The notes beneath the pieces were generated by a model. The model saw nothing but the letters and a program-made list of their open reading frames with translations, had not been told where the DNA came from and made no database searches. Made by a program: the position numbers and the translations under genes. Below are positions 1 to 57,615 of a stretch of DNA of 57,615 bases, piece by piece; the stretch's first letter is position 1; each line of letters starts with the position of its first letter. Origin of the DNA: a virus; IMG/VR virus record IMGVR_UViG_3300045911_000150, positions 1 to 57,615 of that record; one strand, 5' to 3'.

Positions 1-126
1 AGTTTGTGACACATGTCACAAACTCCGCTAGGTGTTGCGGGGTTCATGTTCGGTCCAGCGAGTTTGTGACACATGTCACAAACTCCGCTAGGTGTTGCGG
101 GGTTCATGTTCGGTCCAGCGAGTTTG
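1..126. repeat. Terminal direct repeat (copy 1), circular-map overlap
   Basis: Bases 1-126 are identical to 57490-57615. The flanking bases then differ in a way consistent with one continuous circle. The even, k-mer-like length suggests an assembly overlap rather than a natural terminal repeat, although a short natural repeat cannot be excluded. The unique map length would be 57489 bp. Confidence 0.9.
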
Positions 127-260
127 CTACGCGGCGTAGCAAAGTCTATTCGAGGGCTTGCGCGAGTGTGCACTAGCAAGTTTGCTACGCGGCGTAGCAA
201 AGTCTATTCAAGGGCTTGCGCGAGTGCGCACTAGCAAGTTTGCTACGCGGCGTAGCAAAC
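1..260. repeat. Tandem repeat array carrying two classes of palindrome
   Basis: A 60-bp unit occurs twice (1-60, 61-120). A different unit of about 58 bp then occurs twice and starts a third copy (121-178, 179-236, 237 onward). The first unit carries TTTGTGAC-ACAT-GTCACAAA (cores 3-22 and 63-82). The second carries TTTGCTACGC-G-GCGTAGCAAA (123-143, 181-201, 239-259). On the circle this array lies upstream of the minus-strand promoter at 57435-57463, so it may be an operator or enhancer-like array. No gene is credible here; the stretch 261-390 holds nothing I recognise. Confidence 0.85.
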
Positions 261-390
261 TTGTTCTGGTTTTGTTCGTTTCCGGGGTGCACGGGTCTGC
301 CAGCCTCTGCCACCGGAGCCTGTCGGAAAGGGTCTGCTGCGCGGCCTGGCGGCCTGACTACGGTCCCGCAAGGGATGGGGGCGGGCACGA

Positions 391-418
391 AAAGCCCCCG
401 GCCTTGCGGCTCGGGGGC
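391..418 (-). terminator. Intrinsic terminator after the small membrane protein gene
   Basis: Read on the minus strand, a GC stem GCCCCCG/CGGGGGC (412-418 with 394-400) with an inner GCC-GCAA-GGC extension is followed by TTTT. It lies just after the stop codon at 427 and would end the leftward early transcript. Confidence 0.75.
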
Positions 419-426
419 GGTGGCGG

Positions 427-555
427 TCAGCGCCGGAAGGTTCGGTCGGCGATGATGTAACAGGCCAGGGCGGCGAGGACGATCGCGACCAGGATGGCGG
501 CGGGGCTCAGGCTGGCCAGAGGGTCGAGGATCGACGGGGCGGAAACGGTTTTCAT
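427..555 (-). CDS. Small single-pass membrane protein (42 aa)
   Basis: The gene encodes a 42-residue peptide starting MKTVSAPSILDP. It has one hydrophobic helix at about residues 18-36 (PAAILVAIVLAALACYIIA) and a basic C-terminus (RTFRR). The start is chosen because the conserved phage leader CTCACACACAAGGAT lies directly upstream, with AAGGA about 10 nt from ATG. It is the last gene before a strong terminator. The function is unknown. A host-membrane-acting early protein is possible but is only inference. Confidence 0.7.
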   Translation of the reverse strand: MKTVSAPSILDPLASLSPAAILVAIVLAALACYIIADRTFRR

Positions 556-588
556 GGCAGTCATCCTTGTGTGTGAGGGGAGGGTGGA

Positions 589-608
589 GGGGCCCCTTGC
601 GGGGCCCC
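589..608 (-). terminator. Hairpin GGGGCCCC-TTGC-GGGGCCCC between early genes
   Basis: A perfect 8-bp stem with a 4-nt loop lies between the gene ending at 625 and the leader of the gene starting at 555. It has no long U-run, so it is more likely an attenuator, an RNA-processing site or an mRNA-stabilising hairpin than a full terminator. A near-identical hairpin precedes the next gene upstream at 904-923. Confidence 0.55.
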
Positions 609-624
609 GTCAGACAGCTCGGAA

Positions 625-870
625 CTAGGTGTCCAGCGTGTAGAAGCACACCGGGAAGGGTTTCGTGTAGGAGCACACCGGGACGGGTTTCATCCACCAG
701 ATTTCCGGATGTCGCGGACCATCGAGTTCCTTACAGAGAATGGCCGCGATGTGGTCGTTAAACTTGGTCGCGTTAAACGCGTAAGTGGTCCAGCCGTGGG
801 CCGCGTCAAGGTAGAAGCGCGTGCCGTCAGGGCTGTCCCAGCAAACGGCGTTGGCATCATAGGCACTCAT
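625..870 (-). CDS. Hypothetical early protein (81 aa) with C-terminal duplicated motif
   Basis: The protein starts MSAYDANAVCWDSPDG and ends with a tandem duplication, KPVPVCSYT then KPFPVCFYT. The second of two nearby ATGs is preferred because it keeps the AAGGAT Shine-Dalgarno spacing seen in the neighbouring gene, whose leader is almost identical (CTCACTCACAAGGAT). It shares this leader and the GGGGCCCC hairpin with the 427-555 gene, which suggests coordinated expression. I do not recognise a family. Confidence 0.65.
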   Translation of the reverse strand: MSAYDANAVCWDSPDGTRFYLDAAHGWTTYAFNATKFNDHIAAILCKELDGPRHPEIWWMKPVPVCSYTKPFPVCFYTLDT

Positions 871-903
871 GGCAGTCATCCTTGTGAGTGAGGGGAGGGT
901 GGA

Positions 904-923
904 GGGGCCCCTTGTGGGGCCCC
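904..923 (-). terminator. Hairpin GGGGCCCC-TTGT-GGGGCCCC between early genes
   Basis: A perfect 8-bp stem with a TTGT loop lies between the stop at 930 and the leader of the gene starting at 870. It duplicates the 589-608 hairpin apart from one loop base. It probably acts as an attenuator or RNA-processing element. Confidence 0.55.
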
Positions 924-929
924 GTCCGA

Positions 930-1577
930 TCAGTCGGCCTTGGGGGCCAAGGCCCGGATCGCGGCCATCTGGGCAGCGGTCGGTTTCTTCGGCGAGATGG
1001 CCGCGGCCTGAAGCAGGTAGGCCGCCATGTCTCGCAGCAGGCTGTCCCAGCCCTTGGCGTTCGTCACCTTGGGGATGGTCAAGGTCGGGGCGGCCGGGGC
1101 GTCAGCCTTCGGGGCGTCAGCCTTCGGGGCGTCAGCCTTCGGGGCGTCAGCCTTCGGGGCGTCAGCCTTCGGGGCGTCAACCTTCGGGGCGGCAGCATCC
1201 GAGGTGTCAGCATCCGAGATGTCAGCCTTCGGGGTGCGCGCGCCCCGCTTGCCGCCCTGCTTGGAGGGCGATTGCAGCTCAAGCGCAGCCAGAAGCCGGA
1301 TCAGGGCGCTGCGCGCAGCGTTGTCGGCAGCCTTGTACCAGTCGGGGCGGGAGTCGGGCGCCTTGTGCCACTTGGCCATGATGGCCAGGTTGGCCTGATT
1401 GGCAGCCAGCTTGCCATAGCGAAGCACATAGCCCAGCTTGAAATCAGCGCAGGTGCTGCCACAGGCAACGCCATTCGTGGCGGTGGCCATGAAGACATGG
1501 CGGGCAGCGTCATAAAGACGTGCGTCCATGTCGCGCGCCATGGCGCCAACGGCGCGGGCGGAAAGGTAGGTAGGCAT
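930..1577 (-). CDS. Early protein with (KADAP)n repeat, paralogue of the 56556-57365 product (215 aa)
   Basis: The N-terminal domain (about residues 1-115) aligns by spacing with the product of 56556-57365. Shared features are F-x2-GY, N-x2-A-x-A, D-x2-RP-x2-W-x2-A, AR and RLLA-L-LQS, followed by a GG-x-R linker. A low-complexity linker follows with about six tandem KADAP units (DNA unit of about 15-18 bp, 1095-1200), then a C-terminal segment rich in Ala and Lys. The start ATG has GGAG about 9 nt upstream. It is the first gene leftward of the divergent control region. The function is unknown; an early host-interaction or DNA-binding role is speculative. Confidence 0.75.
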   Translation of the reverse strand: MPTYLSARAVGAMARDMDARLYDAARHVFMATATNGVACGSTCADFKLGYVLRYGKLAANQANLAIMAKWHKAPDSRPDWYKAADNAARSALIRLLAALELQSPSKQGGKRGARTPKADISDADTSDAAAPKVDAPKADAPKADAPKADAPKADAPKADAPAAPTLTIPKVTNAKGWDSLLRDMAAYLLQAAAISPKKPTAAQMAAIRALAPKAD

Positions 1578-1721
1578 AGTCAGTCTCCGATGTTTCCGTC
1601 GGGGTTCATTCCCGCGACAAGGCCGGTATCGACTCGGAATGTGGCGAAATTAAGGCAGCACGTTTCCGCCCTGGAAAATGTCGCCGCGCGGATTGGAAAC
1701 AATCGTCCTCCCCCTCCCCCT

Positions 1722-2019
1722 CGCGCACCCGCGCACCCGCGCGCACCCGCGCACCCGCGCGCACCCGCACCCGCGCGCACCCGCGCACCCGCGCACCCGC
1801 GCACCCGCGCACCCGCACCCGCACCCGCACCCGCACCCGCGCGCACCCGCACCCGCGCGCACCCGCGCACCCGCGCACCCGCGCACCCGCGCACCCGCGC
1901 GCACCCGCGCACCCGCGCACCCGCGCACCCGCGCACCCGCACCCGCACCCGCACCCGCACCCGCACCCGCGCCCGCACCCGCACCCGCACCCGCACTTGC
2001 ACCCGCGCACCCGCACCCG
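1722..2019 (-). repeat. (GGGTGC)n-type tract, about 39 G-triplets on the minus strand
   Basis: The plus strand is a degenerate tandem of CGCACC and CGCGCACC units. On the minus strand this gives about 39 GGG runs separated mostly by 3 or 5 bases, satisfying the G3N1-7 G-quadruplex rule many times over. The CGCGC spacers alternate purine and pyrimidine. The tract lies at the divergence point of the two transcription units. Confidence 0.85.
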
Positions 2020-2112
2020 TCCTAAGAATCCTTTTCTCGGCCCGAGGGGGCCCGAGGGGGGTTGGGTCTGGAGCCCCCGCTTGCCCGCTTGACCATCCCC
2101 CATCTACGCCAG

Positions 2113-2238
2113 CCAAAAACCCCAAACAAATCAACAACTTGTAGCAAACTCTGCCAAAACCCCCAAACAAATCAGCAACCTGTAGAAAATTTTCCCAGAA
2201 AAACCCCAAATCAGCCCTCAACAAGTTGCAAACTCCTC
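2113..2238. repeat. Three imperfect direct repeats of 41-44 bp upstream of terS
   Basis: Units at 2113-2153, 2154-2194 and 2195-2238 share CCCCAAA, AATCA-CAAC and a terminal G-T-GCAAACTC-like end. The AT-rich composition contrasts with the flanks. The third unit overlaps the TTG codon at 2226, which argues that terS starts later. Candidate roles are a packaging (pac/cos) recognition site, a replication element or an operator array. Confidence 0.6.
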
Positions 2239-2285
2239 TCAACCCCGACTGGACAGACCGGATCGCAGGCGCTATCTTCCCGGAC

Positions 2286-2699
2286 ATGAACATGGTCACC
2301 ACACCTGCGGACTTCGATGACACTGGCCTGGTCCAGCTGTATCCGCCGATGCTGCCGGTGGAGCTGGCGCTGCGGATCAACTCGCCGAAGGCGATCTGCG
2401 AGGCCTACGGACTCACGCGGGAGGAGTTCGAGGAGCTGGCGGCCAACCCGACGTTTCAGGCCGACCTGAAGCGGGCGATGGAGGCTGTCCGTCGGGACGG
2501 CATGAGCTTCAAGCTGAAGGCGCGGCTGCAGGCCGAGGAGCTGCTGAAGACCTCGTGGACGCTGATCCACAACCCGGCGATCCCGCCTGGTGTCCGGGCG
2601 GACCTGATCAAGTTCACCATCCGGGCGGCAGGGCTGGATGGCAGCAAGGAGCTGGCGGAGGCCGGGCGTCCGACCCTGAGCATTCAGGTCAACCTGTGA
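2286..2699 (+). CDS. Putative terminase small subunit (TerS)
   Basis: The gene encodes 137 residues ending in a GTGA overlap with the large terminase gene, which is the usual TerS position. The segment around SPKAICEAYGLTREEFEELAANP reads as a helix-turn-helix-like DNA-binding motif, followed by a long charged helix. ATG 2286 is preferred over TTG 2226 because the repeat array reaches 2238; ATG 2292 is also possible. No strong ribosome-binding site is visible for any candidate. Assignment rests on position and the helical/HTH pattern. Confidence 0.75.
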   Translation: MNMVTTPADFDDTGLVQLYPPMLPVELALRINSPKAICEAYGLTREEFEELAANPTFQADLKRAMEAVRRDGMSFKLKARLQAEELLKTSWTLIHNPAIPPGVRADLIKFTIRAAGLDGSKELAEAGRPTLSIQVNL

Positions 2700-4114
2700 G
2701 CCAGATCGTCTATACGCCGCCGCCGACGTTGAAGCGGTTCATCCGGCATTGCTTGCCTGGCGAGCTGTTCTACTCCTGGGCCTTGGGCCCGGTCGGTGGG
2801 GGGAAGACGACGGCGATCTTCTTCAAGCTGGTGCACATGGCGCGGCTGCAGGCGCCCGGACCGGACGGGATCCGCCGGACACGTGCCGTGGTCGTGCGGA
2901 ACACCATGCCGCAGCTGAAGGACACCACCATCGCGTCGTGGAACACGTGGTTTCGCGACGGTGTGGCAGGGGAGTGGAAGGAGACCGAGAAGAAGTTCGT
3001 GCTCCGGTTCGACGATGTGGAGTGCGAGGTCCTGTTCCGGGCGCTCGACACCGCGGACGACGTGGCGCGGGTGCTGTCGCTTGAGGTGACCTTTGCCCTG
3101 ATCGACGAGTTCGTGCAGATCCCGCGCGCCGTCGTGGACGCGCTGTCTGCGCGACTGGGGCGCTACCCGTCGGCCAGGGATGGCGGCGCGACGAACTGGG
3201 GGATGTGGGGGGCGTCGAACACCGACACCGAGGACAACTGGTGGTTCGACTACCTGCACGCCGAGCTGCCGTCGAACGCGGCGACCTTCGTGCAGCCGTC
3301 GGGCTTCAGCCCGGACGCCGAGAACCTGGAGAACCTGCCGGGCGGGGCGGCGTACTACACCAACCAGGCGATCGGGAAGTCTCAGGCCTGGGTGAAGCAG
3401 TTCATCGAGGTGGAGTGGGGGTATTCGGTTGCCGGCAAGCCGGTGGTGCCCGCGTTCAGTCCTGCAGTCCACGTCAGCAACAAGCCCCTGATGTACGACC
3501 CGCGGCTGCCGCTCGTGGCCGGGTTCGACCCCGGGCTGGGCGGGTCGGCGTTCGTCTTCGGGCAGCAGGACCTGCACGGGCGCCTGATCGTGCTGGGCGA
3601 GCTGATCAGGTCCAACATCAGCGTCGTGCGGCTGATCGAGGAGGCCGTCAGGCCGTACATCCGGCGGCGGTTCCCGGACGCCCAGCTGATCGTGGCGCCG
3701 GACCCGGCCGCCAGCGGGCGCAGCTCGACGGACGCCCGCAGCGTCGTGGACATCCTGCGCAAGTACTTCGACGTGAAGGTGGAAAGCAACAACCGCCTGC
3801 CGCTGCGGCTGGATGCCATCGACCACTTCGCGACCCGGTTGACGGGGGCGGGGCCCGCGCTGCAGGTGGACGCACGGGAATGCCCCGTGCTGGTGCGCGC
3901 GCTCAAGGGCGGGTGGCGCTACGTGCTGGACAACAGGCGCGACGTGGTGCGCAGCCTGGAGCCCGAGAAGAATGCCTACAGCCACCCGGGCGACGCCTTC
4001 GGGTACCTCGCGCGCTACTTCCATCGACAAACCGAGCGGGAGATGCGACACAGGTTGCTGCCCGGGCCGCGGCAGCTGCTGAGGTCGACCGGCACGAACT
4101 ATCACTTCGGGTGA
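2696..4114 (+). CDS. terL: Terminase large subunit (TerL), DNA-packaging ATPase/nuclease
   Basis: The protein has 472 residues. The N-terminal ATPase has Walker A GPVGGGKTT (31-39) and Walker B FALIDE (133-138). The C-terminal RNase H-like nuclease shows AGFDPG with acidic D278, VAPDP with D336, and HPGDAFGY with D433, the usual three metal-binding acids. It powers genome translocation into the prohead through the portal and cuts the DNA. It starts at GTG 2696 inside the TerS stop (GTGA), implying translational coupling. Its length is normal for the family. Confidence 0.95.
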   Translation: MSQIVYTPPPTLKRFIRHCLPGELFYSWALGPVGGGKTTAIFFKLVHMARLQAPGPDGIRRTRAVVVRNTMPQLKDTTIASWNTWFRDGVAGEWKETEKKFVLRFDDVECEVLFRALDTADDVARVLSLEVTFALIDEFVQIPRAVVDALSARLGRYPSARDGGATNWGMWGASNTDTEDNWWFDYLHAELPSNAATFVQPSGFSPDAENLENLPGGAAYYTNQAIGKSQAWVKQFIEVEWGYSVAGKPVVPAFSPAVHVSNKPLMYDPRLPLVAGFDPGLGGSAFVFGQQDLHGRLIVLGELIRSNISVVRLIEEAVRPYIRRRFPDAQLIVAPDPAASGRSSTDARSVVDILRKYFDVKVESNNRLPLRLDAIDHFATRLTGAGPALQVDARECPVLVRALKGGWRYVLDNRRDVVRSLEPEKNAYSHPGDAFGYLARYFHRQTEREMRHRLLPGPRQLLRSTGTNYHFG

Positions 4115-4118
4115 CCCC

Positions 4119-6197
4119 ATGAGCGACAACGCACTGCAGGCCGTCCGCATCGAGACCGCTCGGCCCGACAGCGCGCCGGCGCAGAACCTGAAGCCGGCGG
4201 ACCTGGAGACGCTGGGCCAGAACCTCGTGCGCACCTTCGAGCAGTACCGCAGCGACCGGCACGAGATCGAGCGGAAGTGGCTCAGGAACCTGCGCCAGTA
4301 CCTGGGCGTCTACGACCCGGAGGTGAACAGGGAGCTCCCGCTCCGGCGGTCGAGGGCCTACCCGCGCATCACGCGGGTCAAGGCGATCTCGGTGCTGTCG
4401 CGGCTGATGAACCTGATGTTCCCCGGCAACGAGAAGAACTGGGAGCTGAAAGCCAGCCCGTCGGCCGACATCGACCCCGAGGAGGTCCGCCAGCTCCTGC
4501 AGGAGATGATGCGGCAGGACGAGGCGGCCGGGGTGCCGCCCAGCCCGCCGTCGCGGGAGGCCGTGCACCAGGCCGTGCAGGCCCTGGCCGCCGAGCGCGC
4601 GGCCGAGCTGGAGCGGGAGATCGAGGACCAGCTGCAGGAGATCGGCAAGGACCAGACCATGGACTACATCACCATGGTCCGCCATGTCGTGAAGTCAGGG
4701 ATCCTCTACGGGGTGGGCGCGCTGGAAGGACCCATGGTACAGGAAGCCACGGTCACCGTCTGGGACGTGGACGAGAACGGCCAGCCCACCGTGGACCAGC
4801 GGACCAGCTACAAGCCCGTGTTCGAGGTGCTGCCGGTCTGGGACTTCTACCCCGACCTGACGGCCAAGAGTCTCCACGAGATGGACGGCTACTTCGCCCG
4901 CAAGATCATGTCGCGCGGGCAGTTGCGCAAGCTCGGGGACCGGCCGGACTTCCTCCGCGCCCAGATCAGGCGCGTGATCGCGCGCCACCCGCAGGGCAAC
5001 TACAAGGCGCTCAGCTTCGAGAGCGAGCTGCGCAGCATGGGCGTCCGGGCGCAGCTGTCCGACACCAAGAGCGGCGCGGAGCGGTACGAGGTCATCATCT
5101 GGCGCGGGCTGGTGTCCGGCACGGCCCTGGTCGAGGCCGGCGTGGATGTGCCCGAGGAGCACCGCGACCGGGACATCGAGGCCGAGGTCTGGCTGGTCGA
5201 CAACCTCGTCATCAAGGTCGACATCAACGCCTGGCGGAAGCTCGGGGTCGAGATGCGCCAGATCCACACCTTCGTGTTCGACGAGGACGACACCGCGCCG
5301 GTCGGCAACGGACTGCCCAACATCATGCGGGACAGCCAGATGGCGATCTGCGCGGCGGCGCGCATGGTGCTCGACAACGGCTCGGTCATCGCGGGGCCGA
5401 ACCTGGAGGTCAACACCGACCTGCTGCGCGCCGATCAGGACATCGGACAGGTCGAGGCGCACAAGATCTGGTACCGCGAGGGCACCGGGCAGGACGCCAA
5501 CGTCCCGGCGGTGCGGAACGTGCCCATCAACAGCTACCTCAACGAGCTGCTGCAGGTCATCGAGCTGTTCATGCGGTTCGCCGACATGGAGACCTTCGTC
5601 GGGCCGGGCACCGGGGGCGAGCAGCGCGGCGCCTCCGAGCCCATGCGGACCGCAGCCGGGGCCTCCATGCTCCGCGCCGACGCGGCGCTGCCGTTCAAGG
5701 ACATCGTGCGAAACTTCGACAGCTTCACCCAGTCGGTGATCCAGGCACTGGTGGCCTTCAACCGGACCTTCAACCCGAAAGTCCGCCCGGGCGACTACAG
5801 CGTGATCGCGCGCGGCGCGACCAGTCTGATCGCCAAGGAGGTCCGCGGCATCCAGCTCGACCAGATGGCGGCGACCCTCAGCCCCGAGGACCGGCTGCAC
5901 ATCAACGACCGCAAGTTCATCAAGGCGCGCTTCGATGTGCGCGACCTGGCGGACATGCTGGTGCCGGAGGATGAGGTCGAGCGGCGGCAGAAGGCAGGCC
6001 AGCAGCGGGTGCAGCAGCAGGCCGAGCAGCAGAGCAAGCTGGCCGAGGCCCAGATCCGCAAGCTCCTGTCGGATGCCCTCAAGAACATCGCCCAGAGCAA
6101 GAAGAACGCGGCCAACGCAGATGCCACCCAGATGAAAATCATGCTGGACATGCTGGCCCAGACCATGGAGAGCGGCGGAAATGGTGACGACACCTAA
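4119..6197 (+). CDS. Portal protein (head-tail connector)
   Basis: The protein has 692 residues and follows terL by 4 nt. It has an N-terminal helical stem region (EIERKWLRNLRQYLGVYDP), the segment KAISVLSRLMNLMFPGNEKNW typical of podovirus-type portals, a central wing region, and a long Gln-rich coiled coil at the C-terminus (about 615-680). As the dodecameric ring at one capsid vertex it would bind TerL and the connector proteins. The position and size fit podovirus/N4-type portals. Confidence 0.88.
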   Translation: MSDNALQAVRIETARPDSAPAQNLKPADLETLGQNLVRTFEQYRSDRHEIERKWLRNLRQYLGVYDPEVNRELPLRRSRAYPRITRVKAISVLSRLMNLMFPGNEKNWELKASPSADIDPEEVRQLLQEMMRQDEAAGVPPSPPSREAVHQAVQALAAERAAELEREIEDQLQEIGKDQTMDYITMVRHVVKSGILYGVGALEGPMVQEATVTVWDVDENGQPTVDQRTSYKPVFEVLPVWDFYPDLTAKSLHEMDGYFARKIMSRGQLRKLGDRPDFLRAQIRRVIARHPQGNYKALSFESELRSMGVRAQLSDTKSGAERYEVIIWRGLVSGTALVEAGVDVPEEHRDRDIEAEVWLVDNLVIKVDINAWRKLGVEMRQIHTFVFDEDDTAPVGNGLPNIMRDSQMAICAAARMVLDNGSVIAGPNLEVNTDLLRADQDIGQVEAHKIWYREGTGQDANVPAVRNVPINSYLNELLQVIELFMRFADMETFVGPGTGGEQRGASEPMRTAAGASMLRADAALPFKDIVRNFDSFTQSVIQALVAFNRTFNPKVRPGDYSVIARGATSLIAKEVRGIQLDQMAATLSPEDRLHINDRKFIKARFDVRDLADMLVPEDEVERRQKAGQQRVQQQAEQQSKLAEAQIRKLLSDALKNIAQSKKNAANADATQMKIMLDMLAQTMESGGNGDDT

Positions 6198-6432
6198 AGT
6201 CCAGCAGTTTGAGCTGGTGAAACAGCTACAGGCCGCGAGCACCGGACACGAGGTGCGGGTGCTCAAGCAGTGGCTGAATCTCCTGCTTGAAGAAGCCAAG
6301 ACAGCTCTGGTAACATGCGCCCAGACGGACTTCCCTCGGCTGCAAGGTGAGGCGCAGGCGTATCGCAAGATGCTGGACCAGCTGACCCGACCGCTCGCGG
6401 CCGGACCCTATAGCAAAGGACCGACCCTATGA
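6181..6432 (+). CDS. Small hypothetical virion-operon protein (83 aa)
   Basis: The start ATG overlaps the portal end by 17 nt and the stop overlaps the next start (ATGA, 6429). A helical protein is predicted (KQLQAASTGHEVRVLKQWLNLLLEEAKTAL within about residues 15-45). The tight overlap on both sides supports real translation. The function is unknown; a portal- or scaffold-associated factor is possible from position alone. Confidence 0.7.
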   Translation: MVTTPKVQQFELVKQLQAASTGHEVRVLKQWLNLLLEEAKTALVTCAQTDFPRLQGEAQAYRKMLDQLTRPLAAGPYSKGPTL

Positions 6433-7319
6433 ACGACGCTGCTGCCCCGGCCGATGACTTCGACACCGCCTTCGCGACGCTGATGAACGAGGGGGCACCT
6501 GCGGAGGCTCAGGGAGCGCCCGCGGAGGCTCAGGACGCGACCGCGGAGGCGCAGGACGCGCCCGCAGAGGCGCAGGAGGCTCAGGACGCGCCCGCAGAGG
6601 CGCAGGAGGCGCCCGCAGAGGGCCAGGAGGCGCCCGTCGAGGAGAGCGGGGCTCCAGCCGAGGACGACACGCTCTCCGACGACGACTTGCTGGCCCGGTT
6701 CGCGGCGCTGGTGCGCAAGGCTGAGCCGGCTCCGGCGGCACAGCCTGCTGCCCAGCAGCCCGCTGCCCAGGAGCCCGACATCTACACCCCGGAGGAGCGC
6801 CAGCTGCTGGAGTCCTACCAGAAGGACTGGCCCGATGTGGCGCGGGCCGAGCAGCTCGCGCGCCGGGCCGAGTACCGGCAGCTCGTCGGGTACGTGTTCG
6901 AGGAGATCTCCAAGCACCTCCGACCGATCGCCGAAACTGTGGAGGTGCTGTCAACGCGCACCCACCTGGCAGACCTGCAGTCGAAAGTCGGGGACTATGA
7001 CCAGGTACGGGATCGTGTGGTCGAATGGGTCGCGAAGCAGCCGGCCTATTTGCAAACGGCATACAACCATGTTATCGAACAGGGAACCGTCGAGGAGGTC
7101 GCCGACCTGATCGAGCGGTTCAAGCGCGAGTCGGGCGCGACCGCGCAGGGCAACATGGGGCAGACGCAGCCCCGGCAGAAGACTCCCGAGCTGCCCCCGG
7201 CGACCAAGAAAGCGGCTGCCGCGCTGGCCCCAGTCGGATCCAAGCGAGCCCCGGTCTCGCCGACGCTCGACCTCGGAAACTTCGAGGAGGCGTTTGCGAA
7301 GTTCGCGGCGAACCCGTGA
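6429..7319 (+). CDS. Putative capsid scaffolding protein
   Basis: The protein has 296 residues and lies directly upstream of the major capsid gene. An acidic, Ala/Glu-rich N-terminus with tandem APAEAQ/DAPAEAQ units (about 22-75) and a second A/Q-rich stretch (about 100-118) is followed by a helical region (YTPEERQLLESYQKDWPDVA) and a basic C-terminus with RAPVSPTLDLGNFEEAF. This acidic, repetitive, helical layout before the capsid gene is typical of scaffolds that shape the prohead and then leave. Translation is probably coupled through the ATGA overlap. Confidence 0.8.
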   Translation: MNDAAAPADDFDTAFATLMNEGAPAEAQGAPAEAQDATAEAQDAPAEAQEAQDAPAEAQEAPAEGQEAPVEESGAPAEDDTLSDDDLLARFAALVRKAEPAPAAQPAAQQPAAQEPDIYTPEERQLLESYQKDWPDVARAEQLARRAEYRQLVGYVFEEISKHLRPIAETVEVLSTRTHLADLQSKVGDYDQVRDRVVEWVAKQPAYLQTAYNHVIEQGTVEEVADLIERFKRESGATAQGNMGQTQPRQKTPELPPATKKAAAALAPVGSKRAPVSPTLDLGNFEEAFAKFAANP

Positions 7320-7338
7320 CACCCTCTAGGAGCCCCCA

Positions 7339-8373
7339 ATGAGCATCACCGCCTACGGCGACATCTCGCCTGCCATCGCAGCGTATTCGGTCGTCCGCAT
7401 GCTGAAGCGTGCAATGCCCTACCTGCACATCGAGAAGTTCGGCCAGACCTACGTCTTGCCGACCAACAACACCAACGTGGCCAAGTTTCGCCGGTACTTC
7501 CTGACGGGCGCCGGCGGTTCGGCCGGCTCGGGCGCAGGCAACTTCTTCATCCCGCTGGCGACGACCCCGCTGCTGGAAGGCGTGACCCCGGCGGGCAACC
7601 GCCTGGCGAACCAGGACTACACCGTCACGCTGCAGCAGTACGGCGACTTCATCACGATCTCCGATGTCGTGATGGACACCCACACCGACCCGATCCTCAA
7701 CCAGGCTACCGAGATCCTGGGCGAGCAGGCGGCGGTGACCGTCGAGACGCTGCGGTTCAACGTGCTGCGGGCCGGGCTGAACGTGTTCCTGGCCAACCTG
7801 GTCGGTACGCGGGGCGGCATCGTTACCGCGATCTCGCTGGCCGACCAGCGGCGCGTCACCACCGCGCTGAACCGCCAGAACGCCCGCAAGATCAGCTCGG
7901 TCGTGGCCTCGACCCCCGACTTCAACACCAAGTCGGTCGAGGCGGCGTACATGGCGATCTGCCACCCGGACTTGGAGTCGGACATCCGCTCGATGACCGG
8001 GTTCAAGCCGGTCGCGGACTACGGCTCGCACACCTCGCCGTTCGAGGGCGAGATCGGCTCGGTCGAGCAGGTGCGCTATCTGTCCTCGACGGTCTTCGAG
8101 CCCTGGCTGGGCGAGGGCGGCGCGGTCTCGGCGGCGTTCCGGCGCACGGGGTCGAACGCGGACGTGTATCCGATCCTGTACTTCGCGCGCGATGCGTTCG
8201 GCATCGTGCCGCTGAAGGGCAAGTCGTCGATGACGCCCATGGTCGTCAACCCCAAGCCGGCGGCGGGCGACCCCCTCGGCCAGCGTGGGACTGTCGGCTG
8301 GAAGCTGTGGCACGGCACGGTCATCCTCCAGGACGCCTTCATGGTGCGCCTGGAAGTGGCCTGCAGTGCCTGA
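7339..8373 (+). CDS. Major capsid protein, N4-gp56 family
   Basis: The protein has 344 residues and a good ribosome-binding site (AGGAGC). Segments such as TPLLEGVTPAGNRL, YTVTLQQYGDFITISDVV, DPILNQATEILGEQA and a late FARDAFGIVPLKG fit the N4-gp56 (HK97-fold) capsid family, found well beyond true N4-like phages. It forms the capsid shell. The preceding scaffold gene and the hairpin immediately downstream (8381-8400), which could tune levels, match the need for high expression. Confidence 0.92.
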   Translation: MSITAYGDISPAIAAYSVVRMLKRAMPYLHIEKFGQTYVLPTNNTNVAKFRRYFLTGAGGSAGSGAGNFFIPLATTPLLEGVTPAGNRLANQDYTVTLQQYGDFITISDVVMDTHTDPILNQATEILGEQAAVTVETLRFNVLRAGLNVFLANLVGTRGGIVTAISLADQRRVTTALNRQNARKISSVVASTPDFNTKSVEAAYMAICHPDLESDIRSMTGFKPVADYGSHTSPFEGEIGSVEQVRYLSSTVFEPWLGEGGAVSAAFRRTGSNADVYPILYFARDAFGIVPLKGKSSMTPMVVNPKPAAGDPLGQRGTVGWKLWHGTVILQDAFMVRLEVACSA

Positions 8374-8380
8374 TGAACCG

Positions 8381-8400
8381 GGGAGGGCTTCGGCCCTCCC
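8381..8400 (+). terminator. UUCG-tetraloop hairpin after the capsid gene
   Basis: GGGAGGGC-TTCG-GCCCTCCC is a perfect 8-bp stem closed by a very stable TTCG tetraloop, starting 7 nt after the capsid stop. There is no strong U-run. It probably reduces read-through or protects the capsid mRNA 3' end. Confidence 0.65.
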
Positions 8401-8430
8401 TGACCCCCACACCTTCCAGGAGCAACCTCC

Positions 8431-8751
8431 ATGATCGTCACCACGCTTCCCCGCAACACATCGGCCGGTCTGGCCAACCTGGCGACCGGCTCGTTCACCA
8501 CGCCTGACCCTGCCGAGCTCATCACCGTGATCTGCGGCTTCCGCCCGCGTCGGGTCGAGCTGATCAACGCGACCACGCCCACCGTGCTCGTCAAGACCGC
8601 GAGCATGGACGCCGGAGCGACGTTCCGGCAGGTCGCGGCGGGCACCGGCACGATCCAGACCGGCCACATCACGCTGACCGACGAAGGCTTCACCTTGGCC
8701 GCGACCCCGGCCGGTGCGGCGCAGACCTGGCACTACGCGGCTCAGGACTGA
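8431..8751 (+). CDS. Putative capsid-associated (decoration/head) protein (106 aa)
   Basis: A strong ribosome-binding site (CCAGGAGC) precedes ATG. The sequence alternates short beta-strand-like segments with Gly and Thr (GFRPRRVELINATTPT, GTIQTGHITLTDEGFTL), as expected of a small beta-sandwich. It lies directly after the capsid gene between two hairpins, suggesting it is made at high level with the capsid. The decoration role is inferred from position and fold pattern, not from a recognised motif. Confidence 0.65.
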   Translation: MIVTTLPRNTSAGLANLATGSFTTPDPAELITVICGFRPRRVELINATTPTVLVKTASMDAGATFRQVAAGTGTIQTGHITLTDEGFTLAATPAGAAQTWHYAAQD

Positions 8752-8754
8752 CCA

Positions 8755-8780
8755 GAGAGGGGCCCTTGCAGGCCCCTCTC
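8755..8780 (+). terminator. GC-rich hairpin after the putative decoration gene
   Basis: GAGAGGGGCC-CTTGCA-GGCCCCTCTC is a perfect 10-bp stem with a 6-nt loop, 4 nt after the stop codon. No U-run follows, so it is most likely an attenuator or 3'-end stabiliser. Confidence 0.6.
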
Positions 8781-8804
8781 GCACACACGAAAGCGATCTC
8801 CGCA

Positions 8805-9050
8805 ATGGCATACAACGACCCGATCAGCATCGAGCGCACCGGCAACGGGTTCATCGTCTGCGTGCGGGACCCCGAGATCGAGGCGCAGAACCGCAAGGAG
8901 AGGGCCCCGTGGCGGGACCCGCAGCTGAAGTTCTCGTTCGAGACGATCGACTCCGTGGTGGAGTTCGTCAAGAAGGCCCTGAGCGACATGTCCTCGGAGG
9001 ACCCGTACACAACCGCCTTTGCGAAGGCCATGAAGGAGAGCGTGAAGTGA
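8805..9050 (+). CDS. Hypothetical protein (81 aa)
   Basis: ATG 8805 is chosen because the open frame upstream of it lies inside the hairpin. The product (starting MAYNDPISIERTGNGF) has a beta-rich first half and a helical C-terminus (ETIDSVVEFVKKALSD). Its stop overlaps the next start as GTGA. This class of short protein between capsid and connector genes is common in phages, but I cannot assign a role. Confidence 0.65.
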   Translation: MAYNDPISIERTGNGFIVCVRDPEIEAQNRKERAPWRDPQLKFSFETIDSVVEFVKKALSDMSSEDPYTTAFAKAMKESVK

Positions 9051-9427
9051 ACGACGAAGACGACCTGCTGAGCAACCTCAGCGACATGGATGATGACGAC
9101 GGCCCTGGCGGCCTGGTGGCGCAGCCCAAGACCAAGACCAGGACCAAGACCAAGGCGCCGCGGGTCTCAACGCCCGAGGGCGAGCAGATGGTTCGGATCA
9201 TCCTGGAGGAGTCCGAGGAAATCCCGCCCACCGGTCAGTTTGTCGGCCTGAACGGGCGCACCTGGATCATCCGGCCGGGCGAGGAGGTCGAGGTGCCGCA
9301 GGGCGTCGTCGAGGTGCTGCAGAACGCAGTCACGAGGGTGCCCGTCGTGGACCCGCAGACGCGGCAGGTCGTCGATTATCGGGACCGCACGCGGCTGCCG
9401 TTCCGCATCCTGAGTCGGCGAGGGTAA
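9047..9427 (+). CDS. Hypothetical virion-operon protein (126 aa), acidic N-terminus
   Basis: It starts at GTG 9047 in a GTGA overlap with the previous gene. An acidic run (residues 2-19, rich in Asp) precedes a Lys/Thr repeat (KTKTRTKTK). A globular beta-rich domain follows (QFVGLNGRTWIIRPGEEVEVP, then EVLQNAVTRVPVVDP). The second domain looks like a short structural beta module. The function is unknown; a head-completion role is possible from position. Confidence 0.7.
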   Translation: MNDEDDLLSNLSDMDDDDGPGGLVAQPKTKTRTKTKAPRVSTPEGEQMVRIILEESEEIPPTGQFVGLNGRTWIIRPGEEVEVPQGVVEVLQNAVTRVPVVDPQTRQVVDYRDRTRLPFRILSRRG

Positions 9428-9430
9428 CAC

Positions 9431-10195
9431 GTGACCTTGCGCGAGCTGCTCCGTGAGCTGCGCGAGAACATCCTTCACGATCGGTCGCACCGGGTGGAGG
9501 GTGACAGCGACTTGCTGTGGAGCGACGCGACGCTCGTGCGCTATATCGACGAGGCACAGCGCCGCTTGGCGCGGCAGGGCCTGGTCATTCGGGACGCGCG
9601 CACCCCCGAGGTGTGCCGCGTCCCGCTCCTTGAAGGGGTCGAGGAGTATGAGCTGCACCCCTCGGTGGTGGCGGTGGTCTCTGCGCGGCTGGAGGACAGC
9701 GCGCGCGACCTCGTCCGGGTCGGCCACGCGCTCCTGAACGGGTACCAGTCCCCGGACCAGCACGTCCATAGCGTGGCGTCCTACGCCAGCCTTCCTCCGG
9801 GCAGGGTGATCGCCTACTCGACGGACGAGAGCATCTCGGCGACCGAGACCGACTCGTTCGATGCTCCGATCCTGCGCGTCTTCCCGGCTCCGCGCGTCGA
9901 CGCGCTCACTCCGGTGCTGCTGCGCGTCGTGCGGATGCCGATTGACCGGCTTTCGGTCAACAACCTGGACGCAACCCCGGAGGTTCCGAGCGACTTCCAT
10001 CTGCCGATGCTGGACTGGGCGGCCTATCTTGCGCTACGAATGGCAGACATCGACGCAGGTCTGCCCCAGCGTGCTGCGGAGTTTCGGACCTCGTTCGAGA
10101 TGATGGTGGCAGAGGCACGCAAGGTCACGCTGCGGAAGATGTTCGCCCCGAAAGGCTGGGGCTTCGGTCGTGGCGGGTGGACATGGGAGACGTGA
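9431..10195 (+). CDS. Putative head-tail connector/adaptor protein
   Basis: The protein has 254 residues with a GTG start. The N-terminal LLWSDATLVRYIDEAQRRLARQG and the later pair FHLPMLDWAAYLALRMAD with a C-terminal helical bundle are typical of phage adaptor proteins (DUF6682-like) that attach under the portal. It would form the ring between portal and tail. The position after capsid and head genes and before the ejection protein supports this. Confidence 0.75.
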   Translation: MTLRELLRELRENILHDRSHRVEGDSDLLWSDATLVRYIDEAQRRLARQGLVIRDARTPEVCRVPLLEGVEEYELHPSVVAVVSARLEDSARDLVRVGHALLNGYQSPDQHVHSVASYASLPPGRVIAYSTDESISATETDSFDAPILRVFPAPRVDALTPVLLRVVRMPIDRLSVNNLDATPEVPSDFHLPMLDWAAYLALRMADIDAGLPQRAAEFRTSFEMMVAEARKVTLRKMFAPKGWGFGRGGWTWET

Positions 10196-10196
10196 C

Positions 10197-10934
10197 ATGG
10201 CCGACAACAGGGTTCTCGACTTCCTGAGGGGTGCCGTGCAGATGGCCTCCCCGGTTCCGGGGGGTGCGCCGGAGCGACCGCCTGTACAGAGTCCGCCCCC
10301 TCCGCCGCCGGTGATGGACGCTGCCGCGCAGCGCGCGCAGGCGGTTTCGGGGTTTCTGCCGACTCTTGCGAGGGAGGTTGTCGAGCAGACGGTTACGCGC
10401 CCTGCTGCGCGGACGGCAGCGGCTAGCGGCGCTTTGGGTAGCCGCATACTAGGCTATGGCGCGTCGTTGCTTGGTGCGACGGATTTCGGAGCAGATCAAT
10501 TTCGACGTGCTGAAGCTGCAGATCGGCGGTTTCTGGAGCTCGTGGGTGCTCGCCCGGGAGTGCCCATGCCGACCATGCCCGCACCCGCTGCCGCGCCCGC
10601 GCCCGCCGCCAAGACCCCGAATACCGGCGTTCAGCGGTCGGCAGGCACGTCTCAGCAGCAGCAAGAGCAGGCCATGATCCGGGCAGTGCAGGCTCTCGGC
10701 GGGCTGAACATCCGCCAGATCGACCAGCTGATGGGCGCGGTGCCTGCTGCGCCCGCGCGGCTGACGCCTCAACAGCAGGCGACCGAGGATCTGCGACAGC
10801 TCGCGCTGCGTGAGTACCTGGAAAATACGGGTCCGAATGCGACCGTGGAGCAGGCCTCGGCCGCGCGGCAGCAGCTGCTGCAGCTGCTCGGGCCGATCGC
10901 CGGCAATAACCAGGTCGGGCTGTTCAGCCAATGA
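10197..10934 (+). CDS. Hypothetical virion protein, Pro/Ala/Gln-rich (245 aa)
   Basis: ATG 10197 follows the previous stop by one base. The protein is helical and low complexity: PPVQSPPPPPPVMDAAAQ near the start, a central PAAAPAPAAK linker and a Gln-rich C-terminus (QQLLQLLGPIAGNNQ). Its stop overlaps the giant gene by 4 nt (ATGA). Its place just before the giant internal protein suggests an internal core or ejection partner. No family is recognised. Confidence 0.65.
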   Translation: MADNRVLDFLRGAVQMASPVPGGAPERPPVQSPPPPPPVMDAAAQRAQAVSGFLPTLAREVVEQTVTRPAARTAAASGALGSRILGYGASLLGATDFGADQFRRAEAADRRFLELVGARPGVPMPTMPAPAAAPAPAAKTPNTGVQRSAGTSQQQQEQAMIRAVQALGGLNIRQIDQLMGAVPAAPARLTPQQQATEDLRQLALREYLENTGPNATVEQASAARQQLLQLLGPIAGNNQVGLFSQ

Positions 10935-13900
10935 GCACCAACCCCTTTACGGGCGAGTACACCTCTCCGTTCGCAGCCGCGAACGGCTTGCCGAGGTATG
11001 ACGGGCCGCGGCGGTGGGAGGATCCTCCGGGGACCATGGTCAGCCGGGCGCTCGGGCGCGGCATCGACATCATGCAGCAGAACCTCGGCTCTGCGGTCGA
11101 GGGCATCGGAAACGTCACCGGCATCCGGGCGCTGGCCGATTATGGGGCGGATGTCGTGCGCCGCAACCAGGCGCAGATCGACGCCTCGCGCGCGATGGAG
11201 TCGGACGGCCCGCTGAGCTACTTCGTGAGCCTGCTCGGCGAGAACGCCCCCCAGTTGGCGCTGTCAGTGGGCGCTCCGCTGGTCGGGGGGCTCATGCGAG
11301 CTGCGCAGGGCTTCCGCGTCGGTGCCGCAGCCTCGGCCGGGTTCAACTACGCGATGCTGGCCGGTGAGGCGCGTGAGACCCAGCGCGCCGAGAACGAGCG
11401 CCAAGGCCTGGGTGCGCCGATCAACGAGGCGGCGGCATTCGGCGCCGCAGTCCCGGCGGCTGCGCTCGACACGCTGTCGGGCGTGATGCAGGCGCGGCTG
11501 GCGACGCGCTTCGCTCGCGCGACCGCAGAGGGCCGGCCGTTCTTCTCGGCGGCTACGGCGCGGGATGTTGCCGGGGCGGCGGCGCGTGGCGCGGCGACGG
11601 AGGCTCCGACTGAGGCGGGCCAACAGGCGATCTTGCGGGCGCAGGCCGGACAGTCGCTGACCGACCGCGAGGCCGCGCTGGAGATCCTCGAAGCGGGCAT
11701 GGCCGGGGCCATTCTGGGCGGCACGCTTTCGGGCGGTGCGCGGACTCTGGGCGCCCTGCGCCGGCCTGCGCAGCAGGTCACGAACGAGGACATCGTCCAG
11801 ACGGTCGATGCCGAGCTGGGGTCGGCGGAGCAGCCTGATCCGCGGCAGCCCGGCCTATTGCAGCCCGGCGAGGCCGGGCCGGGCAGAACGCTCCAGAACG
11901 TGCCGACGCCGGTGCTGGTTGAGCAGCTGATGGCGGCCCAGCAGCGCGAGCTGTCTGGTCAGGCGTCGCGAGAGGATGTGACGGCCCGGCAGATGCTGCA
12001 GGCCGAGCTGCGGCAGCGCGAGCGGGAGGCGGCGGAGTCTGAGCAAGCACAGCCCGTCGTGGACCAGCAGCAGTATGCGCTGCCTAGCCAGCAGGGCGAC
12101 CTGTTTCCCGGGGTGGCGCCGCCTCCGGCGCCACCGGCGCTTGCACAGCCGCCGCGGCCTGCTCAACGGTCGCTGTTCGGGGTGCAGGAGATGGGCCCGC
12201 AGCGGCCCTTCGGGACGCTTTCGGATCGAGAGCTGGAGGCGCGGTTCCTTGAGGCGCGCAAACAGGAAGCTGCAGCTGAGCGTCCTCAGGAAGTTCGGGA
12301 GACTACGCGCCTGCGGCAGATGCTTCAGGCGGAAATGCGGCGTCGGGATGCTGAGCGCGCGGAGGTCGAAGCGCGACAGGCGGAGGGCACCGAGGATCAG
12401 CGGCGGTTTGCGCGGCCCAGCCAGCAGGGCGACCTGTTCGACGGGGAAACTCTACTCGCTCAGCGCGCCGAGCGCGACGGCATGGCGGCCATCCGCCAAG
12501 AGATGTCGTCGATCGCGCAGGCTATGGGCTTGTCGCCGAGGTCCAAGTTCGCTCAGAGGCTGAGCGTTACCTCGCCCGAGGAGCTGCTCAATGCGGTGCT
12601 GGACGGGCTGGAGCGTACGAACGCTCCAGACTTCGACCCGAAAACCGAGGGCGATCTATCGCGGGTGCTGCAGCGGATTTCGTATGCGCTCGGTGTCGGG
12701 CGGGACTTCGATGCGGAGATCGGTGCGCTGGAGGCTCAGCGAGACCAGCTTCGGCGAGAGACCGGCCTGCGCACGCAGGAGTCCGCGAGTCAGTTTCGGG
12801 CGATGACGCAAGAGATGAACGCGCTCATGGCCCGCAAGGACATGTACGAGCGCGTGGTGGCGGAGCGTCGAGCTGCTGCAGAAGCTGCGGCTCAGGCTCA
12901 GGCGCGAGAGCAGGCTCTAGCAGCCCGGCGAGCGCAAGCGCGGGCCGCGGTCGAGGCGCGCATGCGAGATCGCCAGCGCGGACGCGATATGGCAGCAGCT
13001 CTGGCTCAGGAGCGGGCCCGGGAGCAGGCGGAGGCTCAAGCTCGGGCCCAAGCTGAGGCGGAACGCAACCCGCTCATGGCAGCGCGCCTACAAGAGGCTC
13101 AGGCGCGGCGAGCGCAGGCGGAGGCGCAAGCGCGGCTCTCTCGTCAGCGCCAGCAAGAGTTCGAGGCGGCGCAGCAGCAGCGGCGGGATGCTGACGTGCG
13201 GCGCGCACGTCAGCAAGCTGCGGATCAGCTTCTGGCGCGACAGAACGCTGAGATGCTCGAACAGCTGCGAGAGGATGTTCGGGCGAAACGAGCTGAGCTG
13301 AGGGCGGCAGCACAGCGCAATCCGATCATGGCTGATCGGCTCCGTGAGGCGATGGCTGCGGCAGAGCAGAGGCTGCGGCAAGAGCAAGAACGGCAGGCGC
13401 AGGAGGCACAGGCGAAGGCGCAGGCGGAGGCGCAGGCACGGCTCTCTCGTCAGCGCCAGCAAGAGTTCGAGGTAGCGGAGCAGCAGCGGCGGGATGCTGA
13501 CGTGCGCGCCGCGCGTCAGCAAGCTGTGGAGCAGCGTCTGGCGCAACAGAACGCCGAAATGCTTGCCCAGCTGCGAGAGAATGTTCGGGCGAAGCGAGCT
13601 GAGCTGAGGGAGGCAGAACAGCGCAACCCGATCATGGCTGATCGGCTCCGCGAGGCGATGGCTGCGGCAGAGCAGAGGCTGCAGCAGGAGCAAGAGCGGC
13701 AGGCGCAGGCGGAGGCGCAGGCGCGGCTCTCTCGTCAGCGCCAGCAGGAGCTTGCGGCGGCGGAGCAGCAGCGGCGGGATGCCGACGTACTGGCGGCCGA
13801 GCGGCAGGCGCGCGAGCAGATCGGCGAGCAGGTGCTGGCAAGCCGCGAGCCGTGGATGGAGCGCGGGTCGCCTGAGGCCCTTGCGCGGCTTCAGCAGGGT

Positions 13901-16900
13901 GCTGTTGAGCGGCGGCAGGCCCAGGCTGCGCAAAAGCCGGCTGTGATCGTGAGTGAGGCCCGGAAGGGCAACACATTCGAGATGACTACGGCGGACGGGG
14001 TGACCTACCGCCTCGACAAGCGACGTGACGGCTTCTACCTGAACAACCAGCGTGTGGGCAGGACGATCGAGACTGCCCGGGAAGGTGTGCGCCGGTATCA
14101 TGATGCCGAGCGCGGCATCATGCGCCGCGCGAACAAGGTATTCGATGCTGAGTTCGAGTCGGTTGCGGATGTGTCGCCTGCAGGGAGCCCGCTGCCTGGT
14201 CGGGCGGACATGATTCGCAACTACATCGCGCAAGCGACCCGCGGGTGGGCTGCCGCGCCCGGGAACGTCGTTGTGGTCGACTCCTACGCCGATCTGCCGG
14301 CCGGTCTGGCAGATGCAGATACGGCTGGGGTGATCGACACCAACGGAGATGTCTACATCGTCGCTGATGCGCATCAGCACCCCATGCTGGCGGTTGGGAC
14401 GCTGTTTCACGAGGTGCTCGGGCACCGGGGGCTGCGATTGCTGTATGGCCGCGCGCGGGCGGACGTGCTGGAGAACCTCTACGAGAACAGCCAGCGTGTG
14501 CGCGACCTCGTGCAGGAGTGGGAGGCGTCTTACTCCCCGGATGTGTTCCAGAGATCGTACGGCGATCTGCCTCTGCATCTGCGCGTGGAGGAGGCGCTGG
14601 CGACCATGTCGGAGGGCGGCCCGATCCGGGCCACCTTGCTCGACCGCATGAAGAAGGTCATCGCGGACTTTGCCCGGCGGCTCGGGCTCAAGGTGCAGTT
14701 CTCGGAGGCGCAGATCCGCGCCATCATGGCTCAGGCACACGAGCTGGCGATGGCGCAGGGCAGTGTCGAGCGGGATCTGAGCACGCCTGCGATGGGTCGC
14801 CCGGCTCGACGGGCGGTCGGCCCTGTCGCTACTCCGAGCCAGATCGCCGAGCTGGCGAAGCAGTACAAGGATCCCGTGCTGGCGGCGCCGATCCTGCGCC
14901 TCGCCTCAGTGGCGGCCAGCGGCGTCCCGGACACACCGCAGGGCGACCAGACGATCGTCCAGCGTCTGATCAAGGCGGTCACCGGTGTCACGAACCGGGC
15001 TCAGAGCACGAATGTGCGCGAGGCGGCCCGGGCGGCCGGGGTGTACTATCAGTCGCTCGGTCATCTCGTGAACACCTACGGCGATCTGTTCAAGATCACC
15101 ACGCGAGACGGGCGGCAAACCAACGCGCTCAAGGAGTTCCAGCGTGGTCGAGACCTGCGCGCGTCGGTGCGCGAGATCATCGGCCGGGTCGCCAACCAGG
15201 CGATGGACAGCTTTGCCAAGCTGAGCCCGACGGCCCAGCAGGATACGCTGGACCTGATGACGGGCACGTTCCTGCAGCTCGACCCCGGCAAGAGGCTGGA
15301 GGATCATGCGCACCTGACGCCTGCGGAGCGCGCGGCGCGGCGGTCGGAGCATGCCAAGCTGGTAGAGGCACGCAACCGGCTGGCTCGGGATGGCAATCTG
15401 AGCGCGTATGACAACATGGTCCACACCATGCGCGCGACCTACCTGCAGCAGCATACAATGGACCTGTACGACCTGATCCGGGCTACGCCCGAGATCCGGC
15501 AGAGAATCCAGGCGGCGGGGTCGAACCCGATTTTGAAGTTTGCCGAAGCGCACCGGATCCAGGGTAGCCCGCAGAAGATCGAGCAGTTCTGGGACAAGGA
15601 GCTCAAGGAGCTGCTTGTGCAGACCAAGGCGTTCGTTGCGCAGCAGACGACGACCAAGGCTACGGACCCCCAGATGCTGAAGTTCTCGTCCATGGTTGGT
15701 GCAATTCGCGAGGAGGTCGACAGCATCGAGCACGAAGTCCGGGCGATGAACGACTACCCCTACTTCCACCTCGGGCGGTTCGGGAAATACTACGCTTCGT
15801 TCCAGCTGCGCTCGGTGCCTGGCCCCAACAACACGCGCTTGCCGGATCCCAGGGCCGTGCGTGTGGTGCAGGAGCGCCTCAAGGCGATCGGGATGGACAA
15901 CGTGGTCCTCAGCGAGAACGCGGACGGGTCGAGCGTGTTCATCCGCGTGGAGAGCCCTGCAGCTGCGGACACGATCCAGAAGATGGCGCAGGACCTGATG
16001 GCCGAGGGCGTCGTCGACGACAAGGTGCCGCCGAAAGCCGGCGAGGTGGACCCTCTGGCGGAGCTGCCTGAGTCCGCGCGGAAGACGCTGGACAGCCTGC
16101 TGCTTGAAGTGGAGGCGCGGAACGCCCCCACGACGGCGGACACGCCCGAGACCAGCGCCGTCAAGGCGGAGTACGTCGCACGACTGAAGGCCGACCTGAA
16201 GGCTGCGTTCCTGGCTCGCCTGCCGGACTCCTCGGTGGCGAAGGTCATGGCCCGGCGAGGCTTCAAGGCAGGGTTCGACAAGGACATGCTGCGGGCCTTC
16301 GCCCTGCGGATGCAGGTCGCCTCGAACTCGGCTGCGTCGCGACTGGCGGCGAACATCACGGGAGACGCGATCAACGAGATGACGACGGCCGTCTCGAACG
16401 CACGCGCGGGCGACTCGAGCAAGTGGACCATGACCACGGTTCTGCGCGAGCTGATGAAGCGCGAAGCGACGGCGCCGGACACCATGGCGACGAACTTCAT
16501 CGACGCCATGCGGGCGTTCAACCATAACTACTTCCTGGCCTGGAACCCCGGCTACTGGCTGACCCAGATCACGCAGCTGCAGACCAACCTCTGGCCCGAG
16601 CTGGTCAAGAGCGGGATGAGCTACAAGGACGCCTTCGGAGCGATGCAGCGTGGGTTCGGCCCGGCGTTCCAGATCACCAAGGCGGTGATCGCGGACGCCA
16701 AGAAGCGCGGATTCGCACGCTACGGCGCGGACGCCACGGTCACGACCGAAGTCCTGGACAAGATCCAGCTCTTGCCGGATCCGGCGAAGGACGCGGAGCT
16801 CAAGCAGTTCATTCTGCGGATGTATCTGCGCGGGTCGATCGACATCGGGTCGGCCTCGCGAGAGCTTGGCCGGGTGGCCGAGGGCCGAGCAGAAGGCAAG

Positions 16901-18118
16901 TTCGACACCACGATGCGCTGGGCGTCGTCGAGCAGCTACTACCTGGAGACCATGACGCGACTGACCGCTGCGCTGGCTGCGCGTGAGGTTGCGCTGAAAC
17001 AGGGCAAGACTGCGGACCAGGCTGTCGAGTATGCGACCGATGTCGTGCGCGAGGCGATGCTGGACTATACCGAGAGCAACCGGGCTCGGGCGTTCGGAAA
17101 GCAAGGCCTCGCAGCGCAGTTCACGCCTCTCGCTACGGCGTTCCTGAGCTTCCAGTTCCTCATGCTGGAGAAGTACAGCCGGGAGATCGGCACAGCATTC
17201 ATCAGCTCGGCGGCTACTCCGCAGGAGAGGGCGGCAGCGCGGCGGTGGCTGGCGTCGCACATGGCTTCCATGACCGTGCTGGCCGGGTCTTTGGGCCTGC
17301 CGTTCGTCACCGTGATCGCCCGCGCGATCGACGCGCTGAAGGAGCTGCTGAGCGACGACGAGGAGCCGTTCGACTCCAGGATCGCCTACCGGAACTTCCT
17401 GGCCGACATCTTCGGGCAGGACGTGGCCGAGGTGCTGGCGCGCGGGCTTCCGCGTGCGGTCGGGTTCGACATCTCGGGCCGCATCGGAGCGGCCGACATC
17501 TTGCCGTTTTCGCAGCTCATCGCGGATCGTCGCGACTGGGACGACGCGCTGAACGACATGGCTGCGCGGACTTACGGCTCGGCGTTCAGCATCCTGCAGG
17601 GCATGCTGAAAGGCGGGCAGCGGATCGCGGACGGCGACATTCTGGGCGGGATGCGAGAGGCGCTGCCGGTGGCCGTGCGAAACCCTCTGGAGGCGGTGCG
17701 TTACACGCAGGAGGGCATCGTCGACCGGCGGGGGAACCTGCTGCCGATCGAGCCGTCGGCGATGATGGTGGTCTGGCAGGCGCTCGGCCTGACCCCGGCC
17801 GAGCGGGCCGAGTACAGCGAGGCGAACTTCGCTGCGTCAGCGCGTCGGGGTGTCTTGGGACGCTCGGCGACGCGGATCCGCCAGACTGTCGCGCGGGCGG
17901 TGCAGACGGGCGACCAGGAGGCGCTGCGGGCGGCGCTGGAGCGCGTCAGGGAGTTCGACGCGAATGTGTCCCCGGCCTTCCGCATCGGGCCGAATCTTGC
18001 GACTTCCGTGCAGCAGGCTGTCCGGCGACGCGAAATGGCGCAGGCGATGGGGGCACCGCTGGGGCTGGCGCCGCAAGACCTCATGGGGCAGAATGCGCTG
18101 CGGTTCGCAAACTTCTGA
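10931..18118 (+). CDS. Giant internal virion/ejection protein (2395 aa) with zincin-like motif
   Basis: This single frame is about 12% of the map. The N-terminal 280 residues are Ala/Gly-rich with hydrophobic helices. Residues about 590-1000 form a long Gln/Arg/Ala coiled coil with three 95-100-residue repeats. A domain at about 1000-1290 carries HEVLGH (1160-1165) followed by an EE pair (1220-1221), matching a HEXXGH-type zinc peptidase. The C-terminal region holds NYFLAWNPGYWLTQITQ (about 1862-1880) and hydrophobic helices near 2110-2135, resembling the C-terminal modules of phage polyvalent proteins. It is probably packaged and ejected with DNA. It lacks RNA-polymerase motifs, so it is not an N4 vRNAP. 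Confidence 0.85.
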   Translation: MSTNPFTGEYTSPFAAANGLPRYDGPRRWEDPPGTMVSRALGRGIDIMQQNLGSAVEGIGNVTGIRALADYGADVVRRNQAQIDASRAMESDGPLSYFVSLLGENAPQLALSVGAPLVGGLMRAAQGFRVGAAASAGFNYAMLAGEARETQRAENERQGLGAPINEAAAFGAAVPAAALDTLSGVMQARLATRFARATAEGRPFFSAATARDVAGAAARGAATEAPTEAGQQAILRAQAGQSLTDREAALEILEAGMAGAILGGTLSGGARTLGALRRPAQQVTNEDIVQTVDAELGSAEQPDPRQPGLLQPGEAGPGRTLQNVPTPVLVEQLMAAQQRELSGQASREDVTARQMLQAELRQREREAAESEQAQPVVDQQQYALPSQQGDLFPGVAPPPAPPALAQPPRPAQRSLFGVQEMGPQRPFGTLSDRELEARFLEARKQEAAAERPQEVRETTRLRQMLQAEMRRRDAERAEVEARQAEGTEDQRRFARPSQQGDLFDGETLLAQRAERDGMAAIRQEMSSIAQAMGLSPRSKFAQRLSVTSPEELLNAVLDGLERTNAPDFDPKTEGDLSRVLQRISYALGVGRDFDAEIGALEAQRDQLRRETGLRTQESASQFRAMTQEMNALMARKDMYERVVAERRAAAEAAAQAQAREQALAARRAQARAAVEARMRDRQRGRDMAAALAQERAREQAEAQARAQAEAERNPLMAARLQEAQARRAQAEAQARLSRQRQQEFEAAQQQRRDADVRRARQQAADQLLARQNAEMLEQLREDVRAKRAELRAAAQRNPIMADRLREAMAAAEQRLRQEQERQAQEAQAKAQAEAQARLSRQRQQEFEVAEQQRRDADVRAARQQAVEQRLAQQNAEMLAQLRENVRAKRAELREAEQRNPIMADRLREAMAAAEQRLQQEQERQAQAEAQARLSRQRQQELAAAEQQRRDADVLAAERQAREQIGEQVLASREPWMERGSPEALARLQQGAVERRQAQAAQKPAVIVSEARKGNTFEMTTADGVTYRLDKRRDGFYLNNQRVGRTIETAREGVRRYHDAERGIMRRANKVFDAEFESVADVSPAGSPLPGRADMIRNYIAQATRGWAAAPGNVVVVDSYADLPAGLADADTAGVIDTNGDVYIVADAHQHPMLAVGTLFHEVLGHRGLRLLYGRARADVLENLYENSQRVRDLVQEWEASYSPDVFQRSYGDLPLHLRVEEALATMSEGGPIRATLLDRMKKVIADFARRLGLKVQFSEAQIRAIMAQAHELAMAQGSVERDLSTPAMGRPARRAVGPVATPSQIAELAKQYKDPVLAAPILRLASVAASGVPDTPQGDQTIVQRLIKAVTGVTNRAQSTNVREAARAAGVYYQSLGHLVNTYGDLFKITTRDGRQTNALKEFQRGRDLRASVREIIGRVANQAMDSFAKLSPTAQQDTLDLMTGTFLQLDPGKRLEDHAHLTPAERAARRSEHAKLVEARNRLARDGNLSAYDNMVHTMRATYLQQHTMDLYDLIRATPEIRQRIQAAGSNPILKFAEAHRIQGSPQKIEQFWDKELKELLVQTKAFVAQQTTTKATDPQMLKFSSMVGAIREEVDSIEHEVRAMNDYPYFHLGRFGKYYASFQLRSVPGPNNTRLPDPRAVRVVQERLKAIGMDNVVLSENADGSSVFIRVESPAAADTIQKMAQDLMAEGVVDDKVPPKAGEVDPLAELPESARKTLDSLLLEVEARNAPTTADTPETSAVKAEYVARLKADLKAAFLARLPDSSVAKVMARRGFKAGFDKDMLRAFALRMQVASNSAASRLAANITGDAINEMTTAVSNARAGDSSKWTMTTVLRELMKREATAPDTMATNFIDAMRAFNHNYFLAWNPGYWLTQITQLQTNLWPELVKSGMSYKDAFGAMQRGFGPAFQITKAVIADAKKRGFARYGADATVTTEVLDKIQLLPDPAKDAELKQFILRMYLRGSIDIGSASRELGRVAEGRAEGKFDTTMRWASSSSYYLETMTRLTAALAAREVALKQGKTADQAVEYATDVVREAMLDYTESNRARAFGKQGLAAQFTPLATAFLSFQFLMLEKYSREIGTAFISSAATPQERAAARRWLASHMASMTVLAGSLGLPFVTVIARAIDALKELLSDDEEPFDSRIAYRNFLADIFGQDVAEVLARGLPRAVGFDISGRIGAADILPFSQLIADRRDWDDALNDMAARTYGSAFSILQGMLKGGQRIADGDILGGMREALPVAVRNPLEAVRYTQEGIVDRRGNLLPIEPSAMMVVWQALGLTPAERAEYSEANFAASARRGVLGRSATRIRQTVARAVQTGDQEALRAALERVREFDANVSPAFRIGPNLATSVQQAVRRREMAQAMGAPLGLAPQDLMGQNALRFANF

Positions 18119-18133
18119 GCCAAGGAGTCCGGG

Positions 18134-18502
18134 ATGAACGTCGCGAACTACCCGATCACCGTCCATCAGGGCGCGACCTATACTCTCGCGCTCACGTGGA
18201 GGGTGGACGGCAACCCGGTCGACCTGACCGACTGGTCGGCGCGGATGCAGTTGCGGCGCAGGCACAAGGACGAGGCCGTGTGGGTCAGCCTGACCTCGGA
18301 TGTGGGTGGGGGCATTGTCTTGGGCGGTCCGGCCGGCACGATCAGCATTCGTATCGAGGCAGACGAGACCGCCACGCTGCCGGCGCCTCAGACCGGGGTC
18401 TATGACCTGGAGCTGGAGCACACCGATGGCACGGTGCGACGCATTCTGGAGGGGCTTGTGCGCGTCACGCCGGAGGTCACGCGGCCGGAGGTCACGCCGT
18501 GA
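18134..18502 (+). CDS. Putative tail/baseplate beta-sandwich protein (122 aa)
   Basis: AAGGAG precedes ATG by 8 nt. The sequence [34 protein letters not shown], read in shorter blocks, is a typical phage beta-sandwich, ending in [18 protein letters not shown]. Similar small proteins precede tail-fibre genes in many phages and are thought to link fibres to the tail. The stop overlaps the fibre gene (GTGA). Confidence 0.7.
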
Positions 18503-21483
18503 GCACGCTGGAAATCGTCGAGGGATCGGCCGAGACCGTCTTCATCCCGGTGCCGCAAGCAGATCAACTCGTCATCGAGTCTGGCGGCCCGCCCGGAGCG
18601 CAAGGCCCTGCGGGGCCGCCCGGCCCGCAAGGCGACCCCGGCCCGCCTGGTCCGATCGGCCCGGCTGGCCCGGCTGGCCCGGCTGGCCCGGCTGGCCCTC
18701 AAGGCCCTGCAGGTGCCGCCGGTGCGCCCGGCCCCCAAGGACCCCCAGGCCCCGCAGGCCCCGCAGGTCCGCCCGGCCCCGCAGGTCCGCAGGGAACGCC
18801 GGGCGCGGATGGCGCTCCGGGTGCGGTCGGTCCGGCTGGTCTGACCGGCCCGCAGGGGCCTGCAGGCCCCACTGGTCTGACAGGTCCGGCTGGCCCGGCT
18901 GGTCCGGCTGGTCCGCAGGGGCCTGCTGGGCCGACCGGCGCGACCGGAGCAACCGGCCCGCAAGGCCCTGCCGGGCCGCAAGGCCCTGCGGGTGATCCGG
19001 GGCTGCAGGGCCCTCCCGGACCTGCGGGCCCTGCGGGGCCTCCGGGCAACCCTGGGCCTCCGGGTGACGTTGGTCCGGCCGGACCTCCGGGTGCCGTGGG
19101 TCCTGCAGGCCCCATTGGTCTGACAGGCCCGGCTGGTCCGGCTGGTCCGGCTGGTCCGCAGGGTCCGACAGGCGCGACCGGTCCGCAGGGGGTTCCAGGT
19201 GCTGTCGGCCCGGCAGGCCCGGCTGGCCCCGCGGGCCCGCAAGGTCCGCAAGGTCCGCAAGGTCCGCAAGGTCCGCAGGGGCCGACCGGCCCCGTCGGCC
19301 CGCAAGGCCCCGTTGGTCCCGCCGGCCCCGTCGGCCCGCAAGGACCGCAAGGCACAGGACTCACGCTGCTGGGGGAGCTGGATGACGTAGGCGACCTCCC
19401 AGGGTCTGCGACGCTAGGCGACGGCTACCTGATCGACGGCGAGCTCTGGGTCTGGAACGGCACGGACTGGGTGAACGCAGGTCAGGTGCAGGGTCCTGCA
19501 GGCCCTCAGGGCCCTGAAGGACCTGCAGGCGCGACAGGCGCGACTGGTCCGCAGGGGCCTGCTGGGCCGACCGGCGCGACAGGCGCGACCGGTCCTCAAG
19601 GCCCGCCTGGCCCTGCTGGTCCGACTGGCGCAGCTGGTCCGCAAGGACCTGCGGGGCCGCAAGGTCCGGCAGGTCCGGCTGGCGCGCAGGGTGCTACAGG
19701 CCCTGCAGGGCCGCAAGGCGTGCAAGGCGATCCTGGCCCTGCTGGCCCGACTGGCGCAACTGGTCCGCAAGGACCTGCGGGGCCGCAAGGTCCGGCAGGC
19801 CCGGCTGGCGCGCAGGGTGCTACAGGCCCTGCAGGGCCGCAAGGCGCGCAAGGCGATCCTGGCCCTGCTGGCCCTGCTGGCCCTGCTGGTCCGACTGGCG
19901 CAACTGGTCCGCAAGGGCCTGAGGGGCCGCAGGGCCCTGCGGGAACTCCGCCGCCGTCGCAGAACGTCAACACCGCTCCTGCGGAGGCACTGACCAATTT
20001 CCTCGGGCTGAACGGGTCGGGGGAGCTGGTGCAGACTGCGCCAGGGTCGCTGCCTGCCGGCTCGATTTCCAGAGCGACTCTTGTCGATGGCGTCGCGCTG
20101 AGCGTGATTGGTCGCAGTACGGACAGCGCGGGTGCGGTGGCCGACATCGCCGCAGCGAGCGATCATCAGGTGCTGCGCCGTTCGGGCAGCGAAATCGGCT
20201 TCGGCGCCGTGGCCCTGGATCAGAGCGCAGCCGTGACCGGCCTTCTGGCACTGACCAACGGCGGCACCGGTGCCAGCACGGCCGCGGCCGCACGCACCAA
20301 CCTGGGGCTGGGTAGCGCGGCGACCGAGACCGCGGCGGCCCTGCGCGACCGCAGCACGCACACTGGCACGCAGTCGGTCAGCACACTGACTGGCGAACTA
20401 CCTGTCGCCAACGGCGGCACCGGTGCAAGCACGGCCGCCGCCGCGCGCACCAACCTGGGTCTGGGCAGCGCGGCGACCGAGACCGCGGCGGCCCTGCGTG
20501 ACCGAAGCACCCACACTGGCACGCAATCGGTCAGCACACTGACTGGCGAACTACCTGTCGCCAACGGTGGCACCGGTGCCAGCACGGCAGCCGCCGCGCG
20601 CACCAACCTGGGGCTGGGTAGTGCGGCGACCGAGACCGCGGCGGCCCTGCGCGACCGCAGCACGCACACCGGCACTCAACCGGTGGACACGTTGACCGGA
20701 GTGTTACCTGTCGCCAACGGCGGCACCGGTGCCAGCACGGCCGCCGCTGCGCGCACCAACCTGGGGCTGGGCACTGCCGCCACCGCGGCCGTGACGACCA
20801 GCGCGACCGACAACACCGCCGGTCGGCTGCTGAAGACGGGCGACAGCGCGAATCTTCTGTCCGCAAGCCCGTCGCGGCGCATGACAATCGGCGGCACGGC
20901 CAATTCCATCACCCTGCAGACCGGCCCGTCCCCAGTTTTCACCGGCACCCCGCCCACGGGCCTGCAGCTGCGCTTCCGCGCGACGGCGGCCAACACCGGC
21001 GCGACCACCATTGCGCTGGACGGCGGCTCGTCCATCGCTTGCCGGACCGTCACTGGAGTGGCTCTGCCTTCGGGCTATATTCGCACAGATGTCGAGACCG
21101 AGGCAGTATTCGACGGGACTTTCTGGGTGCTACGGCGCTGGCCTGAAATCGGGTCCAATGGAAATGGAAGATTTCAGCGTCTGGAAACAGGCCAAATGAC
21201 GTGCTGGCGTGATCCTTTCACTATCACCGGCCTCAGTGTCGCGACAAACGGCATTTACAATTCCCCGCAATACGATTTCCCGGCGGAGTTTTCCGGGCAG
21301 CCGTGCCGAAACTATGACGGAATGACCACCACCGGCAGCGGCGCCCGACTGCCGAATGCACTGGTAGACGACAGCTATACATCTAATTCGGTGCCGTGGA
21401 GATTCACCTTCAGGAATGTGCACGCCACGACGATCACGCAAATCACCAAGGTGCAGATGACTGCCATCGGGCGCTGGTATTGA
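18499..21483 (+). CDS. Collagen-like tail fibre protein (994 aa)
   Basis: It starts at GTG. After about 30 residues comes a Gly-X-Y collagen-like stretch (about 31-285, mostly [10 protein letters not shown]-type triplets), a short globular insert containing [14 protein letters not shown] (about 286-330), and a second collagen stretch (about 331-484). Three complete 51-residue repeats and a partial fourth follow (DNA units from 20260, 20413, 20566 and 20719), each with [14 protein letters not shown] and HTGTQ. A C-terminal receptor-tip domain ends the protein. It is probably a trimeric fibre for host recognition. Repeat-rich DNA here can recombine. Confidence 0.88.
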
Positions 21484-21494
21484 GGGAGGCCACA

Positions 21495-21797
21495 ATGATC
21501 CTGACCTTGAGCCCCATCAGCGCCTTTCGTCCAGAGACGACGATTTTCGTCTTAGGCGACGTGCTGACGGTCGATGGCATCCCCTACGACCTGTCTCCGG
21601 TGCCCGAGGGCGGCGAGGGATGGCCCGAGGGCGATCACCCCTTCGTCGGGCCGATCCGCCGTGACGGGGGCGCGATTCACGCCACGGTGCGCGTGTTTCT
21701 GGGCCCGACCGCCGCGCCCGACCAGCCCGACAGCCCCTGGACGGTCGAGGCCGGGGACGGCCCCGTCGCCATCCCCTGCGCGAGGACCCCGGCATGA
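21495..21797 (+). CDS. Tail-fibre accessory protein (100 aa)
   Basis: GGAGG precedes ATG by about 8 nt. The sequence starts MILTLSPISAFRPETT and contains PFVGPIRRDGG and RVFLGPTAAPDQPDSPW. Small proteins of this type occur directly downstream of fibre genes in alphaproteobacterial phages and prophages, paired with the next gene. The stop overlaps the next start (ATGA). The role is likely fibre assembly or a small fibre component, by context only. Confidence 0.65.
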   Translation: MILTLSPISAFRPETTIFVLGDVLTVDGIPYDLSPVPEGGEGWPEGDHPFVGPIRRDGGAIHATVRVFLGPTAAPDQPDSPWTVEAGDGPVAIPCARTPA

Positions 21798-22117
21798 CCT
21801 TTGCCCTGACCATCCGCACCTCCGACGAGCTGGCGGCTGAGGCCCGCGCCGCGGCCGAGCGCGACATCGCGGCGGCTATCGACGCCCGGGTCGAGGCGCA
21901 GGCCCGGGAGCTCGGCTACAACTCGGCCGCGCACCTGGCTGGCTACGTCAGCTCGACCGTGCCGCAGTGGGCGGCTGAGGCGCAGGCTTTCGTGGCATGG
22001 CGCGACGCGGTCTGGCTAGCGGCTTTCGAGGTGCAGACGCAAGCTCTCGCGGCCCAAGAGGTACCGAGCCTCGATGATGTGCTGGCCGCCCTTCCGGCGT
22101 GGGAGGGCGTGCCGTGA
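21794..22117 (+). CDS. Putative tail-fibre assembly chaperone (107 aa)
   Basis: A helical, Ala-rich protein whose central YVSSTVPQWAAEAQAFVAWRD, split as short blocks, resembles tail-fibre assembly chaperones (XkdW/DUF4376-like pattern of Trp and Ala around W-x-A-F-V-A-W-R-D). ATGA overlap upstream and GTGA overlap downstream indicate coupled translation within the fibre cassette. Assignment is by pattern and position. Confidence 0.6.
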   Translation: MTFALTIRTSDELAAEARAAAERDIAAAIDARVEAQARELGYNSAAHLAGYVSSTVPQWAAEAQAFVAWRDAVWLAAFEVQTQALAAQEVPSLDDVLAALPAWEGVP

Positions 22118-22308
22118 CAATCGCTCTGTCGGGAGGAAACGGTCTGCTTGTCGGGAACTTTCCCGGCGGGTTGCGGTTGCTGACCGCGACGCTTCCGGTG
22201 ATCCAGCAGGTCTACGATCCGCCGAATGGCGATAACGTCATCCTGAACTTCACCGGAACCTACACACCGCCGAATGGCGACAACGTCATTTTGAACTTTA
22301 CCAACTGA
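22114..22308 (+). CDS. Small fibre-cassette protein with duplicated PPNGDNVILNF motif (64 aa)
   Basis: It starts at GTG 22114 in a GTGA overlap. The last 30 residues are a tandem duplication of Y-x-PPNGDNVILNF-T. This motif recurs in short phage and bacterial tail-associated proteins of unknown function, apparently as a beta-hairpin stacking unit. It lies between the chaperone-like gene and a predicted receptor-binding protein. Confidence 0.65.
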   Translation: MTIALSGGNGLLVGNFPGGLRLLTATLPVIQQVYDPPNGDNVILNFTGTYTPPNGDNVILNFTN

Positions 22309-22315
22309 GGAAAAA

Positions 22316-23200
22316 ATGGCTCAATTCACGAAAATCTTTCCGTCACGGTTTCAGACTGACGGAACGGTTATTCCCGCAGGGAACTCTGCGTTCAGCGATT
22401 TGACGCTTGGGACGGGGTTGACGAACTGGCGACCTTGGTATGAGTTTCCCGGATGCTTTGCGCGCGAGGGCGGTAGTGGGAACGGAATGTCGCTGCGCAT
22501 TACCGCGAACGATACCGCGACCCAGGATCACGAAATCCTTGCGGTTCTTCCCGGCCCCAACGTCAGTCAAAACAGCGCAGTAATGTGCCGTTCCACCGCT
22601 TCCTGGGCCACTCAACCGAATGGGAACATTTGGGCCTATCTTTGGGGGGACGGCAGGCTTTACGTCGAACGCAGAAACACCAGCGGCAACTCGGCGACGG
22701 TCGGCAACATCAACCTCGTTTCCCTCGGGCGGGATACGCGCCCGATCCTGTGCAGGCTAAAGGTTACGGGCGGCGCGGCTTCAACCCGCGTTCGCTGCAA
22801 GGCTTGGTCGTTTCAGCAGAATGAGCCGGGCTCTTGGGACATCGACACGACCCTTAGCATAACGGTGAATGCTGACGGATACCCCGTTCTTTGCAGAACT
22901 GGAACGGGGTGGCCTGGTTTCCTCGGAATGGCGTTTTCGGTCGGGACCGACAGCGATGAGGCCCCGAACTTCGTAGGCACCATCTCGGGACAAGTTCAGG
23001 TCAACGGAACCCCCCAGAGCGGCCGAACCGTTCGGGCAGTCGCCCGCGAAGACCCGGGCTATCATTGGGACGCAGTCAGCGATGGCTCTGGAAACTTCAG
23101 CCTGAAAGTCCTCAAGGACTTCACCTACGCTGTCTACGCCATGGATGTTCTTGTAGGCGACTTCAACGCCGTGATCTACGACAAGATCGTGCCTGTCTGA
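22316..23200 (+). CDS. Putative receptor-binding/tail protein (294 aa)
   Basis: ATG follows the sequence GAGGAAAAA. Residues about 1-215 form a beta-rich domain with Trp and Gly (NWRPWYEFPGCFAREGG, WGDGRLYVERRNTSG) resembling lectin-like virion domains. Residues about 225-294 look like a carboxypeptidase-regulatory-type beta sandwich (SGQVQVNGTPQSGRTVRAV, SDGSGNFSLKV). The region is less GC-rich than the fibre gene, which hints at separate acquisition. A receptor-binding role is inferred. Confidence 0.65.
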   Translation: MAQFTKIFPSRFQTDGTVIPAGNSAFSDLTLGTGLTNWRPWYEFPGCFAREGGSGNGMSLRITANDTATQDHEILAVLPGPNVSQNSAVMCRSTASWATQPNGNIWAYLWGDGRLYVERRNTSGNSATVGNINLVSLGRDTRPILCRLKVTGGAASTRVRCKAWSFQQNEPGSWDIDTTLSITVNADGYPVLCRTGTGWPGFLGMAFSVGTDSDEAPNFVGTISGQVQVNGTPQSGRTVRAVAREDPGYHWDAVSDGSGNFSLKVLKDFTYAVYAMDVLVGDFNAVIYDKIVPV

Positions 23201-23213
23201 CCGCTGACCGCAC

Positions 23214-23242
23214 TTGCCGTTCGCCCTTGGAGCGAGTAGACA
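23214..23242 (+). promoter_or_regulatory. Candidate sigma70-type promoter for the lysis cassette
   Basis: TTGCCG, a 17-bp spacer and TAGACA lie in the 65-bp gap before the lysis genes. This spacing matches the other promoter candidates in the genome, but the -10 is weak. Confidence 0.4.
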
Positions 23243-23265
23243 CCTGAACTAGTTGGAGGGCGCAG

Positions 23266-23640
23266 ATGACGGTTACACTGCCAGAGGTATGGAGCGTTTC
23301 CGTCGGTGCCCTTGCGGGCCTGATCGTGGCCATGGTCGTCGCAGTATGGGCTGCGGCGGCGGCCTACTGGAGCGTCATGCGCGGGATTGCGGAGTTGCGT
23401 GCCAGTGTGGCAGCCGGTCTGCACGACGTGCAGAAAGACCTTGATCGCTTGCGGGAGCGAAACATGGAGCGAGACACCCGCACGACCGCGAGCGACCTCA
23501 AGCTGACCGAGCTGGATCGAACGATCGCCGTGCTGCAAGAGCGTGTTCGAGAAATGGAGAACAAGCTCGATCAGGTGCTTCGCTTGATCGAACGAAGCGC
23601 GCTAGCTGCGCGTCGGCGCAAGGGGGAGGACGAAGAATGA
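23266..23640 (+). CDS. Lysis-cassette membrane protein with coiled coil (124 aa)
   Basis: GGAGGG precedes ATG by about 8 nt. There is one hydrophobic segment (about 11-36, LAGLIVAMVVAVWAAAAAYW) and then a charged coiled coil (about 45-105). Its stop overlaps the endolysin start (ATGA). The layout suggests a holin-like or spanin/holin-accessory protein with the coiled coil in one compartment. Which role it plays cannot be decided from sequence alone. Confidence 0.65.
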   Translation: MTVTLPEVWSVSVGALAGLIVAMVVAVWAAAAAYWSVMRGIAELRASVAAGLHDVQKDLDRLRERNMERDTRTTASDLKLTELDRTIAVLQERVREMENKLDQVLRLIERSALAARRRKGEDEE

Positions 23641-24455
23641 TTGCAGCGCAGCGGTTCGAGCGAGTCATGGCGGAGGTGTTCCGTCACGAGGGGGGCTATG
23701 TGGACCACCCGCGCGACCCCGGCGGAGCCACCAACATGGGGATCACTCACCGCACGCTGGCCGACTGGCGCGGGCGCCCGGTGACCAAGGACGATGTGCG
23801 CAACCTGACCCGCACCGAGGCGATGGCGATCTACCGGGCGCGCTACTGGGCGCCGGTGCGTGGAGACGAGCTTCCGGCCGGGCTGGATTTTGTGGCGATG
23901 GATGCGGGTGTGAACGCCGGCCCCCGTCGCGGAATCGAGTGGCTGCAGCGCGGCATCGTTGCGGCAGGGCAGCCCATCCGCGTGGATGGCGCGATCGGCC
24001 CTGAGACGATCAGCGCAGCTCAAACGGTCAGGGCTGCCGGGCGCGTGGTCGAGGCTGTGAGGGCGGCCTGCGCGGCGCGGCTGGCGTTCAAGCGTCGGCT
24101 GGCCACGTGGGATGTGTTCGGGCGGGGCTGGTCGCGGCGGGTGGCTGAGGTCGAGGCCAAGGCCGTGCGCTGGGCGGTCGAGGATACGGGGCAGCCCGCA
24201 CGGCCGACGCTGATCGCTCAGGAGACGCGGGCGCACTGGGACGAGGTTGCGGCGCAGCGCAACGCGGGCGCGGCTGTTGTGGCCACGCCCGCGGCAGGTG
24301 TGGGCGTCGACCAGGCTGTGGGCGCCGTGAGCTGGGGCTGGATTCCGGTCATTGTCATCGGGTCGGTCGTCGTGCTTGTCTTCGCGCGACAGGTGGTCGA
24401 GGCGCGGGAGCGGAAGCAAGCCTACCGCAACGAGGCGCTGGAGGCGAAGCCATGA
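23637..24455 (+). CDS. Endolysin, glycoside hydrolase 108 family with C-terminal TM segment
   Basis: The protein has 272 residues. HEGGYVDHPRDPGGATNMGI (17-36) is the GH108 (N-acetylmuramidase) signature, with E18 the expected catalytic acid. A putative peptidoglycan-binding region follows (about 100-180). Unusually, a hydrophobic helix sits near the C-terminus (about 225-255, WGWIPVIVIGSVVVLVFA) before a basic tail. It cleaves cell-wall glycan at lysis. The TM tail would tether it to the inner membrane until release or collapse. It is coupled to both neighbours by ATGA overlaps. Confidence 0.9.
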   Translation: MIAAQRFERVMAEVFRHEGGYVDHPRDPGGATNMGITHRTLADWRGRPVTKDDVRNLTRTEAMAIYRARYWAPVRGDELPAGLDFVAMDAGVNAGPRRGIEWLQRGIVAAGQPIRVDGAIGPETISAAQTVRAAGRVVEAVRAACAARLAFKRRLATWDVFGRGWSRRVAEVEAKAVRWAVEDTGQPARPTLIAQETRAHWDEVAAQRNAGAAVVATPAAGVGVDQAVGAVSWGWIPVIVIGSVVVLVFARQVVEARERKQAYRNEALEAKP

Positions 24456-24664
24456 GGGACTTCCTGCGCGGCTGGCGCACGATCATCGTCAACACGGTCA
24501 CGCTGCTGTTCGTGGCTCTGGAAGTGCTGGTCCCAGTGCTCCACCTGCCCGAGTTCCTTGCGGTGCTGCCGCCCGAGTGGGCGCCCTACGTCGTGCTTGG
24601 GCTGGCGGTGGTCAACATCCTGCTGCGCGTCGACACGCGCACACCACCGGGGCGCAGCGAATGA
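24452..24664 (+). CDS. Small putative holin, two TM segments (70 aa)
   Basis: Two hydrophobic helices are visible: about 10-33 (TIIVNTVTLLFVALEVLVPV) and about 44-60 (WAPYVVLGLAVVNILL). N- and C-termini are charged. The size, topology and position beside the endolysin are those of class II-like holins or membrane pinholins. Start and stop overlap the neighbouring genes (ATGA). Confidence 0.7.
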   Translation: MRDFLRGWRTIIVNTVTLLFVALEVLVPVLHLPEFLAVLPPEWAPYVVLGLAVVNILLRVDTRTPPGRSE

Positions 24665-24723
24665 TTCGGGCGCTGGTGAGCTGGCTGACCAGCGGTGTGC
24701 TGGACCGGCTGCGGCGCCCTTGA
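24661..24723 (+). CDS. Micro-protein MIRALVSWLTSGVLDRLRRP (20 aa)
   Basis: ATG overlaps the holin-like stop (ATGA), and the 20-residue product is amphipathic with a basic end (RLRRP). Similar short peptides follow holins in other phages. It may be a lysis-associated membrane-active peptide or a coupling relay. Evidence is the overlap and amphipathicity only. Confidence 0.45.
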   Translation: MIRALVSWLTSGVLDRLRRP

Positions 24724-24774
24724 CAGCGCCCACCCTCTGAGCGAGGGTGAAGGCCTCCCTGGGCTGGGCAGAAG

Positions 24775-25059
24775 ATGGCAGAAACGCGCAAGGGCATGGT
24801 GTCTGCAAGCGACCCGCGCCTCAAGCGCGCGGGGGTCGCGGGGTTCAACAAGCCCAAGGCGACCCCCTCCCATCCGACCAAGAGCCACATCGTCGTCGCC
24901 AAGTCCGGCGACCAGATCAAGACGATCCGCTTCGGTGAGCAGGGCGCCAAGACCAACCAGAGCGCCAAGCAGCGCGAGGCCTTCAAGGCCCGGCACGCCA
25001 AGAACATCGCCAAGGGCAAGATGTCGGCGGCGTGGTGGGCGAACAAGGTCAAATGGTGA
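24775..25059 (+). CDS. Conserved basic phage protein (94 aa)
   Basis: The pattern SHIVVAKSGDQIKTIRFGEQGA followed by KARHAKNIAKGKMSAAWWANKVKW, read in short blocks, matches a small, highly basic protein found in many podoviruses and cyanophages among structural genes. Its function is not established; basic charge suggests DNA or RNA contact within the virion. A modest ribosome-binding site (GGGCAGAAG) lies upstream. Confidence 0.75.
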   Translation: MAETRKGMVSASDPRLKRAGVAGFNKPKATPSHPTKSHIVVAKSGDQIKTIRFGEQGAKTNQSAKQREAFKARHAKNIAKGKMSAAWWANKVKW

Positions 25060-25065
25060 CCACCA

Positions 25066-26133
25066 GTGGACGCTGAGCAGCCAACAGACAAGCGACTTCG
25101 ACAGCCTTCGGAGTCCGTAATTGTCGGGCAGTTCGACGGCATCAAGAACACCGCGACGCCTGAGCGGCTGGGGCCGAGCGACCTGGAGCGCGCCGTCAAC
25201 GTCGACATCGACAACGAGGGGCAGGTGCGCCGTCGGCGCGGCTACGCCCGGCTCCTGACGGGCAGCTTCCACAGCGCCTGGACGGCGCCCGACGGGCGCA
25301 CCTTCGTCGTGCGCGACGGCCAGCTCGTCCTGCTGCGGCCCGACCTGACTGTCGTCCCTCTCGGGGCGGGCGGCACGCGCCCGATCAGCTACCAGTCTGT
25401 GGGGGGCACAGTCTACTTCTCGTCGCGCTCTGTGAGCGGCAAGATCTTGCCCGATCTGACGGTCGCGCCCTGGGGCCAGACCGGCGGCGACGGGCAGTGG
25501 CTGTCGCCCGTGGTCCGGCCGACCGACACGCTGGGCGAGGTGCAGGGGCGCATCCTGCGCGCGCCGCCGTTGGCCGAGTGGCTGACTCACCACAATGGTC
25601 GGATCTACCTCGCCACCGGGAGCGTGCTCTGGGCCACCGAGATGTTCCTCTACGACTTCGTGGACGCCACCCGGACCTTCTTCCAGTACGAGGCTCCGAT
25701 CACCGGACTGGCGGCGTGCGGCGACGGCTTCTACGTCGGCACGACCGAGGCGGTCTATTTCGTCAGCGGCGCGCTGCGGGAGCTGAACCGGCGCACCGTG
25801 GTGCAGTCTGGCTGCATCCCCGGGTCGATGATCCCGATCACCGGCGACGTGGCCGCCAAGGCCGGCGAGCCGTCGCTGCAGCACCGCGAGGGGGTCATGT
25901 TCATGACGGCCGAGGGGCTGATCGTCGGGTTCAACAACGGCTTCTGCCGCAACATGACGGCCGGCCGGGTCATGTTCCCCAGCGCCGACCGGGTCGCGCC
26001 GATGCTGCGCGAGCAGGACGGGATGCACCACTACCTGGCTGTCGCTCAAACCGGCGGCGCACCGATCTCCCGGGCCAACCTGGGGGACTGGGTCGACATC
26101 GAGATCGTGCGGGGTCCGCGCCGCGCCATCTGA
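25066..26133 (+). CDS. Virion protein, probable beta-propeller (stabilisation/tail type)
   Basis: The protein has 355 residues with a GTG start 7 nt after the previous stop. Repeated beta-blade-like segments are visible (RRRRGYARLLTGSFHSAW, DGRTFVVRDGQLVLL, HNGRIYLATGSVLWATE, FYVGTTEAVYFVSG). The opening, with DLERAVNVDIDNEGQVRRR, matches phage proteins that assemble around the tail tube or head-stabilisation complex. Structural assignment is by pattern. Confidence 0.7.
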   Translation: MDAEQPTDKRLRQPSESVIVGQFDGIKNTATPERLGPSDLERAVNVDIDNEGQVRRRRGYARLLTGSFHSAWTAPDGRTFVVRDGQLVLLRPDLTVVPLGAGGTRPISYQSVGGTVYFSSRSVSGKILPDLTVAPWGQTGGDGQWLSPVVRPTDTLGEVQGRILRAPPLAEWLTHHNGRIYLATGSVLWATEMFLYDFVDATRTFFQYEAPITGLAACGDGFYVGTTEAVYFVSGALRELNRRTVVQSGCIPGSMIPITGDVAAKAGEPSLQHREGVMFMTAEGLIVGFNNGFCRNMTAGRVMFPSADRVAPMLREQDGMHHYLAVAQTGGAPISRANLGDWVDIEIVRGPRRAI

Positions 26134-26140
26134 CCGCCAG

Positions 26141-26169
26141 TTGCTTGCTTGCGCCGTTGAGGATACAGT
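26141..26169 (+). promoter_or_regulatory. Candidate promoter before the 26211 gene
   Basis: TTGCTT, a 17-bp spacer and TACAGT lie in the 77-bp gap downstream of the 26133 stop. The +1 would fall about 35 nt before ATG 26211, which has CAGGAG as its ribosome-binding site. Confidence 0.45.
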
Positions 26170-26210
26170 GCCGCTGCAATACCCTACATCACTTCAGCAG
26201 GAGCGCGCCC

Positions 26211-26756
26211 ATGGAGGGTCTCGAACCGATCTACAAGTCCCTGCCCAGCGGCCTCATGGTGCCCGACGGCAAGCTGCACGTCCACGGCTGGTACCATGGC
26301 CAGATCGTCCGGGATGGCGAGGTGATCGACGAGTTCGAGGCCCCGAACCTGGTGGTCAACCAGGGGCTCGATCTGGTGCTCGACGTGGTGTTCCGCGGGC
26401 AGTCCGGGCCGGGCGCGTGGTACCTCGGCCTCTACCAAGGCACCTACACCCCCGTGGCCACCGTCACCGCCGCCACCATCGCATCCGCGTCCAACGAGCT
26501 GGTCGACTACTCCGAAGCGACGCGGCCGGTGTGGACGCCGGGCGCGGTCGATAACCGCGTGGTGAGCAACAGCGCCTCGCGCGCGACCTTCACCTTCACG
26601 GCGGCGCGCACGGTCCGCGGGGCGTTCCTGATCAACAGCTCGACCAAGAACGGCACGGCAGGCATCCTGGCGTCCGCGTCGAGCTTCGGAACGCCGCGCA
26701 CGGTCGAGTCCTCGGATCAGCTGCTGCTGACCTACAACGTCTCCGCCGCGAGCTGA
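26211..26756 (+). CDS. Virion protein, beta-rich (181 aa)
   Basis: ATG 26211 has AGGAG 8 nt upstream. The first 60 residues (KLHVHGWYHGQIVRDGEVIDE, then APNLVVNQGLDLVLDVVF) resemble a common phage virion module that precedes Ig-like or fibre domains. The remainder is Thr/Ser/Ala-rich beta sequence (GAWYLGLYQGTYTPV). The stop overlaps the next ATG. It is likely a minor tail or capsid-fibre component. Confidence 0.65.
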   Translation: MEGLEPIYKSLPSGLMVPDGKLHVHGWYHGQIVRDGEVIDEFEAPNLVVNQGLDLVLDVVFRGQSGPGAWYLGLYQGTYTPVATVTAATIASASNELVDYSEATRPVWTPGAVDNRVVSNSASRATFTFTAARTVRGAFLINSSTKNGTAGILASASSFGTPRTVESSDQLLLTYNVSAAS

Positions 26757-27925
26757 TGCCTGAGGTCTACGAGGAGGAGGTCGACGGCAAGCCCGACACC
26801 GAGTTTTTGTGCCTTGTCGCGACCATAGCGACTCGGCAGAGGTTTGTGTCGCCCTTCGCTTACTTCAGCGTCTCGGATGAGACGGACTATGCCTGGCTGG
26901 AAGGGCTCAGTCTGAGCGACGGCTTCACCCTGGCGGGCGAGGCTCTGACGGACGCGGCTGCAGCGATCCTGCGGGAGCGGCTCACGCTCGGAGATACCCT
27001 GGCGCCGGGGCTCATGTATGGCCTGCTGGTGCAGACCGTGCTCAGGCTGCAAGACGCGCTGGCGCGGCAGTCCGCGCTGAGCGCGACCGAGACGATCACG
27101 CTCAGCGACGTGACCAGTCTGTTCGACGCCCTGCAGGCCATCGAGCAGGTGGGGCTGAGCGACGCGCTGTTCGGCTCGGTCATCCGGGGCCGGACGCTCA
27201 GCGAGCAGCTCCGGTTGCAGGACACGCTTCTGCGCTTCTTCGGCGCGACGGCCGAGAGCCTGCTCACCATGGCCGACGTGATGAGCACGCTGACCCGACG
27301 TGCGCTCGCAGTCGCCGAGCCGCTGACGGTTGCCGACAGCATGGCGCCTGTGGCCGTGATGCGCGTGACGACTGTCGAGCCGGTTCAGATCACGGCAACC
27401 AGCCTGCTGCAGCTGCTCTACTCGCAGACGCTGAGCGACGAGATCGAGCTGGAGGCCCTGTTCCGCACCCCGCAGGGGGTGGCGACCTGGGCGATGAACA
27501 CGCGCACCGGTGCCGTGACGCAGTACGACAACTTCGCCTTCAACAGCTTCGCGCGACTGGGTCTCCGGTACCTGGGCGCGGCCGACAACGGGCTGTACGA
27601 GCTGGTGGGCGACGACGACGAGGGCGACCCGATCATCGCTACGCTCAAGAGCGGCGCGCTGCAGATGAGCCAGACGCGCCTGCACGGCCTGCGCGCGGTC
27701 TACCTGGGCGTCAACGGCGAGGGCGAGTTCTTCCTGCGCCTCACGGGCGGCAACGGCGAGACCTACCTCTACAGGGTACTAGCGCGCGACATGGAGAACA
27801 CCAAGGTGTGGACAGGGAAGGGTTTGCGCCACCGGTACCTGACCTACGAGCTGATCTCCACCGGGCAGGACTTCGATCTCGACACGATCGAGTTCGTGCC
27901 CATGCGTCCGCGCCGCCGTGTCTGA
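26756..27925 (+). CDS. Virion protein with internal alpha-helical repeats (389 aa)
   Basis: ATG overlaps the preceding TGA. Residues about 40-235 contain loosely repeated segments of 18-25 residues with L-S-D or L-x-L-x-D-x-L patterns (GLSLSDGFTLAGEALTDA, ERLTLGDTLAPG, ETITLSDVTSLFDAL). A C-terminal globular domain (about 245-389) begins ATWAMNTRTGAVTQYDNFAF. The repeat region may form an elongated shaft. No enzyme motif is visible; a tail or spike role is inferred from the neighbours. Confidence 0.65.
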   Translation: MPEVYEEEVDGKPDTEFLCLVATIATRQRFVSPFAYFSVSDETDYAWLEGLSLSDGFTLAGEALTDAAAAILRERLTLGDTLAPGLMYGLLVQTVLRLQDALARQSALSATETITLSDVTSLFDALQAIEQVGLSDALFGSVIRGRTLSEQLRLQDTLLRFFGATAESLLTMADVMSTLTRRALAVAEPLTVADSMAPVAVMRVTTVEPVQITATSLLQLLYSQTLSDEIELEALFRTPQGVATWAMNTRTGAVTQYDNFAFNSFARLGLRYLGAADNGLYELVGDDDEGDPIIATLKSGALQMSQTRLHGLRAVYLGVNGEGEFFLRLTGGNGETYLYRVLARDMENTKVWTGKGLRHRYLTYELISTGQDFDLDTIEFVPMRPRRRV

Positions 27926-28925
27926 GCGATCAGGATCCGCCCTGCCGCGGTTCAATCCGCTGGTCAACGTCGTGGCGGGTCCGCCATCTGCTGCAGGCAT
28001 GTTCCAGCCACCCGCTGTCGTAGCGCCTGTCCGCGTCCTGGGGGTCGAGAACCCGTTTGCCGCGAGAGCCATCGTGGACGGGCTGGCGCAGCAGATCAAC
28101 GCTTTCTACCAGATGGCCCAGATGCAGCACCAGATGGCGGGTCGCGGGTTCAGCCACCAGCTGCGGGAGGTGAACGGCGCGCGGCTGCGGTTCATCGCCA
28201 ACGGCGGGCAGTCGATGGTCGAGGTCATGCCCGCGATCGAACCGCTGATCGAGCCGCTGGTCGAGCCGCTGCCATCTCCCGAGCTATCGCCGGTAATGCT
28301 GCGCGAGTCCTGGGTTGCGCGGTACAGATTCGTCGCTTGGGGAGGTCCTCACCGCGGGCCCGGCCTCTCGACGGGGGTGGTGTCGCCTGCCCAGCTGAGT
28401 CAGTTCGGGGACAATGCGGTCGCGCGGGCCCGAGGACCCGGCACGGCTCTAGACCAGCGGTTCAGCGTCCTGAGAAACTCGCAGACCGCATTCTGGCAGG
28501 GCGTGCAGCTGTCGCCGACTCAAGCGTATTTCTCGACGTTCTACTGGGCGCTCGGGTTCGTCGGCTTCAACACCCGCAAAGAAGCCGAGGAATGGACCCC
28601 TCCTTCATCGGGCGCGAGCCTGTGGTCGCTCGCCATCCCCGGCAACGTCTTCTACAACATCGGCACACCCGAGAATCCTCAGATCGTGTTCTGGGCTTAT
28701 TCGACCTGGGTGCTACCGCCTGCGATGGTACCCTTTACGCCCATGCCTAGCCCGACCAAGCTGGATGTCTTCCGTACGTCCGCAGAGGCATACAACATGG
28801 CGCGTACTCTGGTGCCTGGCCTTGGTTTGCCGAGCGATGTGATCCAGGCTCGCTTCCCGGAGCTGGACACGGTCCAGCTGTTCGCGCTGATAGACTGGCC
28901 TCCTCCGCCGGCACCTGTCGGGTGA
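27918..28925 (+). CDS. Hypothetical virion protein (335 aa)
   Basis: It begins at a GTG that overlaps the previous gene by 8 nt. The middle has a Pro/Glu repeat (IEPLIEPLVEPLPSPELSP, about 108-126), then Trp-rich beta sequence (AWGGPHRGPGLSTG, IPGNVFYNIGTPENPQIVFW). No family is recognised. Its place in the late operon suggests a structural or tail role. Confidence 0.6.
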   Translation: MSERSGSALPRFNPLVNVVAGPPSAAGMFQPPAVVAPVRVLGVENPFAARAIVDGLAQQINAFYQMAQMQHQMAGRGFSHQLREVNGARLRFIANGGQSMVEVMPAIEPLIEPLVEPLPSPELSPVMLRESWVARYRFVAWGGPHRGPGLSTGVVSPAQLSQFGDNAVARARGPGTALDQRFSVLRNSQTAFWQGVQLSPTQAYFSTFYWALGFVGFNTRKEAEEWTPPSSGASLWSLAIPGNVFYNIGTPENPQIVFWAYSTWVLPPAMVPFTPMPSPTKLDVFRTSAEAYNMARTLVPGLGLPSDVIQARFPELDTVQLFALIDWPPPPAPVG

Positions 28926-28938
28926 TTGCCCGACGGCG

Positions 28939-28967
28939 TTGCCCTGACCGGCGACGTGAGGTAGTGT
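28939..28967 (+). promoter_or_regulatory. Candidate promoter before the coiled-coil virion protein
   Basis: TTGCCC, a 17-bp spacer and TAGTGT lie in the 85-bp gap after 28925. The -10 is identical to that of the minus-strand promoter at 50034-50062. Confidence 0.5.
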
Positions 28968-29010
28968 AGCCGTGCGAGCAGGAGGCAGGCATGTCGCTGG
29001 GGTGGGCACA

Positions 29011-30897
29011 ATGAGCAGGTTTGCGACCGCAGCGGCGCTGATCGGCGGAGGACCGTTCCCGCAGGATCCGACGCCGTTCGTGTCCTATGCGCTGCAGTTC
29101 GTCGGCGCGCTGCAGGACGCTGCCACGAACCTGAACCCGCCTCAGATCGCGGTCAGCCAGATTCAGACTCCGCCGGTCCCGCAGTTCTACAACGTCAACC
29201 GCCCGACGCTGCAGCCGATCACCTTCTCGCTGCCGCCGATCCCGACCGAGTTCACCGGCCAGTTGAACGTGGACGGCCTGCTGCCGGCGCCCTTCGATGC
29301 GAGCCCGCCGACGCTGGTGCTGGGCGCTGTGCCGACCGCCGAGTTCGACCCGCTGCCCACGGCGCCGGGGGTGGACCTGTCGTTCGTGATGCCCGAGCTG
29401 GACCTGAGCCTGCCGACCGCGCCGGAACTTCTCAGCATCTCGGTGTCTACCTTCAACGGCATCTCGCTGCCCGCCCCGCCCGGGCCTGGCGATGAGCCGG
29501 TGCTGAACATCGTGGCGCCGACGATCCGCGAGTACGTGCCGGGTACCCAATACAGCTCGGCTCTGCTGACCGCGCTGGAGGGCGAGCTGCTGCGGCGAAT
29601 CACCGACGGCGGCACGATGCTCAACCCGGCCGTCGAGGGTGCCATCTGGGATCGCGGCCGGGAGCGCGAGGCCGAGACGCTGCGGGTCAAGCTGGACGAC
29701 CTGGAGCGGATGGAATCGCTCGGCTACGCCCTGCCCAGCGGCGTCTGGCTGGACGCGCGGCTGAAGATCCAGACCGAGCATGCCGCTGCCAGCCGGGGGC
29801 TGTCGCGCGAGATCATGGTCGAGCAGGCGAAGCTGGAGCTGGAAGGCGTCAGGCAGGCGCTGGAGATTGCCCAGCGCGTCGAAGCCCAGAACATGCAGAT
29901 TGCCAACCAGATCGAGCAGCGGGCCTTCGAGGCCGCGCGCTACGCCACCGAGGCCGGGGTGGCCATCTACAACGCTCGGGTGCAGGCTTTCGGCGCCTTC
30001 GTCGATGTCTACCGGGCCAAGGTGCAGGCCTACGAGGCGCGCATCCGTGGCGAGCTGGCGCGCGTCGAGGCGTACAAGCTGGAGATCGACGCCGAGCGGC
30101 TCAAGGTCCAGGTCAACCAGTCGCGGGTCGAGCAGTTCAAGGTGCTGACCGACGCGGCGCTGGCCGCGATCGAGGTCTACAAGGCCGAGATCGGCGGCAT
30201 TCAGGCCCGGGCCGAGATCGAGAAGCTGCGAGTGCAGATTTTCGGCGAGCAGGTGCGCGGCTACTCCGCGCAGGTCAACGCCTACACCGCCAGTGTCGAA
30301 GCGTTCCGGGCGGCCACGCAGGCCGAGGTGGCGCGGCAGGAAGTTTACCGGTCCACGGTGCAGGCCTACAGTGCCCGGGTGGACGCTGGCGGCAAGCTGG
30401 TCAACGCGCGGGTCACCGAGTTCGAGGCGCGGGCGCGGGCCAAAGAGAACGAGTGGCGGGCCTACCAGGCGCGTGCAGGCGCCGAGAGCGACCGGGTGCG
30501 GGCGCTGGCAGGGATCAACGAGGCGGTGGCCCGGGTCTACGCGGCCGAGGCCGGTGCAGCGGCGTCCTACAATGAGGTGCTGGCTCGCCAGTGGCAGGCC
30601 GCTACCCAGCTGTCGATCAACCTGGCCAATGTGTCGCTGGAGCAGGCCAAGGCCAACGCGCAGCTTTACATGCTGCAGCAAAGCATGATCATGGATGCGG
30701 CGAAGGTGGGGGCCACGGTGTCTGCTCAGATGGGTGCGGCGGCGCTGTCGGCCAACAGCTTCTCGACATCGTTCTCGAACAGCCGCTCGGTCTCGGCCAA
30801 CATGAGCGAGACCTACTCGACGAGCACCAGCAAAAGCGAGAGCAAAAGCGACAGCTACTCGCGTTCGTTCAGCGAAGTCAAATCTCTCAACGTGTAA
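29011..30897 (+). CDS. Long coiled-coil virion protein (628 aa)
   Basis: ATG 29011 is preferred over upstream GTG because GGGTGGG lies at Shine-Dalgarno distance. The first 180 residues are Pro-rich and non-helical. Residues about 220-560 are a near-continuous Ala/Glu/Arg helix with periodic VYRAKVQAYEARI-type segments. The C-terminus is Ser-rich (FSTSFSNSRSVSANMSET, then SKSESKSDSYSRSFSE). The shape suggests a rod or tail-needle/ejection component. No enzymatic motif is seen. Confidence 0.7.
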   Translation: MSRFATAAALIGGGPFPQDPTPFVSYALQFVGALQDAATNLNPPQIAVSQIQTPPVPQFYNVNRPTLQPITFSLPPIPTEFTGQLNVDGLLPAPFDASPPTLVLGAVPTAEFDPLPTAPGVDLSFVMPELDLSLPTAPELLSISVSTFNGISLPAPPGPGDEPVLNIVAPTIREYVPGTQYSSALLTALEGELLRRITDGGTMLNPAVEGAIWDRGREREAETLRVKLDDLERMESLGYALPSGVWLDARLKIQTEHAAASRGLSREIMVEQAKLELEGVRQALEIAQRVEAQNMQIANQIEQRAFEAARYATEAGVAIYNARVQAFGAFVDVYRAKVQAYEARIRGELARVEAYKLEIDAERLKVQVNQSRVEQFKVLTDAALAAIEVYKAEIGGIQARAEIEKLRVQIFGEQVRGYSAQVNAYTASVEAFRAATQAEVARQEVYRSTVQAYSARVDAGGKLVNARVTEFEARARAKENEWRAYQARAGAESDRVRALAGINEAVARVYAAEAGAAASYNEVLARQWQAATQLSINLANVSLEQAKANAQLYMLQQSMIMDAAKVGATVSAQMGAAALSANSFSTSFSNSRSVSANMSETYSTSTSKSESKSDSYSRSFSEVKSLNV

Positions 30898-30910
30898 GGA
30901 GGGCACCAGG

Positions 30911-31522
30911 ATGAGCATCAACTGGTCGGGGTTGGCTGCACAGAAATACGCCATCATGGAGCAGCAGGCGCGCGCCGGGATGATCTCGGCGCAGGCGCAG
31001 CAGCGCAACGCCGCGACATCGGCCTCGCTGGCCCCGGCCTCGATCGCGGACACCGAGGCGCAGGCTGCGCTGCGGCGCATGCAGGCCGAGCAGATGCCGC
31101 TGGACAGCGCGGCTCAGCGCGAGCTGCAGCAGGCGCAGGCGGGCCTGACGCGGGCCAACACGCAGCTCGTCGGCGAGCAGGCCATCACGGAGGGGATGCG
31201 GGACAACGTCAGGGCCTTCCTGGGCGCGTTCGACCTGTCGCGAGGCACCAACCTGCTGGACGCTCTCAAGTCGACCCAGCCGGCTGCTCCAATGCTCGGT
31301 GCGCCGGAGCCCGAGCCCCCCTTGGTCAGGCGTGGTGGGCGGCTCGGTCTCGCCGCCGGGACGGCGCGGGTGCCCGGCAAGGGGTCGCCGAAGAAGGACA
31401 CGGTTCCGGCCAAGCTGGCGCCCGGCGAAGCGGTGCTGAACGCTGCTGCGGCCGAGAACCTGGGACGGGGGCTGATCGCTGCACTGAACGCCCAGGGCGC
31501 ACAGCAGCTGGGCCTGATCTGA
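30911..31522 (+). CDS. Virion protein with C-terminal GxG-DTVPAxLxPGEAVLN motif (203 aa)
   Basis: AAGGAGG precedes ATG. The first 130 residues are a helical, Gln/Ala-rich segment (SAQAQQRNAATSASLAPAS). The end (PGKGSPKKDTVPAKLAPGEA and the following VLN) is a recurrent module at the C-termini of phage structural proteins, where it is thought to mediate virion association. It is the last gene of the rightward late operon and converges on the minus-strand primase gene with a 13-bp gap. Confidence 0.7.
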   Translation: MSINWSGLAAQKYAIMEQQARAGMISAQAQQRNAATSASLAPASIADTEAQAALRRMQAEQMPLDSAAQRELQQAQAGLTRANTQLVGEQAITEGMRDNVRAFLGAFDLSRGTNLLDALKSTQPAAPMLGAPEPEPPLVRRGGRLGLAAGTARVPGKGSPKKDTVPAKLAPGEAVLNAAAAENLGRGLIAALNAQGAQQLGLI

Positions 31523-31535
31523 CGACTCCTCCCTG

Positions 31536-34505
31536 TCAGGTCACGGCTCTGGTCGCTCCCTTCACTGGCGCGGTCGCTGTCTGGCTGTCCCCCACAACGG
31601 ACAGATTGACCGCGCCAGTGATCTCCGGGTGCTTCATGTCGAGCAGGAAGCACCGGGACTGCATCTTCGCATACTCGGTGCCGCGCCCCATGATCACCCG
31701 CGCGTGGGGGTCCAGCACCATCCGCATCGCACGGCCGTCGGGCAGGTAGGTGATGTGCTGCAGCTCGCTGAGGATCTTGGTGAGGTCCGCGCCGACCTTG
31801 CTGCAGTAATCCTTGAACCCCTTCTTGGACACGGCGAGCACCTTGGTCTCCCAGTCGAAGTGACCTGCCACGGGGCCGGTCGGGCCGCGCATGACGTAGG
31901 GGCCGCTCGCCCCCCGGCCGGTGATCAGAATCTGGCCCGAGACCAGCTCCAGATAGTCCGCGAGGATGCTGGCGGAACTGCCGTACTCCGCCACGATGAC
32001 GCCCCGCATGGAGGACATCAGGTCGGTCACAGCCCACTGGTGCAGCATCCGCATGTCGTAGGCGATCAGCCGCAGCTCCTGGGCGATCTCGCCAGCGACC
32101 AGCACGGCGGCGATCCCGGCGGACCAGAACCGCTCGGCGGCCTGCACAGCCACCTCCTTGTCGATCTGCTTCATCTTGTTCCGTACCCGCGCGATCACCG
32201 CGTCGTAGTGGGTCACGACGTGGGCGATGAACAACTCGCCAACATGGCCATAGTTCTCGCGCAGGGCGTACAGGTAGTCGTCCGCCTCGTGCTTCTGGTG
32301 GGCGTTCCCGGGCCGCATCCGCAGCTCGATCACCCGCATCGACCCGGCCGTGCCTGCGGCGTTCTCGTGGGACAGCAGGCTGTGCAGCGAGTTGTTCGCC
32401 GTGCAGATCATGATGGTCGACTTCTCGCCGCCGCCCGGACGGCGCTCCTTGCCATCGCGGGTGAGCCCGACGCGCCCCTCGGGCTGGGTCACGTTCATCA
32501 CCAGCTCCTGGGCGTCCCGAGGGTGCATCGTGGTGATCTCGTCCACGCAGACCGGAAGGCTGCCCATGGTGACCATGCGTTGCGCACGGGCCTTCTGCGT
32601 GGCGCCGTGGTTGGTCCCGTTCAGGGGGAACTTGGTCGGGTGCGCCCAGAGCGAGGCCGCTGTGTAGAGGCTGGTGGACTTTGATGCGCCGGGCTCGCCG
32701 GTCGCGTTGACCACCACCCCGTGGTGGCCGGTCATGTGGAACAGCGGTGCCGCGAGCGAGGCGAGCACGAGGAACTGGTGGGCCTGGTACTGCGGGTGCT
32801 GGTAGAACCGCAGCAGCTCGACCTGACGCTCCAGCGTCCCGGCCTTGGAGATGCTGTGCGACGAGCTCTCGGCGTGCTGGGTCAGCTGCGCCGGGATGAC
32901 CTTGCCGTCGCGGGTGAAGGATCGCGCGGGGAGCACGAACCGGGTGAAGTCGTCGTGCCACCCCAGGGTATTGTGGCTGGGGTCAGCCGCCTGCTGCTTC
33001 TGCAGCTCCGAGATGTACGCGGACATGTATTCCTGAATCTCCTTGACATGTGCTGGTCTAGGATAGACGCCGTTGTTGGACAGCTGAGATGCGAGCACGT
33101 CGCCGCGATACAAGGAGGCGGCGTCGATCACGAAGTCCTTGACCTCGCCCCGGGGCAAGTGGACGCGCCACATCTGCTGCTCGATCCCGCGGTCGGCGTC
33201 CACGATCCGCCGGATGGGATACAGGTCATGGCTGTAGATCACCATTGTGACTTCGTCGCCGTCCCGGTTCGTGTGGATCATGCCGACCCCGCCCGACTTC
33301 AGCCGGATGAACGGCGGGGGCGGGTCGGGCAGCTGAACGACTTCCTCGACCAGTGCCTCGACCGGCAGCACAGGCGCAGGCGCCGGGTCCTTGAGCCGCG
33401 CAGCGGCCAGCGGCGACTTGATCCTCCCAGCATGTGGGCAGGTATCGCATATGGCGTTGCCGCACCGCTCGGCGATCACGGCGCAGGTCGTGGGCCCCAC
33501 ATCGCGGTCTTTCAGATGCGCCAGCTTTCTGTCAGTTTCCTCGCGGGTGTAGTTGGGGTGCCCGGCGGACAGCTTGTGGCACCACTCCTCGCCGTCCTCG
33601 ACGTGCCGGATCAGCTGCAGCATGGCGTACCAGGCAGGCTCGGTCACGTTGCCGAGGGCCTTGGCGAACGCCCTGACCTGCCCGCACACCCGACCCAAGG
33701 CCTTCAGGCTCACCGGAGGGCCGTCGTAGACGCGGTCCAGGTTGCTGCCCAGCTCCTCACTGCCCGGCGGCGGTGCGGCCACAGGGCGGCTCTCCAGCGC
33801 CTCTGACGGGGCGCCCACGAGGATCAGGCCGGTCTGCAAGTGCTGAGCCATCGCCTCGGGCGTGAGCGGCTCCGAGGGGCGCAGAACCTTGACGGGCTTC
33901 GGGTTCTCTCGGTCCTTCAGGTTGAAGGTGCCCGCAACGCGCAGCACCGAGGCGGTGTCGGTCGTCCGCATAGGGTCGACCCGTAGCATGTGGGCGTTGG
34001 CCAGGCGCTTGAGGCGTGTCGCCAGCTGCCGCCAGTCGTCCGAGGGAATGCTCTCGGTCAGCCGCCAGTAAGCGTGGATGCCGCGCCCGGACGACACCAG
34101 CATGGGTGGGGGTAGGCGAGTCTCGGCAGTGAACCTGTCCAGCGCCTCGATCGCGGTGGCCTGGTCGGGATACTTGTCCTCGTCCGGGCCGATGTCGAGG
34201 TCGAAGAACAGGCAGCGCGCGGCACGCATGTTGCGCTGGGTGCGCACCTCGTAGGCGCCCAGGGTGCCTGTCTTGCGATCCGGCTTGCGGGGATTCCAGA
34301 CGCGCGGCTCGCGCAGGGCGTGGACGCAGAAGAAGATGTCGGTCTGCGCGCGAGCCCGCTGGGCGAACGCGGCAGCCTCGGCGATGGTATCGAAGACCTT
34401 GTGCGCATAGACCGTGGTCGTCGTGCCGGGAATCTGAAACGGTATCGCCAGCGCGTATGGGCCTGATTCAGGCCAGACGGCCCGCAAGAAGTCGGCAGAT
34501 GTCAT
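31536..34505 (-). CDS. PrimPol-type primase fused to DUF927 helicase (989 aa)
   Basis: The N-terminal archaeo-eukaryotic primase/polymerase domain has FFDLDIG (acids D102, D104), SSGRGIHAYW (138-147) and the third acid near D177. A Cys cluster follows (C341, C348, C353, C356; zinc-ribbon-like). The C-terminal DUF927 helicase has Walker A GEPGASKST (603-611) and Walker B VCVDEIT (652-658). It would prime and unwind at phage forks. ATG 34505 is chosen over TTG 34520; no strong ribosome-binding site is visible. It is the last gene of the replication operon. Confidence 0.9.
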   Translation of the reverse strand: MTSADFLRAVWPESGPYALAIPFQIPGTTTTVYAHKVFDTIAEAAAFAQRARAQTDIFFCVHALREPRVWNPRKPDRKTGTLGAYEVRTQRNMRAARCLFFDLDIGPDEDKYPDQATAIEALDRFTAETRLPPPMLVSSGRGIHAYWRLTESIPSDDWRQLATRLKRLANAHMLRVDPMRTTDTASVLRVAGTFNLKDRENPKPVKVLRPSEPLTPEAMAQHLQTGLILVGAPSEALESRPVAAPPPGSEELGSNLDRVYDGPPVSLKALGRVCGQVRAFAKALGNVTEPAWYAMLQLIRHVEDGEEWCHKLSAGHPNYTREETDRKLAHLKDRDVGPTTCAVIAERCGNAICDTCPHAGRIKSPLAAARLKDPAPAPVLPVEALVEEVVQLPDPPPPFIRLKSGGVGMIHTNRDGDEVTMVIYSHDLYPIRRIVDADRGIEQQMWRVHLPRGEVKDFVIDAASLYRGDVLASQLSNNGVYPRPAHVKEIQEYMSAYISELQKQQAADPSHNTLGWHDDFTRFVLPARSFTRDGKVIPAQLTQHAESSSHSISKAGTLERQVELLRFYQHPQYQAHQFLVLASLAAPLFHMTGHHGVVVNATGEPGASKSTSLYTAASLWAHPTKFPLNGTNHGATQKARAQRMVTMGSLPVCVDEITTMHPRDAQELVMNVTQPEGRVGLTRDGKERRPGGGEKSTIMICTANNSLHSLLSHENAAGTAGSMRVIELRMRPGNAHQKHEADDYLYALRENYGHVGELFIAHVVTHYDAVIARVRNKMKQIDKEVAVQAAERFWSAGIAAVLVAGEIAQELRLIAYDMRMLHQWAVTDLMSSMRGVIVAEYGSSASILADYLELVSGQILITGRGASGPYVMRGPTGPVAGHFDWETKVLAVSKKGFKDYCSKVGADLTKILSELQHITYLPDGRAMRMVLDPHARVIMGRGTEYAKMQSRCFLLDMKHPEITGAVNLSVVGDSQTATAPVKGATRAVT

Positions 34506-34531
34506 GCGCGCACCCGGCAAGAATGTGAGGG

Positions 34532-34559
34532 TGCGCCCCCTGCAGGTGCGGGGGGCGCA
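34532..34559 (-). terminator. Hairpin between SSB and primase-helicase genes
   Basis: TGCGCCCCC (34532-34540) pairs perfectly with GGGGGCGCA (34551-34559) around a 10-nt loop. There is no U-run, so partial attenuation or mRNA processing upstream of the primase gene is more likely than full termination. Confidence 0.5.
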
Positions 34560-34565
34560 GCGATG

Positions 34566-35699
34566 TCAATCGTCCCAGTCGCTCAGGAGCTCCTTCAGGT
34601 CGGCAGGGATCTCCGGGTCCACCGCCACAGGCGCCGCCGGGCGCGCGGGTGCAGCGCGGGGCGGTGCGATCACCTCGTCATCGTCGTCCATGATGATCGC
34701 AGCCGAGGGCTTGGAGGCCTTCGCCTTCGCCTCGGCTTCGGCCTTGGCAGCGGCAGCGGCAGCTTCGGCCTCGGCTTTCGCCTTCGCCTTGGCGGCCTTG
34801 GCGGCCTTGGCGTCGGCTGCCCGCTTCGCCTCGGCCTGCAGCGCAGCTTCCGCCTCGGCATCGACCCTGGCCTTCGCCTTGGCAGCAGCGATGGCCGCGC
34901 CGTCGTCATCCGCTTCGGTGGCGATCGGGATGCCGTTCACACCGGCGGGCGTCCAGGTCCCGGCGAGCAGCTTGGTGACCGCCTCGGACTTCACCACCGG
35001 CGTGATGAAGCTCACCTCGTCGGGGGTGAGGAACCGATCCGGCGAGAAGACGACCTTCGGGTACGCCACGCTCGGATCGAACTTCATCTTGGTCACGACC
35101 ATGGCGCTGTGGTTGACGCCCCGCGCCTTGAGGAAGTCGCGGTACTGCTGGAACGCGAACCACTGAGGATCGTCCAGCTCCTTGTCGTAGTCGCTGGTCA
35201 CCGGGATCTTCATCCGCAGAGGCTCCATGTCCATCTTGTGGGCAGGAACCACGGCCATGATCCGGTGCTGCGAGCAGGCCGCCACGGCCTTGCCCTGCTC
35301 CGAGACTTTCGACCCTTTCACGGCCAGCGGGCACTCGGCGCAGGTGCGGCTCTGCGGCTCGGCGATCGAGGGGTGCGGCTTGTCCCCGTCATCCGACCAG
35401 CAGGTGGGCTGGGAGGCCTTGGCCGGGTCGTAGGCGCCCGGGTAGTAGGACCGGCCCCGGCGCGGGTTGAACCCGAGGATCACGGCGCGCATGACCGAGA
35501 CAGGGATTTCGTCCCCGTCGGCGTCGCGCTTCATCAGCGGCACCTTCTCGCCGTTCAGCGAGATGGTCCAGACCTTTCCCTCGAACGAGAGGGACGGGGT
35601 CGTCTGCTTGTCGGGGATGTTCCCCTCGTCGTTCAGGTCGCGCAGATAGTCCGGGATCGCGACGGTCTTGGCGTCGAACAGGGTCAAGGCGGTGCTCAT
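34566..35699 (-). CDS. Putative single-stranded DNA-binding protein with acidic tail (377 aa)
   Basis: The N-terminal two thirds is a beta-rich domain with a Cys cluster (TCAECPLAVKG and nearby CSQH; four Cys/His ligands at about 99-145). A long Ala/Lys/Glu helix (about 265-330) follows. The C-terminus ends in acidic ELLSDWDD, the typical tip by which phage SSBs recruit partners. The gene lies between primase-helicase and helicase genes and has CAAGGAGTACACATG as its start context. Assignment is by context and acidic tail rather than by a diagnostic OB motif. Confidence 0.65.
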   Translation of the reverse strand: MSTALTLFDAKTVAIPDYLRDLNDEGNIPDKQTTPSLSFEGKVWTISLNGEKVPLMKRDADGDEIPVSVMRAVILGFNPRRGRSYYPGAYDPAKASQPTCWSDDGDKPHPSIAEPQSRTCAECPLAVKGSKVSEQGKAVAACSQHRIMAVVPAHKMDMEPLRMKIPVTSDYDKELDDPQWFAFQQYRDFLKARGVNHSAMVVTKMKFDPSVAYPKVVFSPDRFLTPDEVSFITPVVKSEAVTKLLAGTWTPAGVNGIPIATEADDDGAAIAAAKAKARVDAEAEAALQAEAKRAADAKAAKAAKAKAKAEAEAAAAAAKAEAEAKAKASKPSAAIIMDDDDEVIAPPRAAPARPAAPVAVDPEIPADLKELLSDWDD

Positions 35700-35713
35700 G
35701 TGTACTCCTTGGG

Positions 35714-36112
35714 CTAGGTTTCGGTCGCGTCCGAGCGGCGAACCCGGACCACGTATTTGCTGAAGACGTTGACTCCCGGGGGCAGGGCGCCCTCGTTGGC
35801 CTCCATGTATTGCGTGATGAAGGTTTTCTTGATCCGGCGCTCAAGCGCGTCGAAAGCGTCGTTCTGTTTGATCCAGTCGTAGAAGGCCCCCCAGTCAGCC
35901 GCCGAGGGTATGACATCTTTCTGGCGATAGAAAGTGCCGTGGTCGGTGCCGACCTGCGTGGCCTGAACCGACTCCAGATGCTGTAGCAGAAACGCTTCGA
36001 TGCGCTCCATCTTGGCTTTGAGGTCTGCGTCCTCGGCCTCGAAGGCGCGCTTCTTCTCCGCGCGCTTATCCCGAATCTTGACATAGGTCGCGACGACCTT
36101 GTTCAAGTCCAT
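35714..36112 (-). CDS. Conserved phage replication-cluster protein (132 aa)
   Basis: The protein starts MDLNKVVATYVKIRDKR. A coiled coil (about 10-50) is followed by TDHGTFYRQKDVIPSAADW and a C-terminal PPGVNVFSKYVVRVRR. This pattern recurs next to helicase and SSB genes in many phages, function unknown. It is the first gene after promoter 36147-36175 and has the leader ACACACAGGAGG. Confidence 0.7.
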   Translation of the reverse strand: MDLNKVVATYVKIRDKRAEKKRAFEAEDADLKAKMERIEAFLLQHLESVQATQVGTDHGTFYRQKDVIPSAADWGAFYDWIKQNDAFDALERRIKKTFITQYMEANEGALPPGVNVFSKYVVRVRRSDATET

Positions 36113-36146
36113 GTGGCACCCTCCTGTGTGTAGCCGTGATGTATTG

Positions 36147-36175
36147 TATGTATCAGATGTAAGTCATGGTGTCAA
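36147..36175 (-). promoter_or_regulatory. Sigma70-type promoter for the SSB/primase operon
   Basis: On the minus strand TTGACA (36175-36170), a 17-bp spacer and TACATA (36152-36147) lie between the helicase stop and gene 35714-36112. The -35 is a perfect consensus. Confidence 0.75.
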
Positions 36176-36177
36176 GG

Positions 36178-37746
36178 TCAGGCCGTGATCTGCTTAAACA
36201 GCTCCAGGATAGTCTCCTGTGTCAGTCTCTTAGTGTCCACCATCTTGTAGATTTGCCACTCGACGGGGTGGATTCCGATCCGCAGGACCGTCATCTTGCG
36301 GGTCTGGCCCGTGCGGTTGAACCGCTCGATGACCTGCAGGTATTCGTCATTGGAGTAGATCGGGCCGTAGAAGATCAGGGTGTCTGCCTCGGTGAGGTTC
36401 AGGCCGTGCGACATGACCTTGGGATGGCAGAGAAGAACGTGGGGGTCGGGCTGGGTCTTGAAGTCGTGGACGATCTGGTCCCGCCGCTTCGGGGAGACAT
36501 CCCCGTTCAGCAGGCCGACCGACCATGTGGTGCTCAGCTCGCGCTCCAGCGCCTGAATGATGCCCTTGAAGGGCACAACCACGATGACCTTGGCCGAGGC
36601 TTGCTCGATGCACTCCTTGAGCACGGATAGTCGCCCGCTATGCGGGATGTCGATATAGTCCCCGGTCAGCGGGTCCTTGATCGACCCGCACAGGATCTGC
36701 CGAATCTTGTTGATCTTGTCGGCCGCGTTGGCCGCCGAGATCACCGTGGTCGCTGCCTCGGCGCGCATGTGGCCGCGCATCTCCAGGAACGCCTTGCGCT
36801 GCTCGGGCGTGATCTCGGCCTGCCGGTCCCGCACGGTTACCGGCGGCAGGTCGAGGCAGTCAGCCTTGCGGAACCGCACCGCCGGCCACAAGGCCTTGTA
36901 CGCGGTGTCGTAGGCATCGTGGCGCGGCGCCCACTTGAAGGTGCTGACCTTGACCATGGTCATGCGCTCGAACACCCCGTAATACTCTGGAACACGTTGT
37001 GGACTGACCAGCCGCGCAAGCGCCCAGGCGTCGGTCGGTGCGTTCGGGCACGGCGTGCCGGTCAGCAGCCACAGCCGCTGGTCCGGGCGGATCAGCTTCT
37101 TCAGGGCCTTGTACTTCTTGGTCTGGTGGTTGCGGAACATCGACGCCTCGTCGATCACCACCAGGTCGATCTCGGGGTTCTTGCGCAGCGCCTCGGTCAC
37201 GGCGGAAATCATCACCCCGTCGTGGTTGAGGATGTAGATGTCGGCCGGCTTCTCCAGCGCGGCGAGACGCTTCTCCTTCGGCCCGTAGACCACGGACACC
37301 GGGCGGTGCATCAGCACGTCGAAACAGTCGCTCTGCCACACCCGCACCATCGTGGACAGCGGCGTCAGGATCAGCGCCTTGCGCACCCGGCCGGTCTTGA
37401 TCAGCCAGTCGATGGCCCAGAGGGTCGCAGCGGTCTTGCCGGTCCCCATCTCGGACAGGTTGAAGCACCGGCGATGGAGGGTCAGAAACTCCGCCATGAC
37501 CTTCTGGTGCTCGAATGGCTGGTAGCGCCCTGGCCACGTGTAGTCCGTCAGGATCGGCGCGGGCACGTCGATGCCGAGATTGCGCAACACCTTGACGCTT
37601 TCCAGCGTGTGCTGGGTGGCCAGGTTGAATTGGTCCCCCGGCAACAGCTTGGAGCGCGGTAGCAGCTCGCGCAGACCGAGCGGGTCCTGCGCCTTGAGCA
37701 GCACGCTGCCCGTGCCGCGGTGGACAACAGCGGTCGCAGCCTGCAT
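36178..37746 (-). CDS. SNF2/DEAD-type superfamily 2 helicase (522 aa)
   Basis: Walker A SEMGTGKTAA (98-107), DEAS box VIDEAS (about 198-203) and motif VI QVIERFNRTGQTRK near residue 483 identify an SNF2-like ATPase. Phage members of this type act in replication or recombination. ATG 37746 overlaps the upstream stop (TGATG), so translation is coupled to the VRR-NUC gene. The full set of motifs and normal length argue for activity. Confidence 0.9.
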   Translation of the reverse strand: MQAATAVVHRGTGSVLLKAQDPLGLRELLPRSKLLPGDQFNLATQHTLESVKVLRNLGIDVPAPILTDYTWPGRYQPFEHQKVMAEFLTLHRRCFNLSEMGTGKTAATLWAIDWLIKTGRVRKALILTPLSTMVRVWQSDCFDVLMHRPVSVVYGPKEKRLAALEKPADIYILNHDGVMISAVTEALRKNPEIDLVVIDEASMFRNHQTKKYKALKKLIRPDQRLWLLTGTPCPNAPTDAWALARLVSPQRVPEYYGVFERMTMVKVSTFKWAPRHDAYDTAYKALWPAVRFRKADCLDLPPVTVRDRQAEITPEQRKAFLEMRGHMRAEAATTVISAANAADKINKIRQILCGSIKDPLTGDYIDIPHSGRLSVLKECIEQASAKVIVVVPFKGIIQALERELSTTWSVGLLNGDVSPKRRDQIVHDFKTQPDPHVLLCHPKVMSHGLNLTEADTLIFYGPIYSNDEYLQVIERFNRTGQTRKMTVLRIGIHPVEWQIYKMVDTKRLTQETILELFKQITA

Positions 37747-38153
37747 CACTTGCGGCCTTCCACGATTGCCTCGGTCAGCAGGCGGATAGCATCCAGCATC
37801 GCAGCGCCGTCGGAGGCCTGCACCTTCTGCCCGTCGCTGACCGTGGCCGCAGCAGCGTCGAAGGCCGTCAGGAACGCAGCGAATACGGGCAGGGTCGTCT
37901 CGGTCACCACCAGGCCGAACCCGTCCTCGGCCGCGACGGACTCAAGGAACGCGCGCTGCAGCTGGGACGGCTTGTTCTTGCCGAACTTGGTCTCGACAGC
38001 CATGAACACCCCGTCGCGAAGCGCGAGGAAGTCGGCCACGCCCTGGGCGCCAAACCCGTTGGCGCCGGGCATCCACCAGAACCACTTGTGTCGGGTCAGC
38101 AGCTTCTTGACCTCGGCCTTCACGTCTTTTTCGGTAGTGAGTGTGCGGGGCAT
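37746..38153 (-). CDS. VRR-NUC domain nuclease (135 aa)
   Basis: The PD-(D/E)XK-type VRR-NUC core is visible: GVADFLAL (D41), MAVETK (E54, K56) and SQLQRAFL (Q64). Stand-alone VRR-NUC proteins are common in phages next to SNF2 helicases and may resolve branched DNA. The start is chosen at MPRTLTTEKD because it follows the previous stop by 2 nt and has AGAAG upstream. The stop overlaps the helicase start. Confidence 0.88.
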   Translation of the reverse strand: MPRTLTTEKDVKAEVKKLLTRHKWFWWMPGANGFGAQGVADFLALRDGVFMAVETKFGKNKPSQLQRAFLESVAAEDGFGLVVTETTLPVFAAFLTAFDAAAATVSDGQKVQASDGAAMLDAIRLLTEAIVEGRK

Positions 38154-38155
38154 GG

Positions 38156-38725
38156 CTATTTCTTCTCGAAGATGGTGACCACACGAAACCGGTGGTTGGT
38201 GGACTTCACAACTGCGATGTAGGCGATGACAGCCCACTGATCCTTGCGATACATCGGTAGCACCTGATCCAGCCACACTACGTGCGTCCCGGGTCGCGAG
38301 CGGCTGCCCAGTGCCTGCATGACCTTGTTCCGCTTGATCATGGTTGTCTGGTAGTGCTCGGCGTCTTCGACCGAATAGGGCGGGTCTGCGAGGATCAAGT
38401 CGTAGCTCTCGACCGGAACCTTCTCCAGCGACTGGGCATCATCGACGTAGGTGGGGTTCAGGTCCGGCGAGATGTCCACCGTATCTCCGGGCAGGTCCGA
38501 CTGGTCGACGCGACCGCTGAAGATATGGAGCACACGCTGCTTCTCAGGAAACAGCGCGCGGACCCGGCGCAGATAGGTGGCCGGATAGCCGCCATAGTAT
38601 CCACTCTTGACGCGGTAGTCGTTCCCCATGATCCACGTGCCGTAGATCACGTCGCCTAGCGTCCAGAGCGCCGGAGGAAACCCCGTCTGCGCGGCGTAGG
38701 CCGCGATGCGTTCGGAGGGCAGCAT
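38156..38725 (-). CDS. DNA N6-adenine/N4-cytosine-type methyltransferase (189 aa)
   Basis: The catalytic motif DPPY is at 114-117 and an AdoMet-binding-like RVLHIFSGRV at about 64-73. The length is short, so a small target-recognition region is likely. The start ATG overlaps the upstream stop (TGATG) and has AAGGAG. It may protect phage DNA from host restriction or modify specific sites; no partner restriction enzyme gene is adjacent. Confidence 0.85.
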   Translation of the reverse strand: MLPSERIAAYAAQTGFPPALWTLGDVIYGTWIMGNDYRVKSGYYGGYPATYLRRVRALFPEKQRVLHIFSGRVDQSDLPGDTVDISPDLNPTYVDDAQSLEKVPVESYDLILADPPYSVEDAEHYQTTMIKRNKVMQALGSRSRPGTHVVWLDQVLPMYRKDQWAVIAYIAVVKSTNHRFRVVTIFEKK

Positions 38726-39396
38726 CAGTAGCTCCTTTTCGGCTTCCAGTGCTCGCAGTGCCTGACCGGGCACCAGCCGTTGCAGAGCCCCGAGGGCTTC
38801 TCGCGCCACACGTCGTCGTGGAACGCCTGCCGATACTGGCGCAGGTCGCCGGTCATGTGGCTCCAGAGCTCCGGGATCATGGGTCGGGTCACCAGCTTGG
38901 TATCTGCTTGCTTATCCTGTGTCCAGTATAGATGCAAGTCAATGGTTGTCACGTCCGGGTGTTTGGCAAAAACCCATATCGCGAAGATATAGAGCTGCAC
39001 CCAGTCGGGCTTCCGCTTGCCGGTCTTGTAGTCCACAACATCGGCGGTTCTGTTGTGGATCCGGTGGTAGTCCAGCACCCCGCGCCACCAGACATCCCGG
39101 TCGAAGAACCCACAGGGCTCGGCGCGCTTGTTCAGGGCGACCTTTTCCTCGGCCTTCGCGACGCCCGGCGCCTGCCTCAGCTTGTCGAGGAAGGGCTGGT
39201 GCTCAGCCAGCATGTCGGGCAGCGGGGTGCCGTGCCCGACGAACAGCTCGAAAGCCTTGTGGATTTGGTTCCCCCAGACCAGCGCCTCGGTGCTTTCTTC
39301 CTTGACGGACTTGATCACCCGCTTCTCGTAGAACGCGCGCGGGCAGTTCTTGAAGTCGGTGAGACTCGTGTAGCTCCATGGCATCGGTGCGGGCAT
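38725..39396 (-). CDS. Cas4/RecB-like PD-(D/E)XK exonuclease with Fe-S cysteines (223 aa)
   Basis: WGNQIHKAFE (H46), RGVLDYH (D109) and VVDYKTGK (D122, K124) form the RecB-family nuclease core. Four cysteines, C18 (FKNCPRAF) and C205/C209/C214 (CNGWCPVRHC), match the Cas4/AddB iron-sulfur layout. It probably acts as a single-strand exonuclease in replication or recombination. There is no CRISPR array here. The start overlaps the upstream stop (TGATG), and the stop overlaps the methyltransferase start. Confidence 0.88.
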   Translation of the reverse strand: MPAPMPWSYTSLTDFKNCPRAFYEKRVIKSVKEESTEALVWGNQIHKAFELFVGHGTPLPDMLAEHQPFLDKLRQAPGVAKAEEKVALNKRAEPCGFFDRDVWWRGVLDYHRIHNRTADVVDYKTGKRKPDWVQLYIFAIWVFAKHPDVTTIDLHLYWTQDKQADTKLVTRPMIPELWSHMTGDLRQYRQAFHDDVWREKPSGLCNGWCPVRHCEHWKPKRSY

Positions 39397-39941
39397 CAGA
39401 GCACCAGGCTCAGCGCGGCGCGAATGCGCTGCAGGTGACGCGCCTGGTCCACAGCGTCGTCGAGAGCGTTGTGGTGTGTGCCCGATCGCTGGATCCTGAC
39501 CTGCGGGGTCAGCGCCTTGAGCGTGCGGTAGCACCGGTCGTTCCGGTGGTCCCAGAACGGATCCGTGCCGAGACTCCGGTAGGCCGAGGCGAGGATCACG
39601 TTGTCGAAGGCCGCGCCGTTGCCCCAGACCCTGATGTCTTCGGTACTCTCCACGGCCACCTGCTGGTCGCGCACCCACCTCGACAGACCGGTGAGGGCGG
39701 AGTAGGCGTCAACCTTGCGCTCGGCCAGCCAGGCCTCGCGCGCGGCGGTGCGCTCAGGACTCATCCACCACAGGATGGTGTTCGTATCTACGTGCCGCCC
39801 CGGCATCGAGGCCGGCTCGATCGCGGCGTAGAACCGCTCCCCCACATCGGCGCCCTTGGGGTCGAACATGCACGCGCCGATCGAGACGATCAACGCATTG
39901 GGCTGGGTAGACCAGGTCTCAAGGTCGATCATTACGTGCAT
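39396..39941 (-). CDS. DnaQ-like 3'-5' exonuclease (181 aa)
   Basis: DEDD-type motifs are present: IDLET (D6, E8), NGAAFDN and HHNALDDAVDQA. The size and pattern resemble phage T4 DexA-type exonucleases rather than polymerase proofreading subunits. GGGAGG lies upstream of ATG. It would trim single-stranded 3' ends during replication or degrade host DNA. Confidence 0.87.
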   Translation of the reverse strand: MHVMIDLETWSTQPNALIVSIGACMFDPKGADVGERFYAAIEPASMPGRHVDTNTILWWMSPERTAAREAWLAERKVDAYSALTGLSRWVRDQQVAVESTEDIRVWGNGAAFDNVILASAYRSLGTDPFWDHRNDRCYRTLKALTPQVRIQRSGTHHNALDDAVDQARHLQRIRAALSLVL

Positions 39942-39944
39942 CGC

Positions 39945-40259
39945 TCACACCCTCCCATGCCCGTGACTGAACGACAGCTCGCCCGCCAGCGCCCGGTAGC
40001 CCAGCCCGTCGACGTAGTTGTCCGCATGCTGGGGGTTCCCTCGCGCGCGGGCGTCCTTGAACAGACCCATCATCATGGCCACGTCGTGCGGCGTCAGCGG
40101 CGACGTGAGGCGATGCTCAAGCCACCAGTTCCACACGCCTGCGATGCTGGCGAAGCTGTCCTCGGCGTTGCCATGGGTCGCTGCCCTGTCGCGCGTGATC
40201 GCTTCGTTGGCAAACCGCAGAAGCGCGGTGCGGGTCTGTTCTGTCGTGTCGGCGCTCAT
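39945..40259 (-). CDS. DUF6378-like conserved phage protein (104 aa)
   Basis: THGNAEDSFASIAGVWNWWL and DVAMMMGLFKDARARGNPQH with DNYVDGLGY match a widespread family of phage proteins of unknown function found among nucleotide-metabolism and replication genes. ATG 40259 has AGGAG and overlaps the previous stop (ATGA). Confidence 0.8.
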   Translation of the reverse strand: MSADTTEQTRTALLRFANEAITRDRAATHGNAEDSFASIAGVWNWWLEHRLTSPLTPHDVAMMMGLFKDARARGNPQHADNYVDGLGYRALAGELSFSHGHGRV

Positions 40260-40438
40260 TTCGACTTCTCCTTTGCGCCTGCCTTCCCATGGCGGGCCGT
40301 GTTTCCGATGCTGCTCGCGTGGGTGCGCTTCTGGCTGATGTCGCGCTTGCGCCCATCCTCGTCGACAGGCTTCGGGGACTTGGCCGAGAGCGGCTTGCAC
40401 AGCTCGGCGATGGTAGGGCCAGGCAGGATAGGCTTCAT
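40256..40438 (-). CDS. Small basic hypothetical protein (60 aa)
   Basis: The sequence begins MKPILPGPTIAELCKPLS and ends in a highly basic stretch rich in Lys/Arg/His. The start context GTGGAGGACTGACATG is shaped like the mini-ORF leader used downstream: the last codons of the upstream methyltransferase gene provide GTG-GAG-GAC-TGA. The stop overlaps the next ATG. The function is unknown. Confidence 0.65.
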   Translation of the reverse strand: MKPILPGPTIAELCKPLSAKSPKPVDEDGRKRDISQKRTHASSIGNTARHGKAGAKEKSK

Positions 40439-40439
40439 G

Positions 40440-41051
40440 TCAGTCCTCCACGTGTGAAAACTTTTCGACTTCGTCTCCCCACGCAGTCCACCCGAGGCGG
40501 CGCTGACGCGAGAACATGTCGAGCCTCTGTGCGGAGGGCATCAGCATCTCCGCCGCGATGTAGGCTTCGTCGGGCTTGCGCGAGTGCTCCCGCACCAGCC
40601 CTTCGACGGTGATCATGCTCGGCTGATCGGTCGCGTCCTCGCCCGAGGTCACCGCAGAGCGGACGTTGCGCGTCGTGCGCGGCTGGCCGCGCGTGCCGAT
40701 CAGGAACGGCTCGTTGGCCGAGCGCAGCAGATAGCCGGTACCGAACCCGGTCTTGCCGGTCCGGGTGCGCTTCACCCAGGTGCCGGCGGTCTTGTAGGCG
40801 AACCCCCACGCCCGCATGGTCTCCAGCGCCTGAGGCAGCATGGGGTTGGTCGCCCAGAGCCACAACAGGCAGTGTCTGGACGCAACCTCGGCCACCGGCA
40901 GGGCTGCGATGTCGAGCATGGTCATGGTGCGGTACTGACCGCCAGCGCCCTTGGGAGTGACCCCCTTGGCGGAGCGGGTGGCGAAGGTCCACGGCGGGTC
41001 GGCCATGATCAGGTCGAACCCGCCAGGTGGACAGATGGCGAGAAGGTTCAT
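40440..41051 (-). CDS. MT-A70 family adenine methyltransferase (203 aa)
   Basis: The DPPW motif is at 18-21 (LIMADPPW) with the downstream LLWLWATNPML and EPFLIGTRGQPR characteristic of phage MT-A70 enzymes, which make N6-methyladenine in DNA. It is the second methyltransferase of the genome, of a different class from 38156-38725. The start overlaps the upstream HNH stop (ATGA). Confidence 0.9.
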   Translation of the reverse strand: MNLLAICPPGGFDLIMADPPWTFATRSAKGVTPKGAGGQYRTMTMLDIAALPVAEVASRHCLLWLWATNPMLPQALETMRAWGFAYKTAGTWVKRTRTGKTGFGTGYLLRSANEPFLIGTRGQPRTTRNVRSAVTSGEDATDQPSMITVEGLVREHSRKPDEAYIAAEMLMPSAQRLDMFSRQRRLGWTAWGDEVEKFSHVED

Positions 41052-41335
41052 GTGTTCCGCTTCATGCTGCCGTCCGGGTTGCGCGGGAAGCTGCGGTTCT
41101 CCGAGGCAGACACCACGCGGGCGTTCTTCAGCGTGTTCGCCCCGCCCTTGGACAGGGGTTTCTTGTGGTCGAGGTCCTTGCCGTCGCCGGTCTTGACCAT
41201 GCCCTTCTTCAGCGCGAGCCTGCGCAGGCGCTTGCGCTTCGCGTTGGGGCTATCCGAGCCCCCGATCTCGCCGCGCGCCCTGGCGGTGCGCGCCTCCTGC
41301 TTGTAGTCCCTGACGTAGCCGGGCGGGCTAGGCAT
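41048..41335 (-). CDS. HNH endonuclease (95 aa)
   Basis: DLDHKKPLSKGG (H57) with N68 and ENRS (N80) forms the beta-beta-alpha metal HNH core. A basic N-terminal half (AKRKRLRRLALKKG) would bind DNA. Phage HNH proteins often assist packaging or act as homing endonucleases. Start MPSPPG has AAGGAG and the stop overlaps the methyltransferase start. Confidence 0.82.
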   Translation of the reverse strand: MPSPPGYVRDYKQEARTARARGEIGGSDSPNAKRKRLRRLALKKGMVKTGDGKDLDHKKPLSKGGANTLKNARVVSASENRSFPRNPDGSMKRNT

Positions 41336-41504
41336 CGTGAGTCTCCTTCTCCAGAGTGTAGCCGAGGGCCTTGAATCGTGCGGGATCATAGGGCTCCTCG
41401 AAGGTGGCGTACTGCCCCTTCAGCCGGATGAGTCCTGTCGTCTTGTCGAGGCTCAGAACCTCGTAGCGCGTGCCGGTCGCTGTGTGTCTGAGAAACGCCT
41501 TCAT
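41328..41504 (-). CDS. Small hypothetical protein (58 aa)
   Basis: The product MKAFLRHTATGTRYEVLSLD continues as a compact beta-rich fold to ETHDA. ATG overlaps the polymerase stop (ATGA), with GGAGGTG about 11 nt upstream inside the polymerase gene, and the end overlaps the HNH start. The overlaps support expression. No function is assigned. Confidence 0.65.
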   Translation of the reverse strand: MKAFLRHTATGTRYEVLSLDKTTGLIRLKGQYATFEEPYDPARFKALGYTLEKETHDA

Positions 41505-43402
41505 GCCTGCTTCACCTCCTTGAGTGTGCCCCATGTGGGGCCGACCTTGATGTCCCACGGCAGCGGGATCGGAGGGCTGAATCCCCACGCCTGCCGGTAG
41601 GGAAGACCTGCCAACAGCTTCGGGACTTCGGCCACGAACCGACTGACCGCCGGGGTGGGCACGAACATGTAGATGCCGTCGTGCAGGTCCCACGCGAAGT
41701 AGGCGCCGACCTGACGAAGATACGGCGACAGAACCGCGATGGCCAGATACTTCTGGTCCGCCCCAGTGCCTTGGATCCGGTAGTTGATCGCCGTGGACCC
41801 CATCGACCACTCTTGCCTTCCTTGCCAGTTGCCCGTGACCTGCACGCGCCGACCTGCGAACGTTTCGACGTAACCAAGCCGCTTGGTCATGCTGATCTGC
41901 TTTTGCCAGTATACAGGCACTTGCTTGTAGCTGGCTTGGTATGTCTTGTGGATTACCATAGCCTCAGGCAGCGTCATAGGCAAGTTATATTGCACGCGAG
42001 CCACGGTTTGAAGTTTGGGCGCCGAGGTACGATATTGGAGCGACAGGTTTGCCACCTTACCCAGCTGTCGCGCATCTCGTGCATCGGGGTCGTCGGCTCC
42101 TACAAGGGTCATCAGGGTGCGATACTCCATACTTTTGATCTGGGCACCCATGAATGTGTGGGCATCTTCGCCCGGCAGGCACAGCTGCAGCATGGTCTCG
42201 TCGTCAGAGGCGATGGCCATCCACCGAAACTCCTGCCCGGCGGCGTCCACCTCGACGATCGTGTAGCCCGGCGGGGCCTGCAGCGCGGCACGGAAGGCCT
42301 TGTCGCGTTTCATCTGGTGCAAGGCGAAACCGGTCTGCACTGCAGCGACGCCGGTGCCTTGCTTGGAGCTGTAGGTCAGCCTTCCGCTGTACGTACCGAA
42401 CACGATGGCGGCTGGCCGGGTGCGCCCGTCGCCGTTGTACGCGGCACTGGCCAGCGGTGTCTCGGCGAACTTGGTCCGGTTGTTCAGCGCCTCGCGGTAC
42501 TCGCGCAGCCTCTTGGCGCGTGGGTCGACAAAGGCCAGCTCGTGGAGCGTCTCCTTGTCGGTCGCCCGACTGACCTTGCCGGTCTTCCTGCCGGTGTTCT
42601 CCTTGAGCACAGGAAGCTGCCAGTCGTCGAACAGCAGCTTGCCCAGCTGGGTCGGAGACCGGACGATCTTCTCGGTAACGCCGTGGGGCGCCAGTTCCTC
42701 AAGCAGCGCCGCCGCATCGTTCGCGAGCTTGGCCGACAGGTGCCGGGTGGCCACAGTGTCCACAGGGACGCCCCGCAGGTTCGCCAGCGCCGCGTGGGGC
42801 AGCATGCGTGCCTCGATCAGGGCGGCCTTCAGGCGCTGCGGCTCCGCCGCCAGCTTCTGCCACCAGTGCCGCGCCAGCCGCAGGGTGAAGGTGGTGTCCC
42901 GGACGTTGTAGGCGTGCAGCCGCGCCAGGTCCTCTGGCGCCGTGCTGTGGAAGTCGATGTCTTCCTCGTAGCCCGCGTGCGCGGGCAGCACCTCGGCGAC
43001 GCAGGCCTTGAGCCCGTAGGACTTCTTGTTCGGGCGATCGGTGTCGTACTCGGGCTCGATGAACCAGTGCCGCCAGAGCAGCATCCCGTCGAGCCACCGC
43101 GCCTTGAACACGAGGTCCTCCAGCCCGTAGGCCAGCAGCCACGAGATGTCGAACACGGTGTTCCAGCCAACGAGGTACTGGTCGCGCGCGATGGCGCGCT
43201 CCAGCATGTCGCGCATCATGTCCTGCGTCGGGTGCAGCCCGCCGTGCGGCACAACACGGCCGTTGACCCGCTCGCACCAGACGAGCGATGTCGCCCAGGC
43301 CTCGCCGGTCGCGACCCGCCACGGCTGCAGCGCGTAGGCCGGAAGCGTGCCGGATGTCTCGAAGTCGAAGGCAACGAACTTCTCGTCCGCCCAGGCGGTC
43401 AT
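41501..43402 (-). CDS. Family A DNA polymerase with 3'-5' exonuclease domain (633 aa)
   Basis: The exonuclease motifs are DFETSG (D13, E15), NTVFD (81-85) and YNVRD (165-169). Polymerase motif A is VDAAGQEFR (D386, R393), motif B is RQLGKVANLSLQY (R445, K449, Y457) and motif C is LHDG (H574, D575). The usual motif C is HDE; here the third residue is G576. Motif B also has NLS where NFG is usual. The catalytic aspartates are present, so activity is expected. It has leader CTCACACACACGGAG and is the probable replicative polymerase. Confidence 0.93.
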   Translation of the reverse strand: MTAWADEKFVAFDFETSGTLPAYALQPWRVATGEAWATSLVWCERVNGRVVPHGGLHPTQDMMRDMLERAIARDQYLVGWNTVFDISWLLAYGLEDLVFKARWLDGMLLWRHWFIEPEYDTDRPNKKSYGLKACVAEVLPAHAGYEEDIDFHSTAPEDLARLHAYNVRDTTFTLRLARHWWQKLAAEPQRLKAALIEARMLPHAALANLRGVPVDTVATRHLSAKLANDAAALLEELAPHGVTEKIVRSPTQLGKLLFDDWQLPVLKENTGRKTGKVSRATDKETLHELAFVDPRAKRLREYREALNNRTKFAETPLASAAYNGDGRTRPAAIVFGTYSGRLTYSSKQGTGVAAVQTGFALHQMKRDKAFRAALQAPPGYTIVEVDAAGQEFRWMAIASDDETMLQLCLPGEDAHTFMGAQIKSMEYRTLMTLVGADDPDARDARQLGKVANLSLQYRTSAPKLQTVARVQYNLPMTLPEAMVIHKTYQASYKQVPVYWQKQISMTKRLGYVETFAGRRVQVTGNWQGRQEWSMGSTAINYRIQGTGADQKYLAIAVLSPYLRQVGAYFAWDLHDGIYMFVPTPAVSRFVAEVPKLLAGLPYRQAWGFSPPIPLPWDIKVGPTWGTLKEVKQA

Positions 43403-43430
43403 GTGCTTCTCCGTGTGTGTGAGGTGGAGG

Positions 43431-43727
43431 TCAGGCTGTACGCCAGACCGCGATGCCTCGGACCGCTCCGGGCGTGCCAGCCGCGACGATCTTGGGCGGC
43501 CCCTTCGACGAGGTCAGCAGCGCCACATCGCGCGTCGAGAACTTGCGGCCGAGTTTCTTCGCCTCGACCGAGACATGTGTTGCAAGGCTCTTGCGACTGG
43601 GGCCGGAACCATGCGGGACGAAGAACATCTGCCCGACCTTCAGCTCGTCAAGCGGATACTTTCGATAAGCCCCGGCCTTCGACCTGGCCGGCGGAGGTTG
43701 GATAACGTTGTCGAAAACCTCGAACAT
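43431..43727 (-). CDS. DUF7303-like conserved phage protein (98 aa)
   Basis: YPLDELKVGQMFFVPHGSG, VSVEAKKLGRKFSTRDVALL and a final RGIAVWR fit a small family common in phages next to polymerase or HTH genes; the function is unknown. It is the first gene after promoter 43755-43783 and the palindrome at 43784-43807. AAGGAG is at the usual distance. Confidence 0.75.
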   Translation of the reverse strand: MFEVFDNVIQPPPARSKAGAYRKYPLDELKVGQMFFVPHGSGPSRKSLATHVSVEAKKLGRKFSTRDVALLTSSKGPPKIVAAGTPGAVRGIAVWRTA

Positions 43728-43754
43728 GGTCGCTCCTTACGTGATGGCGTGCGC

Positions 43755-43783
43755 AAGATACCATACCACAAGGCGATGCACAA
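43755..43783 (-). promoter_or_regulatory. Promoter with palindrome abutting the -35
   Basis: Minus strand: TTGTGC (43783-43778), 17-bp spacer, TATCTT (43760-43755). The palindrome GGTTTGTGAC-N4-GTCACAAACC ends at 43784, immediately upstream of the -35, centred about 47 bp before the predicted start. This arrangement would suit direct contact between a bound activator and RNA polymerase, or blocking by a repressor. Confidence 0.6.
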
Positions 43784-43807
43784 GGTTTGTGACATCCGTC
43801 ACAAACC
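43784..43807. promoter_or_regulatory. Palindrome upstream of the polymerase-operon promoter
   Basis: Core TTTGTGAC-ATCC-GTCACAAA at 43786-43805 has extended 10-bp arms. It is the only copy that directly abuts a -35. It lies between the HD-hydrolase stop and the promoter of the polymerase operon. Confidence 0.8.
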
Positions 43808-43840
43808 TCGGCGCCGCGACTACCGTCCCCTACTGTCCCG

Positions 43841-44338
43841 CTAAAATATCTGCAGCTCATGCGCGCGCTTGAGAAACAGCGTCTTCGCCCGCTCGGGACT
43901 CAGGAACTGCACGGTGCGCCCGGGCCGGCGTGGGATTTCGACACCCATGGTCTCGGCCAACTCGATGTCCAACATGGTCCTGTCGGCCTCGATCACCCTT
44001 CGCGGCGTCTCCACCGAGACCTTGAACCGCCGCCGGACCCCTGCCTCCACACGGGCCTCCATCGCCTGATAGTCCGGGAGCAGAGACTTGAGCGGCGAAC
44101 TGACATCGCCGATCAGTGCCTCGTGGGCATCGTGCAGCAGCGCGTCGGCCGCCAGCGTCGCCGGCACCAGATAGCTCGCGTGGACGCTGTGCTCGGCCAC
44201 CGAGTAGAACCGCCGCGTGTGGCCAGTGAACCGGCAGATGTGGGCCAGCCCATGGGCGACATCCAACAGGGTCACGCGGTCGAAGCTCGGGTCGGCAAGG
44301 TCGACAACCGTGCCCGAGAACAGCTTGATCTGAGTCAT
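43841..44338 (-). CDS. HD-domain phosphohydrolase, YfbR/DatZ-like (165 aa)
   Basis: Conserved segments include DVAHGLAHICRFTGHTRRFY, SVAEHS (H50) and LLHDAHEA (H69, D70), then DRTMLDIE. This is the phage HD family related to 5'-deoxynucleotidases and dATP triphosphohydrolases. It may adjust nucleotide pools. No PurZ-like partner is present, so Z-DNA synthesis is not supported. The start overlaps the upstream stop (ATGA). Confidence 0.85.
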   Translation of the reverse strand: MTQIKLFSGTVVDLADPSFDRVTLLDVAHGLAHICRFTGHTRRFYSVAEHSVHASYLVPATLAADALLHDAHEALIGDVSSPLKSLLPDYQAMEARVEAGVRRRFKVSVETPRRVIEADRTMLDIELAETMGVEIPRRPGRTVQFLSPERAKTLFLKRAHELQIF

Positions 44339-44550
44339 GTGGGGGTATCCTCTTGCGTGAAGGCGCGTTGGGTCGCGATGAAGGCGTTGGCGGCCATGAA
44401 GCTGGCCGCTGCGGCGCCCTGCCAGTGTCGTGCGATCGCTTCGGCCGGGTTCTCGCCGGGTGCAATGCGGTGTCCGGCCGCCTGGCCGAACACCGAGAGG
44501 AAACACGCTTCTGCGATGCGATTGCGCTGGGCAATCTCGTCAGGACTCAC
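44335..44550 (-). CDS. Hypothetical protein (71 aa)
   Basis: It starts at GTG 44550, 11 nt inside the upstream gene, with AGGAGCGAAGCC providing the ribosome-binding site. The product is helical (SPDEIAQRNRIAEACFLSVF, EAIARHWQGAAAASF). Overlaps on both sides support translation; no family is recognised. Confidence 0.65.
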   Translation of the reverse strand: MSPDEIAQRNRIAEACFLSVFGQAAGHRIAPGENPAEAIARHWQGAAAASFMAANAFIATQRAFTQEDTPT

Positions 44551-44926
44551 GGCTTCGCTCCTGCGCACGAAGCGCCTTGACGGCGCCCATGTAGTCGCCA
44601 TCCGCCCACGCGACGACGGCGTCGGCGGCATGGGCGCAGGACGTGTCGGTCTCGCGGATCGCCTCTGCCAGCCGGGCGATGAACACATCCGCCGACATCG
44701 GCGCCGCCTTCGAGTCCCGTCGGAGCGTGTTCGCCAGCCACGGCGTGCGCTCGCGGTGCAGGACGTTGGGCACGAGCACGGCCAGCACGGCCATGCCCGG
44801 GGTCACCTGCACAGACCGGGCGACCTGGCTGGGGATGAACACCGCCTCGCGCGGCTCGGTCAGGGTGGAGCCGAACGCGCTGCCCGAAGGCAGCACGTTG
44901 GTGATGGTGATCGGAACCTCATACAT
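44540..44926 (-). CDS. Putative OB-fold (cold-shock-like) protein (128 aa)
   Basis: The first 65 residues (VPITITNVLPSGSAFGSTL, EAVFIPSQVARSVQVTPGM, VLVPNVLHRERTPWLA) follow the pattern of a small phage OB-fold family. A helical C-terminal half ends RAQERSRES. Nucleic-acid binding is inferred. GGAG lies 9 nt before ATG. Confidence 0.65.
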   Translation of the reverse strand: MYEVPITITNVLPSGSAFGSTLTEPREAVFIPSQVARSVQVTPGMAVLAVLVPNVLHRERTPWLANTLRRDSKAAPMSADVFIARLAEAIRETDTSCAHAADAVVAWADGDYMGAVKALRAQERSRES

Positions 44927-44942
44927 GATGGTATCTCCTGAC

Positions 44943-45806
44943 TCAGTCGGGGTTGCCGAAGGCGGCCATGATCCCGGCCATGTGGTCCATGATCGCGCGG
45001 GCCTCGTCGGCCGCCTTCTGGCGCGTGGCGTCGTTGGTCCTCAGCTCGGTGGCGTCGGGCCCGGTCAGCTTCGCCTCGATCATCTGCCGCAGACGCTCCA
45101 GGTTGGGGTCGTCGACGATGTTGAGTGCGGGGATGACCTGCACCAGCTCGCGCAGGTTCTCCACCAGCTCGACCCGGATCCCGGAGTTGGTCGTGGTGCG
45201 TTGCACGTAGTTGCTCAGCGCGTCCGCGAGGCGCTTCCACGTGGGCGCCATGGCGCGGTGCAGGCGCGCTTCCGCCGTTTTCTCCAGCCGCTCCACGACG
45301 CGCGGGTCGAGGTTCTCGGACACCTTCACCCGGAAGTCGCCGAGAGCGTTGACCGGCTCCATCTCCAGGTTGACATAGAACCGGCGCCGCACTTCCGCCG
45401 GCGACGGGTAGTCGTCGGCGTTGAACAGCGCGCCCATGCGGAACCGGGCGCGCTCGCGCTCGGCCGGGTAGATGTCGAACGCGAAGCGATCTGCGGCCTT
45501 GTCGTGCGCCGCAACCAGCGGCTCGTGTTCCTCAAGGAACTGCAGCAGCCCGCTGCGCTGGGTCAGCCGCGCGCCCGCGTCCGTCCACGGCAGGGTGCGC
45601 GCGTAGAGGTGCTGCCGCACCGCCGTGGCGGCCTGACCGATCTCGGCGAGCGCCGTCTCGGGCAGCAGGTGCTTGTTGACGCGGGCGGCGCCGATCTCGG
45701 CCTGCGCCTCGGTCGTGACCTTGCGGCTGGCGGCCTTGTCCAGCCGCTGTGCGGTCCACTTCCCGATATTCAGGGTCAGGACCATGCATTCTGTGACGAT
45801 GCTCAT
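44943..45806 (-). CDS. DUF3150-like phage protein (287 aa)
   Basis: The N-terminus (VLTLNIGKWTAQRLDKAAS) and central LYARTLPWTDAGARLTQRSG, LLQFLEEHE and RARFRMGALFNADDYPSPAEV segments match DUF3150-like proteins that are often near MoxR/VWA genes. The function is unknown. The leader GAGGATACACACACATG follows promoter 45835-45863. Confidence 0.75.
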   Translation of the reverse strand: MSIVTECMVLTLNIGKWTAQRLDKAASRKVTTEAQAEIGAARVNKHLLPETALAEIGQAATAVRQHLYARTLPWTDAGARLTQRSGLLQFLEEHEPLVAAHDKAADRFAFDIYPAERERARFRMGALFNADDYPSPAEVRRRFYVNLEMEPVNALGDFRVKVSENLDPRVVERLEKTAEARLHRAMAPTWKRLADALSNYVQRTTTNSGIRVELVENLRELVQVIPALNIVDDPNLERLRQMIEAKLTGPDATELRTNDATRQKAADEARAIMDHMAGIMAAFGNPD

Positions 45807-45834
45807 GTGTGTGTATCCTCATGCTGTGGGGTTA

Positions 45835-45863
45835 GGGATATAGGTAGACTGTCGATCTGTCAA
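45835..45863 (-). promoter_or_regulatory. Candidate promoter for the DUF3150/HD operon
   Basis: TTGACA (45863-45858), a 17-bp spacer and TATCCC (45840-45835). A better-looking TATATC would give only a 15-bp spacer. The perfect -35 and the intergenic place support it. Confidence 0.6.
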
Positions 45864-46594
45864 GGCTTGGTGCTCAGGTAGGGGTAGTCGGTGGGATCGA
45901 AGCCATAGTCAAAGCCGTGCAGGTGCATCTGCACACGCTCCACAAAGGTCAGGTCCACGAACGATTTGTGAACCAGCTTCTGGGCCGGGACCGCATCCGA
46001 AGGAACCTTCGTGCGCTTGCGAACGCCGTCGACGGTGTGGATCACCGTCGACCCATACTCCTCAACCACGTCGAGCATCAGCGCCCACGCCGCAGCCTGA
46101 TGCTTCAGCCCCTGCAGATGCGCCTTCTGCTCGGGCGACGGCACCCACGGCGGCGCGACGGTGATGGGGTCGCCGACGGGCTTGCATCCCGGACCGCCCC
46201 AGTAAACCGCGCACTGACCGTGGAACCGCTGCGGGATCGGTCGATCGGTCCAGTCCGGTGTCTTGCCGTAGTACGAGTGGTGCATCAGCTTGACGGCCAT
46301 GTTGAAGTCGTAGTCGATGACCAGGTGCTGCATACCCTTGCGGCTGAGCCACGCGGTCGGGATCGGCTTGTCGTCACCGGGGATGTACAGCTTCGGGCAA
46401 TCCGAGTCCGTCGTCGCCACGAGTTGTACGTTGCGCTTGCCGAACCGCCGCCGCTGATCGGGATCGGGCGCGGACCCCGACCAGATGCACTCGCCGGTCG
46501 AGAAGTCGGTGAAGTTGCGGTCGACCACGTGGAACGCGCGCCAGTGATCCCAGCGGTGCGCGGCCGGGTTCGCGTTGAAGTCAGGCATCTGCAT
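45860..46594 (-). CDS. Hypothetical protein (244 aa)
   Basis: The start MQMPDFNANPAAHRW is preceded by CTCACACACAGGAG and a palindrome 29 nt further upstream; reading through the palindrome would add a spurious N-terminus. The protein is Trp/His/Pro-rich (DHWRAFHVVDRNFTDFS, AVKLMHHSYYGKTPDW, FHGQCAVYWGGPGCKP). No family is recognised. Confidence 0.7.
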   Translation of the reverse strand: MQMPDFNANPAAHRWDHWRAFHVVDRNFTDFSTGECIWSGSAPDPDQRRRFGKRNVQLVATTDSDCPKLYIPGDDKPIPTAWLSRKGMQHLVIDYDFNMAVKLMHHSYYGKTPDWTDRPIPQRFHGQCAVYWGGPGCKPVGDPITVAPPWVPSPEQKAHLQGLKHQAAAWALMLDVVEEYGSTVIHTVDGVRKRTKVPSDAVPAQKLVHKSFVDLTFVERVQMHLHGFDYGFDPTDYPYLSTKP

Positions 46595-46623
46595 GTGAAT
46601 AGCTCCTGTGTGTGAGGTTGAAG

Positions 46624-46643
46624 TTTGTGACACATGTCACAAA
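46624..46643. promoter_or_regulatory. Palindrome in leader of 45860-46594
   Basis: TTTGTGAC-ACAT-GTCACAAA lies 29 nt before ATG 46594, directly after the stop of the upstream gene region. Confidence 0.8.
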
Positions 46644-46650
46644 GTTGTGG

Positions 46651-47391
46651 TCAGTAGCCCCAAGTCCGACATGCGGCGCGGCAGGCGTAGACATCGCGCC
46701 AGTCGCAGAGGTATGCGTACTCGGCTACGGTCAGGCAGTGCGCACGCATGTGGTTGTGCTCATAGTGCGCCACGGCCTTGATACCGCCCAGCTTCAGCAG
46801 CTCGGGCCACCGCGCCGGGTCGGCGATGATCCCGGCGACATCTACCTGACCCAACCACTTCCGGTCGTAGACCGGGAAGCCCATCGCCTGAGCCGCGCGC
46901 AGCCACTGGCGCACCTTGTCGAGCCCGGTCTCGCGACGGAACGCATTCGCCGCCTTGCGGTTGACGCGCGGCCAGATCCACGGTCTGGCGCCGGTCACCC
47001 CGCTGCCACGGATGGTCAGCACGTCGCCGCCACAGGCGCGATAGAAGTTGCCCGCGACGCGAACATGGCCCACGCTATACCCGCTCAGCGACGCGGAGAT
47101 GTGGGACGGAGCGTGCGCGTGGATGAACTCCGCCGTGGTCATGCTGTCGTAGATGCGCAGCACGACCGACCCGTCGGAGCGGTAGGTCACCACATCGGTC
47201 TGATGCAGGCGGAACACGACCGAGCCGTCGGCCAGCTTGCGCACACCGGTGTTGCGGTACCGACGATTCCTGAGCGGGCGCTCGTCGCCGTCGGCGGTCT
47301 CGCCGCGCCACGGTTTCATGGAGTTGTAGTAGGCCAGCGCCTCGGCATGGCTGTCGAGGCGCCGGGAAGAAAAGCGCATACCGCCGAACAT
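46651..47391 (-). CDS. Hypothetical protein (246 aa)
   Basis: It starts MFGGMRFSSRRLDSHAEA with leader CTCACACACAAGGAG but no palindrome. The central part (ADGSVVFRLHQTDVVTYRSD, GSVVLRIYDSMTTAEF) is a beta-rich domain typical of phage DUFs. A His/Cys-containing C-terminus (HYEHNHMRAHC, CDWRDVYACRAACRTW) could bind metal. The function is unknown. Confidence 0.7.
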   Translation of the reverse strand: MFGGMRFSSRRLDSHAEALAYYNSMKPWRGETADGDERPLRNRRYRNTGVRKLADGSVVFRLHQTDVVTYRSDGSVVLRIYDSMTTAEFIHAHAPSHISASLSGYSVGHVRVAGNFYRACGGDVLTIRGSGVTGARPWIWPRVNRKAANAFRRETGLDKVRQWLRAAQAMGFPVYDRKWLGQVDVAGIIADPARWPELLKLGGIKAVAHYEHNHMRAHCLTVAEYAYLCDWRDVYACRAACRTWGY

Positions 47392-47414
47392 GTTGTAGTC
47401 TCCTTGTGTGTGAG

Positions 47415-47693
47415 TCAGCTGTGAGTGAGGGCGCAGCCCGCATAGGCTGCGTCCAGGGTGGGGTAGGTCACGAACGTCCCGGGGTAGGGACGCCGGAACT
47501 TGTCGAACAGGGCCGTGTACAGGTCGTAGGCGCGCACCTCATCGCCGCACAGCACGACCGCGAACTGGCACCCGTCGCCGAAGGCGTTGCGGCAAAAGAT
47601 CTCGGCAAAGGTGCTGGTGCCGATGTCGCCCGTCTCGCGCACCACGCCGCCCGAGCAGACGAAGGCGATCAGCTTGAGTCGATGCTCGGTCAT
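47415..47693 (-). CDS. Hypothetical protein downstream of the VWA gene (92 aa)
   Basis: The start ATG overlaps the VWA-protein stop (ATGA). The product (LKLIAFVCSGGVVRETGD, EIFCRNAFGDGCQFAVVL) is a small alpha/beta protein. Coupling to the VWA-metallopeptidase gene suggests a shared pathway, but no motif gives a function. Confidence 0.65.
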   Translation of the reverse strand: MTEHRLKLIAFVCSGGVVRETGDIGTSTFAEIFCRNAFGDGCQFAVVLCGDEVRAYDLYTALFDKFRRPYPGTFVTYPTLDAAYAGCALTHS

Positions 47694-48871
47694 ATCCGCA
47701 CCACCTCTCCGAACGGCACCGCGACCTTGGTCGTGCAGACCGTGATCAGGGGGTAGTCCGGGGCAGAGCCAGGCCACGGAGTCTCGCCGTCCGTGATCAG
47801 CACGACCACGTCGGGGTTCAGCTCTGCGGCGTAGGCCAGCGGCACCCGCATGTCGGTGCCGCCGCCGCCCTTGGGCTCAAGCCGGATGGTGTCGCCGGAC
47901 TCGAACACCTGTTCGCCTGCGACGCGGGTATCGGCCCACAGGACGTGGATCGACCGGGGGTTCACTTCCTCGGCGATGTCCACGATCGAGCCGCCGATGC
48001 TCCGCAGATCGTCGCTGGTGATCGAGCCGGACGTGTCGCCGATCACCACCACCTTGCGGATCTGCGTGCTGTGGCGGCTGGGCAGGTAGACCTGCGAGAA
48101 GCGGCGGTTGCGGCGCGACCACGACTCGTTGGCCTTGACCACCGACCGCATCATGGGGCGCAGCAGCTCCTGCCACGGCACCGGGGGGTGCAGCAGGTTG
48201 TCGAGGGCCCGCAGCAGGCTGCCGGGCATGTTGCCCGCCATGCGGCCCATGTTGGTCGCCTGGGCGATGCGCTCGGTCAGGCGGCGCTCGATCTCGCGCA
48301 GCTTGGCCGGGTCGTGTGCAGCCGCCTCAGCCGCCGGGTCGGGCTTGCCGTCCTTGCCCAGCGAGCCGGGCGCCAGCAAGTCGCTGCCGGTGCCGGGGAT
48401 GCCATCGCCCTGCGTGTTGGGCGCCCCGCTGCCGGAGCCTTTGCCCGATCCGGGCCGCTGCGGGCGCTTGGGCTGCTTCTTCTCCAGCAGGGCGTAGATC
48501 TGCTCGGCGGCCATGTCCTTGTAGGTCTTGTCGACCAGCCCGCCCTCGGGCAGCTTGAACCCGCAGTCGATCAGGATCAGGTTGACGGCGTAGTCACAGG
48601 CCATGTTCCAGACCACAGGGTCTCGGCCCTGCCGCCGCAGCCCGTGCTTGAGCGCGATATGCAGCACCTCATGGGCCAGCACCCCGACGATCTCGTCGAG
48701 CGGCAGGCTGTCGAACCAGTCGGGGTCATAGGCGATGGACACCATGTCGGTGGCCGCCGTGCCGAGCCCCGGCACCCGGATCATGGGCGCGGAGACCAGC
48801 AGGGTGCCGAAGAAGGCTGACTTGAGCAGCAGCCTCGCTCGGGTTTTGAGGACTTTGTCAGAGTGCGGCAT
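47690..48871 (-). CDS. VWA protein with N-terminal HEXXH metallopeptidase-like domain (DUF2201 type, 393 aa)
   Basis: AHEVLHIALKHG carries HEXXH (67-71), as in the DUF2201 N-terminal domain. A Lys/Pro/Gly linker (about 130-185) follows. The VWA domain has the MIDAS triad: DTSGS (279-283), a Thr within GGGGTDMRVP and ITDGETPW. It is the partner of the MoxR ATPase encoded immediately upstream, an arrangement like RavA-ViaA and N4 gp24/gp25. Its role in infection is unknown. ATG has AAGGAG; a palindrome lies 31 nt upstream. Confidence 0.88.
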   Translation of the reverse strand: MPHSDKVLKTRARLLLKSAFFGTLLVSAPMIRVPGLGTAATDMVSIAYDPDWFDSLPLDEIVGVLAHEVLHIALKHGLRRQGRDPVVWNMACDYAVNLILIDCGFKLPEGGLVDKTYKDMAAEQIYALLEKKQPKRPQRPGSGKGSGSGAPNTQGDGIPGTGSDLLAPGSLGKDGKPDPAAEAAAHDPAKLREIERRLTERIAQATNMGRMAGNMPGSLLRALDNLLHPPVPWQELLRPMMRSVVKANESWSRRNRRFSQVYLPSRHSTQIRKVVVIGDTSGSITSDDLRSIGGSIVDIAEEVNPRSIHVLWADTRVAGEQVFESGDTIRLEPKGGGGTDMRVPLAYAAELNPDVVVLITDGETPWPGSAPDYPLITVCTTKVAVPFGEVVRI

Positions 48872-48902
48872 GTGTGTAGAACTCCTTGAGGGTAGGGTGA
48901 GG

Positions 48903-48922
48903 TTTGTGACATATGTCACAAA
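48903..48922. promoter_or_regulatory. Palindrome between MoxR and VWA genes
   Basis: TTTGTGAC-ATAT-GTCACAAA lies 31 nt before ATG 48871. Its flanks GG/CC extend the arms. It separates two functionally linked genes, so it may adjust their ratio. Confidence 0.8.
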
Positions 48923-48934
48923 CCTCGTGGGGTC

Positions 48935-49951
48935 TCACGGCTGGAACAGGGTGCGATACTGAGTCGCCAGCTTGAGGAACTCAGGCGCACCCAGCAGCGC
49001 GTTGTCGCGCTTGAGCGCCAGCTGCCACGCGAGGATCAGGAACTCCGGGTCCATGCGGGTCAGGTAGGTGTGGAGCGCCGAGACGTTCTTGAGGTCCATG
49101 GCGCCCGAGACCGACACGGCGGTCGCGTAGCGCATGGACAGCTCGTCGGGCAGCGGCGCCCCGGCCGGGTCGGCGAGAATCTTCGAGACCGGGATCACGT
49201 TCTTGATGTTCTCGATGAACCCCCAGAACTCCACCGCCGCGCCCTCGCCAACCAGGCCGGCCATGCCGATCCGCTTGGCTTCCTCGGGCGCCTTGGACGC
49301 ATAGACCCTAAAGGCGGCCATCCACGTGCGCGGGGTGGCGAACACCCGCTCGCCGCGCGCGGGGTCGAAGGTGGACACCAGCGGCTTGCGGAAGGACAGG
49401 AAGGCCACGCACTCGGCCGGGACCTTGCCCATCATGTAGGCCACTGCCACATCCGCCGACACGCCGAGCTCGACGTGGCAGAAGCGGTTGGCCAGCGGCA
49501 GGGGCATCTTGTTGGTGACGCCCTTGTCACCGTCGCGGTTGCCGGCGGCGATCTTGTAGACGTTCGGCTTGAGCCGATGCTCGCCGCAGGCGCCGTCGAG
49601 GATCAGCTGATAGGCCACGGCCATGACCGCCGGTTCGGCCGAGTTGATCTCGTCGAAAAACAGCACGATGGGCCGATTGTCAGGGAAGGCATCGTTGCCG
49701 ACGAAAGGCAACGTGCCGGGCATGTTCCAGACAGTCAGTCCCTTCTCCGGCACCGGGATGCCGCGCAGGTCCACCGAGTCGTACTGGCTGAGGCGGATGT
49801 CCACCAGCACGGCGCCCATGCGGTCGGCCAGCTGACGGACAGCATCCGACTTGCCGACGCCGGGCATACCCCAGATCATCACGGGCAGGTTGAGCGGAAT
49901 CGCCACGGTGTCGAAGAACTGGGCGAGGCTGACGTGATCGACGATATGCAT
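48935..49951 (-). CDS. MoxR-family AAA+ ATPase (338 aa)
   Basis: Walker A GMPGVGKS (28-35) and Walker B VLFFDEINSA (about 96-105) are clear, followed by a sensor-1-like AAGNRDGDKG. Family members remodel protein complexes with a VWA partner, and the VWA gene follows directly. It is the first gene downstream of promoter 50034-50062. Leader CTCACAGGAG and a palindrome 21 nt upstream precede ATG. Confidence 0.9.
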   Translation of the reverse strand: MHIVDHVSLAQFFDTVAIPLNLPVMIWGMPGVGKSDAVRQLADRMGAVLVDIRLSQYDSVDLRGIPVPEKGLTVWNMPGTLPFVGNDAFPDNRPIVLFFDEINSAEPAVMAVAYQLILDGACGEHRLKPNVYKIAAGNRDGDKGVTNKMPLPLANRFCHVELGVSADVAVAYMMGKVPAECVAFLSFRKPLVSTFDPARGERVFATPRTWMAAFRVYASKAPEEAKRIGMAGLVGEGAAVEFWGFIENIKNVIPVSKILADPAGAPLPDELSMRYATAVSVSGAMDLKNVSALHTYLTRMDPEFLILAWQLALKRDNALLGAPEFLKLATQYRTLFQP

Positions 49952-49972
49952 GTTGCAGTCTCCTGTGAGTAG

Positions 49973-49992
49973 TTTGTGACACCCGTCACAAA
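49973..49992. promoter_or_regulatory. Palindrome in the MoxR leader
   Basis: TTTGTGAC-ACCC-GTCACAAA lies between promoter 50034-50062 and ATG 49951, so it is inside the predicted 5' untranslated region, about 40 nt from the expected start site. Confidence 0.8.
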
Positions 49993-50033
49993 GTTGGGTT
50001 TGGTTGGTAGGCACAGCTTTCCGAACCAAGCAT

Positions 50034-50062
50034 ACACTATCATGGCTCGGACCTTATGTCAA
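50034..50062 (-). promoter_or_regulatory. Sigma70-type promoter for the MoxR/VWA operon
   Basis: TTGACA (50062-50057), a 17-bp spacer and TAGTGT (50039-50034). It shares the extended element GCTTGACATA with promoters 54566-54594 and 57435-57463. Flanks are AT-rich relative to the genome. Confidence 0.8.
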
Positions 50063-50096
50063 GCATTATCTCACATGTTGAGATTTCTCCCTCGGG

Positions 50097-50387
50097 TCAT
50101 GCGTGCCTCCAGTCGTTGACGATCCGGGGCTCGCCCTCGAACACGAGGTGCAGATTCAGGCCCTCGGCGACGGCCGCGATCTGCGCGGCGACCGTGGGGT
50201 CGTCGGTGTCGGGCTCGCCCTCGATGTCGCGGTAACGCTCCAGCGCGACCAGCGCGAGGATGGTCTCCCGGTCGCAGGCCGGCACACCGTGGAGCGTGTA
50301 GACCAGCGGCCACGGCGAGCACGGCGGGAACGGGGTGGCGGACTCCGTGACGATGGCGGTCACGGTGCGCGCGGTGTGGCAGTTCAT
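50097..50387 (-). CDS. Hypothetical protein (96 aa)
   Basis: The start MNCHTARTVTAIVTESA is set by the mini-ORF leader ATGGAGACCTGACATG. The product contains LVYTLHGVPACDRETIL and is otherwise helical. No family is recognised. The gene lies immediately upstream of the MoxR promoter. Confidence 0.65.
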   Translation of the reverse strand: MNCHTARTVTAIVTESATPFPPCSPWPLVYTLHGVPACDRETILALVALERYRDIEGEPDTDDPTVAAQIAAVAEGLNLHLVFEGEPRIVNDWRHA

Positions 50388-50415
50388 GTCAGGTCTCCAT
50401 GTGTTGAGGTTTAGG

Positions 50416-50435
50416 TTTGTGACACACGTCACAAA
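50416..50435. promoter_or_regulatory. Palindrome plus mini-ORF leader of 50097-50387
   Basis: TTTGTGAC-ACAC-GTCACAAA is followed by CCTCAACACATGGAGACCTGACATG-type leader. The mini-ORF (ATG GAG ACC TGA) occupies 50389-50400 on the minus strand. Confidence 0.8.
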
Positions 50436-50436
50436 G

Positions 50437-50697
50437 TCAGGCTTCGGGCAGGGACTCCCACAGGTGGTAGGACTCGTCGCCGCCCGTGGGCAACCACTCA
50501 ACCTCGTAGGGCTCGATGCCCTCGTCTTCGCACTGGCAGGACCATTCGGACGCCCAGTACTCGATGTGCGTGTCGGACTCCTGGCGGCAGTAGTGGTTGC
50601 GCCAGACGCACGGGTTGCCGCTGGTGTCCACGTCGAGGTGGGCGAAGTCGGGGTGCCCGAGGCGCACGAGGTCCGCGCGGGTCTGGTAGGCGGTCAT
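50437..50697 (-). CDS. Hypothetical protein (86 aa)
   Basis: ATG overlaps the upstream stop (ATGA). The product is acidic and Trp/Cys-rich (NPCVWRNHYCRQESD, YWASEWSCQCEDEG), possibly metal-binding through its four Cys. The function is unknown. Confidence 0.65.
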   Translation of the reverse strand: MTAYQTRADLVRLGHPDFAHLDVDTSGNPCVWRNHYCRQESDTHIEYWASEWSCQCEDEGIEPYEVEWLPTGGDESYHLWESLPEA

Positions 50698-51224
50698 GCT
50701 TCAATCTCCAGATGTGCGACGGCCTCAGCCGCCATGGCGAACGGATCGTCGCCGACGAGCAGGAACCCGTCCGCGTCGTTGTCGGGATCCCAGAGAACCC
50801 ACCGGCCCTTGTGCTCGGCCGCACGGGCGATCAGGGCCTCGGCGTCGTTCAGCTCCTTGCGCGCCTCGGCCTCGAACGCCGGGCGCAGGTCGATGGCGTA
50901 GCCGTGCGCGGTCAGCGCCTGGGTCGCCGGGGACCACGGCCACAGGGTGCCGTCTGCCGGGGCCTCGGACCACATGCCGCCCTCGCTGGGCGACAGGGTG
51001 CAGTCGTTGGCCAGCCACTTGCCATTCTCGTCGGCCCACTTCACCACGGGCACGCCATCGCCGAAGGTCATCTGGCACCCGGTGCAGGTCAGCACGGTGC
51101 CCCGCGGCACGCGCATCGCCCAGCCCTGCTGGGCGTAGGGCCCGGTCGGCTTCATGCCGCTCAGCTGGACATCGTCGGCCACCACGCGCCACTTCTGGCC
51201 GGGCTTGAAGTCTCTCTGGATCAT
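50694..51224 (-). CDS. Hypothetical protein (176 aa)
   Basis: ATG 51224 is preceded by ATGGAGACCTAACATG-type leader and a palindrome 22 nt upstream. The protein (RDFKPGQKWRVVADDVQLSG, RVPRGTVLTCTGCQMTFGDG, CTLSPSEGGMWSE) resembles small phage beta-barrel proteins with a CxxC pair. No function is assigned. Confidence 0.65.
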   Translation of the reverse strand: MIQRDFKPGQKWRVVADDVQLSGMKPTGPYAQQGWAMRVPRGTVLTCTGCQMTFGDGVPVVKWADENGKWLANDCTLSPSEGGMWSEAPADGTLWPWSPATQALTAHGYAIDLRPAFEAEARKELNDAEALIARAAEHKGRWVLWDPDNDADGFLLVGDDPFAMAAEAVAHLEIEA

Positions 51225-51246
51225 GTTAGGTCTCCATCTGTTGAAG

Positions 51247-51266
51247 TTTGTGACACATGTCACAAA
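51247..51266. promoter_or_regulatory. Palindrome plus mini-ORF leader of 50694-51224
   Basis: TTTGTGAC-ACAT-GTCACAAA. The mini-ORF here is ATG GAG ACC TAA (51226-51237): the stop has changed from TGA to TAA but remains a stop, which suggests the mini-ORF itself is selected. Confidence 0.8.
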
Positions 51267-51267
51267 G

Positions 51268-51684
51268 TCAGGTCAGCATCCGCACGGCGGTGTTTGCCCG
51301 GTTGTACATGTCGTCGAGCCAGGCGTTCCAGCGCAGCGCGGCGGCGAGGCGCGCAGAGTCGGTCGCCTCGTCGAGCGTGAGCAGGATCGACCCGTCGTAC
51401 GCTTCGTGAAACGTGGCGACAGCAGGCGCGATGGCCGGGTCGAACAGCATGACGGAGGCGTCGTACTCGTCGCCCCGCCCGGAGCGCCACGCGAAGGGCG
51501 TCCCGGTGCCGATCAGGTGGCTCTCCACCGCCTCGGGCAGCGAGCCGTAGTTGACTTCTTCCCAGCCGTACTGGATCGGCGAGTCAACGTCGGTCGGCTC
51601 GCCCAGCGCGCTCGTGAGGCGCTCCATCAGCTCCGGCGTCGGCGGGCTGGCGAGGATCAAGATGCAGTAGGTGCGATCACTCAT
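51268..51684 (-). CDS. Hypothetical protein (138 aa)
   Basis: The start MSDRTYCILILASPPTPEL is preceded by the mini-ORF leader (ATG GAG ACC TGA, 51686-51697) but no palindrome. An alpha/beta fold is likely (GSILLTLDEATDSARLAAAL). No family is recognised. Confidence 0.65.
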   Translation of the reverse strand: MSDRTYCILILASPPTPELMERLTSALGEPTDVDSPIQYGWEEVNYGSLPEAVESHLIGTGTPFAWRSGRGDEYDASVMLFDPAIAPAVATFHEAYDGSILLTLDEATDSARLAAALRWNAWLDDMYNRANTAVRMLT

Positions 51685-51685
51685 G

Positions 51686-51754
51686 TCAGGTCTCCATGCG
51701 GTTGGTGCAAGCGCGGGCCGTGGGGTAGACCACGCCGCGTACCTCGATCTGCAT
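51686..51754 (-). CDS. Possible 22-aa coupling peptide ending in the mini-ORF leader
   Basis: ATG 51754 overlaps the upstream stop (TGATG), and the frame ends in NRMET at the TGA of the leader of 51268-51684. It would carry ribosomes from the upstream gene to the next start. It could simply be the mini-ORF frame open by chance. Confidence 0.35.
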   Translation of the reverse strand: MQIEVRGVVYPTARACTNRMET

Positions 51755-52098
51755 CACCAGTCGTAGAGCGGCAGCTGGTCCAGCGTGTCGCCGTCCCTGT
51801 CGAGGCACAGCCAGACGCAGCCCAGTTTGCGCGCACAGGTCATGCAGTCCGCGAGGTCGGGCGGCAGGGTGTCGCTGCACTCGGCCCACGCCTGCGCGTC
51901 GCCCGGCACGTGGATCCACCAGCCGTAGTCGCCCTTCGGATACACGGTCAGGCGCAGGCGGGGCTGTCGTGCCCACGGGTCGGTCGCGCGGGTCATGCGC
52001 CGGCAGTGGCTGTCCAGCCGCTGCGCGGTGCTTTCGCGGATGTGTCCGGTGCTGATGGTGAGCATGAGCTCGACGCCGACGGGATGTCGGTAGTCCAT
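51754..52098 (-). CDS. Hypothetical protein (114 aa)
   Basis: The start MDYRHPVGVELMLTISTG follows a mini-ORF leader (ATG GAG AAC TGA, 52100-52111) and a palindrome. The product has a Cys-rich segment (DCMTCARKLGCVWLCLDRDG) and a beta-rich middle. The function is unknown. Confidence 0.65.
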   Translation of the reverse strand: MDYRHPVGVELMLTISTGHIRESTAQRLDSHCRRMTRATDPWARQPRLRLTVYPKGDYGWWIHVPGDAQAWAECSDTLPPDLADCMTCARKLGCVWLCLDRDGDTLDQLPLYDW

Positions 52099-52126
52099 GT
52101 CAGTTCTCCATGTGTTGAGGTTTAAG

Positions 52127-52146
52127 TTTGTGACATGTGTCACAAA
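52127..52146. promoter_or_regulatory. Palindrome plus mini-ORF leader of 51754-52098
   Basis: TTTGTGAC-ATGT-GTCACAAA lies 28 nt before ATG 52098. Its first half supplies the TGA stop of gene 52140-52544. Confidence 0.8.
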
Positions 52147-52544
52147 GTCAGTGCAGCCGCTGCGCGCAGCCGGGTGAACCAGTCGGGGTGCAGGCTGATG
52201 GAGTAGTCCCACTCCACGCAGGTTGCGAGGAACAGGGGGCAGTACTCGAAATCGAAGGCCACGGGATCGTGCTCGGGGCTCAGCGCGGCCCAGCCGATGT
52301 CGCAGGGCAGCACTATCTGCGACACGGCGTGGCGCAGTCCGATCGAGCCGTACCTGACCCGGACAGCGGCGTAGGTCTGCGCCACCGCGCTTTCGCCGGG
52401 GTCGATGAAGGCTTCCCAGAGGCACATCGCCGTTTCCAACTCGCTCTTGCGCGAGCGCGCCTCGGACTGGCGCAAATAGTCCTCGACACGCGCGATCTCG
52501 GTCAGGGTCATCTGTGCAGCCCAGTTGGGGGGAATGTGCTTCAT
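52140..52544 (-). CDS. Hypothetical protein (134 aa)
   Basis: ATG overlaps the HTH-protein stop (ATGA), so the two are coupled. The product (SELETAMCLWEAFIDPGESA, YGSIGLRHAVSQIVLPCDIG) is mostly helical. The gene ends inside the palindrome at 52127-52146 (TTG TGA). No family is recognised. Confidence 0.65.
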   Translation of the reverse strand: MKHIPPNWAAQMTLTEIARVEDYLRQSEARSRKSELETAMCLWEAFIDPGESAVAQTYAAVRVRYGSIGLRHAVSQIVLPCDIGWAALSPEHDPVAFDFEYCPLFLATCVEWDYSISLHPDWFTRLRAAAALTL

Positions 52545-52762
52545 CGCTTCTTCCTCCGGGCGAAGATCTCGATGCCGAGGTCGAGGTTGATGGCGAACAG
52601 GGTGTAGTCGCGCGGCCAGCGCGTCTTGCCCCGACGGATGGCATAGATCGCCGACGTGGACACGCCGATGCGCTTGCTCAGGCGGTAGACATCCTCGCCG
52701 TGGAGCGCATCGCGCACCACGGCCATCATGTCGGCACCGCTGGCGACGGGGATGTCGGTCAC
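52541..52762 (-). CDS. Small HTH DNA-binding protein (73 aa), candidate regulator
   Basis: VYRLSKRIGVSTSAIYAIRR (about 25-44) is a Cro/CI-type helix-turn-helix; the C-terminus is basic (ARRKKR). It starts at GTG with AAGGAG upstream. It is the only clear HTH regulator in the window and lies in the middle of the palindrome-rich block, so it is the leading candidate to bind the palindromes. That link is inference. Confidence 0.8.
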   Translation of the reverse strand: MTDIPVASGADMMAVVRDALHGEDVYRLSKRIGVSTSAIYAIRRGKTRWPRDYTLFAINLDLGIEIFARRKKR

Positions 52763-52766
52763 GGGC

Positions 52767-52913
52767 CTACTCCTTCGTGAAGCCGTGGAACCAGCCGGGC
52801 CCGCGGGTGTCGGGGCGGCTGCACCACGCCTGCGCCTCGGCCAGGGTCAGGCCGCGCCGGATGACGCGCCGGCGCCCGCTGCGCGAGAAGCGGATGATCA
52901 TGTAGGTGTCCAT
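52767..52913 (-). CDS. Small conserved phage protein (48 aa)
   Basis: The product [20 protein letters not shown] continues [20 protein letters not shown]. This pattern (basic N-terminus, LTLAEAQ, C-x-R-x-D-T-x-G-x-GWF) is found in a small family of phage proteins of unknown function. It has the palindrome and mini-ORF leader and heads a group containing the HTH gene. Confidence 0.75.
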
Positions 52914-52941
52914 GTCAGGTCTCCATGTGCTGAGGGTGAAG

Positions 52942-52961
52942 TTTGTGACACATGTCACAAA
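52942..52961. promoter_or_regulatory. Palindrome plus mini-ORF leader of 52767-52913 (HTH operon)
   Basis: TTTGTGAC-ACAT-GTCACAAA lies 28 nt before ATG 52913, with mini-ORF ATG GAG ACC TGA at 52915-52926. It provides the stop codon of gene 52955-53179. If the HTH protein binds here, it would control its own transcript. Confidence 0.8.
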
Positions 52962-53179
52962 CTCTGGTCGTGCAGGGCGGCGTCGGCCCGGCGAAACTGG
53001 CGGCTGTCGTGCGGGTTGCCGCTGTTGCACATCGGGCACGAGCATTTCCGCAGGTTGTCGGCCCAGCGCAGGACCTTGGTCATGTCGCGCCAGCCGAGGT
53101 GGCGGGTCACGACGGGCAGAGCGCGGGCGATGGCCTTCTGGCGCTGAGCGCGGCGCCAGGCGCGGTCACGGGTGGTCAT
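52955..53179 (-). CDS. Small basic protein with Cys cluster (74 aa)
   Basis: The start [20 protein letters not shown] is highly basic; [12 protein letters not shown] supplies three Cys and a His, a possible zinc knuckle. Its last codons TTG-TGA lie inside the palindrome at 52942-52961. It follows the RadC-like stop by one base. The function is unknown; nucleic-acid binding is plausible. Confidence 0.7.
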
Positions 53180-53180
53180 G

Positions 53181-53669
53181 TCAGAAAACTCCGATGGAAC
53201 GAAAGCTGGTGGTCTTGTCGGCGGCCACGAGGACGTGGTCGTGCAGGGTCACGTCGATGGTCTTGAGCGCGTCGGCGATCCGGCGGGTCATGTGGATGTC
53301 GGCCTCGCTGGGGCTCACGCTCCCGCTGGGGTGATTGTGGGTGATGATGACGGCCGAGGCGTCGAGCGCCAGCGCCCGCGCCACGATCTGCCGGGGGTAG
53401 ACGGGAACGTGGTCCACGCTGCCCCGCGCCACCTCCTCGTCGGCGATCAGGGCGTTGCGCTTGTCGAGGTAGAGGACGCGGAAGCACTCCACCCGCTGCG
53501 GCCCCAGCGTGACCTTGAGGTAGTCGAGCAGCGCGCCCCACGACTGGATGACGGGCCGGCCGGCGATCATGCGGGCGAGGATGGCCCGCGCCTCGCGCAA
53601 GGTGCGCTGCTGGTCAGGGGTGAGCATGTGCGCCCAGTCCGGCTCCCGGATGTCAGCGATCTTTTCCAT
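53181..53669 (-). CDS. RadC-like JAB domain protein (162 aa)
   Basis: VIITHNHPSG (H111, H113) with S/EAD (about 121-124) is the RadC JAMM/JAB metal motif; the first 60 residues form a helical segment. RadC proteins are frequent on mobile elements; their biochemical role remains unsettled. Leader CTCACACACAAGGAG and a palindrome 27 nt upstream precede ATG. Confidence 0.87.
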   Translation of the reverse strand: MEKIADIREPDWAHMLTPDQQRTLREARAILARMIAGRPVIQSWGALLDYLKVTLGPQRVECFRVLYLDKRNALIADEEVARGSVDHVPVYPRQIVARALALDASAVIITHNHPSGSVSPSEADIHMTRRIADALKTIDVTLHDHVLVAADKTTSFRSIGVF

Positions 53670-53696
53670 GTGTCGTCTCCTTGTGTGTGAGTCAAG

Positions 53697-53716
53697 TTTG
53701 TGACATGTGTCACAAA
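53697..53716. promoter_or_regulatory. Palindrome in the RadC-like leader
   Basis: TTTGTGAC-ATGT-GTCACAAA lies 27 nt before ATG 53669 and supplies the TGA stop of gene 53710-54003. Confidence 0.8.
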
Positions 53717-54003
53717 GTCTGTTTGCGGCACCAGTCCAGCAGGGCGGGCGGCAGGTGTTTCGCGGCGCAGGCCAGCGCCCCCTCGGGGTCGCTCCGCGCG
53801 CACCGGTCCAGCAGGTCGGGCGGCAGCCGGTGCGCGGCGTGGACCAGCGCCAGCGGCGGATGCTCTCGCGCGCACCAGTCCAGCAGGTCGGGCGGCAGCC
53901 GGTCCGCGGCGTGGACCAGCGCGCGCCACGACGCAGGCTGCTCGTCGTCCGGCAGGCCAAGCAGCGCCACCAGCGCCGCCACCCGGTCCCGCGCGTCGGT
54001 CAC
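53710..54003 (-). CDS. Helical-repeat protein (97 aa), LPPDLLDWCAR units
   Basis: It starts at GTG 54003 overlapping the upstream stop (GTGA). About 70 of 97 residues are three tandem units of 22-25 residues, each with AL-x-HAA-x-RLPPDLLD-x-CAR; the third is diverged (AAKHLPPALLDWCRK). The units resemble short leucine-rich-variant or HEAT-like helical repeats. The last codons lie in a palindrome. The function is unknown; a protein-interaction scaffold is plausible. Confidence 0.7.
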   Translation of the reverse strand: MTDARDRVAALVALLGLPDDEQPASWRALVHAADRLPPDLLDWCAREHPPLALVHAAHRLPPDLLDRCARSDPEGALACAAKHLPPALLDWCRKQTL

Positions 54004-54455
54004 AGCGCCACCCACCGCTGGCCGGTGCGCGGATCGCGGATGGTGACGGTGCGCGTGGGGCCGTACACGTCCTCGATCATGGCCGGGCGGTAGCGGCCCG
54101 AGGCCACGGCCCGGTCGAAGGCATCCAGCACGGACTGGGGAGTCTGCCCCACGTGGGCGCGCGGCCGGGCGACGATGCCCGCCGGCTTGCGCTTGCTGGC
54201 CGGGTCCGGGATCGCGTCGCTGCACTCGGGCAGGGCGGGCGCGCGGCCCACCGACACGGCGCAGGGACTCAGATCGGCCGGCCTGACCACGGGGGCGCTC
54301 TTGCGGCGGCGCGGCTTTGCCGGCGCGGCAGGGTTCAGCCCGAGGCTCATCAGGAACCGCGCGTGGGCGGCATGGGCGGCATCGCGGCTGGCGCGCTCGC
54401 CAGCAGCCAGAGGCGGAGCGGAGCGACCGGAGCGGTCGGCGACATAGATGATCAT
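54000..54455 (-). CDS. Hypothetical protein (151 aa), Pro/Arg-rich
   Basis: The start MIIYVADRSGRSAPPL follows leader CTCACACACAAGGAT and a palindrome 31 nt upstream. A basic linker (AAPAKPRRRKSAPVVRP) is followed by a helical segment and a final beta segment (GPTRTVTIRDPRTGQRW). It is the first gene of the accessory block after promoter 54566-54594. The function is unknown. Confidence 0.65.
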   Translation of the reverse strand: MIIYVADRSGRSAPPLAAGERASRDAAHAAHARFLMSLGLNPAAPAKPRRRKSAPVVRPADLSPCAVSVGRAPALPECSDAIPDPASKRKPAGIVARPRAHVGQTPQSVLDAFDRAVASGRYRPAMIEDVYGPTRTVTIRDPRTGQRWVAL

Positions 54456-54486
54456 GGCAGGTATCCTTGTGTGTGAGGTTGAGGAG

Positions 54487-54506
54487 TTTGTGACATGTGT
54501 CACAAA
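54487..54506. promoter_or_regulatory. Palindrome in the leader of the first accessory gene
   Basis: TTTGTGAC-ATGT-GTCACAAA lies 31 nt before ATG 54455 and about 50 nt downstream of the expected start site of promoter 54566-54594, so it would be transcribed. Confidence 0.8.
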
Positions 54507-54507
54507 G

Positions 54508-54549
54508 TCCGGGCAGGCACTTCGGGCAGTCACTTCGGGCAGGCACTTT
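54508..54549. repeat. Three 13-bp direct repeats (CGGGCAGGCACTT) in the 5' leader
   Basis: Units CGGGCAGGCACTT, CGGGCAGTCACTT and CGGGCAGGCACTT are adjacent, between the promoter and the palindrome. They would be part of the transcript. Confidence 0.7.
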
Positions 54550-54565
54550 TTCGATTATGTGTATA

Positions 54566-54594
54566 AGACTACCACATATTGGGGCTTATGTCAA
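54566..54594 (-). promoter_or_regulatory. Sigma70-type promoter of the accessory block
   Basis: TTGACA (54594-54589), a 17-bp spacer and TAGTCT (54571-54566), with GCTTGACATA around the -35 as in two other promoters. It lies just after the terminator hairpin 54606-54636. Confidence 0.85.
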
Positions 54595-54605
54595 GCATAA
54601 AATAT

Positions 54606-54636
54606 CCCGGAGCGCCTCCATGCGGGGCACTCCGGG
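54606..54636 (-). terminator. Terminator after the HNH gene
   Basis: An 11-bp stem CCCGGAGTGCC/GGCGCTCCGGG (one wobble) followed on the minus strand by ATATTTTA. It isolates the HNH transcript from the downstream promoter. Confidence 0.65.
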
Positions 54637-54741
54637 CAGGATCGGGCGGCAGAGTCGGGCGGCAGGGTCGGGCGGCAGGGTCGGGCGGCAGGGTCGGGCG
54701 GCAGGGTCGGGCGGCAGGGTCGGACGGCAGGGTCGGGCGGG
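54636..54741. repeat. 13-bp tandem repeat (GGGTCGGGCGGCA)n, about eight copies
   Basis: Near-perfect units run between the HNH stop region and the terminator; single-base variants occur in the first and last copies. No gene is present. The GGG/CGGG runs could also form G-rich secondary structure. Confidence 0.8.
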
Positions 54742-54771
54742 ACTACTGTGGCGCCGCCTGCGGGGCGCCTG

Positions 54772-55350
54772 TCATTCCGCGGCCTCTCGGGCTGCGGCGG
54801 CCCGAGCCTTGCGCCGGGCCTTCAGCTTGTCGTGGCAGGTCCTGATCACAGCGACGATCAGATCGCACTCCCTGGGGTCAGGACGCTCGGCCCAGATGCC
54901 GCGCATCAGAGTGTCGACCATCGCCCGCGCGGCGCTTCGAGCGTGGCTGCCTCCCCACGGATCGACCTTGCCGTTGTAAGGGGTGCGGGGCGGCAGCCAC
55001 ACAAGGTTGTCCAGCGCGCAGTCGGCAAGAATGCCGTTCTTGTGCTCCAGCACCATGTCCGGGATGTCGGGCTTGAGTCCGAAGGCAGCGGCCACGGCGT
55101 GCTTCAGCTGGATCGCGCAATACTTGCGCTGGCCGTGAACCCGGTGGAAGCCGATCGGCTGGATGAACAGGGTGCCGTTGGGCCGCACGGACGCCTTGAG
55201 CGGGCGGGGATGGTCCATGCGCTGACCGGCGAAGCTGTGCGTGCCTGCCCATGTGCGAACGCGGCCGAGATTGGAAATCTCCACGAGTCCACGGAACTCG
55301 GTGTCTCGGACAGGCGGCAGCGGTTTCCACACTTCTTGAGGGGTCGTCAT
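54772..55350 (-). CDS. NUMOD4-HNH endonuclease, homing type (192 aa)
   Basis: EVWKPLPPVRDTEFRGLVEI with SNLGRVRT (NUMOD4, about residues 6-34) is followed by an HNH core (LEHKNGILADCALDNLVWL, about 100-120) and a basic C-terminal helix. This architecture is typical of free-standing homing endonucleases of phages. Start MTTPQEV has AGGAG about 10 nt upstream. It is alone between a promoter and a terminator, as expected for an inserted unit. Confidence 0.88.
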   Translation of the reverse strand: MTTPQEVWKPLPPVRDTEFRGLVEISNLGRVRTWAGTHSFAGQRMDHPRPLKASVRPNGTLFIQPIGFHRVHGQRKYCAIQLKHAVAAAFGLKPDIPDMVLEHKNGILADCALDNLVWLPPRTPYNGKVDPWGGSHARSAARAMVDTLMRGIWAERPDPRECDLIVAVIRTCHDKLKARRKARAAAAREAAE

Positions 55351-55383
55351 CGGAGATTCTCCTGGGTTGGGGCTGGTGGAAGG

Positions 55384-55412
55384 CATGTAGCAGACGGTTT
55401 TGCCCATTTCAA
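55384..55412 (-). promoter_or_regulatory. Promoter for the HNH gene
   Basis: TTGAAA (55412-55407), a 17-bp spacer and TACATG (55389-55384), about 35 nt before ATG 55350. Confidence 0.55.
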
Positions 55413-55842
55413 GGGGGTTAATAGAGGCTTTTGCCCATTGGGCGGGCTAATGGGTTGTTTTCGACCAAGGTGAGTCAGTCAGGGGGCGGTTAAGTAGCTG
55501 ATGCAGCACGAAGGTGAGTCCACTGGTCAAAATAGACACGGTTTTAGAGCGATAGTAAGTGTGTCTGGCATAGGATTCGGGGGGATTCGGGAGTTCGCCA
55601 CATGTTGGCAACTAAAAATGGCATTCCGTACCGTGACTACAGCAAAAAAACCTGTCTATCCAGTCTATTTTATATATCTATTGACTTATAAACAAACAAA
55701 AACAACAACATGGAGATCGCCCGACTGAAGGCCTCCGGCGACCACTAGACTCAGTGGACCCCCCCAATGGACGCATTGGACCCCCCCAATAGGTCGCGTT
55801 TTCTCTATTCGCCTACCCCGAGGTGGTCAGAATCGGCCCAAG

Positions 55843-55862
55843 TTTGTGACATCTATCACAAA
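55843..55862. promoter_or_regulatory. Palindrome (one mismatch) at the start of the iteron array
   Basis: TTTGTGAC-ATCT-ATCACAAA differs from the others by one base in the right arm. It directly precedes iteron 1 (55866). Confidence 0.7.
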
Positions 55863-55865
55863 CTT

Positions 55866-56210
55866 GTTGGAGACTTGCCCTATTGGGGACCTACACTAGG
55901 TTCACCGGTTGGAAACTTTCTCTATTCGCGCCTACACTAGGTTCACCGGTTGGAAACTTCCCCTATTCACGCACTACACTAGGTTCACATGTTGGAAACT
56001 TTCCCTATTCACGCACTACACTAGGTTTGCATGTTGGAAACTCTCTCTATTCGCTCACTACACTAGGTTTACATGTTGGAAACTTTTCCTATTCGTGCGC
56101 GAGTTTGTGACATGTGTCACAAACTTGTTGGAGACTTCACCTATTCGTGCGCGGCACTAGAGTCACTTGTTGGAGATTCTTGCCTGGCGACGGCACTACC
56201 GTCCCACTAC
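55866..56210. repeat. Eight 42-bp iterons
   Basis: Units start GTTGGA(A/G)A at 55866, 55908, 55949, 55991, 56033, 56075, 56127 and 56169, mostly 42 bp apart. The core is GTTGGAAACT then CCTATTC then CACTACACTAGGTT. Between 56075 and 56127 the spacing is 52 because a palindrome occupies part of the unit. Such regularly spaced iterons are typical of initiator-binding sites. Confidence 0.85.
56104..56123. promoter_or_regulatory. Palindrome inside the iteron array
   Basis: TTTGTGAC-ATGT-GTCACAAA sits between iterons 6 and 7 and is followed by ACTTGTTGGAGACTT, the same junction as after the 55843 palindrome. Confidence 0.8.
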
Positions 56211-56400
56211 TGTCCCGTATCGGCTGCTGGCGCAGCCTGCATTGGGGTCGGCTGCTGGTGCAGCCTGCGTGGTGAATAGAGAAATGGAGTCCGCGTTGGG
56301 GGCGGCGGGCTGCGCCGCCTGCGTGGTGAATAGGATCGTCGCGGCGAATAGGCCCGTTGTGGCGAATAGGGCAATAGGGTCTGGGCGAGTCCTCAGCAAG

Positions 56401-56420
56401 TTTGTGACATGTGTCACAAA
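56401..56420. promoter_or_regulatory. Palindrome downstream of the early gene terminators
   Basis: TTTGTGAC-ATGT-GTCACAAA lies between the iteron region and the twin terminators. No start codon follows on the minus strand, so it is not a leader copy. Confidence 0.8.
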
Positions 56421-56444
56421 CTCGGGCCCTGTGCGGCAGGCATG

Positions 56445-56472
56445 AAAAAACCCCCCGGCTTGCGCCGGGGGG
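56445..56472 (-). terminator. Intrinsic terminator, second of a pair
   Basis: Minus strand: CCCCCCGGC-GCAA-GCCGGGGGG followed by TTTTTT. It is part of a direct repeat that also contains the 56503-56530 copy. Confidence 0.9.
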
Positions 56473-56502
56473 TTGGGGGCCGGGGGCTGGGCGGCAGGCA
56501 TG

Positions 56503-56530
56503 AAAAAACCCCCCGGCTTGCGCCGGGGGG
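56503..56530 (-). terminator. Intrinsic terminator, first of a pair
   Basis: An identical hairpin and T-run lies 25 nt after the stop of the 56556-57365 gene. Two consecutive strong terminators would keep early transcription out of the iteron region. Confidence 0.9.
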
Positions 56531-56555
56531 TTGGGGGCCGTTCGGGCCGGGGCGG

Positions 56556-57365
56556 TTACTTCGAGGTCTCCGCCTTGACGGCCGCGATGAAGGCCTCATA
56601 GGCGCTGCGCAGCGGGCCGGGCAGGCTCTTGCGATTTTTCTTCATGTTGGCGACCATGAACGCGGCTTCGTTCTGCGCGTGGGCGTACCATTCGGCCTTG
56701 CTCACCAAGATCGGCAGGGTGAGGCCCTGCGCGGCCGGCACCTCGGCCGGCACCTCGGCCGGCGCCTCGGCCGGCGCCTCGGGCTCCGACTCGGTCTGCG
56801 TCATGCGCGGCTTGCGCGAGCTGATCTTGACGGCGGTCATGTCGGCCGGAGGCGGGTTCGTGGCCAGCGGCACGAAGAACGCATCCGAATTGATCGCCGT
56901 GGTGTCGGCCGGGGTGGGCGACTCGGTGTCGGCCGGGGTGGGCGACTCGGTGTCGGCCGGGGTGGGCGACTCGGTGTCGGTCGCGGCCGACGGCCGCGCG
57001 CCGCCCTGCGGCGCGTCGCTCTGAAGATCCAGCTTGGCCAGCAGGCGCGAACGGGCCTGCCGCGCGGCATCGTAGGCGGTTTTCCAGCCCTGCGGTCGAT
57101 CCTTGTCGGCGAAATCGAACCACGCCAGCGCCTTGGCCATGGATTTGACGTTGCAGGGCATCCCCAACGCGTGGGCGATGTAGCCCGCATCGAACGTACG
57201 CCGCATCTGAGTGGACACGACGCCAGCGACACCGGCCGAGTTGCGGAACGCCTTTTCGACGGCCGCGCGCAGCGCCGCATCCTTGGCGCTGGCCATGTGG
57301 CCCGCATCGAAGAGTCCGCGATCCGCCTCGGACGGGTTGAACGGGGTCGGCTTGGGTTTGGTCAT
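56556..57365 (-). CDS. Early protein with (ADTESPTP)n repeat, paralogue of the 930-1577 product (269 aa)
   Basis: Residues about 1-125 match the N-terminal domain of the 930-1577 protein by spacing of F, GY, RP-x2-W, AR and RLLA-L-LQS. Three ADTESPTP units (DNA about 56905-56980) follow, then a C-terminal domain with a short APAEVPAEVP repeat and VSKAEWYAHAQNEAAFMVAN. ATG 57365 has leader CACACATAGGAG; the longer frame from 57434 would run into the promoter. It is transcribed alone from 57435-57463 to the twin terminators. The function is unknown. Confidence 0.8.
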   Translation of the reverse strand: MTKPKPTPFNPSEADRGLFDAGHMASAKDAALRAAVEKAFRNSAGVAGVVSTQMRRTFDAGYIAHALGMPCNVKSMAKALAWFDFADKDRPQGWKTAYDAARQARSRLLAKLDLQSDAPQGGARPSAATDTESPTPADTESPTPADTESPTPADTTAINSDAFFVPLATNPPPADMTAVKISSRKPRMTQTESEPEAPAEAPAEVPAEVPAAQGLTLPILVSKAEWYAHAQNEAAFMVANMKKNRKSLPGPLRSAYEAFIAAVKAETSK

Positions 57366-57434
57366 AGCAGTAACTCCTATGTGTGATTTGGGCGGGTTGC
57401 CCGGCTGGCCTCGGTTATTCGCGACCATACACAT

Positions 57435-57615: not shown

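Follow-up and report, generated by a model that had tools for sequence, protein, structure and literature searches.

The intergenic region at positions 55408–56555 of the phage record analyzed here is, judging from its sequence, probably the replication origin of the phage. This reading is well supported because the region combines a conserved position, meltable DNA, a family-wide repeated motif and a conserved neighbouring gene, and because an initiator-type helicase is encoded in the same genome.

The DNA analyzed (the window, 57,615 bases in total) is read as a circular phage record with a unit of 57,489 bp, the first 126 bases being identical to the last 126. Because this end overlap (1–126/57490–57615) is itself made up of a 60-bp tandem repeat with a palindrome, present 2.1 times, neither the actual number of copies nor the join that closes the circle is certain. 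Genes for the terminase, portal (head-tail adaptor) and major head protein are on the plus strand, and those for a family-A DNA polymerase, a helicase and a DUF927 protein are on the minus strand. The C-terminal part of a 2395-aa protein encoded at 10931–18118 matches DarB-like antirestriction families. Among annotated phages, the nearest one identified was Pseudomonas phage Rollin (portal 39%, PrimPol-helicase 30%). The viral contig G001 encodes a PrimPol-helicase 90% identical to that of the window and ends at window position 54636, just before the repeat array described below, so no close homologue of the array was available for comparison. A scan of genome contigs produced one match, to an alphaproteobacterial MAG contig.

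Composition and repeats of the intergenic region

The following features were located in the region and at its left edge.

54772–55407, minus strand: HNH-endonuclease-like early gene at the left edge of the region
55408–56555, no strand: intergenic region, proposed replication origin (biggest gap between predicted genes)
55611–55710, no strand: AT-rich stretch, probable DNA unwinding element (lowest of all 100-bp windows genome-wide for both GC and duplex stability)
55656–55683, plus strand: short motifs CTATCC (55656), CTATTT (55665), TATATAT (55671) and CTATTG (55678), 9 and 13 bp apart in the AT-rich stretch (class of the enriched relatives' motif CTATCC/GGATAG; arrays of 9-bp period at the matching place in Rollin and the relatives G003 and L059)
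55742–55785, no strand: 22-bp tandem repeat, two copies, with CCAATGG/CATTGG (repeat search)
55841–55864, no strand: palindrome AGTTTGTGACATCTATCACAAACT, one arm mismatch, replacing the left box of unit 1 (sequence)
55865–56179, plus strand: eight 12-bp iteron cores, TGTTGGARACTT-like, starting at 55865, 55907, 55948, 55990, 56032, 56074, 56126 and 56168
56102–56125, no strand: palindrome AGTTTGTGACATGTGTCACAAACT, perfect, replacing the left box of unit 7 (sequence)
56274–56369, minus strand: four GAATAG (CTATTC on the minus strand), inverted relative to the array, at 56274, 56328, 56346 and 56364
56399–56422, no strand: third palindrome copy, at the right edge of the region (sequence)
56423–56538, minus strand: two copies of a 58-bp element that contain a hairpin resembling an intrinsic terminator and insulate the region from the gene upstream (repeat search)

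The region has a GC content of 54%, compared to ~66% for the genome, and a search of 55408–56555 for coding-like ORFs found none, in agreement with the first-pass annotation, which had placed a candidate origin here and reported no gene. The AT-rich DNA described there at about 55610–55720 was confirmed: at 31% GC, 55611–55710 is the lowest 100-bp window genome-wide (genome ~66%), and it is also the least stable, with a nearest-neighbour energy of -1.20 kcal/mol per step in 100-bp windows against a genome mean of -1.62 and -1.31 for the next site. The nearby CCAATGG/CATTGG repeat appears equivalent to a CATTGA/TCAATG element enriched in the relatives.

The eight regularly spaced iterons of the earlier description were likewise recovered. 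Their cores are spaced 42, 41, 42, 42, 42, 52 and 42 bp apart, and the array has a TRF score of 308, compared to a maximum of 60 among 500 dinucleotide shuffles. Each unit can be divided into three boxes, CTACACTAGGTT, TGTTGGARACTT and CTATTC, with the full left box present in units 2–6 only, CTATTC to the right of the core in most units, and unit 8 degenerate. A palindrome of the form AGTTTGTGAC-N4-GTCACAAACT replaces the first box of units 1 and 7, with one mismatch in unit 1. The first of these copies lies before iteron 1, as originally noted; the second had been described as inserted between iterons 6 and 7, and is present there but stands in place of the left box rather than as a plain insertion, which accounts for the 52-bp spacing. 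Three further elements extend the earlier description, namely the sets of CTATTC and GAATAG, the third palindrome at 56399 and the two terminator copies at 56423–56538, both of which end the neighbouring gene. Eleven of the 15 CTATTC copies in the genome fall within this 1 kb, as seven direct copies (55805–56141) followed by four inverted GAATAG (56274–56369); an inverted arrangement of the motif around the melting site is weakly supported (p = 0.016). Several regularly spaced direct repeats are thus found with an adjacent AT-rich, probable unwinding element, as in iteron-type origins, and the proposed origin would be a variant of that known type.

DNA searches with the array or the palindrome returned no match in phage or viral collections. 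In the region, no exact DnaA box (TTWTNCACA) was found, two were found with one mismatch, and there was no exact IHF site. DnaA boxes are common in the iteron-type origins of plasmids and are not universal. GC skew, proposed in the first-pass annotation as a check, was computed with detrending; its minimum was at 48.7 kb and its maximum at 18.5 kb, with small amplitude and no switch at the region, and it is uninformative as to where replication starts.

The palindrome, TTTGTGAC-N4-GTCACAAA, occurs in ten copies within 43784–54485 and additionally at 55841, 56102, 56399, 57490 and 57550. A different palindrome, TTTGCTAC-N5-GTAGCAAA, is present in three copies at 117–259 within 58-bp repeats, with CTATTC at 146 and 204. 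The ten copies far from the array are in the 5' leaders of early minus-strand genes, directly before the ribosome-binding site, and are one ground for regarding the region mainly as transcription control of the early operon, in which the palindromes and repeats would serve as operators or as sites for activators, and the AT-rich DNA would be the promoter of the leftward HNH gene. By eye, the minus strand of the AT-rich DNA shows a possible TTGTTT-N17-TATATA-like promoter, and in some relatives the region is flanked by XRE-type HTH genes; in addition, the two terminators shut off the neighbouring gene. However, the other early genes have one palindrome with neither array nor AT-rich block, the promoter scan returned no consensus promoter, and the CTATTC/CTATCC motif differs from the palindrome and is concentrated in the region; transcription control as the main function is considered unlikely. 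Contig G001 retains seven palindrome copies, mostly with a spacer one base longer, so an RNA hairpin fits at least as well as a DNA site of fixed spacing. From position alone, it is possible that the regulator acting at the palindrome is coupled to replication, as had been suggested.

Position and design of the region in related phages

Related loci were collected by a terminase-alignment scan, which gave 222 related places; 80 of these were fetched, and 32 loci had enough flanking sequence. By the author's count, the AT-richest 600 bp lay 1.5–6.5 kb upstream of the terminase gene in 29 of the 32 loci. In the window, the distance from the AT-rich region to the terminase gene is 4.4 kb round the circle. 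The genome-wide compositional (AT) minimum falls at this terminase-upstream place in the window and in four relatives (G003, G004, G006 and G007). Relatives that keep an AT-rich, repeat-bearing region at the matching position have terminase identities of 57–69%, and their AT-rich regions gave no alignment to that of the window. Their common design is TATATAT-like DNA together with short repeats, often 9 bp apart (TTGGATAGT in G003, TGGACTAGT in L059 and TTGCATACT in Rollin). The comparison with relatives thus supports the earlier proposal that replication starts here, and GC skew shows nothing either way.

Enrichment of 6-mers was scored with no motif chosen in advance in 30 non-redundant regions, including that of the window. 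The top enriched word was CTATCC/GGATAG, with at least three copies in 7 of the 30 regions (expected 0.1) and a test statistic of 10.9, compared to at most 4.85 in shuffles. The next enriched words were ATATAT and related words, and CACTAG and CATTGA were enriched as well; CACTAG is contained in the window iteron. The CTATTC of the window, a one-base variant, is judged equivalent to CTATCC. In one relative (L042:1521–1579, in G003), and at the equivalent place in L093, an inverted repeat, CCCCTATGG...CCATAGGGG, lies between inverted CTATCC clusters of the proposed origin.

Long tandem iterons were found in some relatives only: nine units of ~29 bp in L099, and three plus three inverted units of 30 bp in L059. 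Long repeats in the relatives differ from these or are absent, so the 42-bp iterons are unlikely to be a universal part of the origin. Its core probably consists of the AT-rich DNA and the short motifs at 9-bp intervals, and the 42-bp array would be a binding or control block specific to this lineage. A specific form of the origin reading is that the array is accessory control, serving to titrate the initiator or to regulate copy number in the manner of inc iterons or P4 crr, and that the minimal origin is the AT-rich stretch with the 9-bp-spaced motifs. The retention of AT-rich DNA and short motifs in relatives whose long repeats are different or absent agrees with this, but the array units hold CTATTC, and the first of them lies some 150 bp away from the AT-rich stretch, which is what would be expected of primary binding sites; we give accessory control a substantial chance, though somewhat short of even.

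A close named counterpart is region 1–1455 of Pseudomonas phage Rollin (OR577172), which likewise is AT-rich and non-coding and occupies the corresponding place in the genome. It has 9-bp repeats and a repeated palindrome of its own; it differs in having no sequence similarity to the window region and no long iterons, and the Rollin record contains a run of N. A short palindrome of its own, differing from that of the window, is present in four to eleven copies in each of L054, L059, L061, L062, L065, L078, L099, L118, L121 and Rollin (L019:1–500), often flanking the proposed origin. None was found in 50 block-shuffled controls, and these palindromes are a family-wide, phage-specific repeated element with a probable regulatory role.

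Direct-repeat arrays are also found in packaging (pac/cos) sites and partition centromeres, and PhiM6, a distant relative by portal protein, was reported with a predicted pac site (PMC6256558). The region is nevertheless very unlikely to be either, given that no ParA or ParB was found among the scanned proteins, that 4.4 kb and other genes separate the region from the terminase gene, and that a different repeat block (2112–2210) is directly upstream of the likely small-terminase gene. That block is an AT-rich 41-bp tandem repeat of 2.4 copies, and the ORF, from 2286 on the plus strand, was assigned by eye; the block is possibly a packaging site. Tandem repeats resembling CCCGCGCGCACCCGCGCA occupy about 300 bp at 1718–2014.

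Neighbouring gene and candidate initiator

Two protein-coding genes bear on the origin reading.

56556–57434, minus strand: conserved gene beside the region, 292 aa, helical protein of unknown fold, with a paralogue at 930–1577 (HMM match, AlphaFold2)
31536–34520, minus strand: PrimPol-DUF927 protein, AEP primase domain and SaPI-Rep/Cch-type helicase, candidate initiator (profile and structure matches)

In most relatives the region is immediately followed, toward the terminase, by a minus-strand gene. An HMM built from the relatives only, leaving out the window, matched the product of 56556–57434 at 2.2e-13, the one strong match among 2116 ORFs, with a weak match to the paralogue; this match ties the window region to those of the relatives by synteny. 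As a single query the protein returned no match. Its AlphaFold2 model consists of confident helices, and fold searches with the model found no match in the PDB or among viral models, which is not proof of a new fold. At a guess, it is an origin-binding or accessory protein.

The PrimPol-DUF927 protein is 994 aa long and contains the DUF927 helicase core (Pfam DUF927, 3.8e-21). Profile matches to SCCmec Cch (5dgk) and SaPIbov1 Rep (8tch) were at about 1e-21. In VIA-align, residues 392–966 aligned to 5dgk and 8tch with Z of 27.2 and 26.0 and an rmsd of 13–14, a high value that probably reflects domain movement or model error. The structural alignment extends to model residue 966 and chain residues 549/556, and would include a putative C-terminal DNA-binding domain (about residues 845–966). 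The first 227 residues match AEP primases (S-2L PrimPol, Z 18.3, rmsd 2.9). The protein is present in 6 of 7 relatives' records longer than 50 kb, and was not found in G015 and shorter contigs. SaPI Rep binds the iterons of its origin via its C-terminal domain, and Cch, a DUF927 protein, is a relative of it (PMC7581432). Where DUF927 domains are joined to AEP primases, they are predicted to act as helicases in mobile-element replication (PMC5862659). By analogy, the PrimPol-helicase is the likely initiator at the region.

The gene of this candidate is 21 kb from the proposed origin. It is separated from a convergent gene by 13 bp, so the origin cannot be directly downstream of it, unlike in SaPIs. 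As in SaPIbov1 Rep and SCCmec Cch, the helicase is of the DUF927 class, aligned across almost the whole chain, and the SaPI Rep origin also has short repeats; here, however, the helicase forms one protein with an AEP primase, its gene is far from the proposed origin, and each repeat is a composite unit of 42 bp. Lambda-type phage origins, with O protein iterons and AT-rich DNA, share the direct repeats beside AT-rich DNA, but the region described here does not lie inside an initiator gene, no O or P homologue was found among the scanned proteins, and the initiator class is another one. In RSF1010 oriV (RepC iterons, RepA helicase, RepB' primase), iterons are likewise combined with an AEP-type primase, and the window primase domain resembles RepB'; there, three proteins take the place of one fused protein, and no RepC was identified here.

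Against the origin reading stand the missing GC-skew switch, the distance of the initiator gene, a neighbouring protein with no recognised DNA-binding fold, the lack of exact DnaA and IHF sites, the restriction of long tandem iterons to some relatives, and the abundance of CTATCC in only 7 of 30 regions.

Proposed mechanism and significance

If the region is the origin, initiation may proceed as follows. The PrimPol-DUF927 initiator helicase, the most likely candidate among the phage proteins, would bind the repeated CTATTC/CTATCC-type sites and melt the AT-rich stretch at 55611–55710. It would then load as the helicase and prime synthesis with its own primase domain, and the phage family-A polymerase would extend the primers. 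The 42-bp array would be a lineage-specific block of binding sites raising or controlling initiation. More speculatively, the palindromes that replace half a unit could give the early-gene regulator a place at which to compete with the initiator or assist it.

On the broadest interpretation, a widespread and largely uncultured phage group has an origin of conserved design and fast-changing sequence, fired by a PrimPol fused to an initiator helicase of the satellite (SaPI Rep) type; in this phage the early-gene palindrome would be built into the iteron units, such that one factor could switch between early transcription and replication. Taken as a whole this remains doubtful and is put forward tentatively. 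The literature search yielded no description of an origin for this phage group. If true, the region and the PrimPol-helicase would provide a concrete origin and initiator pair for a large phage group known almost only from metagenomes, and an initiator helicase type of staphylococcal islands would also drive phage genomes, from a distant origin. Fast-changing sites within a constant layout would then make this group a good system for initiator/origin co-evolution.
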